A stretch of DNA of 41,260 nucleotides from Calidithermus chliarophilus DSM 9957 (GTDB lineage: Bacteria > Deinococcota > Deinococci > Deinococcales > Thermaceae), in assembly GCF_000430045.1 (NCBI RefSeq), contig NZ_KE387028.1, positions 89,781 to 131,040 on the forward strand. The letters run 5' to 3'. Position 1 is the first letter of the stretch. Every line of letters starts with the position of its first letter. The notes beneath the pieces were generated by a model that did not search any database, had not been told where the DNA came from, and saw only the letters and a list, made by a program, of their open reading frames with translations. A program made the translations under genes and the position numbers. Below are positions 1 to 41,260 of the stretch, piece by piece.

Positions 1-1587
1 GTCGCCCTGGGCCTCCCCCCCGAGCGCGCCCGCGAGCTCGACCTGGACCCCGAGGCCGTCCGGGCCAACCCCTACCTGGGCCTGCTCGAGGGGCTCTCCC
101 TGGGCGAGGCCCACACCCTCGCCGCACGGCTGGGGCTGCAGGCGCTCTACCCCCAGGGGGCGCTCCTGGCCCACCTGCTGGGGCAGGGCCGGCTGGGCCA
201 CACCTTCGTCCCCGCGCCCGGGCCGCTGGGCGCGGTGGAGCAGGGGCTGTGGCGCCCCCTGGGCGCGCGGGCGAACGACGGGCCCGTCGTGCGGTTCGAG
301 GGCGGCTGGCTAGGGCTGGAGCGGTGGGTGCGCGCCGAGGAGGAGATCCTGCGGGCCTTCCGGCGGGGCCCGGCCGCCCCCGGTGTGAGCGTGCTGCGGC
401 TCGCCCCGCCCCCCGGCTACCCGCTCACCGCCGAGCAGCGCCAGGTGCTCGCGCTGCTCGAGCGCGGCAGCGGGCTGCTGACCGGGGGGCCGGGTACCGG
501 CAAGAGCCACACCTGCGCGGCGGTGGTGGCGGCCTGTGAGCAGGCCCGACTGGAGGTGCTGCTGCTGGCGCCCACCGGCAAGGCCGCGGTGCGCCTGGCC
601 GAGCTGACCGGCTGCCAGGCCCACACCATCCACGCCCGGCTCGGCTGGGACGGGCGCGGCTTCCGCCACGGCCCCCTCGACCCTCTGCCGGCCGACGTGG
701 TGCTCGTCGACGAGGCGGCGATGGCCGACGTGGAGGTGCTGCGGGCCCTGCTGGCGGCGCTGTCCCCGCGCACCCGGGTGCTGCTGGTCGGCGACGCCGA
801 CCAGTTGCCGCCGGTGGGGCCCGGGGCGCCGTTCCAGGACCTGCTGCGGCTGGGGCTGCCCCAGGTGCGCCTGACCCGGCTGCAGCGCCGGGCCCAGGAC
901 CACCCCGTCACGCTGGCCTCCTACGCGGTCCGCGAGGGCCGGCTGCCGCCGCCGCTCGAGCAGCCGGGGCTGCACTGGCGGCTGGACCTGGGGGAGGAGG
1001 CCACCCTGGAGGCGATCGTGGCCGAGGTCGAGCGGGTCTGGCGCCGCACCGGCCGGCGGCCGCAGGTGCTCGTCCCGCTCTACCGCGGCGTGCTGGGGAT
1101 CGACAACCTCAACCGCGCGCTCAAGGAGCGCCTCAACCCCGCCCCTGACCCCGTCGCCAGGGGCGTGCTGCGGTTGCAGGGGCTGTGCGTGAGCCCGGGC
1201 GACCCGCTGGTGCAGACCCGCAACGACTACGCGCTGGGCCTGGCCAACGGTCAGCTGATGGAGGTCGAGCACCTCGACGAGCGCAGCCTTCTGGTGCGCC
1301 TCGACGACGGCCACCGCCTCCGCGTCCCCCGCCGCGCCGCGCGCTGGCTGCGCCACGCCTACGCCCTCAGCGTCCACCGGGCCCAGGGCAGCCAGTGGCC
1401 CTGCGTGATGCTGGCGCTGGCCGCCGGGCACGGGGAGTTCCCCAACCGCGAGCTGCTCTACACCGCGCTCACCCGCGCCCAGGACTCGGCCTGGCTCTTC
1501 GGCGACTCCGGGGCCTACCGCGCTGCCCTGGAGCGCCGCGCTGGCCTGCGCCAGACCTGGTTATCCCGGCTATCCCGAGGGGCATAG
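1..1587 (+). CDS. RecD2-like DNA helicase, 5' end outside window
   Basis: Frame 1 is open from the first base to the TAG at 1585, so this is the 3' part (528 residues) of a longer gene; the GTG at 235 is internal. The segment before the motor, with NPY at codons 23-25 and a GHTFVP stretch, resembles the RecD2 N-terminal region. The motor shows Walker A GGPGTGKS (484-507), Walker B LVDEAAMAD, motif VGDADQLPPVGPG and the C-terminal YALSVHRAQGSQ and LYTALTRAQ motifs of superfamily 1B 5'-3' helicases. RecD2 enzymes unwind DNA in repair and recombination; on a plasmid it may serve replication or transfer. The next gene starts directly after the stop. Confidence 0.88.
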   Translation, partial: VALGLPPERARELDLDPEAVRANPYLGLLEGLSLGEAHTLAARLGLQALYPQGALLAHLLGQGRLGHTFVPAPGPLGAVEQGLWRPLGARANDGPVVRFEGGWLGLERWVRAEEEILRAFRRGPAAPGVSVLRLAPPPGYPLTAEQRQVLALLERGSGLLTGGPGTGKSHTCAAVVAACEQARLEVLLLAPTGKAAVRLAELTGCQAHTIHARLGWDGRGFRHGPLDPLPADVVLVDEAAMADVEVLRALLAALSPRTRVLLVGDADQLPPVGPGAPFQDLLRLGLPQVRLTRLQRRAQDHPVTLASYAVREGRLPPPLEQPGLHWRLDLGEEATLEAIVAEVERVWRRTGRRPQVLVPLYRGVLGIDNLNRALKERLNPAPDPVARGVLRLQGLCVSPGDPLVQTRNDYALGLANGQLMEVEHLDERSLLVRLDDGHRLRVPRRAARWLRHAYALSVHRAQGSQWPCVMLALAAGHGEFPNRELLYTALTRAQDSAWLFGDSGAYRAALERRAGLRQTWLSRLSRGA

Positions 1588-1590
1588 AAT
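1585..1590 (+). promoter_or_regulatory. -10 element for possible leaderless GTG start at 1598
   Basis: TAGAAT lies 7 bases before an in-frame GTG at 1598, the same geometry as other leaderless starts in this window. It overlaps the upstream gene's stop and the alternative ATG at 1589, so which start is used is open. Confidence 0.4.
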
Positions 1591-2119
1591 GCACGTCGTG
1601 ACCACCGATCTGCTGTACACGCTCTCGCAGCAGGGCCTATGGGCGGGCGACTCACGCGCCCGCCTCGAGGAGGCCATCCTGCTGGCGCTCGCCGCGCGCG
1701 ACTACGAGAGCGCCCGCACCCTGCTGCTGGCCCTCGAGCACCTCAAGCCCCGCCGCCGCTTCGGGGTGGCGGCCGCGCTGGAGGCCGTGGGGATGGGCCT
1801 GCCCTTCCGGGAGGCGCTGGAGGTGGCGCTGCAGGAGGCGCGGCGCTACCTCGGCGGCCGCAGCTACCGCCGCTTCGCCTCCCGCCGCTTCCGCAAACCC
1901 CTGGAGGCATACCTGCAGGGCCTGGAGGGCCGCGTCGCCGCCGAGCAGCTGGCCAAGAGCCGCAAGTCCCTGAGCAAACTCACCACCGCCGAGATTCACA
2001 TGGCCGAGCGGGTGCTGCTGCGCGCCCAGCGGCGCTGGAAGAGCCCCGAGACCGTCTACCAAGCCTTCGACGCCTTCCTGGTCGCCGTGCAGCTGGCCCA
2101 CCGCCCCGCCAAGGCCTAG
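1589..2119 (+). CDS. hypothetical helical protein (176 aa)
   Basis: I do not recognise this protein. It starts one base after the helicase stop, so the two are probably transcribed together, but a TAGAAT hexamer 7 bases before GTG 1598 could also drive a leaderless version three residues shorter. The product looks almost entirely alpha-helical, is soluble, and is very basic in the middle, with Arg/Lys clusters such as GGRSYRRFASRRFRKP around residues 89-105, which suggests nucleic acid binding. No signal peptide, Cys cluster or nucleotide-binding motif is visible. Function unknown. Confidence 0.7.
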   Translation: MHVVTTDLLYTLSQQGLWAGDSRARLEEAILLALAARDYESARTLLLALEHLKPRRRFGVAAALEAVGMGLPFREALEVALQEARRYLGGRSYRRFASRRFRKPLEAYLQGLEGRVAAEQLAKSRKSLSKLTTAEIHMAERVLLRAQRRWKSPETVYQAFDAFLVAVQLAHRPAKA

Positions 2120-2200
2120 AGCCGTTCCGAGAGCCGTTCGTCCGGCGCGGGGTCGGGGCCGGGGCGACCGGGCAGTGTGGCCGCCCTGCCGAGAGTGAGG

Positions 2201-2222
2201 TATACTATCTCTTGATAGGAGG
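2201..2222 (+). promoter_or_regulatory. promoter with 5'-terminal Shine-Dalgarno (class A)
   Basis: TATACT (2201-2206), six-base spacer ATCTCT, then TGATAGGAGG (2213-2222). A start site 7-8 bases after the -10 would place the ribosome-binding site at the very 5' end of the mRNA of the 2230 gene. No convincing -35 was seen. Confidence 0.75.
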
Positions 2223-2229
2223 TATCGAA

Positions 2230-3150
2230 ATGCCGATCGTCGGACTGTCGGAACGCAACAGGCTGGCCCGCACGGGCCAATTCAAGATCGGGGAGCGCAC
2301 CGAGCGGGGCTTCCCCCGGGCGCTGGACCACTTCCGCATCGTGGGCGGCGCGGAGGCGGTGGAGGCGGTGTACGGCCCCAAGCCCAAGGCGGTCACGGTG
2401 TACCTGCCCCTCGACCTCGGCCCTGAGGTCTGGGACCCCTACTACAAGCGCTACGGCGCTTCGGGTCTGCAGTGCAAGGGCGACGGGCTGGTGGGTCGCG
2501 AGGTCGGGCCCGACGGCGGGCTCAAGGAGCGCGACTGCGCCCTTCGCGGCTGCCCCTTCGCCCAGCCCACCGTCAAGAACGGCAAGGAACAGCCCCCGCT
2601 GTGCAAGCCGGTGGGGATCCTCGCCTTCCAGGTCGTCGGGGTGCCGGGGGCGGGGGTTTATCAGATCGCGGTCAAGGGCCTTTCGGCCATCGCGCGGGTC
2701 GACTCCTACCTGCGGGCGCTGGAGGCGGCGGCGGGCGGCAGCCTGAAGGGGGTGCCCTTCGTGCTCAAGGTCGAGCAGGCCAAGGGCAAGGACGGCTTCC
2801 CCACCAGCCGCATCCTGGTGGCCGACGCCCCCGAGACCGCCGCGGTGCTGCAGGGCGCGCCCCGCTACCCCCGCACCGCGCCCGTCGAGCGGGTGCGCGG
2901 CTACGCGGTGCTCAGCGAGCGGGGGGAGCTCATCGCCACCCCCGAGGTGCGCGTAGAGGAGGACCTGAAGGCGCGCGCGGCGCTGGCCGAGCGGCTGCAC
3001 GCGGCGCTCGAGGAGGGGCTCATCCCCGCCGAGCACGTCCAGCGCTACCGCGAGATGGTGGCGGCGGTGGGCAACATGAGCGAGGCGGAGGCCGCCGAGA
3101 AGCTGGAGCGGCTCGAGGCCTGGCTGCAGAACCAGGGAAAGGCGGCATAG
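2230..3150 (+). CDS. gp3-like recombination directionality factor family protein
   Basis: The 306-residue product starts MPIVGLSERNRLARTG and carries VYGPKPKAVTVYLPLDLGP, YYKRYGASGLQCKGDG and, near residues 101-122, three further cysteines (CALRGCPF and LCKPVG) followed by GVYQIAVKGLSAI. This order matches the phage gp3-like recombination directionality factor family, whose members turn large serine integrases toward excision; the cysteines may bind a metal. The long open frame before 2230 is not used: the ATG at 2230 sits 7 bases after GGAGG of a class A promoter. No integrase is in the window, so the partner is outside it or the protein has another role. The C-terminal 70 residues are a charged helical tail. 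A terminator follows. Confidence 0.62.
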   Translation: MPIVGLSERNRLARTGQFKIGERTERGFPRALDHFRIVGGAEAVEAVYGPKPKAVTVYLPLDLGPEVWDPYYKRYGASGLQCKGDGLVGREVGPDGGLKERDCALRGCPFAQPTVKNGKEQPPLCKPVGILAFQVVGVPGAGVYQIAVKGLSAIARVDSYLRALEAAAGGSLKGVPFVLKVEQAKGKDGFPTSRILVADAPETAAVLQGAPRYPRTAPVERVRGYAVLSERGELIATPEVRVEEDLKARAALAERLHAALEEGLIPAEHVQRYREMVAAVGNMSEAEAAEKLERLEAWLQNQGKAA

Positions 3151-3162
3151 ACCGTGCCGCAC

Positions 3163-3188
3163 GGGGGGGCTAAGCCCCCCCTCTTCTT
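3163..3188 (+). terminator. Rho-independent-type terminator
   Basis: GGGGGGC-TAA-GCCCCCC stem-loop followed by TCTTCTT, 13 bases after the stop of the gp3-like gene. Confidence 0.75.
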
Positions 3189-3203
3189 GTGATCCCATAT
3201 CCC

Positions 3204-3953
3204 ATGCGCGAGACCGAGGACCTCTCCCCTTCCGTGGCGGTCGCCGCCCCCCTCCCCGGCCCGCCCCTGCCGGGCCTGTGGCTGCAGTTCCAGCCGGTGG
3301 TCTGGCTCGAGAGCCAGGAGCAGGAGCCGTACTTCCTCGAGGCCCTGCTGCGCCTGGGTGCCCACGCCCCCGCCCAGGCGCTGGCGAGGTACCGCGAGCG
3401 CGGCGAGCTGCACCGCCTGACCCTGGCCGTGCTGGAAGGGGCGCTGGCCGAGGGCGCACGGCGGGGCCGGGCGGTGTCGGTCAACCTCTCCCCCGCCCAG
3501 CTCGGCCACCCCAGGCTGCGGGCCGACCTGCGGGCGCTGCTGCGGGCGGCCGGGGCCGGCGAGGGGGCGCTGGTGGTCGAGGTCACCGAGGAGGCCCTCC
3601 AGCCCGGCGGGCGGCCCCTCGAGAGGACGTTGGCCGGGCTGCGCGAGCTGGGCGTGCGGGTCTACCTCGACGACTTCGGCAGCGGCCACTCCAGCCTCGA
3701 GCGCCTGGCCTGGCTGCCCCTCGACGGGGTCAAGCTGCCCCGGGGCTTCCTGAGGCCGCCCGCGGCGACGCGGCACCGGGTGGCGGCGGTGCTGCGGGGC
3801 CTGGTGCGGATGATGGAGGAGCTGGGCCTGCCGCTGGTGGCCGAGGGGATCGAGCGCCCCGAGCAGGCCGCCTTCGTGCGCGAGCTGGGCGTGCGGCTGG
3901 GCCAAGGCTTCCTCTTCGGCGCGAGCCCCGAGGCTCCGGCCGCGGCGCCATGA
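3204..3953 (+). CDS. EAL-domain c-di-GMP phosphodiesterase
   Basis: A stand-alone EAL domain of about 250 residues. Family signatures appear in order: QFQPVV, EALLR (the EAL motif), VNLSPAQL (metal-binding Asn), EVTEEAL (Glu), YLDDFGSGHSSL (DDFG), VKLP (catalytic Lys kept, the usual following Asp replaced by Pro), VAEGIE (Glu) and GQGFLFG. Nearly all metal and catalytic residues are present, so activity against cyclic di-GMP is likely. There is no GGDEF, sensor or membrane domain. The start is uncertain: ATG 3204 is taken here, but in-frame GTG 3189 right after the terminator is possible; no Shine-Dalgarno is visible. A plausible target is pilus function, since a PilB with MshEN-like N-terminal domains is encoded at 36454. 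Confidence 0.88.
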   Translation: MRETEDLSPSVAVAAPLPGPPLPGLWLQFQPVVWLESQEQEPYFLEALLRLGAHAPAQALARYRERGELHRLTLAVLEGALAEGARRGRAVSVNLSPAQLGHPRLRADLRALLRAAGAGEGALVVEVTEEALQPGGRPLERTLAGLRELGVRVYLDDFGSGHSSLERLAWLPLDGVKLPRGFLRPPAATRHRVAAVLRGLVRMMEELGLPLVAEGIERPEQAAFVRELGVRLGQGFLFGASPEAPAAAP

Positions 3954-3967
3954 GGTCGTCCGACACG

Positions 3968-3996
3968 GCGGGGGCGGGAATCCTACCCGCCCCCGC
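3968..3996. terminator. bidirectional terminator-like hairpin
   Basis: GCGGGGGCGGG and CCCGCCCCCGC form an 11-bp stem around a 7-base loop between two convergent genes. There is no T-tract on either side. Confidence 0.5.
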
Positions 3997-4014
3997 GCCA
4001 CGCCGTGCTGTGCC

Positions 4015-4548
4015 TCAAGCGGCCGCCCCCGCGCCGCGCGCGGCCAGCCGGCCGGCCAGCAGCGCCACCCCCAGCGCGTCGAGCACGTGGGGGTTGTCCA
4101 GCCATCGCCTCGAGCCCCGCACCCACTGTCCGACCTCCCGCCGCACGTCGCGGCGCGTGGCGTAGCACAGCCCGGTGAGCCGGACGGGCCAGGGGCCCTC
4201 GCTGAACAGGCGCTCGCGGGCGCAGGTGCGCACCCCGGGGAAGGCGAAGGCCGCCCCGGCGTGCCGCAGGGCCAGCTCCAGCAGGGCCTCACCCTGCGCG
4301 CGGGTGGCCTGCAGCCGCCCGCGCTCCGCCGGGGACGCCCGCACCAGCTCCCCGATGACCTCCACCCCGACCACGCCGCCGGCGACGAGGCGGGACAGAT
4401 CCTCGAGGCCGATCTGGTAGGCGTGCTGGCGCGGAGCCCCCGGCGGGCGCACCAGGCCCCACGAGCGCAGGCGGAAGGACTCGCCCTCGGGCTCGAGGAC
4501 CACCAGCGTGGCGCCCAGGGGGTCGGGGTCGAGGCCGACGACGCTCAC
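4015..4548 (-). CDS. RuvC-like RNase H-fold nuclease (candidate)
   Basis: The 177-residue product begins VSVVGLDPDPLGATLVVLEP, like the first strand pair of RuvC. By eye the catalytic set falls in place: Asp7 (GLDPD), Glu63 (VGVEVIGE), His154 and Asp157 (NPHVLDALGVALL); the His-x-x-Asp arrangement is that known from Thermus RuvC. A central QATRAQGEALLELAL helix and a basic RRDVRREV segment also fit. Sequence similarity is otherwise low, so this is a fold-level prediction of a Holliday-junction or related nuclease. GTG 4548 overlaps the upstream stop as GTGA, implying translational coupling to the 4545-4991 gene; GTG 4554 is an alternative. Confidence 0.55.
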   Translation of the reverse strand: MSVVGLDPDPLGATLVVLEPEGESFRLRSWGLVRPPGAPRQHAYQIGLEDLSRLVAGGVVGVEVIGELVRASPAERGRLQATRAQGEALLELALRHAGAAFAFPGVRTCARERLFSEGPWPVRLTGLCYATRRDVRREVGQWVRGSRRWLDNPHVLDALGVALLAGRLAARGAGAAA

Positions 4549-4991
4549 AGCCACGCCACCCACCCCCCCTCCTTCGTGCACAACGCCGGGACCAGCACCT
4601 CGACCCGCCCCGGCCCCTCGAGCGAGAAGCCGCCGGGCCCCTCGTCGCACTCGTAGCGCAGCACCGCGCCGGGCCGGAGGAAGTGGCTGAGGAAGCGGGC
4701 GAAGGCCCCGGGGTTAAGGTTGCGCCCCAGGGCGTCCTCGAGGAAGTTCACCCCGGTGTACGGCGGTACGCCGTCCCGAGAGGGGATCGTCCGCGCCCCG
4801 TCCTCCCCTACCCCCAGCACTCCCAACGGCTCGTCCAGCAAGAACGTGGTATCGCCCGCCTCGGGGGCCGCCAGCAGCAGGTCCTCCCCCAGCGTGCTCT
4901 TGCGGGCGGCCTCGATCAGCAGGTCGAGCGTGCCGCGGCGCTCGGGGATCGTCTGCACGTGGATGAGGTGGTGCTGGTAGCCCATTCCCAT
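4545..4991 (-). CDS. hypothetical protein with in-frame palindromic insert (148 aa)
   Basis: I do not recognise the family. The N-terminus MGMGYQHHLIHVQTIPERRG is followed by acidic and hydrophobic stretches; residues about 66-80 come from a copy of the palindromic element (4754-4795), which keeps the frame open. The ATG at 4991 lies 7 bases after GGAGG of a class A promoter. The gene is first in a two-gene operon with the RuvC-like gene, joined by a GTGA overlap, so the two proteins may act together. No signal peptide or membrane segment is seen. Confidence 0.72.
   Translation of the reverse strand: MGMGYQHHLIHVQTIPERRGTLDLLIEAARKSTLGEDLLLAAPEAGDTTFLLDEPLGVLGVGEDGARTIPSRDGVPPYTGVNFLEDALGRNLNPGAFARFLSHFLRPGAVLRYECDEGPGGFSLEGPGRVEVLVPALCTKEGGWVAWL
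4754..4795. repeat. palindromic repeat element, in-frame copy 1
   Basis: Matches the family pattern GGTGTAC, GC-rich inverted stem (GGCG/CGCC), then CGTCCCGAGAGGGGATCGTCCG. It lies inside the 4545-4991 reading frame. Confidence 0.7.
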
Positions 4992-4997
4992 TGGTTA

Positions 4998-5019
4998 CCT
5001 CCTATCAATAGAAATTCTA
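4998..5019 (-). promoter_or_regulatory. promoter with 5'-terminal Shine-Dalgarno (class A)
   Basis: On the minus strand TAGAAT (5019-5014), six bases, TGATAGGAGG (5007-4998), then ATG 4991. The flank AATGGTAGAATTTCT is nearly identical to that of the 14840-14861 promoter. Confidence 0.75.
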
Positions 5020-5027
5020 CCATTACT

Positions 5028-5058
5028 GAGCGGGCGGGGAGACAGTCCCCGCCCGCTC
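5028..5058 (-). terminator. terminator hairpin
   Basis: A perfect 13-bp stem GAGCGGGCGGGGA / TCCCCGCCCGCTC with a 5-base loop lies 25 bases past the stop of the 5084-5875 gene. No long T-run follows on the minus strand. Confidence 0.6.
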
Positions 5059-5083
5059 CTTTCGGGCTGTGGCTGGCGCGGCG

Positions 5084-5875
5084 CTAGGTCGCCAGGGCGT
5101 CGGCAAGGGCCTGGCCGTAGGCTTCTTCGAAGCTCAGCCAGAAATCGTCGGCGAACATGTCCTGGATGATGACCCCCTTGCGCCCCAGCCCGGAAGCCGG
5201 AGGGTGGTAGCGCAGCCGGCGCTTCGGCGTGGCCAGGTAGCGAGGGCACACGGAGAAGGCCCCACGCGGGGGCAGTGCCAGCAGGCGCTCGAGCTCTTGC
5301 GGCTCCAGCGCCTGGAAGACCAGCCGGTCGACCCACCAGCGACCCAGCGTCGTGTACCAGCGACCGTCCCCGGCCGAGCGATACCAGCGCCTGAGGCCCG
5401 ACTGGTCCGCCTCGTCCTCGAGCTCGCACAGCGGGCGGGGGCGGTTGCACCACAGCTCCTCCACGAAGTCTTCGCGGTGCAGCCAGGCCTCGGCCGGATC
5501 GATGAGCGCGTACTCCACGGAATACGGCCCCCAGTACAGGCTCAAGCGCACCCGCAGGTCCGCTCGGTTTTCGGCCCCCGTCGGCGACCACCGCCACGCA
5601 AGGAGGAACGCAGCGTGCTCGTCGTTCGCACTCCCCAGGCCCAGCCAGCCCCAGGGGAAGTGCCTCCCCCGGAACTGCCCCACCTGCCAGAAGCCTCTCA
5701 CGCAGCCATAGAAGCGCATGTGCGCCAGGTCTTCCTCCGATACTGACAGCGAGAGCCCCCGATGCCGCTGCTGCGCGAGGAAGTCGTTGGCCACCTTCAC
5801 CACCTGTGGCAGCGAGAGTTCAAACTTCCGTGCGAGTTGTGGCGAGAAATCGTACTCCCGCACGATCTGTGGCAT
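5084..5875 (-). CDS. hypothetical protein (263 aa)
   Basis: I do not recognise the family. The product is unusually rich in Trp, Tyr and Arg (for example GFWQVGQF, HFPWGWLGLG, RRWYRSAGDGRWYTTLGRWW). The first 30 residues (SPQLARKFELSLPQVVKVANDFLAQ) could form a small helical or HTH-like unit. No membrane segment, signal peptide or nucleotide-binding motif is visible. The start ATG 5875 follows GGAGG of a class A promoter; an overlapping ATG five bases upstream is out of frame. A hairpin terminator lies downstream. Confidence 0.75.
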   Translation of the reverse strand: MPQIVREYDFSPQLARKFELSLPQVVKVANDFLAQQRHRGLSLSVSEEDLAHMRFYGCVRGFWQVGQFRGRHFPWGWLGLGSANDEHAAFLLAWRWSPTGAENRADLRVRLSLYWGPYSVEYALIDPAEAWLHREDFVEELWCNRPRPLCELEDEADQSGLRRWYRSAGDGRWYTTLGRWWVDRLVFQALEPQELERLLALPPRGAFSVCPRYLATPKRRLRYHPPASGLGRKGVIIQDMFADDFWLSFEEAYGQALADALAT

Positions 5876-5884
5876 TTCATCTCA

Positions 5885-5906
5885 CCTCCTATCAGCCCTA
5901 AATATA
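5885..5906 (-). promoter_or_regulatory. promoter with 5'-terminal Shine-Dalgarno (class A)
   Basis: TATATT (5906-5901), six bases, TGATAGGAGG (5894-5885). The -10 is made from the last codons of the upstream 74-codon gene, whose TAG stop is at 5900-5898. Confidence 0.75.
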
Positions 5907-6122
5907 ACACCGCCCGGTCAGTCCTCGGACGGCCCGTCGAGCGGGCGCTTGCGGGCCACGGGCGCGATCGCGCCGGGGTGGCCGGCCTCCTGGGCGCAGC
6001 TCCAGGGCCACACCCCCCAGGAGGCCGGCCATCCCCACCACCGCCTGCAGGCGTGCTCGCCGGTCGGGAACCTCCTCGGAGCGGTACTGTGGGCTTTCTA
6101 CAAACGTTTTTGTAATGGGCAT
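5898..6122 (-). CDS. small hypothetical protein (74 aa)
   Basis: A short gene supported mainly by its promoter: class A elements stand at 6128-6149 and the ATG at 6122 follows GGAGAAGACC. The product begins MPITKTFVESPQYRSEEVPD, has a short hydrophobic stretch (VVGMAGLLGGVALEL) near residues 28-42 and an Arg/Pro-rich tail. No family recognised. Its final codons (TGT TAT ATT TAG) double as the -10 element for the next gene downstream, so the two are tightly packed. Confidence 0.55.
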   Translation of the reverse strand: MPITKTFVESPQYRSEEVPDRRARLQAVVGMAGLLGGVALELRPGGRPPRRDRARGPQAPARRAVRGLTGRCYI

Positions 6123-6127
6123 GGTCT

Positions 6128-6149
6128 TCTCCTATCAATTATTAGTATA
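6128..6149 (-). promoter_or_regulatory. class A promoter, overlapping a divergent partner
   Basis: Minus strand: TATACT (6149-6144), six bases, TGATAGGAGA (6137-6128). Its -10 shares four base pairs (6146-6149) with the plus-strand -10 at 6146-6151. Confidence 0.75.
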
Positions 6150-6167
6150 TTGATCTTCGATAGGAGG
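6146..6167 (+). promoter_or_regulatory. class A promoter, overlapping a divergent partner
   Basis: Plus strand: TATATT (6146-6151), six bases GATCTT, CGATAGGAGG (6158-6167). It drives the 6180 gene. Confidence 0.75.
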
Positions 6168-6179
6168 TTGAGGTTGGCG

Positions 6180-6695
6180 ATGGAGACCCTGTTCCAGATC
6201 GTTCCCATCCCCCAAAAGCGGGTCTGGCACGGCATGATCCTGGGTGAAAGCCGGGTGGCGCCGTTCGACAGCGGCCTGCCCCACCGCGAGTGGTTCGCCG
6301 AGTTCCGCCGGGCGCTGGGGGTGGGGGAGATGCCGGTCTACGACGAGGCCTGCCGGGCGGTGCGCCAGCCCAGCGGGGCGCTGCGGGTCACGCTGCAGGG
6401 CCACGAGAGGGACGGCCACTGGTACTGGCTGCCGCGCGCGCGCTGCTGGCTGTTCCTCGACGCCCCGGAGCAGGACCTGCTGCCCCTGCAGTGGGATCTG
6501 GCCCTCGAGGGCCTGCAGGAGGGCGGGTTCCGCCTGACCGCCCCGCCGCTGGCGGGTTTGGGTGTGGGCTTCGAGATCCTGGCCGGGGGCGACAGCCGGG
6601 CGGTGGTGCTCGGCCGCTGCCCCTGCCCGCCCCACGACGGCCTGCGCGAGCAGCTCCAGGAGTTCTTGCTCGTCGAGCGTCTGCGGACGCTCTGA
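6180..6695 (+). CDS. hypothetical protein (171 aa)
   Basis: I do not recognise the family. The protein begins METLFQIVPIPQKRVWHGM, contains DGHWYWLPRARCWLFLDAPEQ near the middle and looks like a soluble alpha/beta domain with many Trp and Arg. The longer open frame upstream is not used because the class A promoter ends at 6167. ATG 6180 is 12 bases from GGAGG; the in-frame TTG at 6174 has a more usual 6-base spacing and would add two residues. The gene is divergent to the 74-aa gene and faces parB across a shared terminator. Confidence 0.7.
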   Translation: METLFQIVPIPQKRVWHGMILGESRVAPFDSGLPHREWFAEFRRALGVGEMPVYDEACRAVRQPSGALRVTLQGHERDGHWYWLPRARCWLFLDAPEQDLLPLQWDLALEGLQEGGFRLTAPPLAGLGVGFEILAGGDSRAVVLGRCPCPPHDGLREQLQEFLLVERLRTL

Positions 6696-6730
6696 CGCTC
6701 CGACGCTCTGACCAGGCACAGTCGCACGAA

Positions 6731-6756
6731 GGCAGGGGGGCTCTAGCCCCCCTGCC
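6731..6756. terminator. bidirectional terminator
   Basis: GGCAGGGGGGC-TCTA-GCCCCCCTGCC, an 11-bp stem between the convergent 6180-6695 gene and parB. Confidence 0.7.
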
Positions 6757-6770
6757 GCTCCTTTGCGGGG

Positions 6771-7697
6771 TCAATCCTCCTCGAGGGCCGCCAGGAGCCG
6801 CTCGAGCAGCGCATCCACCTCCCGCTGCTTCTGGGGGCTCAGGGTGACCTTCCGCAGGCGGCGGCCGGCCAGCGCCAGCCGCGCCGCCAGGTCGGCCTTG
6901 GGCCCGGCGGCGGGCGCCGCGGCGAGCTGGCGGGCGCGTTCCTTGATCTGCACCAGCGTGAGGCCCTGCTCCAGCGCCTCCCGCAGCAGCCGCGCGCGCG
7001 CGTCGGGGTTCTTCACCCGGGCGACGGCGGTGGCCTTGGTGTACTCCAGCCTCCCCTGCTCGAGCACCTCCAGAATCTCCGGCGGCAGCCCCAAAAGCGG
7101 CAGTCGGTGCGACACGAAGGAGGCGAGGGAGATCCGTCCCAGCGATGAAAAAACCTCAAAAATTATACTCGATTCATTTTCTCCCACAGCGTTGTGGGAA
7201 ACCTTGCCGCGCTCGGCCTCGCGCAGCGTGCCGAGCAGCGGCACGACCTCCGACTCCGCCAGCCCGAGCCGCAGGCCGAGCAGCCGCAGCACCCCGCGGG
7301 TCTCCTCCACCGGGTTGAGGTCCTCGCGCTGCAGGTTCTCCACCAGGTTGATCTCCGCCGCCTGCTGGTCGCTCAGCTCGCGCACGACCACCGGGACCTC
7401 CGCCAGCCCCGCCAGCCGCGCCGCGCGCAGCCGCCGCTCCCCGTGCACGAGCTCGAAGCCCCCCTCCGCCGGGCGCACCAGCAGGGGCTGGACCATCCCG
7501 TGCAGGCGCAGCGACTGGGCCAGCTCCTCCAGCGCGGCGGGGTCGAAGAAGCGGCGGGCCTGGAAGGGCGACAGGCGGATGGCCTCGAGCGGCACCGAAC
7601 GGTCGGCGGAGAGGCCCGGCTCGACCGCGGCCTTGCGCTGGGCCAGCTTCATGGCCTCCCGCAGGCTGGAGGTGTTGGGGTTGGGCTTGGCGCTCAC
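6771..7697 (-). CDS. parB: ParB-family partition protein
   Basis: The 308-residue product has the ParB N-terminal domain: VPLEAIRLSPFQARRFFDPAALEEL is followed by HGMVQPLLVRP, HGERRLRAARLAGL (the GERR box) and EINLVENLQREDLNPVEE, then an HTH-type central region and the RLPLLGLPPEILEVLEQGRLEYTKA segment typical of plasmid ParBs. It should bind a centromere and, by family knowledge, act with the adjacent ParA. The open frame extends into parA, but GTG 7697 overlaps the parA stop as GTGA and gives the right N-terminus. A strikingly AT-rich stretch (about 7148-7182) and an 18-bp palindrome lie inside the gene. Confidence 0.92.
   Translation of the reverse strand: MSAKPNPNTSSLREAMKLAQRKAAVEPGLSADRSVPLEAIRLSPFQARRFFDPAALEELAQSLRLHGMVQPLLVRPAEGGFELVHGERRLRAARLAGLAEVPVVVRELSDQQAAEINLVENLQREDLNPVEETRGVLRLLGLRLGLAESEVVPLLGTLREAERGKVSHNAVGENESSIIFEVFSSLGRISLASFVSHRLPLLGLPPEILEVLEQGRLEYTKATAVARVKNPDARARLLREALEQGLTLVQIKERARQLAAAPAAGPKADLAARLALAGRRLRKVTLSPQKQREVDALLERLLAALEED
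7182..7199. repeat. inverted repeat inside parB, possible centromere site
   Basis: TCCCACA-GCGT-TGTGGGA, a 7+4+7 palindrome next to an AT-rich tract in otherwise GC-rich DNA. Its role as a ParB site is only a guess. Confidence 0.35.
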
Positions 7698-8338
7698 GCG
7701 AGCACCTCGCGGACTTCCTGGGCGAGCGCCTCGACCTCCCGGGCCGCCGCCCGCCAGTTCCAGCCCCGGTAGAACTGCACCGGGACGCCCAGCTCGGCCG
7801 CCCCCACGAACGCGGTGGAGCTGGTCCACTCGGTGGCGAACACCGGGATCTCCTCCTGGGTCATGGCCTCGCGCACCCTCAGCGGCATGCCCGAGCCCGT
7901 GACCACCCGGTTGATCAGCACCCCGTAGAGCAGGCCGGGGTTGCGGCGCATGGCCCGGCGAACGCTCACCGCGGTGGCCTCGACCATGCTCATGAGGTCG
8001 ATGACCGAGGGCGTCACCGGGATGATGGCCAAGTCGGCGGCGACCAGCGCCGCCTCCATCAGCGGAGATCCCAGCGCGGGCGGCCCGTCGATCACCACCC
8101 AGCGGTAGCCGTCGAGCTCCCGCAGGCGCTCGATCTGCCCCGGGTCGGTGACCGCCCGGAACTCCGCCGGGTAGGGCTTGTTCTCCGGGGCCCGCATGAC
8201 CCAGCCCACCGCCGAGGCCTGCGGGTCGGCGTCGACCAGCAGCGTGGGACCGTCCTGGGCGAGCTCCGCCGCCAGGTTGACCGCGGCCGTGGTCTTGCCC
8301 ACCCCGCCCTTTTGGTTAACGATCGAGATGACGCTCAA
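7694..8338 (-). CDS. parA: ParA/MinD-family partition ATPase
   Basis: A short (214 aa) ParA ATPase with the deviant Walker A KGGVGKT at residues 10-16, switch regions VDADPQASAVGW and VIDGPPALGSPLM, and the ITPSVIDL-type helix, but no N-terminal HTH domain. Small ParAs of this kind form filaments or gradients on the nucleoid that move plasmid copies with the help of ParB. The start codon is TTG at 8338, preceded at 6 bases by GATAGGGGG, a variant of the class A ribosome-binding site. Translation is coupled to parB by a GTGA overlap. The inverted repeat just upstream may be its own operator. Confidence 0.92.
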   Translation of the reverse strand: MSVISIVNQKGGVGKTTAAVNLAAELAQDGPTLLVDADPQASAVGWVMRAPENKPYPAEFRAVTDPGQIERLRELDGYRWVVIDGPPALGSPLMEAALVAADLAIIPVTPSVIDLMSMVEATAVSVRRAMRRNPGLLYGVLINRVVTGSGMPLRVREAMTQEEIPVFATEWTSSTAFVGAAELGVPVQFYRGWNWRAAAREVEALAQEVREVLA

Positions 8339-8344
8339 GCTATA

Positions 8345-8373
8345 CCCCCTATCATCACGCCTATCATAGGGGG
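8345..8373. promoter_or_regulatory. par operator/promoter candidate
   Basis: Arms CCCCCTAT (8345-8352) and ATAGGGGG (8366-8373) flank 13 bases; CCTATCAT also occurs twice in direct repeat. On the minus strand this region carries TATGAT and the GATAGGGGG ribosome-binding site of parA, so a bound repressor would cover both. Confidence 0.55.
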
Positions 8374-8401
8374 CACACGCCGCGGGGGGACAACCCTCCG
8401 G

Positions 8402-9571
8402 CTACGCCGCGCGCCCCGCGGCCCCCTCCCAGGCCTGCAGGGCCCGCTCGAGCGCCTCCAGCGCGTCCGGCTCCCCCAGCGCCCAGCGTGCCGCGTGCTG
8501 GAGCACGAAGAACTCCAGCACCATCCCCTCCACCAGCACGCCGGGCAGCTCCCCGTCGCGCGCGGCCTGCACCAGGCGGCGGTAGCGCTCGAAGTCCCGG
8601 GGTGGGGCCGGGGCCGCCCCAGCCCCCAGCAGCACCGGCTCGGGCTGCTCGCCACGCAGCATCGCGTCCACCGCCGCCGCCAGGTCCGGGTAGACCGCGA
8701 AGCGCCCCTTGCCCCGCACTTCCAGGGCCATCCCGAACACCGGCCGCCCCCGCCGGCGGCGGCTGTCGGGGTCCGGGCGGCCGATCAGGGGCCACAGCAC
8801 CGGGTTCTCCAGCACGTCGCGCAGCACCCGGCCGTGCACCGTGACGATGCCCTTGATCCCCCGCTTGCCGATGGTCTCCACCACCGCCACATCCTCGGGG
8901 AAGCCCACCTCGTCACCTACGATGACCTGCGGGCCGTGGTTGGCCAGGGCCTCGAGGTAGGTGCGCGCCAGCATGGCCGGGAAGGTCTCCCCCGCCGCGT
9001 AGTCGGGCATGGGCACCTGCAGCCGCCGCGCCGCCCCCAGCACCGGGTGGGGCACCAGCCCCTCCCCGCCGATCTCGTTGGAGGTGTCGACCACCACCAC
9101 CTTGGGGCCGAGGTCTGCGGCCAGCTGGCGCACCACGTCGCGCAGGAAGGTGGTCTTGCCCACCCCCGGCGGGCCGATCACCAGCACCCCGTCGGCCCGG
9201 CGCACGAAGGGCATCACCGCGTCGGCCACCCCCTCGACCACCCGCGCCAGGCGGATGGTCAGCCCGGCCAGGGTGCGGTAGCGGTCGCGGATGGCGCTGA
9301 TGCGGTGCAGGGTGCCGCCGATGCCCGCGCGGCCGTCCTCACGGAACTCCACCCCGTAGCGGCTGGAGAGCTTGGCCTGGATGTTGGCGAGGTCGTCGGG
9401 GCCGAAGTGCTGCGAGCCGTAGCGCGGAGGCGGCGCGCCGCACCAGTAGCCGGGAAGCCGTCCCACGTCGAGGGCGATCTCCTCGAGCTCGTCCTTGTAG
9501 GCGCGGGCCTCGGCCGCGACCCACTCCGGCAGCACCTCGAGGATGCGCTCGAGCTGGTCGATGGGCCTCAT
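8402..9571 (-). CDS. SpoIIIAA/Ycf45-like AAA ATPase
   Basis: Residues 133-140 form a Walker A (GPPGVGKT), and VVVVDTSNEIGG near 159-170 followed by HPVLGAARRLQVP is the hallmark of the Ycf45/SpoIIIAA-type ATPases; VIVGDEVGF near 206 supplies Walker B and KGIVTVHGRVLRDVLENP the sensor region. The 389-residue length and a helical N-terminal region fit the family, though no R3H domain is seen at the C-terminus. The cellular role of plasmid-borne members is not known to me. It overlaps the upstream small membrane gene by ATGA and lies between parA and the VirD4-like gene, so a part in transfer or maintenance is possible. Confidence 0.78.
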   Translation of the reverse strand: MRPIDQLERILEVLPEWVAAEARAYKDELEEIALDVGRLPGYWCGAPPPRYGSQHFGPDDLANIQAKLSSRYGVEFREDGRAGIGGTLHRISAIRDRYRTLAGLTIRLARVVEGVADAVMPFVRRADGVLVIGPPGVGKTTFLRDVVRQLAADLGPKVVVVDTSNEIGGEGLVPHPVLGAARRLQVPMPDYAAGETFPAMLARTYLEALANHGPQVIVGDEVGFPEDVAVVETIGKRGIKGIVTVHGRVLRDVLENPVLWPLIGRPDPDSRRRRGRPVFGMALEVRGKGRFAVYPDLAAAVDAMLRGEQPEPVLLGAGAAPAPPRDFERYRRLVQAARDGELPGVLVEGMVLEFFVLQHAARWALGEPDALEALERALQAWEGAAGRAA

Positions 9572-9942
9572 CAGGGCCGGGCGTCCTCTTGGTGCGCGGG
9601 CCTCCCGCCGCCGGAGGCGGCGGCGTCCCGAAGGGGATCGTTCGCCCGGTGCAGGGCCGCAGGCTGTCCTGACAGGGGATCGTCCGGTCGGTGCACAGAG
9701 CTTGCTCTGTCCCGAAGGGGGTCGTCCGATCGGTGCACGGGCGCGGCCCGTCCCGACAGGGGATCGTCCTCCGGCACGGTGGCCTTGCGGAGCTTGATCA
9801 GCTCGCTGGCGATGATCGCCAGCAGGATGGTCGACAGGCCCTGCACCACCCGGTCGCTCAGGATCCAGGCCAGGCCGAAGAACATCGCGCTGTAGTAGGT
9901 CAGGGCGAACAGCTTGGATTGCACGCGGCGTAGAATCTCCAT
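9571..9942 (-). CDS. small membrane protein with repeat-derived tail (123 aa)
   Basis: The first 55 residues hold two hydrophobic segments (LTYYSAMFFGLAWIL and GLSTILLAIIASELI), so the protein is probably a two-pass inner-membrane protein. From residue 59 on, the tail is almost wholly encoded by three tandem copies of the palindromic element (9621-9769), giving repeats of about 14 residues such as DDPLSGRAAPVHRS. ATG 9942 follows GGAGG at 6 bases. The gene lies between the PLD-like gene and the Ycf45-like ATPase (ATGA overlap). Function unknown; VirB-type small membrane subunits are one possibility but nothing shows it. Confidence 0.68.
   Translation of the reverse strand: MEILRRVQSKLFALTYYSAMFFGLAWILSDRVVQGLSTILLAIIASELIKLRKATVPEDDPLSGRAAPVHRSDDPLRDRASSVHRPDDPLSGQPAALHRANDPLRDAAASGGGRPAHQEDARP
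9621..9769. repeat. palindromic repeat elements, tandem array (copies 2-4)
   Basis: Three head-to-tail units of about 42 bp. Stem sequences differ but stay paired: AGAGC/GCTCT in the middle copy and CGGGC/GCCCG in the third. Unit edges read CCCGAAGGGG or CCCGACAGGGG then GATCGTCCG. All keep the 9571-9942 frame open. Confidence 0.8.
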
Positions 9943-9950
9943 CTTTCCTC

Positions 9951-10514
9951 CTATATCCGGCAGCGCAGCACCAGCTCCCCGGCGGCCAGGTAGGCCGTCG
10001 GGCGGCAGCGCCCCGCCTTCTCCCAGGTGCGGTTGAAGCGGTCGACCTCCACCGCCAGCCTCACGTAGTCCCGGGTCAGCGCGGTGGGCCGGGGGTCGAA
10101 GGCGTCCCCCGCCACCAGCGGCCCCTCCACCAGAACCCGCGAGTCCAGCAGTAGCAGGGGCGCGGTGCGCACCGCCTGCACCACCCGCACGAACAGCGGG
10201 CGCTCGGGGGCTAAGAAGGCCAGCGCCGCCCCGTAGCTGGAGGGCTCGTTGACCTGGGACGCCTCCAGGAGCACCAGCACCTGCACCCCCCGCTGCACCG
10301 CGGCGCGGTGCAGGGCCTGGGCGACGGGCGGGCTGTAGAGCCCCGGCGCCACGTACACCACCTGGCGCTGGGCCTGGTCGATGAGCGCGGCCACCTGCTC
10401 CACGCTGGCCACCGCCTCCGTGCCCGGCTGCCGGGCCAGCGCCACGCCCAGCAGCAGCGCCAGCAGCGCCAGCAGCGCCAGCAGCGCCAGCAGCGCCTGC
10501 GGGCGGCCCCTCAC
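9951..10514 (-). CDS. membrane-anchored PLD-like protein, HKD degenerate
   Basis: GTG 10514 overlaps the upstream stop (GTGA) and gives 187 residues. A single membrane anchor made of repeated Leu-Leu-Ala units (encoded by 9-bp DNA repeats) is followed by a phospholipase-D-like fold: EQVAALIDQAQRQVVYVAPG, ALHRAAVQRGVQVLVLLEAS and a strand pair LLLLDSRVLVEGPLVAG. The His-x-Lys pair of active PLD nucleases is missing at the expected place (AVRTAPLLLLD), so it is probably not catalytic, or the alignment is wrong. Position directly downstream of the coupling ATPase suggests a role in DNA processing or transfer. The longer upstream reading frame is not used. Confidence 0.62.
   Translation of the reverse strand: MRGRPQALLALLALLALLALLLGVALARQPGTEAVASVEQVAALIDQAQRQVVYVAPGLYSPPVAQALHRAAVQRGVQVLVLLEASQVNEPSSYGAALAFLAPERPLFVRVVQAVRTAPLLLLDSRVLVEGPLVAGDAFDPRPTALTRDYVRLAVEVDRFNRTWEKAGRCRPTAYLAAGELVLRCRI
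10450..10498. repeat. 9-bp tandem repeat coding for a membrane segment
   Basis: Coding strand units CTGCTGGCG repeat about four to five times and encode Leu-Leu-Ala in the anchor of the PLD-like protein. Copy-number change would lengthen or shorten the helix by 3 residues. Confidence 0.75.
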
Positions 10515-12916
10515 GCGCCTTCCCCCTCCTCCTGGGCCCACCCCCCGGCGGGGGCCTCGGCCGTGGAGCGGTAGCTGACGTACGCCTCCGCCTCCCACAG
10601 GGCGAGGTTGTGTCGCCCCCAGGGGCACTTGGCGGGCACCAGGTAGTGCAGGCCGCGGCGGTAGCGCACGAAGCCGTAACGCTGCAGCGCGGCGAGCTGC
10701 TCCGCGGGCAGCGGCACCAGGGTCAGCGCCTGGCTGAGGATGAAGCGGCTCACCCGGCCGGGGCGGCCCTCGGCCTGCACCGGGATCTTCTCCTGGGCCA
10801 CCCGCCGCATCCAGTCCTCGAAGACCCGCTGCGCCTCGGCGGGGGAGAGGTCATGGGGACGATCCCCTTCGGGACGGGCTGACGCCCGTACACCAGCCGG
10901 ACGATCCCCTGTCAGGACAGCCTGCGGCTGTGCACCAAGGGGTAGCCCCCCTTCGGGGGCGGGCAAGCCCGCCGCGCCAGACGCCCCCTCCGCCGGGGCC
11001 CCGGAGGGCGCGGCGGCAGCGGCCTGCGGCAGGGGGGCGGGCTCTTCCGCCGCGCCCTCGAGGAAGCGCCGCGCCTCGCGGATCCAGCGCTCGCCGATGC
11101 CCCGCTGCAGGTGGGCGTTCCTCCAGGCCAGCATCGCCCGGTGCACCCAGGCGACGGGGTTGCCCTCGGACTCCGGGCGCTCAATGGGGTAGCTGCGCAG
11201 CCGGATGGGCGGGAAGCCGCGCACCACGGCGATCAGCTCGCCCAGCTCCATGCGCTGCAGCTCGTCGATGTTGATGAGGGCGGTGGTCTTCTCCTCCGCG
11301 CTCACCGAGCGCACGACCTTCTTGCGGAACTCGTCGGGCACCTGGCTCTCGCCCACCCGGTACTGCTCGATGGACACCTCGCCGAGCACCTCCGACCAGT
11401 ACGCGGCGTCGTTCTGGGTGAAGGAGCCGGGCAGGATGATGGTGGTGCCGATGTTGTTGTCCACCGTGGCGGCCCAGCCGATCTCGCCGTAGATGTTCAT
11501 GGCCTGGCTGCGGTTCTGCAGCGCCATGTGCAGGCTGATGTTGCGGCTGCGCAGGGTGGCCAGGTCGTCGTTGAGGTTGGGCAGGAAGCCGAAGAGGGCG
11601 AACTCGTCGTAGTAGTAGTTGATGTGGATGGGCAGCGGCTTGCCCAGCCGCTCGGCCAGGGACAGCATGCGCCCGTCGAGGTAGCGCTTGAAGAACCGCA
11701 GGATGGCCCGCCCCGACGACCCCCGGATGTACGACTCCGGCAGCACCAGGTGGATCATGCCCGGGGTGAGGAGCACCTGGTCCAAGTCCACCTCCCGCTC
11801 CCCCGGGGAGAAGGTCTCCACGGCCGAGTCCAGGCGGAAGATCGTGAGGTCCTCGACCAGGCGGTTGATCGCCCCGCTGAAGACCTTCTTGTCGGTCTCG
11901 AGGGTGGAGCGGATCTCGTCGGCGGCGGCCCGGCGCCCGGCGAACCACTGGCGCAGCGACTCCATGCCCAGGTTGGCCACGTTGTAGACCTCGCGGAAGT
12001 TCCGCAGCTCGCGCGGGCCCAGCGCCAGGCCGTGGATGATGCCCGCCAGTAGCAGGCGGGCGTTGGCGGTGTAGACCTTGGCCCCGGGGTCCTCGCCGGC
12101 CTCGAGGTCGGGCGGGTAGATCAGCCGGGCGATGTCGAGGGCATGGTCGTAGCCTTTCACCTCGGCCAGCACCGGGATCTGGATGCCGTTGCCCCGCTCG
12201 AAGGGGTTGATGATCACCACCTGGCGTCCGAAAGCGCGGAAGTAGTCGCGCATGTCTACGTAAGAGTCGTTGGGGTTGGGGTACTTGGTGTCCAGCACCA
12301 CCGAGATATTGCCCTCGGCGGCGTCGAGGGCGATGCGCGGGCGGAAGCTGCCCACCGTCTTGCCGCCGCCGGTGCCGGCGTAGGTGATCGAGTGCACGTC
12401 GTTGATGCGCTTGGTGGGGCGCAGGAAGTGGCGCTTCTTGGGGGTCTGGGGGTCGGTCCACACCCCCAGGTAGCCGGTGAGGGTCGCCGGGGTCATCCCC
12501 TTGAGCGCCGCGTCAACGATCTGCTCGGGGCGGCGGCGCTCGACGAGGGGGGCGATGTCGTGCTCGTTGGCCCAGCGCTGGGTGAGGGTCTTGCGCGGCT
12601 GGAGTTTGCGCCGCTTGAGGATAGGAGAGAGCCCCACCACCAGCGCCACGAACGCCAGGGTGATCTCGGCGTTGCCCAGCGTGCCGCGCTGCAACGCCTG
12701 GGCGCAGGCGGGGTGGTTGAGGCAGCGCCAGTAAAACGCCGCCGGGGCCTCCGCCTTAAGGTAGGCGCCCCAGCCCGCCAGCTCCAGCCGCGCCCGGTTG
12801 GCCTCCATCTGCCGGAAGGTGACCCAGCCCAGCGCGCCCAGGCACGCCAGGGCCCACGCCACCCCCAGCAGCCGCCGCCGGGGGCTCAGCCGCGAGAAGA
12901 CCACCGCCCCGCTCAC
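10511..12916 (-). CDS. VirD4/TraG-family type IV coupling ATPase
   Basis: The 801-residue product starts at GTG 12916 (GTGA overlap with the transglycosylase stop); the longer frame is shadow. Two N-terminal hydrophobic segments (near residues 11-27 and 70-85) precede a Walker A AGTGGGKT (about 179-187) with [11 protein letters not shown], then INPFERGNG and Walker [18 protein letters not shown] (about 430). [20 protein letters not shown] and [15 protein letters not shown] match the VirD4/TraG motor. Such ATPases bring DNA to a secretion channel during conjugation. No relaxase or other VirB parts are in view. A Pro/Ala linker after residue 630 contains two palindromic-element copies; a further domain of about 110 residues ends the protein. 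Confidence 0.9.
10858..10948. repeat. palindromic repeat elements, two copies in coupling-protein gene
   Basis: Two tandem units lie in the opposite orientation relative to the host gene compared with the 9621 array. They encode peptides of the type [20 protein letters not shown] in the C-terminal linker. Confidence 0.8.
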
Positions 12917-13413
12917 GCGCCCCCCCTGCGCTTGAGCCAGCCGTAGATATAGAGCACGTCCCGCACGTACCGGCGGGTCTCGGGGAAGGGGGGAATGCCC
13001 CCGTACTTGCGCACCGCGGTCGGCCCGGCGTTGTAGGCCGCCAGGGCCCGCGGCCAGTCGCCGAAGGCCTCCCACAACGAGCGCAGGTAGCGGGCCGCGC
13101 CCCACAGGTTCCAGTCGGGGTTGTGCAGCCGGTCCGGCGGGATGCCCAGCCCCCGCGCGGTGGCCGGCATCAGCTGCCCCAGCCCCCGCGCGCCGTCGGG
13201 CGAGACGGCCTGCACGCAGTAGCGGCTCTCCACCCACACCAGCGCCCCCAGCAGCTCGGGCTCGAGGGCCTGGGCCCGGGCGTAACGCTCGGTCTTGGCC
13301 CACAGCTCCCCGGGGATGCGCCCGCAGGCCCAGGCCTGCGGGGCCAGCAGCGCCAGGCCCGCCCCGAGCCCGAGCCCCAGACGCAGCAGTGCGCAGCGCA
13401 ACGACCACACCAT
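12913..13413 (-). CDS. lytic transglycosylase (SLT domain), secreted
   Basis: A 166-residue protein with a signal peptide ending AQAWA-CG near residue 29-30 and a soluble lytic transglycosylase domain: ALVWVESRY (catalytic Glu62), [18 protein letters not shown], and the [22 protein letters not shown] segment. These enzymes cut peptidoglycan; small ones next to coupling proteins usually open the wall for secretion or conjugation machines. It is first in a chain of GTGA/ATGA-coupled genes leading through the VirD4-like ATPase. The start looks leaderless: TAGACT (13427-13422) ends 8 bases before ATG 13413. Confidence 0.9.
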
Positions 13414-13421
13414 CAGCGCCG

Positions 13422-13427
13422 AGTCTA
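13422..13427 (-). promoter_or_regulatory. -10 element, leaderless type (transglycosylase)
   Basis: TAGACT on the minus strand, 8 bases before the ATG at 13413; no Shine-Dalgarno between. Confidence 0.5.
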
Positions 13428-13465
13428 CGCTATGCCAAAGGCCGATAGGATTTAATCATGAGAGC

Positions 13466-13487
13466 GGCGGCGGGTGAACCCGCCGCC
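13466..13487 (-). terminator. terminator hairpin
   Basis: GGCGGCGGGT-GA-ACCCGCCGCC, a 10-bp stem about 40 bases past the metallopeptidase-like gene's stop. Confidence 0.6.
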
Positions 13488-13529
13488 GGCCTTAAAACCG
13501 TGCTGTGCCTCTTGGTGCGCGCCCGCGGC

Positions 13530-14834
13530 CTACTCGTGCAGGGGGATGGGCACCGCCTTGATGAACTCCGGCACCTCCGGCACCGCGTAGACCGCATGGG
13601 CCCCCGCGGGGGCCCCGGGGTCGCCGAAGATCCCGGCCACGACCGGCACCCGCGGGGGCTCGGCGGGCCAGGGGGTGAAGCCGTCGGTGAGGACGACCAC
13701 CAGGTCCACCTTCGGGCGCAGCTCGAGGGCCGCCTCGATCCCCACGCGCATGTCGGTGCCCCCGCCGCCCAGCAGCACGACCTCGTGGGCGCGGCGGACC
13801 TTCTGGGCCTGGGCCGCGGCGGCGTCCACCGCGAGGGCCCACACCTCGGCGCCCGCCTTCCTCAGCAGCGCGTCCACCTCGGCCAGGGCGTGGGCCAGCA
13901 TGCGGTCGCTGACCGAGCCCGAGGTGTCGATGACCACCGCCACCCGCGGCCGCACGTCGTAGCTCCCCGGCATCAGCACCCGCCCGAAGGCCGCCTGGCG
14001 GCGGTAGGGCCGCTCGTAGGTCGCCCGGGCGCACCCTTGCACCCGGCGCAACCCCTCGCGCACCCGGCCCTGCAGGACCCGCCGCCAGGGGACGACGGGG
14101 TTCACGACCCCCTCGGCCCAGCGCACCATCCCCGCGGGCAGGGTGCCGCGTGAGCGGTGGTGCTCGAGCACCCGCCGGGCCACCTCCTCGCGCAGCTGCG
14201 CGGCCTGCACCTCGCCCACCGCGGGGTGCTCGGCGTGGTAGCGGGGCAGCTCCCAGGGCCGCTTGAGGCTGTCCGCCCTCGACCCATGGTCCCAGGTGGC
14301 CGCGGAGGACCGGCCCGGTTCCGCCGCGCCAGGGGGAGGGGAGGCGCCGTCGCCCTCGCCCTCAGCGCCCACCCCGCCGTCGAGCCCGTCCCCCTCCCCC
14401 TGGAAGGGGTCCTCCGCGCCCTGCTCGAGCAGGGCGCGGTAGTACGCCTCCTCCAGCCCGCCGGGCTCCAGGCCCAGGCGCTCGGGGTAGATAACCCCCT
14501 CGGGGAGGGTGAAGCCCAGCTCCTGCGCCCCGTCGTTGATGGCGGCGTCGGTGGCCAGGTTCCACAGCCGGTGGATCCGGCGGTCCACCCCCATCTCCCG
14601 CGCGCGGGCGTGGTGGGCCCGCAGCAGGTGCTCGAGCTCGTGCCACAGCACCCCCACGAGCTCGCGCTCGCTGAGCTTGTCCGCGAAGGAGGGGTTGACG
14701 TACAAACGCCAACCCTCGTCGACCGCCATGGTGGGCACCGCCTCGGTCGAGACCAGCCTCAGGGCCCACAGCCCCGGCGTGAAGTAGGGGGCCTTGCTGC
14801 CCAAACCCAACCGCGCAACCTTGATCTTCTCCAT
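13530..14834 (-). CDS. DUF2201/VWA-like putative metallopeptidase
   Basis: The 434-residue product has HELEH at 65-69 (WHELEHLLRAHH), a zinc-metallopeptidase-like motif, within the DUF2201 N-terminal domain, an acidic Gly/Pro linker (about 150-185), and a C-terminal von Willebrand A-like domain with VAVVIDTSGSVSD, the GGGGTDMRVG loop and VVVLTDGF. This two-domain architecture is a known family that usually sits beside a MoxR-type AAA ATPase; none is in this window. The substrate is unknown. It starts at ATG 14834 behind a class A promoter. Confidence 0.85.
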   Translation of the reverse strand: MEKIKVARLGLGSKAPYFTPGLWALRLVSTEAVPTMAVDEGWRLYVNPSFADKLSERELVGVLWHELEHLLRAHHARAREMGVDRRIHRLWNLATDAAINDGAQELGFTLPEGVIYPERLGLEPGGLEEAYYRALLEQGAEDPFQGEGDGLDGGVGAEGEGDGASPPPGAAEPGRSSAATWDHGSRADSLKRPWELPRYHAEHPAVGEVQAAQLREEVARRVLEHHRSRGTLPAGMVRWAEGVVNPVVPWRRVLQGRVREGLRRVQGCARATYERPYRRQAAFGRVLMPGSYDVRPRVAVVIDTSGSVSDRMLAHALAEVDALLRKAGAEVWALAVDAAAAQAQKVRRAHEVVLLGGGGTDMRVGIEAALELRPKVDLVVVLTDGFTPWPAEPPRVPVVAGIFGDPGAPAGAHAVYAVPEVPEFIKAVPIPLHE

Positions 14835-14839
14835 ACTTA

Positions 14840-14861
14840 CCTCCTATCAGGAGAAATTGTA
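14840..14861 (-). promoter_or_regulatory. promoter with 5'-terminal Shine-Dalgarno (class A)
   Basis: TACAAT (14861-14856), six bases, TGATAGGAGG (14849-14840). It lies inside the end of the truncated thermonuclease frame. Confidence 0.75.
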
Positions 14862-15107
14862 CCATTGGATTTTTGCGCGCGGCGGCCACACGGGTAAACC
14901 TTCCCCTGGGCATCCAGGCAGGTCTGGCTGCTTTCCACGGCGTCCACTCCCCACAGGCGGATGCGAACCCCCTGGATCTCCAGGGTGTCGCCATCGACGA
15001 CGGTGGCCCGGCCGGCGAGGCTGGAGGGGGGCTGGGCCAGGGCGGGGGTGCCCAGCAGGGCCGCGAGGCACAGCAGGCCGAGGGCGGGCAGCAGGGCCGG
15101 GGAGGGG

Positions 15108-15141
15108 GACGACCCCCTCCGGGACGGGCTGACGCCCGCGC
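15108..15141. repeat. palindromic repeat element, degenerate copy
   Basis: GACGACCCCCTCCGGGACGG followed by the CTGACGCCCG arm, in frame near the N-terminus of the thermonuclease fragment. Confidence 0.6.
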
Positions 15142-15175
15142 GCCGGGGGGAGGGGTTCCTCGTTCGCATGGCCCA

Positions 15176-15181
15176 AGGATA
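15176..15181 (-). promoter_or_regulatory. -10 element, leaderless type (thermonuclease)
   Basis: TATCCT on the minus strand, six bases before ATG 15169. Confidence 0.5.
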
Positions 15182-15252
15182 CCGTTCCTGGGCGCTGGCA
15201 CACCGGATCACGGCGCGCGCCGGGCAGGGCTAGCCGCCCGAAAGCGCCGGGG

Positions 15253-16626
15253 TCAGCCCCCCAGCCGCTCCCGCAACCGCGCCGCCAGCGCGGCGGCTTT
15301 GCGCGGGGCCGAGTGGGCCAGCAGCTCGCGGTAGAGGCCCTCGCCCTCCAGCCGCCCCTCGTCGAGGGCCTCGAACAGCAGCTCGAAGTCGCGCGGGGCG
15401 AGGTGCTTCCTCAGCACCATCCCGCACACCGTCTTGAGGTGGTTGAGGCGCTCGGGGGCAGCCATGGCCTTCCACGCCGCCAGCGCGTCGGCCTCGCCCT
15501 CCTCGGCCGCCCCCGGCGGCGCAGCACGGACGGCGGCGGGCCTGGCGCGGCGGGGCGCGAAGTCCTCGGGGTTGGCGTACTTGCCCTGGGTGTCCTTGAT
15601 CACGTCCACCAGGAAGCCCTGGCGGTTGCGCGGCCGGTAGCCGCGCTCGAGGATCGCGGCATATAGCGCCACCCGCGCGCGCAGGTGCTCGAGGTCGTAC
15701 TCGCGGGCGTAGTGCTGGGCCACCGGCAGCGTGAGCCCGTGCCGCTGCAGCAGCTCCACCCCGGCCGGGTCCGGCGCCGACTGCACCGGGGCGAAGTGGT
15801 AGCGGATGCGCTGGCTCTTGCCGCGCCCCACGTACTCCACCGCCTCAAGGTAGCCGCGCTGGATGAGCTCCGCGTGCGCGCCCTGCAGCACGCGGCGGAC
15901 CCTTTCGGGCCTCTTGTCGACGATCTTGCAGACCTCGGCCCACTCCAACAGCCCCACCTCGAAGATGCGCACCGTCGCACCCCCCTCGGCGAAGCGCCGC
16001 CCGTCGAGCAGGCGGTAGAGGCCGCGGGTGGGCGGACGTTTGAGGCTGGCCAGCAGCTCGAGGTCCAGGGGCTTGATAAAACGCGAACGCACGCTGGCGG
16101 CGATCTCCTTGCCGAGCTCGATCTTCAGCACGGTCTTGCCGTCGAGGCCGTCGCCCTCGCCCACGCCCGTGGCGTGGACCTTCTCGAGGTAGCGGAATTG
16201 CTTGCTCTCCCAGCGCCCGCCCTCCCGCCAGGCCTCACGCGCGGTATAGGTGGTGTGGGTCAGCCGTCCCAGGCTGCGCTCTAGGGCCTTGTAGTAGTAC
16301 CCGCTGGTGTCGAGGCCGATCAGCTTCAGCAGCTGGTAGGCCGTGGTCACGATCACCCCGTCGGCCGGGCAACCGAAACGCTGGTACAGCGCCAGCACCG
16401 CGAGGCTGACGTCGTTGTCCAACCCGTGCGGTACCCCACCGTAGTCGGGGTTGCCGCGGCAGATGATCTCCGCCCGCCGGCCCTGGATCTCGAACTCGAG
16501 GTCCCAGCGGGTGAAACTCTCGGGGATCCGTTCCTGCACGCTGATGAGTCCCAAGAAGGCGACGTTTCCCTCGTCGATGTGGGGGGAGACCTCGCCCCGC
16601 CGCCAGGGTCGGGAATCGCTCTTCAT
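15253..16626 (-). CDS. repA: plasmid replication initiator, RepA (RPA family)
   Basis: The 457-residue product contains RWDLEFEIQGRRAEIICRGNPDYGGVPHGLDNDVSLAVLAL, a layout typical of the replication initiator protein A family, followed by winged-helix-like segments (YYYKALERSLGRLTHTTYTAREAW; RVRRVLQGAHAELIQRGYL). A helical C-terminal extension of about 170 residues follows an Ala/Pro linker. It should bind the iterons just upstream and open the origin. ATG 16626 is the first in-frame start after a stop at 16641-16639; TAGACT lies 9 bases before it, suggesting a leaderless transcript. The AAGGAGG at 16679-16673 is too far away to serve this start. Confidence 0.88.
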   Translation of the reverse strand: MKSDSRPWRRGEVSPHIDEGNVAFLGLISVQERIPESFTRWDLEFEIQGRRAEIICRGNPDYGGVPHGLDNDVSLAVLALYQRFGCPADGVIVTTAYQLLKLIGLDTSGYYYKALERSLGRLTHTTYTAREAWREGGRWESKQFRYLEKVHATGVGEGDGLDGKTVLKIELGKEIAASVRSRFIKPLDLELLASLKRPPTRGLYRLLDGRRFAEGGATVRIFEVGLLEWAEVCKIVDKRPERVRRVLQGAHAELIQRGYLEAVEYVGRGKSQRIRYHFAPVQSAPDPAGVELLQRHGLTLPVAQHYAREYDLEHLRARVALYAAILERGYRPRNRQGFLVDVIKDTQGKYANPEDFAPRRARPAAVRAAPPGAAEEGEADALAAWKAMAAPERLNHLKTVCGMVLRKHLAPRDFELLFEALDEGRLEGEGLYRELLAHSAPRKAAALAARLRERLGG

Positions 16627-16635
16627 GTTGGCCGA

Positions 16636-16641
16636 AGTCTA
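16636..16641 (-). promoter_or_regulatory. -10 element, leaderless type (repA)
   Basis: TAGACT on the minus strand, 9 bases before ATG 16626. Confidence 0.45.
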
Positions 16642-16661
16642 CCGCATCGCCGCGGCTCGCG

Positions 16662-16720
16662 GCTGTTGTTGCCTCCTTAAGACAATTCTTTAAAACTTAA
16701 AATTGAATGACAACAACAGC
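16662..16720. other. AT-rich origin segment with inverted repeat
   Basis: GCTGTTGTTG (16662-16671) and CAACAACAGC (16711-16720) are perfect 10-bp arms around the most AT-rich stretch of the region (16677-16709). Lying between repA and the iterons, it is the best candidate for the DNA unwinding element or a repA operator. Confidence 0.55.
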
Positions 16721-16762
16721 GGCGGGGGTGCGCGCGTGCTGGACAAGAAAACTCCGGGTTTT

Positions 16763-17296
16763 TCACCCGACTCTTCCGATAATTTCACCCAACTCTTCCG
16801 ATAGCCCGGGCCCCCGGATCACCCAACTCTTCCGATAGCGGGGTGCCCGGATCACCCAACTCTTCCGATAGTGTTCAACCAAGTATTCCGATAGTTCAGC
16901 CCCTGGATCGCCCGGATTCCCCGGCAATTTCACCCAACTCTTCCGATAGCGGGGTGCCCGGACCACCCAACTCTTCCGATAGCCCCCTGCCGCGGGCTCC
17001 GCTCGGGCGAGGGATGGGCTGAACCTGACACCAGGACAGCGATCTGCTCGCTCGGGCCGTCGAGAATCACCCGACTCTTCCGATAGCCCCGGTCCCCGGA
17101 TCACCCAACTCTTCCGATAGCAGGGTGGCCGGATCACCCGACTCTTCCGATAGCGGTCCCTCCCTCTCCCGGCGGGGTCGCAGACCCCGCGAGCACGGCG
17201 GGTCGTGCCAAGGTGTGTCCTGGACGCCGTACAGTGCCCGGTCATGCCCCCGGATCACCCGACTCTTCCGACAATTTGACCCGGCTCTTCCGACGG
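16763..17296. other. oriV: plasmid replication origin: iteron array
   Basis: Twelve direct repeats of TCACCCAACTCTTCCGATAG or close variants (A/G at position 7) begin at 16763, 16785, 16819, 16852, 16875 (degenerate), 16930, 16963, 17067, 17101, 17134, 17255 and 17277 (degenerate). Start-to-start distances are 22, 34, 33, 23, 55, 33, 104, 34, 33, 121 and 22, so most are near multiples of 11 bp, one helical turn. All point the same way and adjoin repA, as expected for RepA-binding iterons. Spacers are related GC-rich sequence, not unique spacers, so this is not CRISPR. Confidence 0.88.
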
Positions 17297-17315
17297 CCCC
17301 GGAGGACGCAGCGGC

Positions 17316-17924
17316 TCAGACCCCGCTGAGCCGCTCGAGCACCAGCGGGTCGTGGTAGCGCTCCAGCCCCAGCGACGCCCGCAACCCCGCCAGGGTGGGC
17401 CGGCGCTGGGCGGGGCCGGGCCGCAGCCAGCCGTAGGGCGTGGCCACGAGGTAGTCGCCCGCGCAGCGCAGCAGCGCGGCCGTGCCGTGGTCGCGGTCGA
17501 CCTCCAGCACCTCCCAGTCGCCCGCGGTCATCCCCCCCAGCAGCTCGGGCGGGGGGGAGAACTGCGCCAGGTAGTCCACCAGGCTGCGCCCGGCGAAGGC
17601 CTGCCAGCGGCGCTGCGAGAGGCGCCGCCGGGCGCGGTGGAAGGCCTCGAGGCGCTCGGGGGCGGCCTGCAGGATCAGCGGGTGGCGCGGGGTGAAGTAC
17701 GGCTCCTTGAGGCCCAGGCCGTCCCCCAGCCGGAGCACGAAGGGCTTCTCGCCGCGCACCCGCTTCCAGGCCAGCTCCGCCTCGCCCGAGCCCCCCAGGG
17801 GCTGGCGCAGGTAGCCGCGCGGGTGCTGGCGGTAGCGGACGAGCACCGCGGCGGCCGCCCCGCAGGGGACGCCCTCCAGGGCGCGCTGCAGCGCGCCCTC
17901 GTCACGGCCATGGACCACGGTCAC
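17316..17924 (-). CDS. hypothetical protein beside the origin (202 aa)
   Basis: No family recognised. A soluble, Arg-rich protein with LKEPYFTPRHPLILQAAPERLEAF in the middle and DYLAQFSPPPELLGGMTAGDWEVLEV later; the end looks helical. GTG 17924 overlaps the preceding stop as GTGA, so it is made with the 87-residue protein. The gene ends 20 bp from the last iteron; products of genes in this position often affect copy number, but no such evidence exists here. Confidence 0.68.
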   Translation of the reverse strand: MTVVHGRDEGALQRALEGVPCGAAAAVLVRYRQHPRGYLRQPLGGSGEAELAWKRVRGEKPFVLRLGDGLGLKEPYFTPRHPLILQAAPERLEAFHRARRRLSQRRWQAFAGRSLVDYLAQFSPPPELLGGMTAGDWEVLEVDRDHGTAALLRCAGDYLVATPYGWLRPGPAQRRPTLAGLRASLGLERYHDPLVLERLSGV

Positions 17925-18184
17925 GGCCTCGCCTCAAGCCCCAGCCGCTCCCTGACCAGCCGCACCGGCAGCAGGTTGCTGTAACCGGCACCCTGGGCCT
18001 CGACCTCGGCCCGCAGCAGGCAGGGGTCGGCGGCCAGGCCGCGAAGGAACAACGCCCGGCGGATGGCCTCGGGCGTCCAGTCGGGGTGCTGCTCGAGCAG
18101 CTCCTCCACCAGGCGGCTCAGGCGGCGCCGGCTGGGCGCCAGGGCGGGGCTCTTCTCGGGGATTGGGATCGCACTGTGCCTCAT
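17921..18184 (-). CDS. small hypothetical protein (87 aa)
   Basis: The true start is ATG 18184 behind a class A promoter; the longer upstream frame is not used. The product begins MRHSAIPIPEKSPALAPS, then has a basic helix (SRRRLSRLVEELLEQHPDWT) and a second helical unit rich in Leu and Arg. It could be a small DNA-binding or adaptor protein. It is coupled by GTGA to the 202-residue gene next to the origin. Confidence 0.65.
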   Translation of the reverse strand: MRHSAIPIPEKSPALAPSRRRLSRLVEELLEQHPDWTPEAIRRALFLRGLAADPCLLRAEVEAQGAGYSNLLPVRLVRERLGLEARP

Positions 18185-18188
18185 ATAA

Positions 18189-18210
18189 TCTCCTATGATG
18201 AATACATATA
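18189..18210 (-). promoter_or_regulatory. promoter with 5'-terminal Shine-Dalgarno (class A)
   Basis: TATATG (18210-18205), six bases, TCATAGGAGA (18198-18189), ATG at 18184. Confidence 0.68.
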
Positions 18211-18387
18211 TCACAGAATTGCCGGGCGCGGCAGCCGGGGAGCGGTGCCACCCGGCTCGTACCAGGGCTAGGGAGAATGGGCGCGAAGCTCCGGGTTTTG
18301 ATGCCAGCCCCAGCCTGTATTCGCCGGGGCCAGCCTTGAGGGCCAAGAGCGATCAGGGAGCTGGGGCGTGATCCGAGGGGTAGGCTG

Positions 18388-19041
18388 TCACCTGCTCAGC
18401 CTGTCGCTTTCACGAGGGGCAAGCCCGATGTGAATGATGTAGCGCTGGTTGCCCGATTTCCTGCGATACCGTTCGAACAGTTCCAACAGCTCGCGCTGGA
18501 GCGCTTTAGCGTCAGGAGGGTCTAGTAGCAGGGCATCGCTCCAGGTGTTGAGTACGGCGGGCACCCCATCGCCCAGAATATCCCAGGATCCCTTGCGGTC
18601 TTGGGACGGGTTGATAGTGAGCGTTCCGTCGAGCTCGAGCCTAATCTCCACCCCACGCTGGTGTAGAAGCTCCGGAGATGCCTGCTCTAGGGCCACCCAG
18701 AGCCTGTGGTTCCATACGCGTTCGGTGTGTTCGAAGTGCGCCATCGGAACCAGTTCTTGCGGCACTATGTACCGTTGTGCTCGGGCTTGATAGTACCTGA
18801 TTGGCCTTCCCACACGCCGCTCGACCTTGACCACCTCGAGAAGCCCCAAGCGTAGAAACTTATCCGCCCAGTAGTGAAGGTTCGGGATCGGTGTAGAGAG
18901 CTCCCCGGCGACCTGCCTCAGGCTGCGTGGCCCCTTCATGAAGGGCGCGAGGTAGACCAACGCCTCGGGCCGGGTCAACAGCTCCGCCGCTTTCCGGTCG
19001 TTAACGACCATCTCCGACCTATTCAGAGATTGATCTTCCAT
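18388..19041 (-). CDS. winged-helix transcriptional regulator of the RiPP-like island
   Basis: Residues about 20-80 form a winged-helix domain: RPEALVYLAPFMKGPRSLRQ, AGELSTPIPNLHYWADKFLRLG and LLEVVKVERRVGRPIRYYQA, in the style of ArsR-like regulators. The remaining 130 residues (VWNHRLWVALEQASPELLHQ, then a beta-rich segment) could sense a ligand. It is divergent from the radical SAM gene, 80 bp away, so it most likely controls the cluster and itself from the shared intergenic region. Codon use is less GC-biased than in the plasmid backbone. No Cys metal box is visible. Confidence 0.8.
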   Translation of the reverse strand: MEDQSLNRSEMVVNDRKAAELLTRPEALVYLAPFMKGPRSLRQVAGELSTPIPNLHYWADKFLRLGLLEVVKVERRVGRPIRYYQARAQRYIVPQELVPMAHFEHTERVWNHRLWVALEQASPELLHQRGVEIRLELDGTLTINPSQDRKGSWDILGDGVPAVLNTWSDALLLDPPDAKALQRELLELFERYRRKSGNQRYIIHIGLAPRESDRLSR

Positions 19042-19120
19042 TTTAACAAGGCTAACACATAGGATGCCTCCAGCTTCGTACAGCCCCTTGGGATCACTTT
19101 TTCAGGAAGCGAGGTGCAGG

Positions 19121-20491
19121 GTGAGCAGGCACTACGTGCCGACCAAGTACTTGAGCTACTCGACCTCCGAAACGGGCTCCCTCGTTATCTATAACACCCT
19201 CAATGGAGCGATCTGTGCGGTGCCGCCGGGGCAGGCCGCCTACGTCAAGGGGGCACTAAAGCGCAGCGCGCGGCACCGGGCTCCGCTAGAGGGCATTCTC
19301 CAGGACCTCAGCGAGGGCGGCTTCCTCATCCCCGAGGGCACAGACGAGAACGAGCTGCGCCACCTACAGTACCTGCGGAAGTACGATGATCACAGCTTGA
19401 GGCTCATCGTCATGCCCACGGAGGCGTGCAACTTCCGCTGCACCTACTGCTATGAATCGTTCGAGCGCGGCAAGATGCCGCCTGAACTGCGCGAGGGGAT
19501 TAAGCGGTTCGTGGCGACCCAGAGCAGGCTGGAACAATTTGATCTCAGCTGGTTCGGGGGTGAGCCGCTTCTCGCCGCCGATGTGGTTGTCGAGCTGACC
19601 CAACATTTCCACATCTACTGCCAGAGCCACGGGATCCGCTTCAGCTCGAGCCTGACAACCAACGGTTCCCTCCTCACCCCCGACCTCGCCGAGCAACTGC
19701 TCCCCTATGGCTTGTCGTTTCTCCAGATCACCCTAGACGGGGTTGAAGAAGAGCATGACAAGCGACGCGTGCCGATTGACGGCGCGCCCTCGTTTAGGCG
19801 GATCATGGATAACCTCCGCTACCTCAAGTCCACGAGCTACCCCTTCGTGGTATCCCTGCGGCACAACTTTGATCCCGAAGGGCTACGGCGTTTGGAGGAA
19901 TTCCTCCAGCTCCTCGCACAAGAGTTTGGTGGAGACCCTCGCTTCACCACCAGCTTCTACGCCATTGGCACCTGGGGCGGGGCGAATGACGACCGCCTCG
20001 AGGTGTGTGAGCAGGACTCGGCCTACCAAGCTGTCATGCGCGCCCGCCGGTTGGCGACCGAGGCGGGTCTGCGCAACACCTTTGTCCTGGAGAGCCTTCA
20101 GCCCAACGGAGTCGTGTGCTACGCGGCGAACCCGCGGTCGTTCGTGATCGGCTCGGACGGTCAAGTGTACAAGTGCACCGTGGAGCTAGACTACCATGAC
20201 CGGAACATCGTCGGGCGGCTTCACCCGGATGGCTCGATGGACCTGGACTGGCGCAAGGTTGCCCTGTGGTGCGAAACCAACGGGCTGGAGGAGGGCAAGA
20301 AGTGCTCGACCTGCTTCTTCAGCCCGAGCTGCTACGGGGCGGCCTGTCCAAAGGACTGGATGGACAGTGGCGATTGCCACTGCCCGACCGAGAAGGTGAC
20401 CATCCGGGAGACTCTCCAACTCATCCAGCTCGAGGCGACGATGCCCGAAGCCGATGGGGTCTCCGCTGGTCTGCAGTGTACGAGAGGCTGA
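19121..20491 (+). CDS. radical SAM/SPASM peptide maturase
   Basis: A 456-residue radical SAM enzyme. The iron-sulfur motif CNFRCTYC follows LIVMPTEA; further landmarks are WFGGEPLL, SLTTNGSLLT and LQITLDG. The N-terminal part (YSTSETGSLVIYNTLNGAICAV) resembles the peptide-recognition start of RiPP maturases. The C-terminal half is a SPASM domain binding auxiliary clusters: CYAANPRSFVIGSDGQVYKC, then CSTCFFSPSCYGAAC and CHC. Such enzymes form thioether, C-C or other crosslinks in precursor peptides. The likely substrate is encoded 143 bp downstream. GTG 19121 with GAGG just before it is preferred; ATG 19064 would add 19 residues. Confidence 0.9.
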   Translation: MSRHYVPTKYLSYSTSETGSLVIYNTLNGAICAVPPGQAAYVKGALKRSARHRAPLEGILQDLSEGGFLIPEGTDENELRHLQYLRKYDDHSLRLIVMPTEACNFRCTYCYESFERGKMPPELREGIKRFVATQSRLEQFDLSWFGGEPLLAADVVVELTQHFHIYCQSHGIRFSSSLTTNGSLLTPDLAEQLLPYGLSFLQITLDGVEEEHDKRRVPIDGAPSFRRIMDNLRYLKSTSYPFVVSLRHNFDPEGLRRLEEFLQLLAQEFGGDPRFTTSFYAIGTWGGANDDRLEVCEQDSAYQAVMRARRLATEAGLRNTFVLESLQPNGVVCYAANPRSFVIGSDGQVYKCTVELDYHDRNIVGRLHPDGSMDLDWRKVALWCETNGLEEGKKCSTCFFSPSCYGAACPKDWMDSGDCHCPTEKVTIRETLQLIQLEATMPEADGVSAGLQCTRG

Positions 20492-20607
20492 CCGCGCGGA
20501 ATCATGTGCGGCTTCGGCTGATCGGGAGGAGGGAGGTGATGTGCGGAGGCTCATAGAAACATCACGGTGATCGAAATAAACCTCAGCGTCATCCGATCGG
20601 TCTCGGG

Positions 20608-20628
20608 TATCAAGCGTTCGAATGGAGG
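20608..20628 (+). promoter_or_regulatory. possible weak class A-like promoter before precursor gene
   Basis: TATCAA (20608-20613), six bases, GAATGGAGG (20620-20628), ATG at 20635. The geometry resembles the class A promoters but the -10 is poor. The ribosome-binding site GGAGG with 6-base spacing is convincing on its own. Confidence 0.35.
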
Positions 20629-20634
20629 TAGACC

Positions 20635-20727
20635 ATGCAGGCCAAACAGATCAGGTGGATCGTAAAACCCGTGCAGGCCTCTCGACCCGGCACCCGTCCC
20701 AACACCAACGTCAACTGCCTCTGCTAG
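20635..20727 (+). CDS. candidate RiPP precursor peptide (30 aa)
   Basis: A 30-codon frame with a strong Shine-Dalgarno (GGAGG, 6 bases before ATG) directly after the radical SAM gene. The start MQAKQIRWIVKPVQ is a plausible leader with a hydrophobic RWIV patch; the C-terminal part is SRPGTRP then NTNVNCLC-stop, with Cys28 and a C-terminal Cys30. A terminal Cys is what LanD/EpiD-type flavoproteins decarboxylate, and such a protein is encoded next. A radical SAM enzyme could crosslink Cys28 or modify Asn/Thr/Val. A tight 17-bp hairpin follows the stop, as often seen behind highly expressed precursor genes. Translation has not been shown; that it is the precursor is inference from position and sequence. 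Confidence 0.68.
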   Translation: MQAKQIRWIVKPVQASRPGTRPNTNVNCLC

Positions 20728-20733
20728 GCAGCT

Positions 20734-20770
20734 CCGGTCCCGCCTAGCCGCTGCGGCTAGGCGGGACCGG
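20734..20770 (+). terminator. strong hairpin after precursor gene (attenuator or mRNA stabiliser)
   Basis: CCGGTCCCGCCTAGCCGC and its exact complement form a stem of 17 bp with a 3-base loop. There is no T-run and the operon continues, so it may act as a partial terminator or protect the precursor mRNA, raising peptide over enzyme levels. Confidence 0.7.
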
Positions 20771-20781
20771 AATGAACGACT

Positions 20782-21111
20782 ATGTCCTCCTCACTCTGTG
20801 ACAACCTGCTCGTTGGCGTATCGGGGGGCATACAGTGCGTCAACCTCCACAACTACCTATTCCACTTCCGAACGGTCCTGGCGAGGCAGGTTAAGGTGAT
20901 CATGACGCCGTCCGCGGCCAAGATGGTGAGCCCGGCCGTGCTGGAACTTTATCTTGATGACAGGGTTTTCGTGGACTTCTGGGACCGGTCTACCGAGGTG
21001 AAGACCCCCCACATCCAGCTGACCCGGTGGGCCGACTTGTTTGTGGTAGTTCGGGCGAGTGGGAAACAGGCATGGCGGCACCAACACCGGAAGAGGTCGT
21101 GCGGCACCTGA
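20782..21111 (+). CDS. short LanD/EpiD-like flavoprotein, truncated
   Basis: The first 85 residues match the homo-oligomeric flavin-containing Cys decarboxylase fold: NLLVGVSGGIQCVNLHNYL (usual GxIxxxN), VKVIMTPSAAKMVSPAVLEL, and TPHIQLTRWADLFVVV with the active-site His. These enzymes decarboxylate a C-terminal Cys of a peptide to an enethiol. Family members are usually about 180 residues. Here the match ends where PASANT should begin (reads RASGKQ), and the PxMNxxMW substrate clamp is missing in all three forward frames, so this is not a single frameshift. It is either a decayed gene or a minimal form helped by the overlapping small gene. The first codons overlap nothing upstream. Confidence 0.7.
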   Translation: MSSSLCDNLLVGVSGGIQCVNLHNYLFHFRTVLARQVKVIMTPSAAKMVSPAVLELYLDDRVFVDFWDRSTEVKTPHIQLTRWADLFVVVRASGKQAWRHQHRKRSCGT

Positions 21112-21269
21112 GACACGTGCGGATGAGGCGCCTCAAGGAGGAGTACTGGGACGAAGCCACCCGCGAAAAGCCCAAGACCCCCTTCCAGAGGAAGCTTGAG
21201 CGGCTGCAACTCATGACCGAGGCGGCGGCCGAACCCCCGCTTGTGAATCCGACCCCGACCCCACCGTGA
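21072..21269 (+). CDS. small charged protein of the RiPP-like cluster (65 aa)
   Basis: It overlaps the end of the flavoprotein gene by 40 bp in another frame. The product begins MAAPTPEEVVRHLRHVRMRR, continues as a strongly charged helix (LKEEYWDEATREKPKTPFQR) and ends in a Pro-rich tail. No family recognised. It occupies the place where the flavoprotein's C-terminal half should be, so it is either a new small component or filler left by a deletion. No clear Shine-Dalgarno except a weak ACAGG. Existence as a gene is uncertain. Confidence 0.45.
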   Translation: MAAPTPEEVVRHLRHVRMRRLKEEYWDEATREKPKTPFQRKLERLQLMTEAAAEPPLVNPTPTPP

Positions 21270-21323
21270 CCGGAGAAGCCGATCCGTAGGAGCCTCCTGC
21301 TCACCGGACTGCAAGGTACGAAC

Positions 21324-22619
21324 GTGCAAGCTACCCCACCGTATTCCAGCATCTTCCGCAACCCTGCGTTCCTGGCGTTCTGGGCGGCGCAGACTGTCTC
21401 TTCGGCAGGGGACGCTGTTCGCCGCATGACCCTGCTGCTGTGGGTCTTCGCCGAGAGCGGCCAGTCTGGCCTGGCTATCGCTGCGATTACCGTTGCAGAG
21501 ACGGTACCCTACCTGTTGCTCAGCCCCCTGGCCGGGGTGTTCGTGGACCGCTTTAACCGGCGGGCCATCCTGGTCGGGGCCGACCTGGCCCGCGCTCTGC
21601 TCAGCCTGGCGCTGGTCTACGCGGTGGTCAGCCACAGCCTGTGGTTGGTCTACCCGGTCATACTACTAGCCACACTGTTCTCAGCTGTCGCGGAGGTGGC
21701 CGCCGGCACCGTGCTGCCCCGCGTCGTCGAAGACCGCCAGCTCGAGCAGGGCAACGGGTTGCTCGTCATCGGCCAGCAGGCCGCCCTCATCGCGGGCCCG
21801 GCCCTGGGCGCCGTGCTCTACACGACTGTGGGCCCAGGAGTGGCTTTCGTGGCGGACGCTGCCACCTTCTTGTTATCGGCGCTGCTCATCGGGCTAGCGC
21901 TGCCCCCCCACCGCCTTCAGCCCACAGAATCAGGGACTCCATCCCGGGGGCGGAGTTCATTGTGGGGCGATATCCGTGCGGGCCTCCGCTATCTTCTCGG
22001 TGCGCGCCTGATTCTGGCTAACTTCGCCATCACCTCCACAACCGCTCTGGCCGCGGGGATCAATGGCACCGTGATGATCTTCTTCATCACGAGAACCCTT
22101 GGCCACAACGCGCCTGACTTAGCTTGGCTCGCCGCCACCAACGGCGTCGCCCAGATGCTGGTGGGCGGCTACGTCGTCTGGCTGGCCCACCGGGCCCGGC
22201 TCGAGCGCCTGCTGGCCGCCAGTCTCGGCCTGATGGCCCTCGGGGCGACCCTGGTGGCCGCCGCGTGGAGCCTGCCCGTGCTGGTGCTGGGGGTGATCCT
22301 CACCTCCCTGGGCAACGCCCCCTTCAACATCGCCCGCGACACCCTGGACCAGCGCTACGTCCCCCCGTCCTACCTCGGGCGCGTGCGCAGCGCGGTAGAC
22401 ATGTCCACGACGGCCCTGTTCCTCGCGGCCTCGAGCCTGTCGGGCTATCTGGTCCCGCTGCTCGAGCCCCGCGCCCTGCTGTCGGCGTCCGCCACCATCT
22501 CGGTGATCGTGGCGCTGGCGGGCTGGCTCGTCCTGGTGCCCCTGCTGAAGAGAGCCAGCCCGCCTTCGGAAGGAAGCGTAGCGGCTCAGGGGCAGGAAGA
22601 TCATGTCAGACAGCCATAA
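21324..22619 (+). CDS. MFS transporter, probable peptide exporter
   Basis: A 431-residue protein with about twelve hydrophobic segments and the start FRNPAFLAFWAAQTVSSAGDAV, close to MFS exporters of the drug-efflux MFS_3 kind; the loop FVDRFNRRAILVGAD matches the conserved motif between helices 2 and 3. No ATPase is present, so export would be proton-driven. Placed between the flavoprotein region and the peptidase gene, it probably exports or gives immunity to the modified peptide. The start is GTG 21324 with AAGG about 9 bases before. The end overlaps the peptidase start by 17 bp. Confidence 0.88.
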   Translation: MQATPPYSSIFRNPAFLAFWAAQTVSSAGDAVRRMTLLLWVFAESGQSGLAIAAITVAETVPYLLLSPLAGVFVDRFNRRAILVGADLARALLSLALVYAVVSHSLWLVYPVILLATLFSAVAEVAAGTVLPRVVEDRQLEQGNGLLVIGQQAALIAGPALGAVLYTTVGPGVAFVADAATFLLSALLIGLALPPHRLQPTESGTPSRGRSSLWGDIRAGLRYLLGARLILANFAITSTTALAAGINGTVMIFFITRTLGHNAPDLAWLAATNGVAQMLVGGYVVWLAHRARLERLLAASLGLMALGATLVAAAWSLPVLVLGVILTSLGNAPFNIARDTLDQRYVPPSYLGRVRSAVDMSTTALFLAASSLSGYLVPLLEPRALLSASATISVIVALAGWLVLVPLLKRASPPSEGSVAAQGQEDHVRQP

Positions 22620-24657
22620 CCCTAAGCCTGACGAATTCGCTTGGTTGGAAGACCTGTGCGATCCGCGGACAAGGCGCTTCCTCGAGGACGAGAACACCCG
22701 CGTCGAGAGGTTTCTCGCGGGGCACGTCGGGCTCTACCGTGCTGTCATAAGCGAGCTCATGGCCCTGAGGAGTGTGTTTACGGAGTCACCGGCCATGCCG
22801 GTTGGCAACTACCTCTATTACGACCGCACGGATTCGCCTGACGGATGGCCCGTTTTCTGCCGCCGCCGGGTGGGGACTTTGGAAGAGGAGGTGCTCGTAG
22901 ACGTGGGAGAGTTGGCCTCCGAGCGTGGGAGCCTACATGCCATGGTCGGCTCGGTCAAGCCCAACGATGACCATAGCAAGATCGCACTGTCCATTGACCT
23001 TACTGGGCACGAGCGGTATACAGTGCTGGTTAGGGATCTCGAGAATGGCAGATTCTTGGAGGAAATACCCGACGTATACGCTGATTTCGAGTGGTCGCCG
23101 GACGGAAAGGGCCTCTATCTTCTGGGGCTGAGCGAGTCAGGGCGGCCCGAGCGCTTGCTGTTCCGGCCACTCGGGCCGCAGGGAGTAGGCCACCAGACCC
23201 TGCTGGTTGAACCAAACGAGCATTATGCGCTCACGCTCGCGCGTTCGCGCAGCCGGGCCTATCTTTTCGTGACCTCGGTCGGTGCCGAGGACACCGAGGT
23301 CCATTACCTCGAGCTGGACCGTCCGAATCGCCCGGTACAGCTGTTTTATCAGCGCAGAGAGAGGCTACGCTACTGGCTGGAGCACTGCCGGGATCGCTTC
23401 GCGGTGTTGACGAACCTCGACCGGACAGATCTCCGTGTGATGTTTGCTCCCTGCGAACCAACCCCGCCAGAGGGATGGATCGAGGCGCTTAGTCCAGCCG
23501 AGGGGGTCGTTTCAGGGATGGACGCCTTCGCCAGCCACCTGGTCATCTACGGCCACGAGAACGGGTGCGGGCGGATTTGGGTCCATGACCTGGCACAGGG
23601 AGAGACTTGGCCAATCCCAGCCCCTGAAGCCGGGGTGCCGGAAGGTCTCGGGGTGTTTTCTCCAGCCGAAAACGGTGACTACCACGCTCGCTGGTTCCGG
23701 TTCGAGTTCAGCTCCCTGGTCACACCGGAGGGACTTTGGGAGGTCGACCTGGAAACGCGATCGGTGCGGCTGGTCCATCGCCACAGCATCCCGGGCTACG
23801 ACTCCGGGAACTACTGCGCGGAGCGAGTCTGGGCCGAGACCGACGACGGGAGCGCTATCCCGATCTCTCTGGTCTACCGCCACGGTTGCGCCGCGGGAAC
23901 CGTACGCCCGTTGTATCTCTACGTCTACGGGGCATACGGCGCGGTCACCAGCCCTAGCTTCAGCCCCTTCCGCCTGCCTCTGCTGGACCGGGGTGTGGCC
24001 TTCGCTATTGGGCATATCCGCGGCGGGGGCGAGCGGGGCCAGGCCTGGCACGACGGGGGGAGGCGGCTGAACAAGCGCAATGCGGCCCTCGACGTGATTG
24101 CCTGCGCCCAACACCTTATCCGCGAGGGCTATGCCTGTCCCGATTCCTTGGTGCTCGCGGGTGTCAGCGCGGGTGGGGCGGCGGTGGGCGCCGCGCTCAA
24201 CGCGCGGCCCGACCTGTTCCGGGCGGTGGTGGCTAGGGTGCCGTTCGTGGATGTTGTGGGCGGGATGCTCGACGAAACCAGCGCTCTCTCGGCCCTGGAG
24301 ACCGCCGAATGGGGCGACCCAGACGCCCCAGACGAGCTCGCCTACATGTTCTCGTACTCGCCTTATCAGAACCTCAAGCCCGGCCGTTACCCCGCCATCC
24401 TGGCGGTGGGGGCCATGAACGACACGAGAGTGCCGTACTGGATGCCCGCGAAGTGGGTGGCCCGCATCCGAAGCTATCGCACCGGCCGCAACCGGCTCCT
24501 CCTGAAGACCCACCTGGATACGGGCCATCTGGGGGCGGGGAACCTGATCGACGAACTCGAGGACGCCGCCCTGGAGTGGGCCTTTGTGTTGGCCTGTGTC
24601 GGTCGAGACACCCACGGAGATATAGCCGAAAAGGCCACAACGCAGGCTTGTCCGTAG
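22603..24657 (+). CDS. prolyl-oligopeptidase family (S9) serine peptidase
   Basis: A 684-residue cytoplasmic-type S9 peptidase with no signal peptide. The N-terminus EFAWLEDLCDPRTRRFLEDEN and following beta-propeller (blades with YADFEWSPDGKGLYLLG) lead into an alpha/beta-hydrolase domain: YLYVYGAYG, HIRGGGERGQAWHDGG, nucleophile GVSAGG (Ser about 521), Asp about 606 in NDTRVPYW and His about 643 in TGHLG. Full length and all catalytic residues suggest an active enzyme. S9 oligopeptidases cut short peptides, often after Pro, and in some RiPP pathways remove the leader; the precursor has Pro at 12, 18 and 22. Overlap with the MFS gene indicates co-translation. Confidence 0.92.
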   Translation: MSDSHNPKPDEFAWLEDLCDPRTRRFLEDENTRVERFLAGHVGLYRAVISELMALRSVFTESPAMPVGNYLYYDRTDSPDGWPVFCRRRVGTLEEEVLVDVGELASERGSLHAMVGSVKPNDDHSKIALSIDLTGHERYTVLVRDLENGRFLEEIPDVYADFEWSPDGKGLYLLGLSESGRPERLLFRPLGPQGVGHQTLLVEPNEHYALTLARSRSRAYLFVTSVGAEDTEVHYLELDRPNRPVQLFYQRRERLRYWLEHCRDRFAVLTNLDRTDLRVMFAPCEPTPPEGWIEALSPAEGVVSGMDAFASHLVIYGHENGCGRIWVHDLAQGETWPIPAPEAGVPEGLGVFSPAENGDYHARWFRFEFSSLVTPEGLWEVDLETRSVRLVHRHSIPGYDSGNYCAERVWAETDDGSAIPISLVYRHGCAAGTVRPLYLYVYGAYGAVTSPSFSPFRLPLLDRGVAFAIGHIRGGGERGQAWHDGGRRLNKRNAALDVIACAQHLIREGYACPDSLVLAGVSAGGAAVGAALNARPDLFRAVVARVPFVDVVGGMLDETSALSALETAEWGDPDAPDELAYMFSYSPYQNLKPGRYPAILAVGAMNDTRVPYWMPAKWVARIRSYRTGRNRLLLKTHLDTGHLGAGNLIDELEDAALEWAFVLACVGRDTHGDIAEKATTQACP

Positions 24658-25186
24658 GGGCTCGGCGGGATCTGCGCCCGTTTCCCTCGACTGCTAGCCG
24701 CTGCCTTCCACCGGACGGGTGTGTGTTCCCCTGAGGCCCCTGCATGCACACGAAGGCGCGGGGCCCGCTCCGGCCCCGCGCCGCCCCTCCGCAAGACGAT
24801 TTAGCCCTGGTGCCCGGGCACCTCTGCCGCAGGACGTACCCCCTCCGCGACGGCCCGGGCCAGGCCTGGGGGGCTTATGACGCGCCTCGGGACGGCAAGG
24901 CTCGAATGCGATGGGGCGGGGCCTACCCGAGGAGTAGCCGCCGCCGCCTGCCCGGTCTCGCCCCCGCGCGCCCTGTACCCCTGGCCGGGCCTCGGAGCGC
25001 GAGGTTTGCCGAAGGGGCGCATTGGTTGCCCCGGCGGGCGGTGTGAGGTCCGTTTCCCCCCCGGCTCCCGGCAGCGAGCTGGGGACCCGGACACGGGCCG
25101 TTCCCGTTTGCGCTCTCGCGCGACCATCCAGGCGGATCACGGCCCCATCCTAGCCGAGGCTGCCCGAGCAGTCAATATATATTTCC
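24658..25186. other. gene-poor stretch at the island's right edge
   Basis: About 530 bp without a supportable gene on either strand; the open frames lack family resemblance, ribosome-binding sites and plausible composition. It contains the hairpin at 24754-24781 and probably marks the border between the inserted island and the plasmid backbone. No direct repeats or attachment site could be recognised. Confidence 0.5.
24754..24781 (+). terminator. terminator-like hairpin
   Basis: GGCGCGGGGCC-CGCTCC-GGCCCCGCGCC, an 11-bp stem about 100 bp past the peptidase stop; no T-tract. Confidence 0.45.
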
Positions 25187-25741
25187 TCAATAGGACTTTG
25201 CGGGCACCACCCCGGCCAGCGGGCGGCGGGCCCCGATGTAGCGGCCCGCGTAGCGGCTCAGGGGCTCGACCACCACGCCCCCGCGGGCCTGGCTGGCGTG
25301 GGCCATCAGGCCGTCCCACAGCACCAGGCCCACGTGGTCCACCGGCCGACCCGGCGCGCGGAAGAACACCAGATCCCCCGGCAGCAGGTAGGCGGTGGTG
25401 ACGGGCGGGAGGCGGGTGTACTGCTTGAGGGCGGTGCGCGGCAGCCGCCAGCCCAGGTGGGCGTAGACGCGCTGGACGAAGGCCGAGCAGTCGAGCCCCA
25501 CGCGCGGGTCGGTGCCGCCCCAGAGGTAGGGCGTGCCGTAGTAGGCCTGCACCAGGCGGTAGAGCTGCCGGGGGTCCACCGGTGGACGATCCCCTATCGG
25601 GAGGGCCTGCGGCCCTGCACCAGCCGGACGATCCCCTTCGGGACGGGCTGACACGGGCGCGGTCCCTCCCGGCTGGGCGGCCGCGAACGCGACGGCCGCC
25701 AGCAGCAGTATGGCGGCGGCCCGGGCCACGGCCGGGCTCAC
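25187..25741 (-). CDS. secreted NlpC/P60 peptidoglycan endopeptidase
   Basis: GTG 25741 overlaps the upstream stop (GTGA) and gives 184 residues; the long frame upstream is shadow. A signal peptide (AVARAAAILLLAAVAFAAA) is followed by a linker encoded by two palindromic-element copies and an NlpC/P60 domain: YYGTPYLWGGTDPRVGLDCS with catalytic Cys about 85, LPGDLVFFRAPG, and DHVGLVLWDGLMAHAS with catalytic His. Such enzymes cut stem peptides in the wall. Together with the lytic transglycosylase at 12913 it could help build a channel through the envelope. Confidence 0.88.
   Translation of the reverse strand: MSPAVARAAAILLLAAVAFAAAQPGGTAPVSARPEGDRPAGAGPQALPIGDRPPVDPRQLYRLVQAYYGTPYLWGGTDPRVGLDCSAFVQRVYAHLGWRLPRTALKQYTRLPPVTTAYLLPGDLVFFRAPGRPVDHVGLVLWDGLMAHASQARGGVVVEPLSRYAGRYIGARRPLAGVVPAKSY
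25586..25659. repeat. palindromic repeat elements, two copies in NlpC/P60 gene
   Basis: Two tandem units with GACGATCCCCT(A/T)TCGGGA edges and stems GGGCC/GGCCC and CGGGC/GCCCG. They encode the [10 protein letters not shown] and LPIGDRP linker between signal peptide and enzyme domain. Confidence 0.8.
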
Positions 25742-26541
25742 CGGCGCTCCCAGCCCTGGCCGTTGGCCCGCACCAGCCCGCGGGCCTCGAGCGCGCCCAC
25801 GATGCCGCTGAGCTCGACGAGGCCGACCCCCAGCGCGCGCATGAGCTCGCCGCGGCTGCTCTGGCCCTCTTCGATGAGCTGGAGCGCCCGCCGGGCCTGT
25901 GGGGGCAGGCCCTCCAGCAGCGCCACGCCGTGCTCGATGGACTCGGCCACCTCGATGCGGGTGCGGGTAATCCGGCTGGCCTGCTGGAGGAAGCTCGCCG
26001 CGGCCAGGTCCCCCTCCCTCGCGGGCTCTCCCCGGCGCTCGGGGCCGTCGTGTGCCGGCACGGTGTGGCGCACGGGCTCGCGCCCGTCCCCGACAGGAGT
26101 GGCCCTGACCGCCGGCGGAGCCGCCTCGCGGGGGGGTTCTGCGGCGGGGCGGCCGGGGGCCGCCCCCTGCAGCCGCAGCAGCTCGCCGATGACCTTGCCC
26201 ACCACCAGCGTCGAGACGGGCACGAACAGGCTTTGCAGGAAGACCTCCCAGCCGGCCATGCCGGGCACCCGGGCCATCGCCAGCAGGTTCCCCCCCCACA
26301 CCAGCGCCAGCGCGGCCAACGCCCCGCCCACCGCCCAGCGTGCGCGCGGCACCAGGTTGGAGATCAGCGACAACAGAAACGCGGTCAGCTCGAGGCTCAC
26401 CGCCAGTCCCAGCGCGAACCACCCGGGCAAGCCCCCCGAGGTCAGGGCGTACCACTGCGCCAGGTGGCCCGCGCTCACCACCAGCGCGGCCACGTAGGCC
26501 AGGAGCAAGGGGTAGACCATCCGTCCGGCGTAGCGCTCCAT
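25738..26541 (-). CDS. membrane protein with C-terminal winged-helix domain
   Basis: A 267-residue protein with about four membrane segments in the first 130 residues (for example YPLLLAYVAALVVSAGHLAQ and WAVGGALAALALVWGGNLLA), an Ala/Pro-rich cytoplasmic linker including a palindromic-element copy, and a C-terminal helical part: RITRTRIEVAESIEHGVALL, then QARRALQLIEEGQSSRGELM and GIVGALEARGLVRANG, which reads like a winged helix. It may tether DNA at the membrane or act as a membrane-bound regulator; neither is shown. Coupled to the NlpC/P60 gene by GTGA and driven by a class A promoter. Confidence 0.72.
   Translation of the reverse strand: MERYAGRMVYPLLLAYVAALVVSAGHLAQWYALTSGGLPGWFALGLAVSLELTAFLLSLISNLVPRARWAVGGALAALALVWGGNLLAMARVPGMAGWEVFLQSLFVPVSTLVVGKVIGELLRLQGAAPGRPAAEPPREAAPPAVRATPVGDGREPVRHTVPAHDGPERRGEPAREGDLAAASFLQQASRITRTRIEVAESIEHGVALLEGLPPQARRALQLIEEGQSSRGELMRALGVGLVELSGIVGALEARGLVRANGQGWERR
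26071..26099. repeat. palindromic repeat element, partial copy
   Basis: CACGGGCTCGCGCCCGTCCC with CGACAGGAG following; in frame in the linker of the membrane/winged-helix protein. Confidence 0.6.
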
Positions 26542-26546
26542 AGGAA

Positions 26547-26568
26547 TCTCCTATTGATATTTTAGATA
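26547..26568 (-). promoter_or_regulatory. promoter with 5'-terminal Shine-Dalgarno (class A)
   Basis: TATCTA (26568-26563), six bases, CAATAGGAGA (26556-26547), ATG at 26541. Confidence 0.65.
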
Positions 26569-26611
26569 TCATCAAGTCATCAAAATGAGTCCTCAATGAG
26601 AAGCACAAGCA

Positions 26612-26648
26612 AGAGGGTCTTTGCCGTCCAGCACAGCAAAGACCCTCT
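26612..26648 (-). terminator. terminator hairpin after ParB-like gene
   Basis: AGAGGGTCTTTGC and GCAAAGACCCTCT form a perfect 13-bp stem with an 11-base loop, 25 bp past the stop at 26674; the following minus-strand sequence is T-rich. Confidence 0.75.
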
Positions 26649-26673
26649 ATGGGCGGCGCCGCCCGGGGGTGGC

Positions 26674-27660
26674 TCAGGGCTGCTCGAGGAGGGCCTCGAT
26701 GTCCTTGAGCTCCTGCTCGAGCAGCCGCAGGCGCTCCCGCACCTCCTGGCGGCGGTCCTGCTCGAGGCGCGCCGTGCGGCGGTAGAGCCGCCGGATGGTG
26801 CGCTCGGCCTCCGACGCCTCGCGCCGCGGCGCTCCCAGCCGCGCCAGCTCCCGCTGCAGCGCCTCGCGCAGCTCCCGCAGGCTGAGCGCCTGCAGGCTCT
26901 GCGCCAGCGCCCACAGCGCCTCCTCGCCCAGGGCCGGATGCTCGGGGAACATCCGCCGGGCACGCTTGACCCAGCCGTTGAAGCTGCGGGCACCCTCCCA
27001 GCTCAGCCGCCCCTCGCGCAGCGCGCGCTGCACCACCGGCAGCATCGCCCGGTAGCGGATGAGCCGGTCGCGCAGCTGCGCGGCGGGCAGGCCGAAGGCC
27101 TTGAGGTCGGCGTCGAGGGACTCCATCACCTCACGGTAGCGCAGGCGCAGCCACTCCGGCTGCTCTTCCAGCGGCGCGGCGCCGGGGTCGAGCACGTAGC
27201 GCAGCAGGTCCATCCACTGCTCGAGGGAGAGCGCGGGGTCGTAGAGCTCGCGGTGGTACTCCCAGGTGATGCGCACCACCGTCCAGAACAGCTCGAAGGG
27301 GTCGAGGGGCTGCTGCTGGTTGGCCGCCATCACCACCTCCGCCTCGGCCGCCCCCCGGAAGGGCGTGCGGCTGAGCAGGCAGGGCACCTGCAGGCCCAGC
27401 TCGCGGGCCACCCGCAGGCGGCGGTGGCCCGAGATCACCCGCAGCCGCTGGCCCCCCTGGTCCTGCACCAGCAGCGGCACGATGAACCCGTAGCGGCGGA
27501 CGCTGGCCTTGAGCGCCTCCAGTTCCTGGGGGTCGTAGCGGCGGCGGGCCTGCTCGGGGCTCTCCTCGAGGTCGTCCGGCGCCATCATCAGCACCGGGTC
27601 GGAGTTCCTCAGCAGCAGGGGCGCCGCGGTCTCGGGTAAGGGGTGGGTTTCGGTCTGCAT
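26674..27660 (-). CDS. second ParB-like protein
   Basis: A 328-residue protein whose first 130 residues show a ParB/Srx-type domain: YDPQELEALKASVRRYGFIV, then PLLVQDQGGQRLRVISGHRRLRVARELGL (GHRR box) and EVVMAANQQQPLDPFE. The rest is helical, with a predicted HTH-like middle and a coiled-coil end (ASEAERTIRRLYRRTARLEQ). No ParA gene is adjacent, so it may be a transcription factor or accessory nucleoid protein rather than the main partition factor. ATG 27660 follows GGAGGCGAG. A strong hairpin terminator lies downstream. Confidence 0.82.
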   Translation of the reverse strand: MQTETHPLPETAAPLLLRNSDPVLMMAPDDLEESPEQARRRYDPQELEALKASVRRYGFIVPLLVQDQGGQRLRVISGHRRLRVARELGLQVPCLLSRTPFRGAAEAEVVMAANQQQPLDPFELFWTVVRITWEYHRELYDPALSLEQWMDLLRYVLDPGAAPLEEQPEWLRLRYREVMESLDADLKAFGLPAAQLRDRLIRYRAMLPVVQRALREGRLSWEGARSFNGWVKRARRMFPEHPALGEEALWALAQSLQALSLRELREALQRELARLGAPRREASEAERTIRRLYRRTARLEQDRRQEVRERLRLLEQELKDIEALLEQP

Positions 27661-27789
27661 CTCGCCTCCGAGCCCCCCCGGCGCCCGGTCACGGCCCGCG
27701 CTGGGGGGGACGTCCCCAGCCTAGCCGCCGTACCCAGGCGGCGCTGCGCCAAGATGAGAACCGGCAGGAGGGCGCGGCGGGCTTCGCGG

Positions 27790-27795
27790 CAGAAT
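27790..27795 (+). promoter_or_regulatory. -10 element, leaderless type
   Basis: CAGAAT exactly six bases before ATG 27802; no Shine-Dalgarno. Confidence 0.5.
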
Positions 27796-27801
27796 GGTCC
27801 C

Positions 27802-28572
27802 ATGAAACCCTCGCTACCGCACACGACCGCAGCCCCCACCGTCCCCCTCGGCGAGCTCTCCCGCCTCAGCGGCTACAGCGAGCGCAGCTTGCGCCGGGCT
27901 GTAGAGCGCATCCGGGCCGAGGGGGGTGACCTCGAGGCAAAAGACGGGCGGGTCGGTGGCGCGGACCTGCCGCTGCTGCTGGCCGCGCTGCACGAGCTGG
28001 CCACCGAGTACCGGTCGGGGCAGGGGGGTCAGGCCACCCCGCCCATCCATGAGCACTTCGACGCGCTGCGCCAGCGCCGCGAGCGGGGCGAGGCGCCGGT
28101 CCTGCCGGAGCCCTACGCCGCGCTGCTGCAGGCTCCGGCAAAGCGTGGGCCCGCCAGGGAGGAACCGCCCGCGCCCCGCCAGGCGGAGGAGCCGGATGCC
28201 GGGGCCCCCCGGGACCCCCAGGACAACGCCCTGGCGCGGGAGCTGGCCCGCCTGAACGAGCGGCTGGGCGAGTTCGGGGATCGGCTGGGGCGCCTCGAGC
28301 TGCGCCTGAGTCACCTGGAGGGGCGCTTCGCGGCGGCCGAGCGGGGGTTGCGCAGTGTAGAGCTGTTGCCGGACGACGAGGAGGCCGAGGGCAGCCTCTA
28401 CGCCCTGGTCACCGGCCTGCTCGGGGCCTTCAACGACCGGCTGGGCGCGGTGGAGCGCCAGGTAGCCCAGGCGACCGGCGACATGGCCTCGATCGCCCTC
28501 AAGCTGGCCGACAACGACAAGGAGCTGCGCAACCTGCTGCGGGACCTGCTCGCCCAGCTCAGCCCCCGCTAG
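27802..28572 (+). CDS. HTH/coiled-coil DNA-binding protein (256 aa)
   Basis: The start is ATG 27802, set by a leaderless -10 six bases upstream. Residues about 14-60 (VPLGELSRLSGYSERSLRRA, then VERIRAEGGDLEAKDGRVGG) look like a helix-turn-helix. A Pro-rich linker (about 105-145) leads to long heptad-like helices (LARELARLNERLGEFGDRLG and RLELRLSHLEGRFAAAERGL) and a final helical region. This fits a dimeric DNA-binding or plasmid-organising protein. It is divergent from the ParB-like gene 141 bp away, so the two may be regulated together. Confidence 0.75.
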   Translation: MKPSLPHTTAAPTVPLGELSRLSGYSERSLRRAVERIRAEGGDLEAKDGRVGGADLPLLLAALHELATEYRSGQGGQATPPIHEHFDALRQRRERGEAPVLPEPYAALLQAPAKRGPAREEPPAPRQAEEPDAGAPRDPQDNALARELARLNERLGEFGDRLGRLELRLSHLEGRFAAAERGLRSVELLPDDEEAEGSLYALVTGLLGAFNDRLGAVERQVAQATGDMASIALKLADNDKELRNLLRDLLAQLSPR

Positions 28573-28633
28573 GCCGGCTTGACAAAGCCAACCCCGGCCG
28601 CAGGGCACCCATAGGACTCAAAGGCTGCGGCCA

Positions 28634-28654
28634 GGGGTTCCTGTATGGAACCCC
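28634..28654 (+). terminator. terminator-like hairpin
   Basis: GGGGTTCC-TGTAT-GGAACCCC, an 8-bp stem followed by AACAGTTT, 60 bp past the HTH/coiled-coil gene. Confidence 0.5.
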
Positions 28655-28806
28655 AACAGTTTACCCCGGGCCGCCGTTCCCGGCGCCGGGGATGAACCCG
28701 AACCGCCGCCCGCGCCAACCCCGGGGGTGCCCGATATCCCCCGCCTCCCCCTCGCCCGCTCGAGGCGCCCCCGCGATCCGCGCGAACCCGCCGGACACCT
28801 CGAGCG

Positions 28807-28833
28807 GAAAAACCCCCCGGGCAGGGCCGGGGG
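28807..28833 (-). terminator. Rho-independent terminator
   Basis: On the minus strand CCCCCGG-CCCTGC-CCGGGGG is followed by GTTTTT; it serves the 28871-29080 gene. Confidence 0.7.
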
Positions 28834-28870
28834 AGGGAGGGGGGTGGAGACTTGGGCTCGAGCGGGGGCC

Positions 28871-29080
28871 TCAGTCGAAGCGGCGGGGGGAGATCTCGTG
28901 CGCCAGGTGGGGGTGGCGCAGGGCCGCGGCCTCCTTGTCGAACATGGTCTGCGCCTCGTGGCGCTCGGCGGCCCCGTCGTCCAGCAGCTCGCTCAGCAGG
29001 CTGCGCGGATCGACCACGGCGCAGAAGAGCACCCAGGCCGCCCCCATCAGCATCAGCAGGTCGATCCAGCTCAGGCTCAT
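28871..29080 (-). CDS. small membrane protein (69 aa)
   Basis: A short frame supported by a leaderless promoter (TACCAT six bases before ATG 29080) and a downstream terminator. One N-terminal membrane helix (WIDLLMLMGAAWVLFCAVVD) is followed by a charged cytoplasmic tail (DDGAAERHEAQTMFDKEAAA). No family recognised. The longer upstream frame is not used. Confidence 0.62.
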   Translation of the reverse strand: MSLSWIDLLMLMGAAWVLFCAVVDPRSLLSELLDDGAAERHEAQTMFDKEAAALRHPHLAHEISPRRFD

Positions 29081-29086
29081 GGCCCC

Positions 29087-29092
29087 ATGGTA
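29087..29092 (-). promoter_or_regulatory. -10 element, leaderless type
   Basis: TACCAT on the minus strand, six bases before ATG 29080. Confidence 0.5.
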
Positions 29093-29140
29093 GCACCGCT
29101 CCCCGCTGGTACAGGGACGGCTCTCATGATCCGGCCGCCA

Positions 29141-29170
29141 CGGTGTGCACGGGCGCGTATCGCGGTCCCC
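29141..29170. repeat. palindromic repeat element, intergenic remnant
   Basis: CGGTGTGCACGGGCGCGTAT followed by CGCGGTCCCCG keeps part of the family pattern. It is the only copy seen outside a gene. Confidence 0.4.
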
Positions 29171-29172
29171 GC

Positions 29173-29589
29173 TTATCTCCCGCCCTGCCCCGCCCGGCAC
29201 CACGTCCCCCCGCAGTCGCCCGGCCCCTCGAAGCGGACGAGGGTGACGTAGCCCTGGCGCTTGCCCTCCACGCCCTCCTCCTCGAACTGCCAGGCCCCGC
29301 GTGAAAATTTCACCACCTCCGGCAGGTCGCGCCGGCCCGCGAGGTGGCGGCGGCGCCAGCGGAAACCGAAGGCCTCCACCGTCTCGCCGTCGAGTTCCCT
29401 GGCGCCCAGGAAGGCCCAGTCGAAGCAGCCCGCACAGGCCAGCGGCAGCACGTAGCCGCCGGGGGGAGGCGGGGCGGGGCGGTAGCCCTTGGCCCCCCAC
29501 TCGCGCAGCAGCTCGAGGTAGTCCTCCGCGGTGGCCTCGAGCTCGAGGCCGTGGCCCAGCGGGCTGGTGAGGTGCAGGCGCAGGCGCAT
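29173..29589 (-). CDS. hypothetical protein (138 aa)
   Basis: No family recognised. The product starts MRLRLHLTSPLGHGLELEAT, then AEDYLELLREWGAKGYRPAP, and has four cysteines (two in ACAGCFDWAF, two near the end in GDCGGTWC) that could bind metal. It is probably a compact alpha/beta cytoplasmic protein. The start is well placed by a leaderless -10 (TACAAT six bases before ATG 29589). Confidence 0.68.
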   Translation of the reverse strand: MRLRLHLTSPLGHGLELEATAEDYLELLREWGAKGYRPAPPPPGGYVLPLACAGCFDWAFLGARELDGETVEAFGFRWRRRHLAGRRDLPEVVKFSRGAWQFEEEGVEGKRQGYVTLVRFEGPGDCGGTWCRAGQGGR

Positions 29590-29595
29590 GCCCGC

Positions 29596-29601
29596 ATTGT
29601 A
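29596..29601 (-). promoter_or_regulatory. -10 element, leaderless type
   Basis: TACAAT on the minus strand with six bases before ATG 29589. Confidence 0.55.
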
Positions 29602-29728
29602 CCGGGGATCCTAGCCCCGGCACCCCCGCCGGCGGCGTCGCCCATGCGGGGTTCTTGTCGTCAGCGACAGCGAAAAGCCCTCATCCTCCCACTTTCATAT
29701 AACTCTCATCCTTGGGGGGGAGGGGGGC

Positions 29729-29756
29729 TTGAAGTCCTATCATTTTTACCTATACC
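29729..29756 (+). promoter_or_regulatory. promoter of NurA-like gene
   Basis: TTGAAG (29729-29734) and TATACC (29751-29756) are 16 bases apart; ATG 29766 follows after 9 bases, so the mRNA is probably leaderless or nearly so. Confidence 0.5.
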
Positions 29757-29765
29757 ATCAACTGC

Positions 29766-30746
29766 ATGACCTGGAGGCTCGAGGCCTGGAACGCGGCCTA
29801 CGCGCTACCCGAGCGGGCGGTGCAGGGGGGCGACCCCGAGGCGGGCGGGGACCGGGCCCAGGCCCGGGAGGTGCGCGCCGACTTCGAGGGGAACTGGGGC
29901 CCCCGGCGGCCAACCCCGCTCGACCCCGCCTGCTGGCCCCGGCTGTTCTTCGTCGACGGCCGCCAGCAGGTCGAGGCCCTGCTGGCCGACGAAGCTGGGC
30001 GACCGGCCCTGTTGGCCACTGTGGTGGCGGGGGCGGTGGTGCGCGACGGCGGGGGAATCCGCCCGGCGGGCGAGCCGCTCAAGCGCCACCTGCTGCTGCA
30101 CGGGGGTGAACGGGGTGCGGACGTGGCGCTGCCGGAGGGCCTGCGCCACTACGTTCCCCTGGGCTTCCCCCACGCCGACGTCGCCCAGCTGCGCCACCGC
30201 CTCACCGAGGCCATGCGCCGGCTCGAGGTGGCCCTGGTTAACCGGCTGGCCGAGGCGGGGGAGGAGGGGCTGACGGTGCTCGACGGGCAGCTCTTCCCCG
30301 GCGAGGCGCCCTTCCGGCGGCCTGGGCAGGTGCTGGGCTACACCAAGACCCAGGCGGCTAGCTACCTCGACCCCTCCCGCCAGGCCCTGCTGGGCCAGCT
30401 CGAGCCCGGCGAGCGCACCCCAGTGTTCTTCCTCAGGGGCCTGGCCCGCCGCCGCCCCCTCGACGTGTTCAGCTGGTACGTGCGGCTGCCCCTGCGGCCA
30501 GCCCGCCCCTACCACCCCTCCGCGGCGCTGCTGCGGGTGGAGACCCCGGCCGCCGACGTCGCGCAGGCGGTGGCCCTGGCCGATCTGTCGGCGAGCGTCT
30601 TCTGCGCCTTGGCCTCCTCCCCCGCCCGCGACCCCCGCGCACCGCAGAACCTGGTCGCGGTGGGGGGCCTCGAGCTGTGGCTGGGGCGCTACCTGGGCCA
30701 GCCCGAGGTGGTGCGGCGGCAGATCGCCCGGGCGCTGTTCGGCTAA
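29766..30746 (+). CDS. NurA-domain nuclease (candidate)
   Basis: The 326-residue product shows the NurA pattern: FFVDGRQQVEALLAD near residues 61-75 (first catalytic Asp in VDG), TVLDGQLFP near 170 (second DG), a central KTQAASYL segment, SWYVRLPL, and the C-terminal end APQNLVAVGGLELWLGRYLG. NurA nucleases usually work with the HerA ATPase in end resection; no HerA is next to it. On this plasmid it may process DNA with the coupling ATPase or the helicase. Assignment rests on motif order by eye. Confidence 0.68.
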   Translation: MTWRLEAWNAAYALPERAVQGGDPEAGGDRAQAREVRADFEGNWGPRRPTPLDPACWPRLFFVDGRQQVEALLADEAGRPALLATVVAGAVVRDGGGIRPAGEPLKRHLLLHGGERGADVALPEGLRHYVPLGFPHADVAQLRHRLTEAMRRLEVALVNRLAEAGEEGLTVLDGQLFPGEAPFRRPGQVLGYTKTQAASYLDPSRQALLGQLEPGERTPVFFLRGLARRRPLDVFSWYVRLPLRPARPYHPSAALLRVETPAADVAQAVALADLSASVFCALASSPARDPRAPQNLVAVGGLELWLGRYLGQPEVVRRQIARALFG

Positions 30747-30779
30747 GGCGTCCGGCGCGCGTTGGCAAGGCAAGGCAAG

Positions 30780-30797
30780 GCCGCCCCGGAGGGCGGC
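30780..30797. terminator. bidirectional terminator-like hairpin
   Basis: GCCGCCC-CGGA-GGGCGGC between the convergent NurA-like and DUF6876-like genes; no T-tract. Confidence 0.5.
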
Positions 30798-30827
30798 GGT
30801 CGCACGGTGTGCCTGGGGCTGCGTGGG

Positions 30828-31205
30828 TCAATACTCGCCGGGCAGCATCACCACGTAGCGGGCGTGGCCCTCGTCCCACGCGGCGTACAGCGTGCACTCC
30901 TCCAGCGGGAAGTCGGTGTAGGGCACGTGCTGGAAGTAGTAGACTTTGCCGTCGCCGTCGTCGAGGGTCAACTTGGCCCCGCAGCCGTCGCGCTCCACGC
31001 GCACCCGCACGAAGGGGTCCCACTTCCGCAGCGGCAGGGTCGAGGCGATGACATCCATCAGCCAGAAGGCCCCAGCCCGCTCGGCGAGGAAACGGGCGCC
31101 GTCGGTCAGCAGCAGGCTGCCCCCGCACCAGTGCGCGTGGTAGCGCTCGGTACCCGTGAAGGCGTGCAGTTGGGCCTGGAGTTCGTGTGCGGTGAGTGTC
31201 GCCAT
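30828..31205 (-). CDS. DUF6876-like protein (125 aa)
   Basis: The sequence LLLTDGARFLAERAGAFWLM, then DVIAS, WDPFVRVRV, KLTLDDGDGKVYYFQHVPYT and DFPLEECTLY resembles a domain of unknown function (DUF6876) found on plasmids and phages. It is small, soluble and complete, starting at ATG 31205 directly behind a class A promoter. Function unknown. Confidence 0.68.
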   Translation of the reverse strand: MATLTAHELQAQLHAFTGTERYHAHWCGGSLLLTDGARFLAERAGAFWLMDVIASTLPLRKWDPFVRVRVERDGCGAKLTLDDGDGKVYYFQHVPYTDFPLEECTLYAAWDEGHARYVVMLPGEY

Positions 31206-31210
31206 AATTT

Positions 31211-31232
31211 CCTCCTATCAAAAAAGATGATA
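31211..31232 (-). promoter_or_regulatory. promoter with 5'-terminal Shine-Dalgarno (class A)
   Basis: TATCAT (31232-31227), six bases, TGATAGGAGG (31220-31211), ATG at 31205. Confidence 0.75.
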
Positions 31233-31306
31233 TCACTTATCACGAGGAGCGGCAACGCACCGGTACCCTCCTGGGGCCGCTGCCGGCGGCGTACACCGGC
31301 GGGCGC

Positions 31307-32089
31307 TCAGCCGCCGGGAGGGGGGAGGGATCCCTGGGCGGCTCGAAGGTCCCGGCCCCCCACCTCCAGCACGTAGCCCTGCGTCAGCCGGCTGGCGATG
31401 GCTGCGGCGGCCTCGGCCTCGCCCCCCGCGAGCCGCCGGGCGAGCTGCAGCGGGGGGTAGTTGCTGGTGACGAGGAGGGTCTTGCCCTCGCTGGAGAAGT
31501 GCTCGAGCAGGGCGTAGAGCGTCTGGTAGGCGAAGTCGGTGGGCTTGATCTTGCCGGCGTCGTCGAGCACGACCACCTCGACTGAGCGGTAGTCAGGCGC
31601 CTCGCCCTGGCCCCGGATGCTGCGGTAGAGCGCTTCGAGGTACTCGGCCTCGCCCAAAAACAGCGCCTTGTGCCCCTGCTCCGCCAGGCGGCGGGCGGCC
31701 GCCACCGCCAGGTGGGTCTTGCCGCGCCCGGGCAGGCCGTAGAGGTAGAGGAACTCCCCCGGCCGGAGGCCCTGGGCTGCCGCCAGGGCCTCGGCGTTGG
31801 CCGGCTCGCGCACGTAGCCCTCGAGGGTGAAGCCCCGGTAGCGGCGGGGCACGCTGGCCAGGAATTGCTCGAGGCAGACCCGCCCGCGCCACAGCCGCCG
31901 CAGGCCCCGGTAGTAGCCCTCCTCCTCACGCAGCAGGCAGTCGCAGTCGTGGGAGATGTCCTCGGCGAAGCGGTAGGCGCTCTCGAGGGCCGTCGCCCCG
32001 CACAGCGGGCAGGGGGGTAGCTTCGGGTCGGGCCGGGGGGCGCTGCGCCGGGCAGGCAGCAGGCCAGGGGTGCAGGAGAGCTCAAACAT
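31307..32089 (-). CDS. DnaC/IstB-like helicase loader ATPase
   Basis: A 260-residue AAA+ protein with Walker A GLPGRGKT (118-125), Walker B VVVLDDAGK and the sensor LLVTSNYPP typical of DnaC/IstB ATPases. The N-terminal region has CPLC (27-30) and CDC (49-51), a possible zinc-binding unit. The pairing with an HTH replication protein immediately upstream (8-bp overlap) is the phage/plasmid layout of an initiator plus helicase loader, which argues for replication rather than an IS element; no transposase is nearby. Confidence 0.86.
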   Translation of the reverse strand: MFELSCTPGLLPARRSAPRPDPKLPPCPLCGATALESAYRFAEDISHDCDCLLREEEGYYRGLRRLWRGRVCLEQFLASVPRRYRGFTLEGYVREPANAEALAAAQGLRPGEFLYLYGLPGRGKTHLAVAAARRLAEQGHKALFLGEAEYLEALYRSIRGQGEAPDYRSVEVVVLDDAGKIKPTDFAYQTLYALLEHFSSEGKTLLVTSNYPPLQLARRLAGGEAEAAAAIASRLTQGYVLEVGGRDLRAAQGSLPPPGG

Positions 32090-33299
32090 CAGCCACCTCC
32101 CCCGGCAGAGGACTGCCGCCGGGCCCGGCGGCGTCCCGAAGGGGATCGCCCCCCGGGGCCCTCCTCCGGGCCCCGTACTCGCGCTCGAGCTCGTCCAGGC
32201 CGTAGCTCGAGGTCAGCGGGCCGTACTCGGCCTCCAGCCGCTCCCAGGCCCCGGGGGCGGGCGGGCGGCCTTGTGGTGCACGGGCGTCAGCCCGTACCGA
32301 AGGGGATCGTCCCCTGGGCGGGTTCCCCCACCGGGCGGCCTCGGGCTCTGTGGGCGCGGGGCGGTCCTCGACGACGGCCCGGTAGTAGCCCCACGCCCCC
32401 TTGGGCGTGCCCTGCATGACGGCGAGTTCGAGGGCCCGCGCCACCCGGGCCTCGCCGTAGGCCCGCACGTCCTCGGCCAGGAGGGGCAGCCAGGTAGCCC
32501 AGGTCACCGGGCCCCGCTCCCCGGTCTTGTTCAGCAGCCGGTACGAGCCCTTGAGGGCCTGCGGGGCCTGGCGCGCGAGGTAGAACCAGGCGTTGCGCGT
32601 CCGCTCCTCGCCTACCGCCACCCGGGCGAAGTTTTTCTGCCAGCCCGCCAGCCCCAGCGCCTGGGCCAGCTCGCCCACCGCGTCGTGCCGCTTGGTCGGG
32701 CGCCCGCCGCGGGCCGCCGGGGAAGATCCTTCCGTCCGGTGCGCGGGCGCAGCCCGTCCTGAGAGGGGGGTGTCTTCCTGGCGGAGCATGCCTCGAGCGG
32801 GGGAAGCCGGGGCGGCCCCTTCGGCGGGCGGGGCCGGCGGAGGAATTGCCGGCAATTCCTTGCTCGAGGCAAGAATCTTCGATTCTTGCTCGTTAAATTC
32901 TGTCTTTTGTTTAATTCCTTCTTTTTTAAGCTCCGGCTTAGCCGGATACGGCTGGGCCGTATCCGGGTTTTCAGGACGCGGTGAAGGGGGGGAAGGGGGC
33001 GGGTCCTGGCTCTCGTCGTGGACCAGGTACTCCCAGCCGGTGAAGCGGCCGCGCGCGTCCTTGAGCTGGCGGCGCTCCAGGTAGCCGTTGCGCGCCAGCT
33101 CCTCGAGGATGCGGTAGGTGCGGTCGCGGCCGCTGAGGGGGCGGCGGGTGAGGTCGGCCACCCGCACCTGCCAGTCGGCGGGCTTGCTGACCAAGTAGGC
33201 CAGCATCCCCAGCGCTTCCCACGACAGCCGCGCGTCGTTGAGGGTGGCGTTGGGCAGCACCGTGAAGTCCCGCTTGGGGCCGCGGCGGATGACGCTCAT
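32082..33299 (-). CDS. HTH replication protein (phage O/DnaD-like role)
   Basis: A 405-residue protein. Residues 1-100 (FTVLPNATLNDARLSWEALG, then MLAYLVSKPADWQVRVADLT and YRILEELARNGYLERRQL) are a winged-helix domain of the kind in phage and plasmid replication proteins. A long, low-complexity linker (about 115-205) is partly AT-rich and holds palindromes and a palindromic-element copy. A helical domain (ELAQALGLAGWQKNFARVAV, then WFYLARQAPQALKGSYRLLN) follows, and the C-terminal part holds two more element copies. It likely binds DNA and recruits the DnaC-like loader encoded after it. ATGA overlap with a short leader ORF upstream. Confidence 0.8.
   Translation of the reverse strand: MSVIRRGPKRDFTVLPNATLNDARLSWEALGMLAYLVSKPADWQVRVADLTRRPLSGRDRTYRILEELARNGYLERRQLKDARGRFTGWEYLVHDESQDPPPSPPSPRPENPDTAQPYPAKPELKKEGIKQKTEFNEQESKILASSKELPAIPPPAPPAEGAAPASPARGMLRQEDTPLSGRAAPAHRTEGSSPAARGGRPTKRHDAVGELAQALGLAGWQKNFARVAVGEERTRNAWFYLARQAPQALKGSYRLLNKTGERGPVTWATWLPLLAEDVRAYGEARVARALELAVMQGTPKGAWGYYRAVVEDRPAPTEPEAARWGNPPRGRSPSVRADARAPQGRPPAPGAWERLEAEYGPLTSSYGLDELEREYGARRRAPGGDPLRDAAGPGGSPLPGEVADV
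32115..32152. repeat. palindromic repeat element, copy in HTH replication gene
   Basis: GCCGCCGGGCCCGGCGGCG stem followed by TCCCGAAGGGGATCGCCCC; in frame near the C-terminus. Confidence 0.7.
32275..32312. repeat. palindromic repeat element, copy in HTH replication gene
   Basis: GGTGCACGGGCGTCAGCCCG then TACCGAAGGGGATCGTCC; in frame, encoding GRSPSVRADARAPQG. Confidence 0.75.
32731..32770. repeat. palindromic repeat element, copy in HTH replication gene
   Basis: CGGTGCGCGGGCGCAGCCCG then TCCTGAGAGGGGGG; in frame, encoding TPLSGRAAPAHRTEG in the linker. Confidence 0.7.
32842..32966. repeat. cluster of three palindromes in an AT-rich coding linker
   Basis: GGAATTGCC/GGCAATTCC (32842-32859, perfect), CAAGAATC-TTC-GATTCTTG (32870-32888) and CCGGATACGGC-TGG-GCCGTATCCGG (32942-32966, followed by GTTTTC on the plus strand). 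They lie in the linker of the HTH replication protein. Confidence 0.6.
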
Positions 33300-33403
33300 G
33301 GCTGCACCCCCGCGGGTGCAGCGGATGCAGATGATGACGATCCCCCGACCGTGGCCACGGTCGGGGCTGCGATGGAGGCTCTATGGGCACAGGCTGTAGG
33401 CAC
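33296..33403 (-). CDS. leader ORF upstream of replication gene (35 aa)
   Basis: GTG 33403 has AAGGAG 6 bases before it, and the 35-codon frame ends in TGA overlapping the next ATG (ATGA), the coupling used elsewhere in this window. The product (MPTACAHRASIAAPTVATVG and a Ser/Ala-rich end) has no recognisable domain. Two palindromes lie inside it: GCTGCACCC/GGGTGCAGC (33301-33322) and a perfect 24-bp palindrome (33343-33366). It may be a regulatory leader peptide rather than a functional protein. Confidence 0.42.
   Translation of the reverse strand: MPTACAHRASIAAPTVATVGGSSSSASAAPAGVQP
33343..33366. repeat. perfect 24-bp palindrome
   Basis: CCCCGACCGTGG followed by its exact complement, inside the leader ORF. 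It could be a protein-binding site or a hairpin controlling translation of the replication gene. Confidence 0.6.
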
Positions 33404-33423
33404 CTTGCACTCCTTTCTCGCCT

Positions 33424-33461
33424 GTGCTACCCTGAAAACGACAACTAAGACAGGGTAGCAC
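33424..33461. promoter_or_regulatory. operator-like inverted repeat at replication operon promoter
   Basis: GTGCTACCCTG (33424-33434) and CAGGGTAGCAC (33451-33461) are perfect 11-bp arms 16 bases apart. On the minus strand a TTGACG (33473-33468) just upstream may be the -35 of the operon, so a repressor here would block it. The -10 is not clear. Confidence 0.55.
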
Positions 33462-33471
33462 CTGTGGCGTC

Positions 33472-33504
33472 AACCCCCCGGTTCTCCAAAACTTCGGGGG
33501 GGTT
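33472..33504 (+). terminator. hairpin with T-tract
   Basis: AACCCCCCG and CGGGGGGGTT arms with a 14-base loop, then GGTGTTTTT on the plus strand. No plus-strand gene ends here, so it may insulate the primase promoter. Confidence 0.45.
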
Positions 33505-33585
33505 GGTGTTTTTAGTATATTTCGCCTTCCTGAAGTTTCAAGATATGTAAATCGATGGCAGGATCTGATCCGGCCTGCCTCTCAT

Positions 33586-33621
33586 CTTTGATCAGAGTTC
33601 CCTATCAAAGACCGCTATAGT
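33586..33621 (+). promoter_or_regulatory. primase promoter, leaderless type, with inverted repeat
   Basis: TATAGT (33616-33621) ends 7 bases before ATG 33629. CTTTGAT (33586-33592) and ATCAAAG (33604-33610) form an inverted repeat just upstream, a possible operator. Confidence 0.55.
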
Positions 33622-33628
33622 GTGGGCC

Positions 33629-35155
33629 ATGATCGAGACACCCCAACCAGGACGGGCTGAGGAGGGTCGGTGGCTCGAGCTGCCCCAGAAGCTCACGCGG
33701 GAGAACCGCTGGGCGCTGTGGCGGCCGGGCGCGAAGCGCGGCGCCAAAGGGCGGCCGGTCCTCGAGCTGGTGCAGGCGGCCAACCCCGCCGTCGCCGCGA
33801 GCGTGGAGGACCCCTACAGCTGGGCCAGCTTCGAGCGGGCCTGCCAGGCGCTGGCGCAGGCCCAGGCCTCGGGCCTGGCCTACGTCAACTCGCGCTACAA
33901 CCCGGTCGTGGCCATCACCTTCTACAACGGGCTCAAGGACGGCAAGGTCGCGCCCTGGGCCATGCGCTACCTGGACATGCTCAACTGCTACGCCGAGGAG
34001 GGCGTGGTGCCGGGCTCGCTGCTGCTGCTGTACGAGGGCGGCAGCGAGCAGCCCCTGACCTGGGGCAATGTGGCCGTCCGGCGCAGCCCCTTCATCGCCC
34101 TCACCGGGCGGCACCTGCCGGGCTCGCCCAGCCGGGTGGGTACCTCGCCGACGCGGTTGCAGGCCTTCATCGACGCGAGCCGCCGTGACTTCGAGCGCAT
34201 GATCGAGCGGCGCGGCGGCGACCCCAAGAGCCACATGGCGGGGAAGGGCCTCGAGCGGCTCCTATCCAGCCTCAAAGGGGTGCGGAAGACCGGGCCCGGC
34301 CGCTGGATGGCCTACTCGCCGGTGCGCGAGGAGAGCGAGCCCTCGCTCTCGATCCGGCTGGCGAACGGGCGCATCCTGCTCTACGACTTCGGCGGGGCGT
34401 CCACCGACGAGGTGATCAAGGCGCTGGGCATCGGCTACGGCGACCTCTTCACCGACGAGACCCCCCCCGACCTGCCCCCCTCCCACCCGCGCTCGGCCAG
34501 CCTGGTGCGGCCCCTGGAGGGCGAGATGCTGCAGCGGGTGCGCCAGGCCCAGGAACGGCTGCGCGCGATGGGGCACCTGCCCAGGGCCTTCCAAAACCGG
34601 GGCTTCGGCCTGGAGGCGGCGCTGGAGGGGGGGCTGGGGGCGCTCAACGAGCAGGACGGGGTGATCGTGTACATGGACGCCGAGGGGCGACCCCTCAACG
34701 CGGTGGTGCGGCGGGGGGTGGTGAAGGAGGGGGAGAACCGCTTCTACACCCTCACCCCCGGCCACGGCAGCCCGCTGTGGATCGGACCGGGGCTCTTGCA
34801 GGCCCGGGCGGGCATCGTGGTGATGGAGGGGGCCACCAACGCGCTGCTGGTGTGGAGCCTGGTGCACCAGGAGGGTCTGGGGGTCATCGGGGTGCCCGGG
34901 GTGGAGAGCACCCCCGGCAAGGAACTCGTTGCCCGACTGCCCCTGCAGCCCGTCTACCTCTATGCCGACCCCCACGACAGGCGGGCGCAGGTGCTCGAGC
35001 GCTGGGCGGCCCCCTTCCGCGAGCAGGGCTTCCCGGTGCGGCTGCTCGAGCCCCTCGACCCCGCCGGCCGCACCGACGCCAACGAGTACGCCCACCGCCA
35101 CGGCGGCCAGGCGCTGCTGGAGCGGCTGGTGGAGCTGGGGGTGGGGAGTGACTGA
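33629..35155 (+). CDS. plasmid DNA primase with Toprim domain
   Basis: A 508-residue protein. The N-terminal part (NRWALWRPGAKRGAKGRPVL and DPYSWASFERACQAL) resembles the primase-polymerase-associated domain of plasmid and phage primases. A middle segment (GRWMAYSPVREESEPSLSIR, ILLYDFGG) recalls a zinc-ribbon primase region without the cysteines. The C-terminal Toprim fold shows VVMEGATNALLVWSLV (Glu), VIGVPGVEST and VYLYADPHD (Asp-x-x-x-Asp), then DANEYAH. Together with the loader and HTH protein on the other side of the intergenic region it forms a replication module. Start set by the leaderless promoter. Confidence 0.82.
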   Translation: MIETPQPGRAEEGRWLELPQKLTRENRWALWRPGAKRGAKGRPVLELVQAANPAVAASVEDPYSWASFERACQALAQAQASGLAYVNSRYNPVVAITFYNGLKDGKVAPWAMRYLDMLNCYAEEGVVPGSLLLLYEGGSEQPLTWGNVAVRRSPFIALTGRHLPGSPSRVGTSPTRLQAFIDASRRDFERMIERRGGDPKSHMAGKGLERLLSSLKGVRKTGPGRWMAYSPVREESEPSLSIRLANGRILLYDFGGASTDEVIKALGIGYGDLFTDETPPDLPPSHPRSASLVRPLEGEMLQRVRQAQERLRAMGHLPRAFQNRGFGLEAALEGGLGALNEQDGVIVYMDAEGRPLNAVVRRGVVKEGENRFYTLTPGHGSPLWIGPGLLQARAGIVVMEGATNALLVWSLVHQEGLGVIGVPGVESTPGKELVARLPLQPVYLYADPHDRRAQVLERWAAPFREQGFPVRLLEPLDPAGRTDANEYAHRHGGQALLERLVELGVGSD

Positions 35156-35861
35156 GCTGTACAAGCTGATCTACGGCCTGCTGGACTCGGTGCTGGTGGG
35201 CGAGTACGGTGTGCTCACCCGCACCCGCGGGATGGTGGCCCTCCTGAGCGAGGACCTGCCCGACGGCGCGGGCTGGGTGGACGGCCTGAACGACGCTGAG
35301 GTGCAGGAGCTGTGGCAACTCCTGCACCAGTGGGAGGGCCTGCGGTCCTTCATGGCGGCCCGCGACGCCTTCCTGGCGGCGGGGATCGAGCCCGAGGGCC
35401 GCAGGGTGCTGGCCTGGGGGCTGCGCCGGGAGGGCATGCTGCGGCTGGAGGCCTTCGACTGTTACTACCGCGGGGCGCGGCTGGAGCTGGGCGAGGGCGG
35501 GCAGGCGGCCAACTACGCCCTGGCGGTGATCGAGGAGATGATGCGCGCGGGGGTCTGCCCGCGCCTGTCGGCTCCGCTGCACTTCGGCTGGGAGGACGAG
35601 GCCGCGGAGATCCTGCACCGCTGTGCCCAGGAGGCCGAGGAGGCCGCGTTGCCCTTCCCCTCCGGCCAGGTCGAAGGGCTGTTAGGGCTGGGCGGAGTGC
35701 CGCGCTCGGCAGCGCGGGCACGGGGCTTCGGTTTCGCGCGGGGGGAAGGGGTGCTACTGTGGCTGGTGGTTGAGGACGCCCGCCCAGGCTTTGCGGTGGT
35801 GGCCTTCGGCGTCCAGCGACCCGGGGACTCGGTGCGCATCGAGCGGGGGGTCCAGGCATGA
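35148..35861 (+). CDS. hypothetical protein (237 aa)
   Basis: No family recognised. GTG 35148 overlaps the primase stop by 8 bp; the longer frame is shadow. The N-terminal half is helical and acidic (WVDGLNDAEVQELWQLLHQW), the middle holds EAFDCYYRGARLELGEGGQA, and the end is beta-rich (GVLLWLVVEDARPGFAVVAF). It links the primase to the DsbA-like gene by overlaps on both sides, so it belongs to the same transcript. Confidence 0.7.
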   Translation: MTELYKLIYGLLDSVLVGEYGVLTRTRGMVALLSEDLPDGAGWVDGLNDAEVQELWQLLHQWEGLRSFMAARDAFLAAGIEPEGRRVLAWGLRREGMLRLEAFDCYYRGARLELGEGGQAANYALAVIEEMMRAGVCPRLSAPLHFGWEDEAAEILHRCAQEAEEAALPFPSGQVEGLLGLGGVPRSAARARGFGFARGEGVLLWLVVEDARPGFAVVAFGVQRPGDSVRIERGVQA

Positions 35862-36454
35862 GCGCGCGCGTCCCCCTCCACAAGTGGCTGGTGCTGGGCG
35901 GCGGGCTGCTGGCGGCGGCGATGGTGTGGCTGTGGCCGCGGCCGGCGCTGCCCGAGGGCGTGGCGGTCGAGGCCCACCCCCTCAGCTTGGGGCCGGCCTC
36001 CCGGCCCGCCCTCACCGTCTTCAGCTGGTGGGGCTGTCCCCACTGCCAGCGGGCCTGGGAGCGCTACGGCGAGCGCTGGGTGGCGCGGGCGAAGGCGGGG
36101 GAGATGCGGCTGGTGTTGCGGCCGCTGGCCCGCGGCAAGGCCGAAGGCCTTGCCAGCGCCCTGTTGTACTGCGCCCCGGCTGAGGCGCGCTGGGACATGG
36201 TGGGGCGGCTGTTCGAGCTGGCTTCGCAGGGTGAGGAGCGGCTGCGGGCACAGTTCGCCCCGCTGCTACCCTGCGCCGGGGGCGAGGAGACGCTGCGCCA
36301 GATCGCGGCCGACCTCGAGGCCGCCCGCCGGTGGGCCGTCGCCTACACCCCCACCCTCTTCGAGGCGGGTCGGCGGGTGGAGCAGGGGCGCATGGAGGAG
36401 GTCATGGCCCGCTGGGCGGGTCTGCGCGAGACGAGCCGGGGGGAGGAACGCTGA
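35858..36454 (+). CDS. membrane-anchored DsbA-like thioredoxin-fold protein
   Basis: A 198-residue protein with an N-terminal membrane anchor (WLVLGGGLLAAAMVWLW) and a thioredoxin-fold start LTVFSWWGCPHCQRAWERYG with CPHC at 60-63; a cis-Pro-like YTPTLFEAG occurs late. The middle has further Cys (LLYCAPAE, LLPCAGG). It should oxidise or isomerise disulfides in exported proteins, plausibly pilus subunits, since pilus motor genes follow directly. ATGA overlap upstream; TGATG overlap with pilB downstream. Confidence 0.83.
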   Translation: MSARVPLHKWLVLGGGLLAAAMVWLWPRPALPEGVAVEAHPLSLGPASRPALTVFSWWGCPHCQRAWERYGERWVARAKAGEMRLVLRPLARGKAEGLASALLYCAPAEARWDMVGRLFELASQGEERLRAQFAPLLPCAGGEETLRQIAADLEAARRWAVAYTPTLFEAGRRVEQGRMEEVMARWAGLRETSRGEER

Positions 36455-39027
36455 TGCGGCCGCCGGACGAACGCACGTTTTTCGAGGTGCTGGTGGAGCT
36501 GCGCGCGCTGCCCCCGCTGCGGGCGATGGCGGTGCGCAAGCGGTTGAAGGAGAGCGGCCGCCCGCTGACCATGGCGGACCTGGCGGCGTTGCGGGTCGAG
36601 CCCGTTGTCATTGCCCAGGCCCTCGAGCGCGTCGGCTGCCCCCCACTGCTGCTGCGCGCGGTGGACCACTCGGTGCTGCAGGCGGTGGCCGCCGAGGAGT
36701 GGGAGCAGCTGGCCTGCGTGCCGCTGATGCAGGAGGAACCGTCTGTCGGGGCGGGCGGCTTCCGTATACCCAGGGGTCTGTGGATCGCTGCCGCCGAGCC
36801 CTTCGAGCCGGGGGTGTGGGCCCTGGCCGGGCGGCTGGGGGCCGTCGGGGTGGGCTATGCCGAGCGCGAGGGGCTGCTGGAGGTGCTGCGGCGGGAACTG
36901 GCCCGGGTGCAGCAGGCCCTCCCGACAGGGGATCGTCCGCTCGGTGTAGCGGCGTCAGCCGGTCCCGAAGGGGATCGCCCCCCTGGGGCCTCTCGCGAGC
37001 GGCGGGTGCTGCAGGCGCTGGGCCTGGGCCACCTCGAGCCCCCGCCCAGCGCCCGGCATGAGGTCGAGCACTGGCTGGTGGAGGAGGGGCACATAGGGGA
37101 GGGCGCGCTCTACGCTGAGCTCTCCCGCGCTAGCGGCTGCCCCTTGTGGCCGGGGCTCGACGGGCTGCTGCTCGAGCGGCAGCCTGAGCAGGCCGAGATC
37201 CTCGAGCGGCTGCGGCTGCTGAGCGTGCGCAAGGAGGGGCAGGCTTACTACGTCACCTGGCGCGCCTTCGTCGAGGATGAGATTGCCGCAGCGGGGTTGG
37301 AGCGGCGCCCGGTGGCCCTGACCTACCCTGAGATCTGGCGCATGGCCCACCGCTCCGCCCAGCGCGGGCGCCCGGCCGGGGCCCGGCCCAGGAGCGCCCT
37401 GGAGGCGCTGTGGCTCAAGGGCCGCATCGACCGGCGCACCTTCGAGGAGCACCAGGCCGACCCCCGTCGGGGGGAGAGCTTGCTGCTGGCTCAGGGCCTC
37501 GTCAGCGAGGAGCAGCTAACCGAGGCACGGGCCGAGGCGCTGGGCCTGGCCTACGTGGACCTGCAAACCGCGCCTCCCGACCCGGCGGTGCGCCGGCGCA
37601 TCAGCGACGCCTACGCCATCTCGTTGCGGGCCATCCCCTACCGGATCAACGACGCGGGGGAGCTGGTGGTGGCGGTGTCCGACCCCGAGGACATCCAGCG
37701 CAACGACGAGCTGCGCATGCTGCTGCGCAACACCCCGCTGCGGCTGGCGCTGGCCTCGCCCAGCGCCATCCAGCGCGTGATCGCCCGGGACTACGGCCAG
37801 CAGCGCGACCTCGAGGAGGTCAGCGCCCTGGCGGAGGGCGAGGGGGAGGGGGGCGGAGGGGCGGAGGGGCTGGAGGTCGAGGGCAACGCCCTCGACCGGC
37901 TGGTGGGCTCCTTCATCCGCGAGGCCCTGCTCTCCGACGCCTCCGACATTCACATCGAAAGCCACAAGCACCAGGGGGTGGTGCGCATGCGGCGCGACGG
38001 GGAGCTGCACGAGTACACCACGCTCCCGGCGCGCTCGACCCCGCTGGTGATCCAGAAGGTCAAGCTCAAGGCCAACCTCGACATCGCCGAGCGGCGCCGC
38101 CCGCAGGACGGGCGCTTCCGCTTCAAGGAGGGCGGGCTGGAGGCGAGCGTGCGGGTGTCCACGGTGCCGGGGCTGTACGGGGAGAAGGCCGTGCTGCGGC
38201 TGCTGAGGAACGAGGGCAAGGCCCCGCCGCTGGAGGAGGCGGGCTTCCAGGCCGACACCCTGGAGGCCCTGCGCCGGATCATCCGGCGGCCCTACGGGCT
38301 GTTCCTGATCACCGGGCCCACCGGCTCGGGCAAGACCCGCACCGGCATCTCCATCCTGAGCGAGATCGCCCGGCCCGAGGTCAACGTGCTGACCGTGGAG
38401 GACCCCGTGGAGTACGAGCTGCCGGGGTTGACCCAGGTGCAGGTCAACCCCCAGGCCGGGGTGAGCTTTGCCGACGTGCTGCGGGCCTTCCTGCGGCAGG
38501 ACCCCGACATCATCTACGTCGGGGAGATCCGCGACCGCGAGACGGCGCAGGTGGCGGTGCAGGCGGCGTTCACCGGCCACCTGGTCATCGCCACGCTGCA
38601 CACCAACGACGCGCCCAGCAGCGCCACCCGGCTGATGGACCTCGGGGTCGACCCCGCCAACGTCAGTGCGGCGCTGCTGGGGGTGCTGGCCCAGCGCCTG
38701 GTGCGCAGGCTCTGCCCGGCGTGCTCGAGCGAGGACCGCGAGGGCAAGAGCGAGCGCTTGCTGCACCGGGAGCTCCGCCACGCCCGGCTGCCCAACCCCG
38801 ACGGCTGCCGGCACTGTCGCGGGGGCTACGCCGGGCGCACCGGGATCTTCGAGCTGATGGAGGTCGACCGCACCCTGCAGTCGGCGCTGGCCCAGCGGGC
38901 CCCCACCGAGCGCATCCGCGAGCTGGCGCTGGAGAAGGGCATGCGCACGCTGGCGGAGGATGGGGTGCTCAAGGTCGAGCAGGGCGTGACCTCGGCCGAG
39001 GAGGTACTGGCGAAGACCATGGCCTAA
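36454..39027 (+). CDS. pilB: type IV pilus assembly ATPase, PilB/GspE family
   Basis: An 857-residue assembly ATPase. The N-terminal half holds MshEN/GSPII_E_N-like regions (LLLAQGLVSEEQLTEARAEA, ALGLAYVDLQ, and ISLRAIPYRINDAGELVVAV), known in relatives to bind c-di-GMP. The motor shows DASDIHIE, DGRFRFKEGG, Walker A GPTGSGKT (about 621-628), Asp box TVEDPVEYELPG, Walker B DIIYVGEIRD (about 685-694), the HLVIATLHTNDA His box and a CPAC-CRHC zinc site. Two palindromic-element copies code residues about 155-177 in a linker. ATG 36454 overlaps the previous stop (TGATG). Confidence 0.92.
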   Translation: MRPPDERTFFEVLVELRALPPLRAMAVRKRLKESGRPLTMADLAALRVEPVVIAQALERVGCPPLLLRAVDHSVLQAVAAEEWEQLACVPLMQEEPSVGAGGFRIPRGLWIAAAEPFEPGVWALAGRLGAVGVGYAEREGLLEVLRRELARVQQALPTGDRPLGVAASAGPEGDRPPGASRERRVLQALGLGHLEPPPSARHEVEHWLVEEGHIGEGALYAELSRASGCPLWPGLDGLLLERQPEQAEILERLRLLSVRKEGQAYYVTWRAFVEDEIAAAGLERRPVALTYPEIWRMAHRSAQRGRPAGARPRSALEALWLKGRIDRRTFEEHQADPRRGESLLLAQGLVSEEQLTEARAEALGLAYVDLQTAPPDPAVRRRISDAYAISLRAIPYRINDAGELVVAVSDPEDIQRNDELRMLLRNTPLRLALASPSAIQRVIARDYGQQRDLEEVSALAEGEGEGGGGAEGLEVEGNALDRLVGSFIREALLSDASDIHIESHKHQGVVRMRRDGELHEYTTLPARSTPLVIQKVKLKANLDIAERRRPQDGRFRFKEGGLEASVRVSTVPGLYGEKAVLRLLRNEGKAPPLEEAGFQADTLEALRRIIRRPYGLFLITGPTGSGKTRTGISILSEIARPEVNVLTVEDPVEYELPGLTQVQVNPQAGVSFADVLRAFLRQDPDIIYVGEIRDRETAQVAVQAAFTGHLVIATLHTNDAPSSATRLMDLGVDPANVSAALLGVLAQRLVRRLCPACSSEDREGKSERLLHRELRHARLPNPDGCRHCRGGYAGRTGIFELMEVDRTLQSALAQRAPTERIRELALEKGMRTLAEDGVLKVEQGVTSAEEVLAKTMA
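36920..36980. repeat. palindromic repeat element copies in pilB
   Basis: CCCGACAGGGGATCGTCCG, then TCGGTGTAGC and GGTCCCGAAGGGGATCGCCC; in frame, encoding LPTGDRPLG and AGPEGDRPPG. Confidence 0.8.
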
Positions 39028-39050
39028 GAAGGGAGCGAAGGGAGAGAAAA

Positions 39051-40181
39051 ATGCTGACCAAAGGTGCTGCGTTCATGGAGTTTTTGGATCTGCTGAGCAC
39101 GGCGGTATATATGCAAGCCAGCGACATCATCCTCAAGCCCGACCTGCTGCCCGTGGCCCGGGTGCATGGGGAGCTGAGGCTGATGGAGGGGGCTCGCGTC
39201 TTCGTGGGACGTGAACTCGAGGAGAGCGTGAAGGCGCTGCTCAACCTCGACGACGACGAGGATTCAGCGGGGCGCGTGCCCGACCCCATGGCCAACGAGC
39301 GCCTGCAGCGCTGGATGGAGCAGAAGAGCCTCGACTTCTCCTTCTTCCTGCGCGACGTGGGGCGATTCCGGGTGCACGTGTTCATGGAGCGGGGCAAGTG
39401 GTGCGTGGTCGCCCGCACCATCCCCAACGAGATCCGCTCACTGGAGGAGCTGGGCCTGCCCGAGCGGCTGTTCGACCTGGTGCGCCAGCCGCGGGGTCTC
39501 TTCCTCGTCACCGGGCCCACCGGCTCGGGCAAATCAACGACCCTGAACACCCTCGTGAACTACCTCAACGAGAACTTTGCCAAGCACATCGTCACCATCG
39601 AGGACCCCATCGAGTTCCACCACAAGAACCTGCGCTCGGTGATCTCCCAGCGCGAGGTCGGGTCCGACACCATCAGCTTCCGCCAGGCCCTCAAGGATTC
39701 GCTGCGCGAGAACCCCGACGTGATCCTGGTGGGCGAGATGCGCGACCCCGAGACCATCGGCGCCGCCATTACCGCCGCCGAGACCGGCCACCTGGTGCTG
39801 GGCACCCTGCACACTAAGGGCGGACCAGAGACGGTGAGCCGTATTCTCGATGCCTTCCCCGCCGAGCAGCAGGCCCAGGTCACGGTGCAACTGGCCAGCA
39901 ACCTGGTGGGGGTGGTCTCCCAGCAGCTGGTGCCGCGCTCCGACCAGCCCGGGCGCATCGCTGCCTACGAGCTCTTGACGAACTCGCCGGCGGTATCCAA
40001 TATCATCCTCGCGCGTAAGTCGGCCGGACAGATGCGCGCCGACCTCTCTGCCGCGCGCGAGGTCTTCACCCCCATGGACATGAGCCTGGCCACCCTGGTC
40101 AAGCAGGGCAAGATCAGCATGGCCGCCGCGGAGGCGAGGGCCTATGACGTGGCTGAGGTCCGCCGCTTCTGCGCGCTCTAA
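39051..40181 (+). CDS. pilT: type IV pilus retraction ATPase, PilT family
   Basis: A 376-residue PilT-like motor starting at ATG 39051 behind AAGGGAGAG; the longer upstream frame is a shadow of pilB. It has the short PAS-like N-terminus (AVYMQASDIILKPDLLPVAR), FRVHVFMERGKWCVVARTIP, Walker A GPTGSGKST (about 155-163), the Asp box TIEDPIEFHHKN, Walker B DVILVGEMRDPET (about 222) and the His box HLVLGTLHTKG. It powers filament retraction, needed for DNA uptake and twitching. An acidic insert (LDDDEDSAGRVPDPM) near residue 65 is unusual. Confidence 0.92.
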   Translation: MLTKGAAFMEFLDLLSTAVYMQASDIILKPDLLPVARVHGELRLMEGARVFVGRELEESVKALLNLDDDEDSAGRVPDPMANERLQRWMEQKSLDFSFFLRDVGRFRVHVFMERGKWCVVARTIPNEIRSLEELGLPERLFDLVRQPRGLFLVTGPTGSGKSTTLNTLVNYLNENFAKHIVTIEDPIEFHHKNLRSVISQREVGSDTISFRQALKDSLRENPDVILVGEMRDPETIGAAITAAETGHLVLGTLHTKGGPETVSRILDAFPAEQQAQVTVQLASNLVGVVSQQLVPRSDQPGRIAAYELLTNSPAVSNIILARKSAGQMRADLSAAREVFTPMDMSLATLVKQGKISMAAAEARAYDVAEVRRFCAL

Positions 40182-41260
40182 GCCCCACCCCCACCGGCTG
40201 GTGGCCCTGCTCACCCCCCATCACCTGCGCCTGCTGTGGCTGCGGGAGGGGCGGCCCCAGGGGGCGGGCTGGCGGGCGCTGGAGGAGGGCTGGCTGCGCG
40301 GGGGGGAGCTGATCGAGCCGCGCCGGCTGGGGCAGGCCCTGGGGGCGCTGCTGGGGGAGCTGGGCTTTCGCGGCAAAGGAGATCTGGTGTGGGTGGTACC
40401 GCCCGAGCTGATGAGCGTGCGCCTGACGCGCACGCCTGGCCTCGAGGGGGAGCTGCTGATGAAGGCGCTGGAGCGCGAGGTGGAGGCGCTGCCTCCAGCC
40501 CGCACCGAGGCCTTCGTCCCCCGGATCAGCCTGCCGGAGGCGGTGGGGGGCCAGGCCCTGCTGGGCAAGGTCTACGAGCCGACCTTCAAAATTCTGGCCC
40601 GACTGGCCGAGGAGCGGGGGCTGCGGCTGTGGGACGTGGAGCAGCACGGGGTGGCGCTGGCCGTGCGCCACGCCCAGCGCGCCGTGCGCGAGGGGCTGTG
40701 GATCCTGCTGCACCTCGAGCCGTCGGCCAGCAGCCTGGTGGTGCTGTGGGGGGGCAAGCTGGTGCGCGCGCGCACGCTGGTGGACCTGCTCGACCCCTGG
40801 GTGCGGGCGCTGCGGGGGGAGGCGGGGTTGCTGCGGGTGCTGCTCGACGAACCGGAGCGCCTCGAGGCGGCGGAGGTCCTGGCGGCGATCGCGGCGGCGG
40901 TGGAGGAGACCCTGCTGGCGGTGGCCCAGGAGGGTGGGCCCGTCGAGCTGCTCAAGGCGGCGCAGGAGCAGCGCCTGAGCACGATCGCGCTGGCGGGCTC
41001 CGGCGCGCTGCACGAGGGGCTGTACCAGGGGCTGCTGGAGAGCTTCGGCAGCTTCTTCGCCGTCGAGCGGCTGGGGCTGGAGGGAGCCGAGGGAGCTGAT
41101 CTGGCCCCGGAGGCGCTCTACAGCCCCCTGCTGGGCGCGGTGGGCGAGCGGGTGAGCCGCTTCCCCCTGGCGGGGGAGAAGGTGGACTGGTCCGGGCGGC
41201 TGCGCCCGGCGCTGCTCATTGGGCTGGGGGTGAGCGCGGCGCTGCTGGCGGGGGGCTGGG
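40144..41260 (+). CDS. PilM/GspL-like pilus assembly protein, 3' end outside window
   Basis: The frame is open from ATG 40144, overlapping pilT by 38 bp, to the window end (372 codons). GGAGG lies 9 bases upstream; GTG 40201 is an alternative start. The product has a PilM-like actin fold style: VWVVPPELMSVRLTRTPG, LLMKALEREVEALPP, WILLHLEPSASSLVVLWGGK and STIALAGSGALHEGLYQGLL. Just before the window ends a hydrophobic segment begins (RPALLIGLGVSAALLAGGW), so it may be a GspL-like or PilM-PilN fusion anchored in the membrane. It continues the pilus operon. Confidence 0.72.
   Translation, partial: MTWLRSAASARSKPHPHRLVALLTPHHLRLLWLREGRPQGAGWRALEEGWLRGGELIEPRRLGQALGALLGELGFRGKGDLVWVVPPELMSVRLTRTPGLEGELLMKALEREVEALPPARTEAFVPRISLPEAVGGQALLGKVYEPTFKILARLAEERGLRLWDVEQHGVALAVRHAQRAVREGLWILLHLEPSASSLVVLWGGKLVRARTLVDLLDPWVRALRGEAGLLRVLLDEPERLEAAEVLAAIAAAVEETLLAVAQEGGPVELLKAAQEQRLSTIALAGSGALHEGLYQGLLESFGSFFAVERLGLEGAEGADLAPEALYSPLLGAVGERVSRFPLAGEKVDWSGRLRPALLIGLGVSAALLAGGW

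What the first reader, a model, noticed from the sequence alone, without database searches (positions are those of the whole stretch)
18388..24657. Candidate new RiPP biosynthetic cluster: radical SAM/SPASM enzyme plus LanD-like flavoprotein, tiny Cys-terminated peptide, MFS exporter and S9 peptidase
Seen: wHTH regulator (divergent), radical SAM with CNFRCTYC and a SPASM domain, a 30-codon peptide gene with a strong ribosome-binding site, a flavoprotein of the EpiD/LanD fold, an MFS transporter and a complete prolyl-oligopeptidase-like enzyme, all tightly packed. Known: LanD-type proteins decarboxylate a C-terminal Cys; radical SAM/SPASM enzymes crosslink peptides; S9 enzymes can remove leaders. 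Inference: the product is a short ribosomal peptide with a modified C-terminal Cys. No Ser/Thr dehydratase, cyclase or YcaO is present, so the usual aminovinyl-cysteine route is not available. I know no described class with this set.
Basis: partly seen in the sequence, partly recalled or inferred. Interest (0 to 1): 0.9.

Follow-up and report, generated by a model that had tools for sequence, protein, structure and literature searches.

The report
Radical-SAM peptide cluster with broken decarboxylase
A plasmid-borne gene cluster of a Thermus-like heat-loving bacterium looks built to make a small modified peptide from a 30-residue gene ending in Cys-Leu-Cys, pairing two enzyme types I found together nowhere else, but in this genome the second enzyme's gene is broken by a deletion and only the sister species C. 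roseus keeps it whole.

Summary
The cluster is real: wHTH gene, radical SAM/SPASM maturase, 30-codon ORF (MQAKQIRWIVKPVQASRPGTRPNTNVNCLC) with a GGAGGT ribosome site, flavoprotein, MFS exporter and S9 peptidase. One key correction: the window's flavoprotein is a 109-aa remnant. A 211-bp frameshifting deletion removed the core of the gene. Calidithermus roseus carries the same cluster almost identically, with an intact 232-aa flavoprotein whose best solved relative is MrsD, the mersacidin cysteine decarboxylase. No lanthipeptide dehydratase, LanC, YcaO or HopA1 gene was found in the C. roseus genome, so that copy probably works without the usual aminovinyl-cysteine partners. Radical SAM relatives (about 40% identity, no closer ones in about 85,000 species genomes) sit beside short conserved peptides: 29 of 29 Bacillota loci have a 28-residue peptide, 7 of 8 actinobacterial loci a peptide ending in Cys. 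None has the flavoprotein or S9 gene nearby. The peptide's sequence kinship to the Bacillota family is weak. Best reading: a RiPP cluster with a new enzyme combination; the product should carry a radical-SAM modification and, in C. roseus, a decarboxylated C-terminal Cys. In the window strain the second step is lost. Chemistry and product are untested.

The parts
18388..19041 (-). divergent wHTH-like regulator, 217 aa
   Evidence: ORF; no Pfam/NCBIfam assignment; one amino-acid change against C. roseus
19121..20491 (+). radical SAM/SPASM peptide maturase, 456 aa from GTG 19121; N-terminal RRE-like region inferred from its full-length fold match to CteB
   Evidence: Pfam Radical_SAM 1.1e-19; NCBIfam TIGR04463 199 bits, below cut-off 525; radical SAM and SPASM cysteines invariant in a 28-row alignment; AF2 pLDDT 83.9, Foldseek top hit CteB 7e-18 over 456 columns
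20624..20629 (+). Shine-Dalgarno GGAGGT, 5 nt before the peptide ATG
   Evidence: sequence; scan of the window
20635..20727 (+). candidate precursor peptide MQAKQIRWIVKPVQASRPGTRPNTNVNCLC
   Evidence: ORF and ribosome site; DNA identical in C. roseus
20733..20771 (+). 18-bp perfect RNA hairpin between peptide gene and flavoprotein gene, -43 kcal/mol; the one difference from C. roseus in this spacer lies in the loop
   Evidence: z = -5.9
20782..21111 (+). truncated HFCD flavoprotein, 109 aa; C. roseus homologue (L020:9719-10417) is 232 aa
21048..21049 (.). junction of the 211-bp deletion that frameshifts the flavoprotein gene
   Evidence: search of the own genome finds the gene in two pieces
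21049..21269 (+). out-of-frame 3' remnant of the flavoprotein gene
21324..22619 (+). MFS exporter, 431 aa
   Evidence: Pfam MFS_1 2.9e-30 and MFS_3
22603..24657 (+). S9 oligopeptidase-B-like peptidase, 684 aa, overlapping the end of the MFS gene; catalytic Ser, Asp and His present

Best explanation
This is a small, horizontally moved RiPP cluster. The radical SAM/SPASM enzyme, with an N-terminal leader-binding (RRE-like) region, modifies the 30-residue peptide, probably by a thioether or other cross-link involving Asn/Cys of the NTNVNCLC end. In the intact (C. roseus) form the MrsD-like flavoprotein oxidatively decarboxylates the terminal Cys to an enethiol, which must be trapped, perhaps by a group the radical enzyme has made. 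The S9 peptidase trims the leader and the MFS protein exports the product. In the window strain the decarboxylase gene is broken, so the product would keep a normal C-terminal Cys, or the pathway is failing. Shown by computation: gene content, the deletion, the intact homologue, the fold families, and the lack of the usual dehydration partners in C. roseus. Inferred: that this peptide is the substrate, the cross-link, the order of steps and the export.
For: Compact co-directional genes with an overlapping MFS/S9 pair. Lower GC (about 60-67%) than the 72-75% backbone. Cluster genes differ by only a few bases each between genomes whose CoaBC locus is 94% identical, so it moved recently. Radical SAM cysteines intact; fold match to CteB, the SCIFF thioether maturase, and to TigE, SuiB and ChlB. 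Related enzymes sit beside conserved short peptides. C. roseus flavoprotein best matches MrsD (9e-31), keeps the active-site His and PSMNPSMW, and is separate from the housekeeping CoaBC in both genomes. LanD enzymes are shown to act on a C-terminal Cys (PMC12291118). S9 peptidases remove leaders (FlaP, PMC10885120), and an S9 gene lies beside an HFCD gene in a class V lanthipeptide cluster.
Against: Only two near-identical copies exist, so selection on the peptide cannot be measured. The Bacillota peptide family model scores this peptide at only 3.1 bits, reached by 209 of 5000 shuffles. Those peptides have no Cys, so the ancestral chemistry need not involve Cys. The flavoprotein is broken here. 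NCBIfam scores the intact flavoprotein highest with CoaBC, though below cut-off. The S9 enzyme is oligopeptidase-B-like (a family that cuts after Arg/Lys), and two of the three Arg residues in the peptide precede Pro.
Confidence: 0.66

Rival explanations
1. The cluster in this strain is a decaying passenger: the loss of the flavoprotein has ended the pathway and the other genes are intact only because the deletion is recent.
For: 211-bp frameshifting deletion; recent transfer on a plasmid-like contig.
Against: All other genes are open, and their few differences from C. roseus cause no truncation. A radical-SAM-only product could still be made.
Confidence: 0.3
2. Non-peptide pathway: radical SAM enzyme, flavoprotein and exporter act on a small thiol metabolite, and the 30-codon ORF is chance.
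For: HFCD flavoproteins also work outside RiPPs (CoaC), and several plasmid genes annotated as flavoprotein lie away from any RiPP gene.
Against: The radical SAM enzyme belongs to a clade with adjacent peptides and models as a peptide maturase; strong ribosome site on the ORF; C-terminal Cys exactly where a LanD-type enzyme needs it.
Confidence: 0.12
3. Ordinary AviMeCys RiPP with dehydration in trans: the class III LanKC on the same contig dehydrates Thr24 and the enethiol of Cys30 adds to it.
For: LanKC gene on the same contig; Thr24 lies six residues before Cys30.
Against: C. roseus, which has the intact flavoprotein, has no LanC-like, LanB, YcaO or HopA1 match in its genome. The LanKC genes are tens of kb away with their own class III precursors. 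In the window strain the flavoprotein is broken.
Confidence: 0.06
4. The radical SAM enzyme modifies a Cys-free part of the peptide, as its Bacillota relatives must, and the flavoprotein alone handles the C-terminal Cys, giving a product with no thioether.
For: All 29 Bacillota peptides lack Cys, and the radical SAM enzymes are about 40% identical.
Against: Actinobacterial and Deinococcota relatives pair with peptides whose Cys lies at or near the C-terminus.
Confidence: 0.25

Closest known systems
TIGR04463 / Clo7bot / CefB / PapB / CteB group of radical SAM/SPASM RiPP maturases
   Same: Domain order, cysteine pattern, small peptide gene alongside; best NCBIfam match TIGR04463 at 199 bits, best fold match CteB
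   Different: Below every curated NCBIfam cut-off; precursor is a 30-residue peptide, not Cys-rich; accompanied by an HFCD flavoprotein
MrsD/EpiD (LanD) peptidyl-cysteine decarboxylases of AviCys RiPPs
   Same: HFCD fold with motifs present in the C. roseus copy; precursor ends in Cys; an HFCD with about 40% identity lies in a Priestia lantibiotic cluster
   Different: No dehydratase, cyclase or kinase-like partner in the cluster; broken in the window
Class V lanthipeptide cluster with HFCD plus S9 peptidase (Nonomuraea plasmid)
   Same: HFCD gene and prolyl-oligopeptidase gene in one RiPP cluster
   Different: Uses LxmK/HopA1-type dehydration and an LLM oxidoreductase, no radical SAM gene; its S9 enzyme is only 28% identical
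Bacillota radical SAM plus 28-aa '...KSVPGNLK' peptide pairs
   Same: Among the nearest radical SAM relatives (about 40%), peptide directly beside the enzyme gene
   Different: Cys-free peptide, no flavoprotein or S9 gene nearby

Membership tests
RiPP cluster (general) | Short ribosomal peptide gene next to a peptide-modifying enzyme | tested here: met
   ORF with GGAGGT; radical SAM clade with adjacent peptides
RiPP cluster (general) | Peptide shown to be modified | not testable with these tools
   needs expression and mass spectrometry
AviCys/AviMeCys RiPP | Intact HFCD cysteine decarboxylase in the cluster | tested here: not met
   truncated in the window by a 211-bp deletion; intact only in C. 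roseus
AviCys/AviMeCys RiPP | Precursor ends in Cys | tested here: met
   ...NVNCLC
AviCys/AviMeCys RiPP | Ser/Thr dehydratase (LanB, LanKC/LanM, HopA1 type) serving the pathway | tested here: not met
   none in the cluster; none in the C. roseus genome by PF04738, PF05147, PF17914; kinase-only dehydratases not searched genome-wide
Sactipeptide/ranthipeptide | RRE-bearing radical SAM/SPASM maturase | tested here: met
   the RRE part rests on the full-length fold match
Sactipeptide/ranthipeptide | Thioether from Cys to another residue | not testable with these tools
   two Cys in the peptide make it possible
TIGR04463 maturase family | Score above the curated cut-off (525 bits) | tested here: not met
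   199.1 bits
CoaBC (coenzyme A pathway) | Fused CoaB ligase domain | tested here: not met
   232 aa without CoaB; housekeeping CoaBC elsewhere in both genomes
Bacillota 28-aa peptide family | Peptide matches the family profile | tested here: inconclusive
   3.1 bits, 209/5000 shuffles as good; shared hydrophobic-hydrophobic-[RK]-P-[AVPS] motif, 0.9% of shuffles, motif chosen after inspection

The most novel reading that the evidence does not exclude
A new RiPP class in which a radical SAM enzyme, not a dehydratase, creates the partner site that traps a LanD-made enethiol, giving a dehydratase-free aminovinyl thioether; the window strain is a natural decarboxylase-null variant of it.
Probability: 0.25. 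Interest if true: 0.8.

Novelty: new variant of a known kind. Interest (0 to 1): 0.56.

Why it matters
LanD-type enzymes are known from pathways where a dehydrated residue captures the unstable enethiol. A compact cluster with a radical SAM enzyme instead, in a genome where the dehydratase and cyclase families searched were not found, makes it directly testable whether radical chemistry can supply the partner. The window/C. roseus pair offers an intact and a decarboxylase-broken version of the same thermophile pathway.

Tried and rejected
Kinship of the peptide to the Bacillota family by profile HMM: not significant. Absence of the PPC-decarboxylase cysteine as a LanD signature: uninformative, because the Deinococcota CoaBC proteins aligned lack it too. 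Search for other radical SAM plus HFCD pairs: none near any of the radical SAM relatives nor beside the HFCD genes on plasmids that I opened. Literature searches for the pairing or for the NCBIfam names FlmE/OhkG gave no description in the open library. Firm placement of the radical SAM protein in the tree failed: it is a long branch at an unresolved fork. A structure prediction for the flavoprotein was not run: the alignment to MrsD already answered the motif question.

Full report
What is there. Reading frames around 18.3-24.7 kb give a divergent wHTH-like ORF, then on the + strand a radical SAM gene, a 30-codon ORF, a flavoprotein-like ORF, an MFS gene and an S9 peptidase gene that overlaps it. 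Pfam and NCBIfam confirm the radical SAM, MFS and S9 assignments; the radical SAM protein is nearest to TIGR04463 (199 bits) but under all curated cut-offs. Homologues start near GTG 19121 rather than ATG 19064, which leaves about 80 bases for promoters.

The broken flavoprotein. The ORF at 20782-21111 is 109 aa and covers only the first half of the HFCD profile. Calidithermus roseus NBRC 110900 (L020; its contig has the same 21,645-bp length as G025 contig 145) has the same cluster, with a 232-aa flavoprotein. Aligned base by base, the window lacks 211 bases at 21048/21049; the deletion shifts the frame and removes the PACADI and PSMNPSMW motifs. A search of the window's own genome finds the gene in two pieces. 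All other genes are open and differ by only a few bases. I cannot exclude an assembly error without reads.

The intact flavoprotein. Its best solved relatives are MrsD (9e-31) and another mersacidin decarboxylase entry, ahead of CoaBC and EpiD. Both genomes keep a separate CoaBC. On plasmids, the highest-scoring stand-alone relatives listed are Priestia flavoproteins; the one opened lies in a lantibiotic cluster. NCBIfam, however, scores it highest with CoaBC (below cut-off), and Thermus CoaBC proteins score almost as well, so its peptide role rests largely on context.

The radical SAM enzyme and its relatives. A scan of about 85,000 species genomes found C. roseus at 100% and nothing else above about 41%; across the 111 Deinococcota genomes held, matches were at most 43% over part of the protein. 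The cysteines of the radical SAM site and SPASM domain are invariant. The AlphaFold2 model (pLDDT 83.9) matches CteB over its full length, then TigE, anSME, ChlB and SuiB. Beside the relatives lie short peptides: in all 29 Bacillota loci of the ~40% group a peptide of about 28 residues ending ...KSVPGNLK or close to it; in 7 of 8 actinobacterial loci a 24-25-residue peptide ending in Cys; in four of the six Deinococcota loci examined longer peptides with Cys near the C-terminus. None of these loci has the flavoprotein or the S9 protein; a few have weak MFS matches.

Is the peptide real? It has GGAGGT five bases before ATG, which on the + strand no other ORF of 20-65 codons in the window has at that spacing, and is followed by an 18-bp RNA hairpin of -43 kcal/mol whose one difference from C. 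roseus lies in the loop. Its DNA is identical in the two genomes. By sequence it is not significantly like the Bacillota peptides, apart from a short IVKPV motif that 0.9% of shuffles reach and that I chose after looking. So the ORF is a good candidate, not a proven precursor.

Mobility. The stretch 17777-25408 is about 99.5-99.6% identical between the two genomes outside the deletion, and the rest of the window does not match that contig, while a CoaBC stretch is 94% identical. GC is lower than the backbone. The window carries partition, conjugation-like and pilus-ATPase genes, assigned by eye. This fits recent plasmid transfer.

Mechanism. LanD enzymes oxidatively decarboxylate a C-terminal Cys to an unstable enethiol (RosD: PMC12291118), which in known pathways is trapped by a dehydrated residue, often with a kinase-fold partner (also PMC9415263). 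C. roseus has no match for PF04738, PF05147, PF02624 or PF17914, so if its flavoprotein works on this peptide, another partner is needed; the radical SAM enzyme is the only candidate in the cluster. S9 peptidases cut RiPP leaders (FlaP cuts after Pro; PMC10885120); cutting after Pro22 would release NTNVNCLC. The S9 enzyme here is an oligopeptidase B relative with an intact triad, about 40% identical to a chromosomal paralogue. These steps are inference.

Verdict. A real RiPP-type cluster with an enzyme pairing not seen in the collections searched, known from one cluster in two genomes, one of which has lost the second enzyme.

Noticed in passing
G000:C8:11510-14329 (L119), minus strand, with small ORFs at 14441-14762: Class III lanthipeptide synthetase (LanKC, NF038151 above cut-off) with two precursor-like peptides (MSRILALQKLVPQGTSRPAPQHLSTLSVICSSQNAGCP; MRRILALQKLSSQVARPAPQGWSAISTNCSSNSNGC) on the same contig as the window.
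   Followed up: partly
G000:C8 about 52.8-55.6 kb (L120:10821-13569), minus strand: Second LanKC-like locus, split into overlapping 468- and 538-aa frames (possible frameshift), with a class III precursor-like peptide MRKNVLKLQRLQVKDKRVNGMVMPSCSSCYSSSCTGGGCQTTYCP (NF038160 just above cut-off).
   Followed up: partly
G000:C3:1-5000 and G000:C7:1-5000 (L122, L123): YcaO genes at two contig ends, with a LanB-like gene beside the C3 copy: a possible azole or thiopeptide-type cluster split or duplicated by assembly.
   Followed up: no
L021-L043, L046-L048, L058, L059, L064, just downstream of the radical SAM gene: An unnamed two-gene system in Bacillota: radical SAM/SPASM enzyme plus a Cys-free peptide of about 28 residues (consensus about MRxLRPAxSPxxxxxTGKIxKSVPGNLK), with no NCBIfam or Pfam entry for the peptide.
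   Followed up: partly
L045, L049-L053, L063 (Nocardiopsidaceae and Actinomadura): Radical SAM relatives preceded by a 24-25-residue acidic peptide ending in Cys (e.g. ...VIDFGC); in L052 also with SDR, VinK-like acyltransferase, AMP ligase and JmjC genes nearby.
   Followed up: partly
L071, L073 (Deinococcota): Two divergent peptides beside the radical SAM gene, one ending GCNTNCNANC or GCNTNCNSNC.
   Followed up: no
L065, L066 (Deinococcus plasmids): Radical SAM gene directly after an oxidoreductase gene (LLM class in L066), with pitrilysin-type and, in L066, lantibiotic-dehydratase genes on the other strand.
   Followed up: no
window 6771-13408 and 36331-40181: Plasmid-like backbone by eye: ParA/ParB, VirB11- and VirD4-like ATPases, PilB/PilT-like ATPases.
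   Followed up: no
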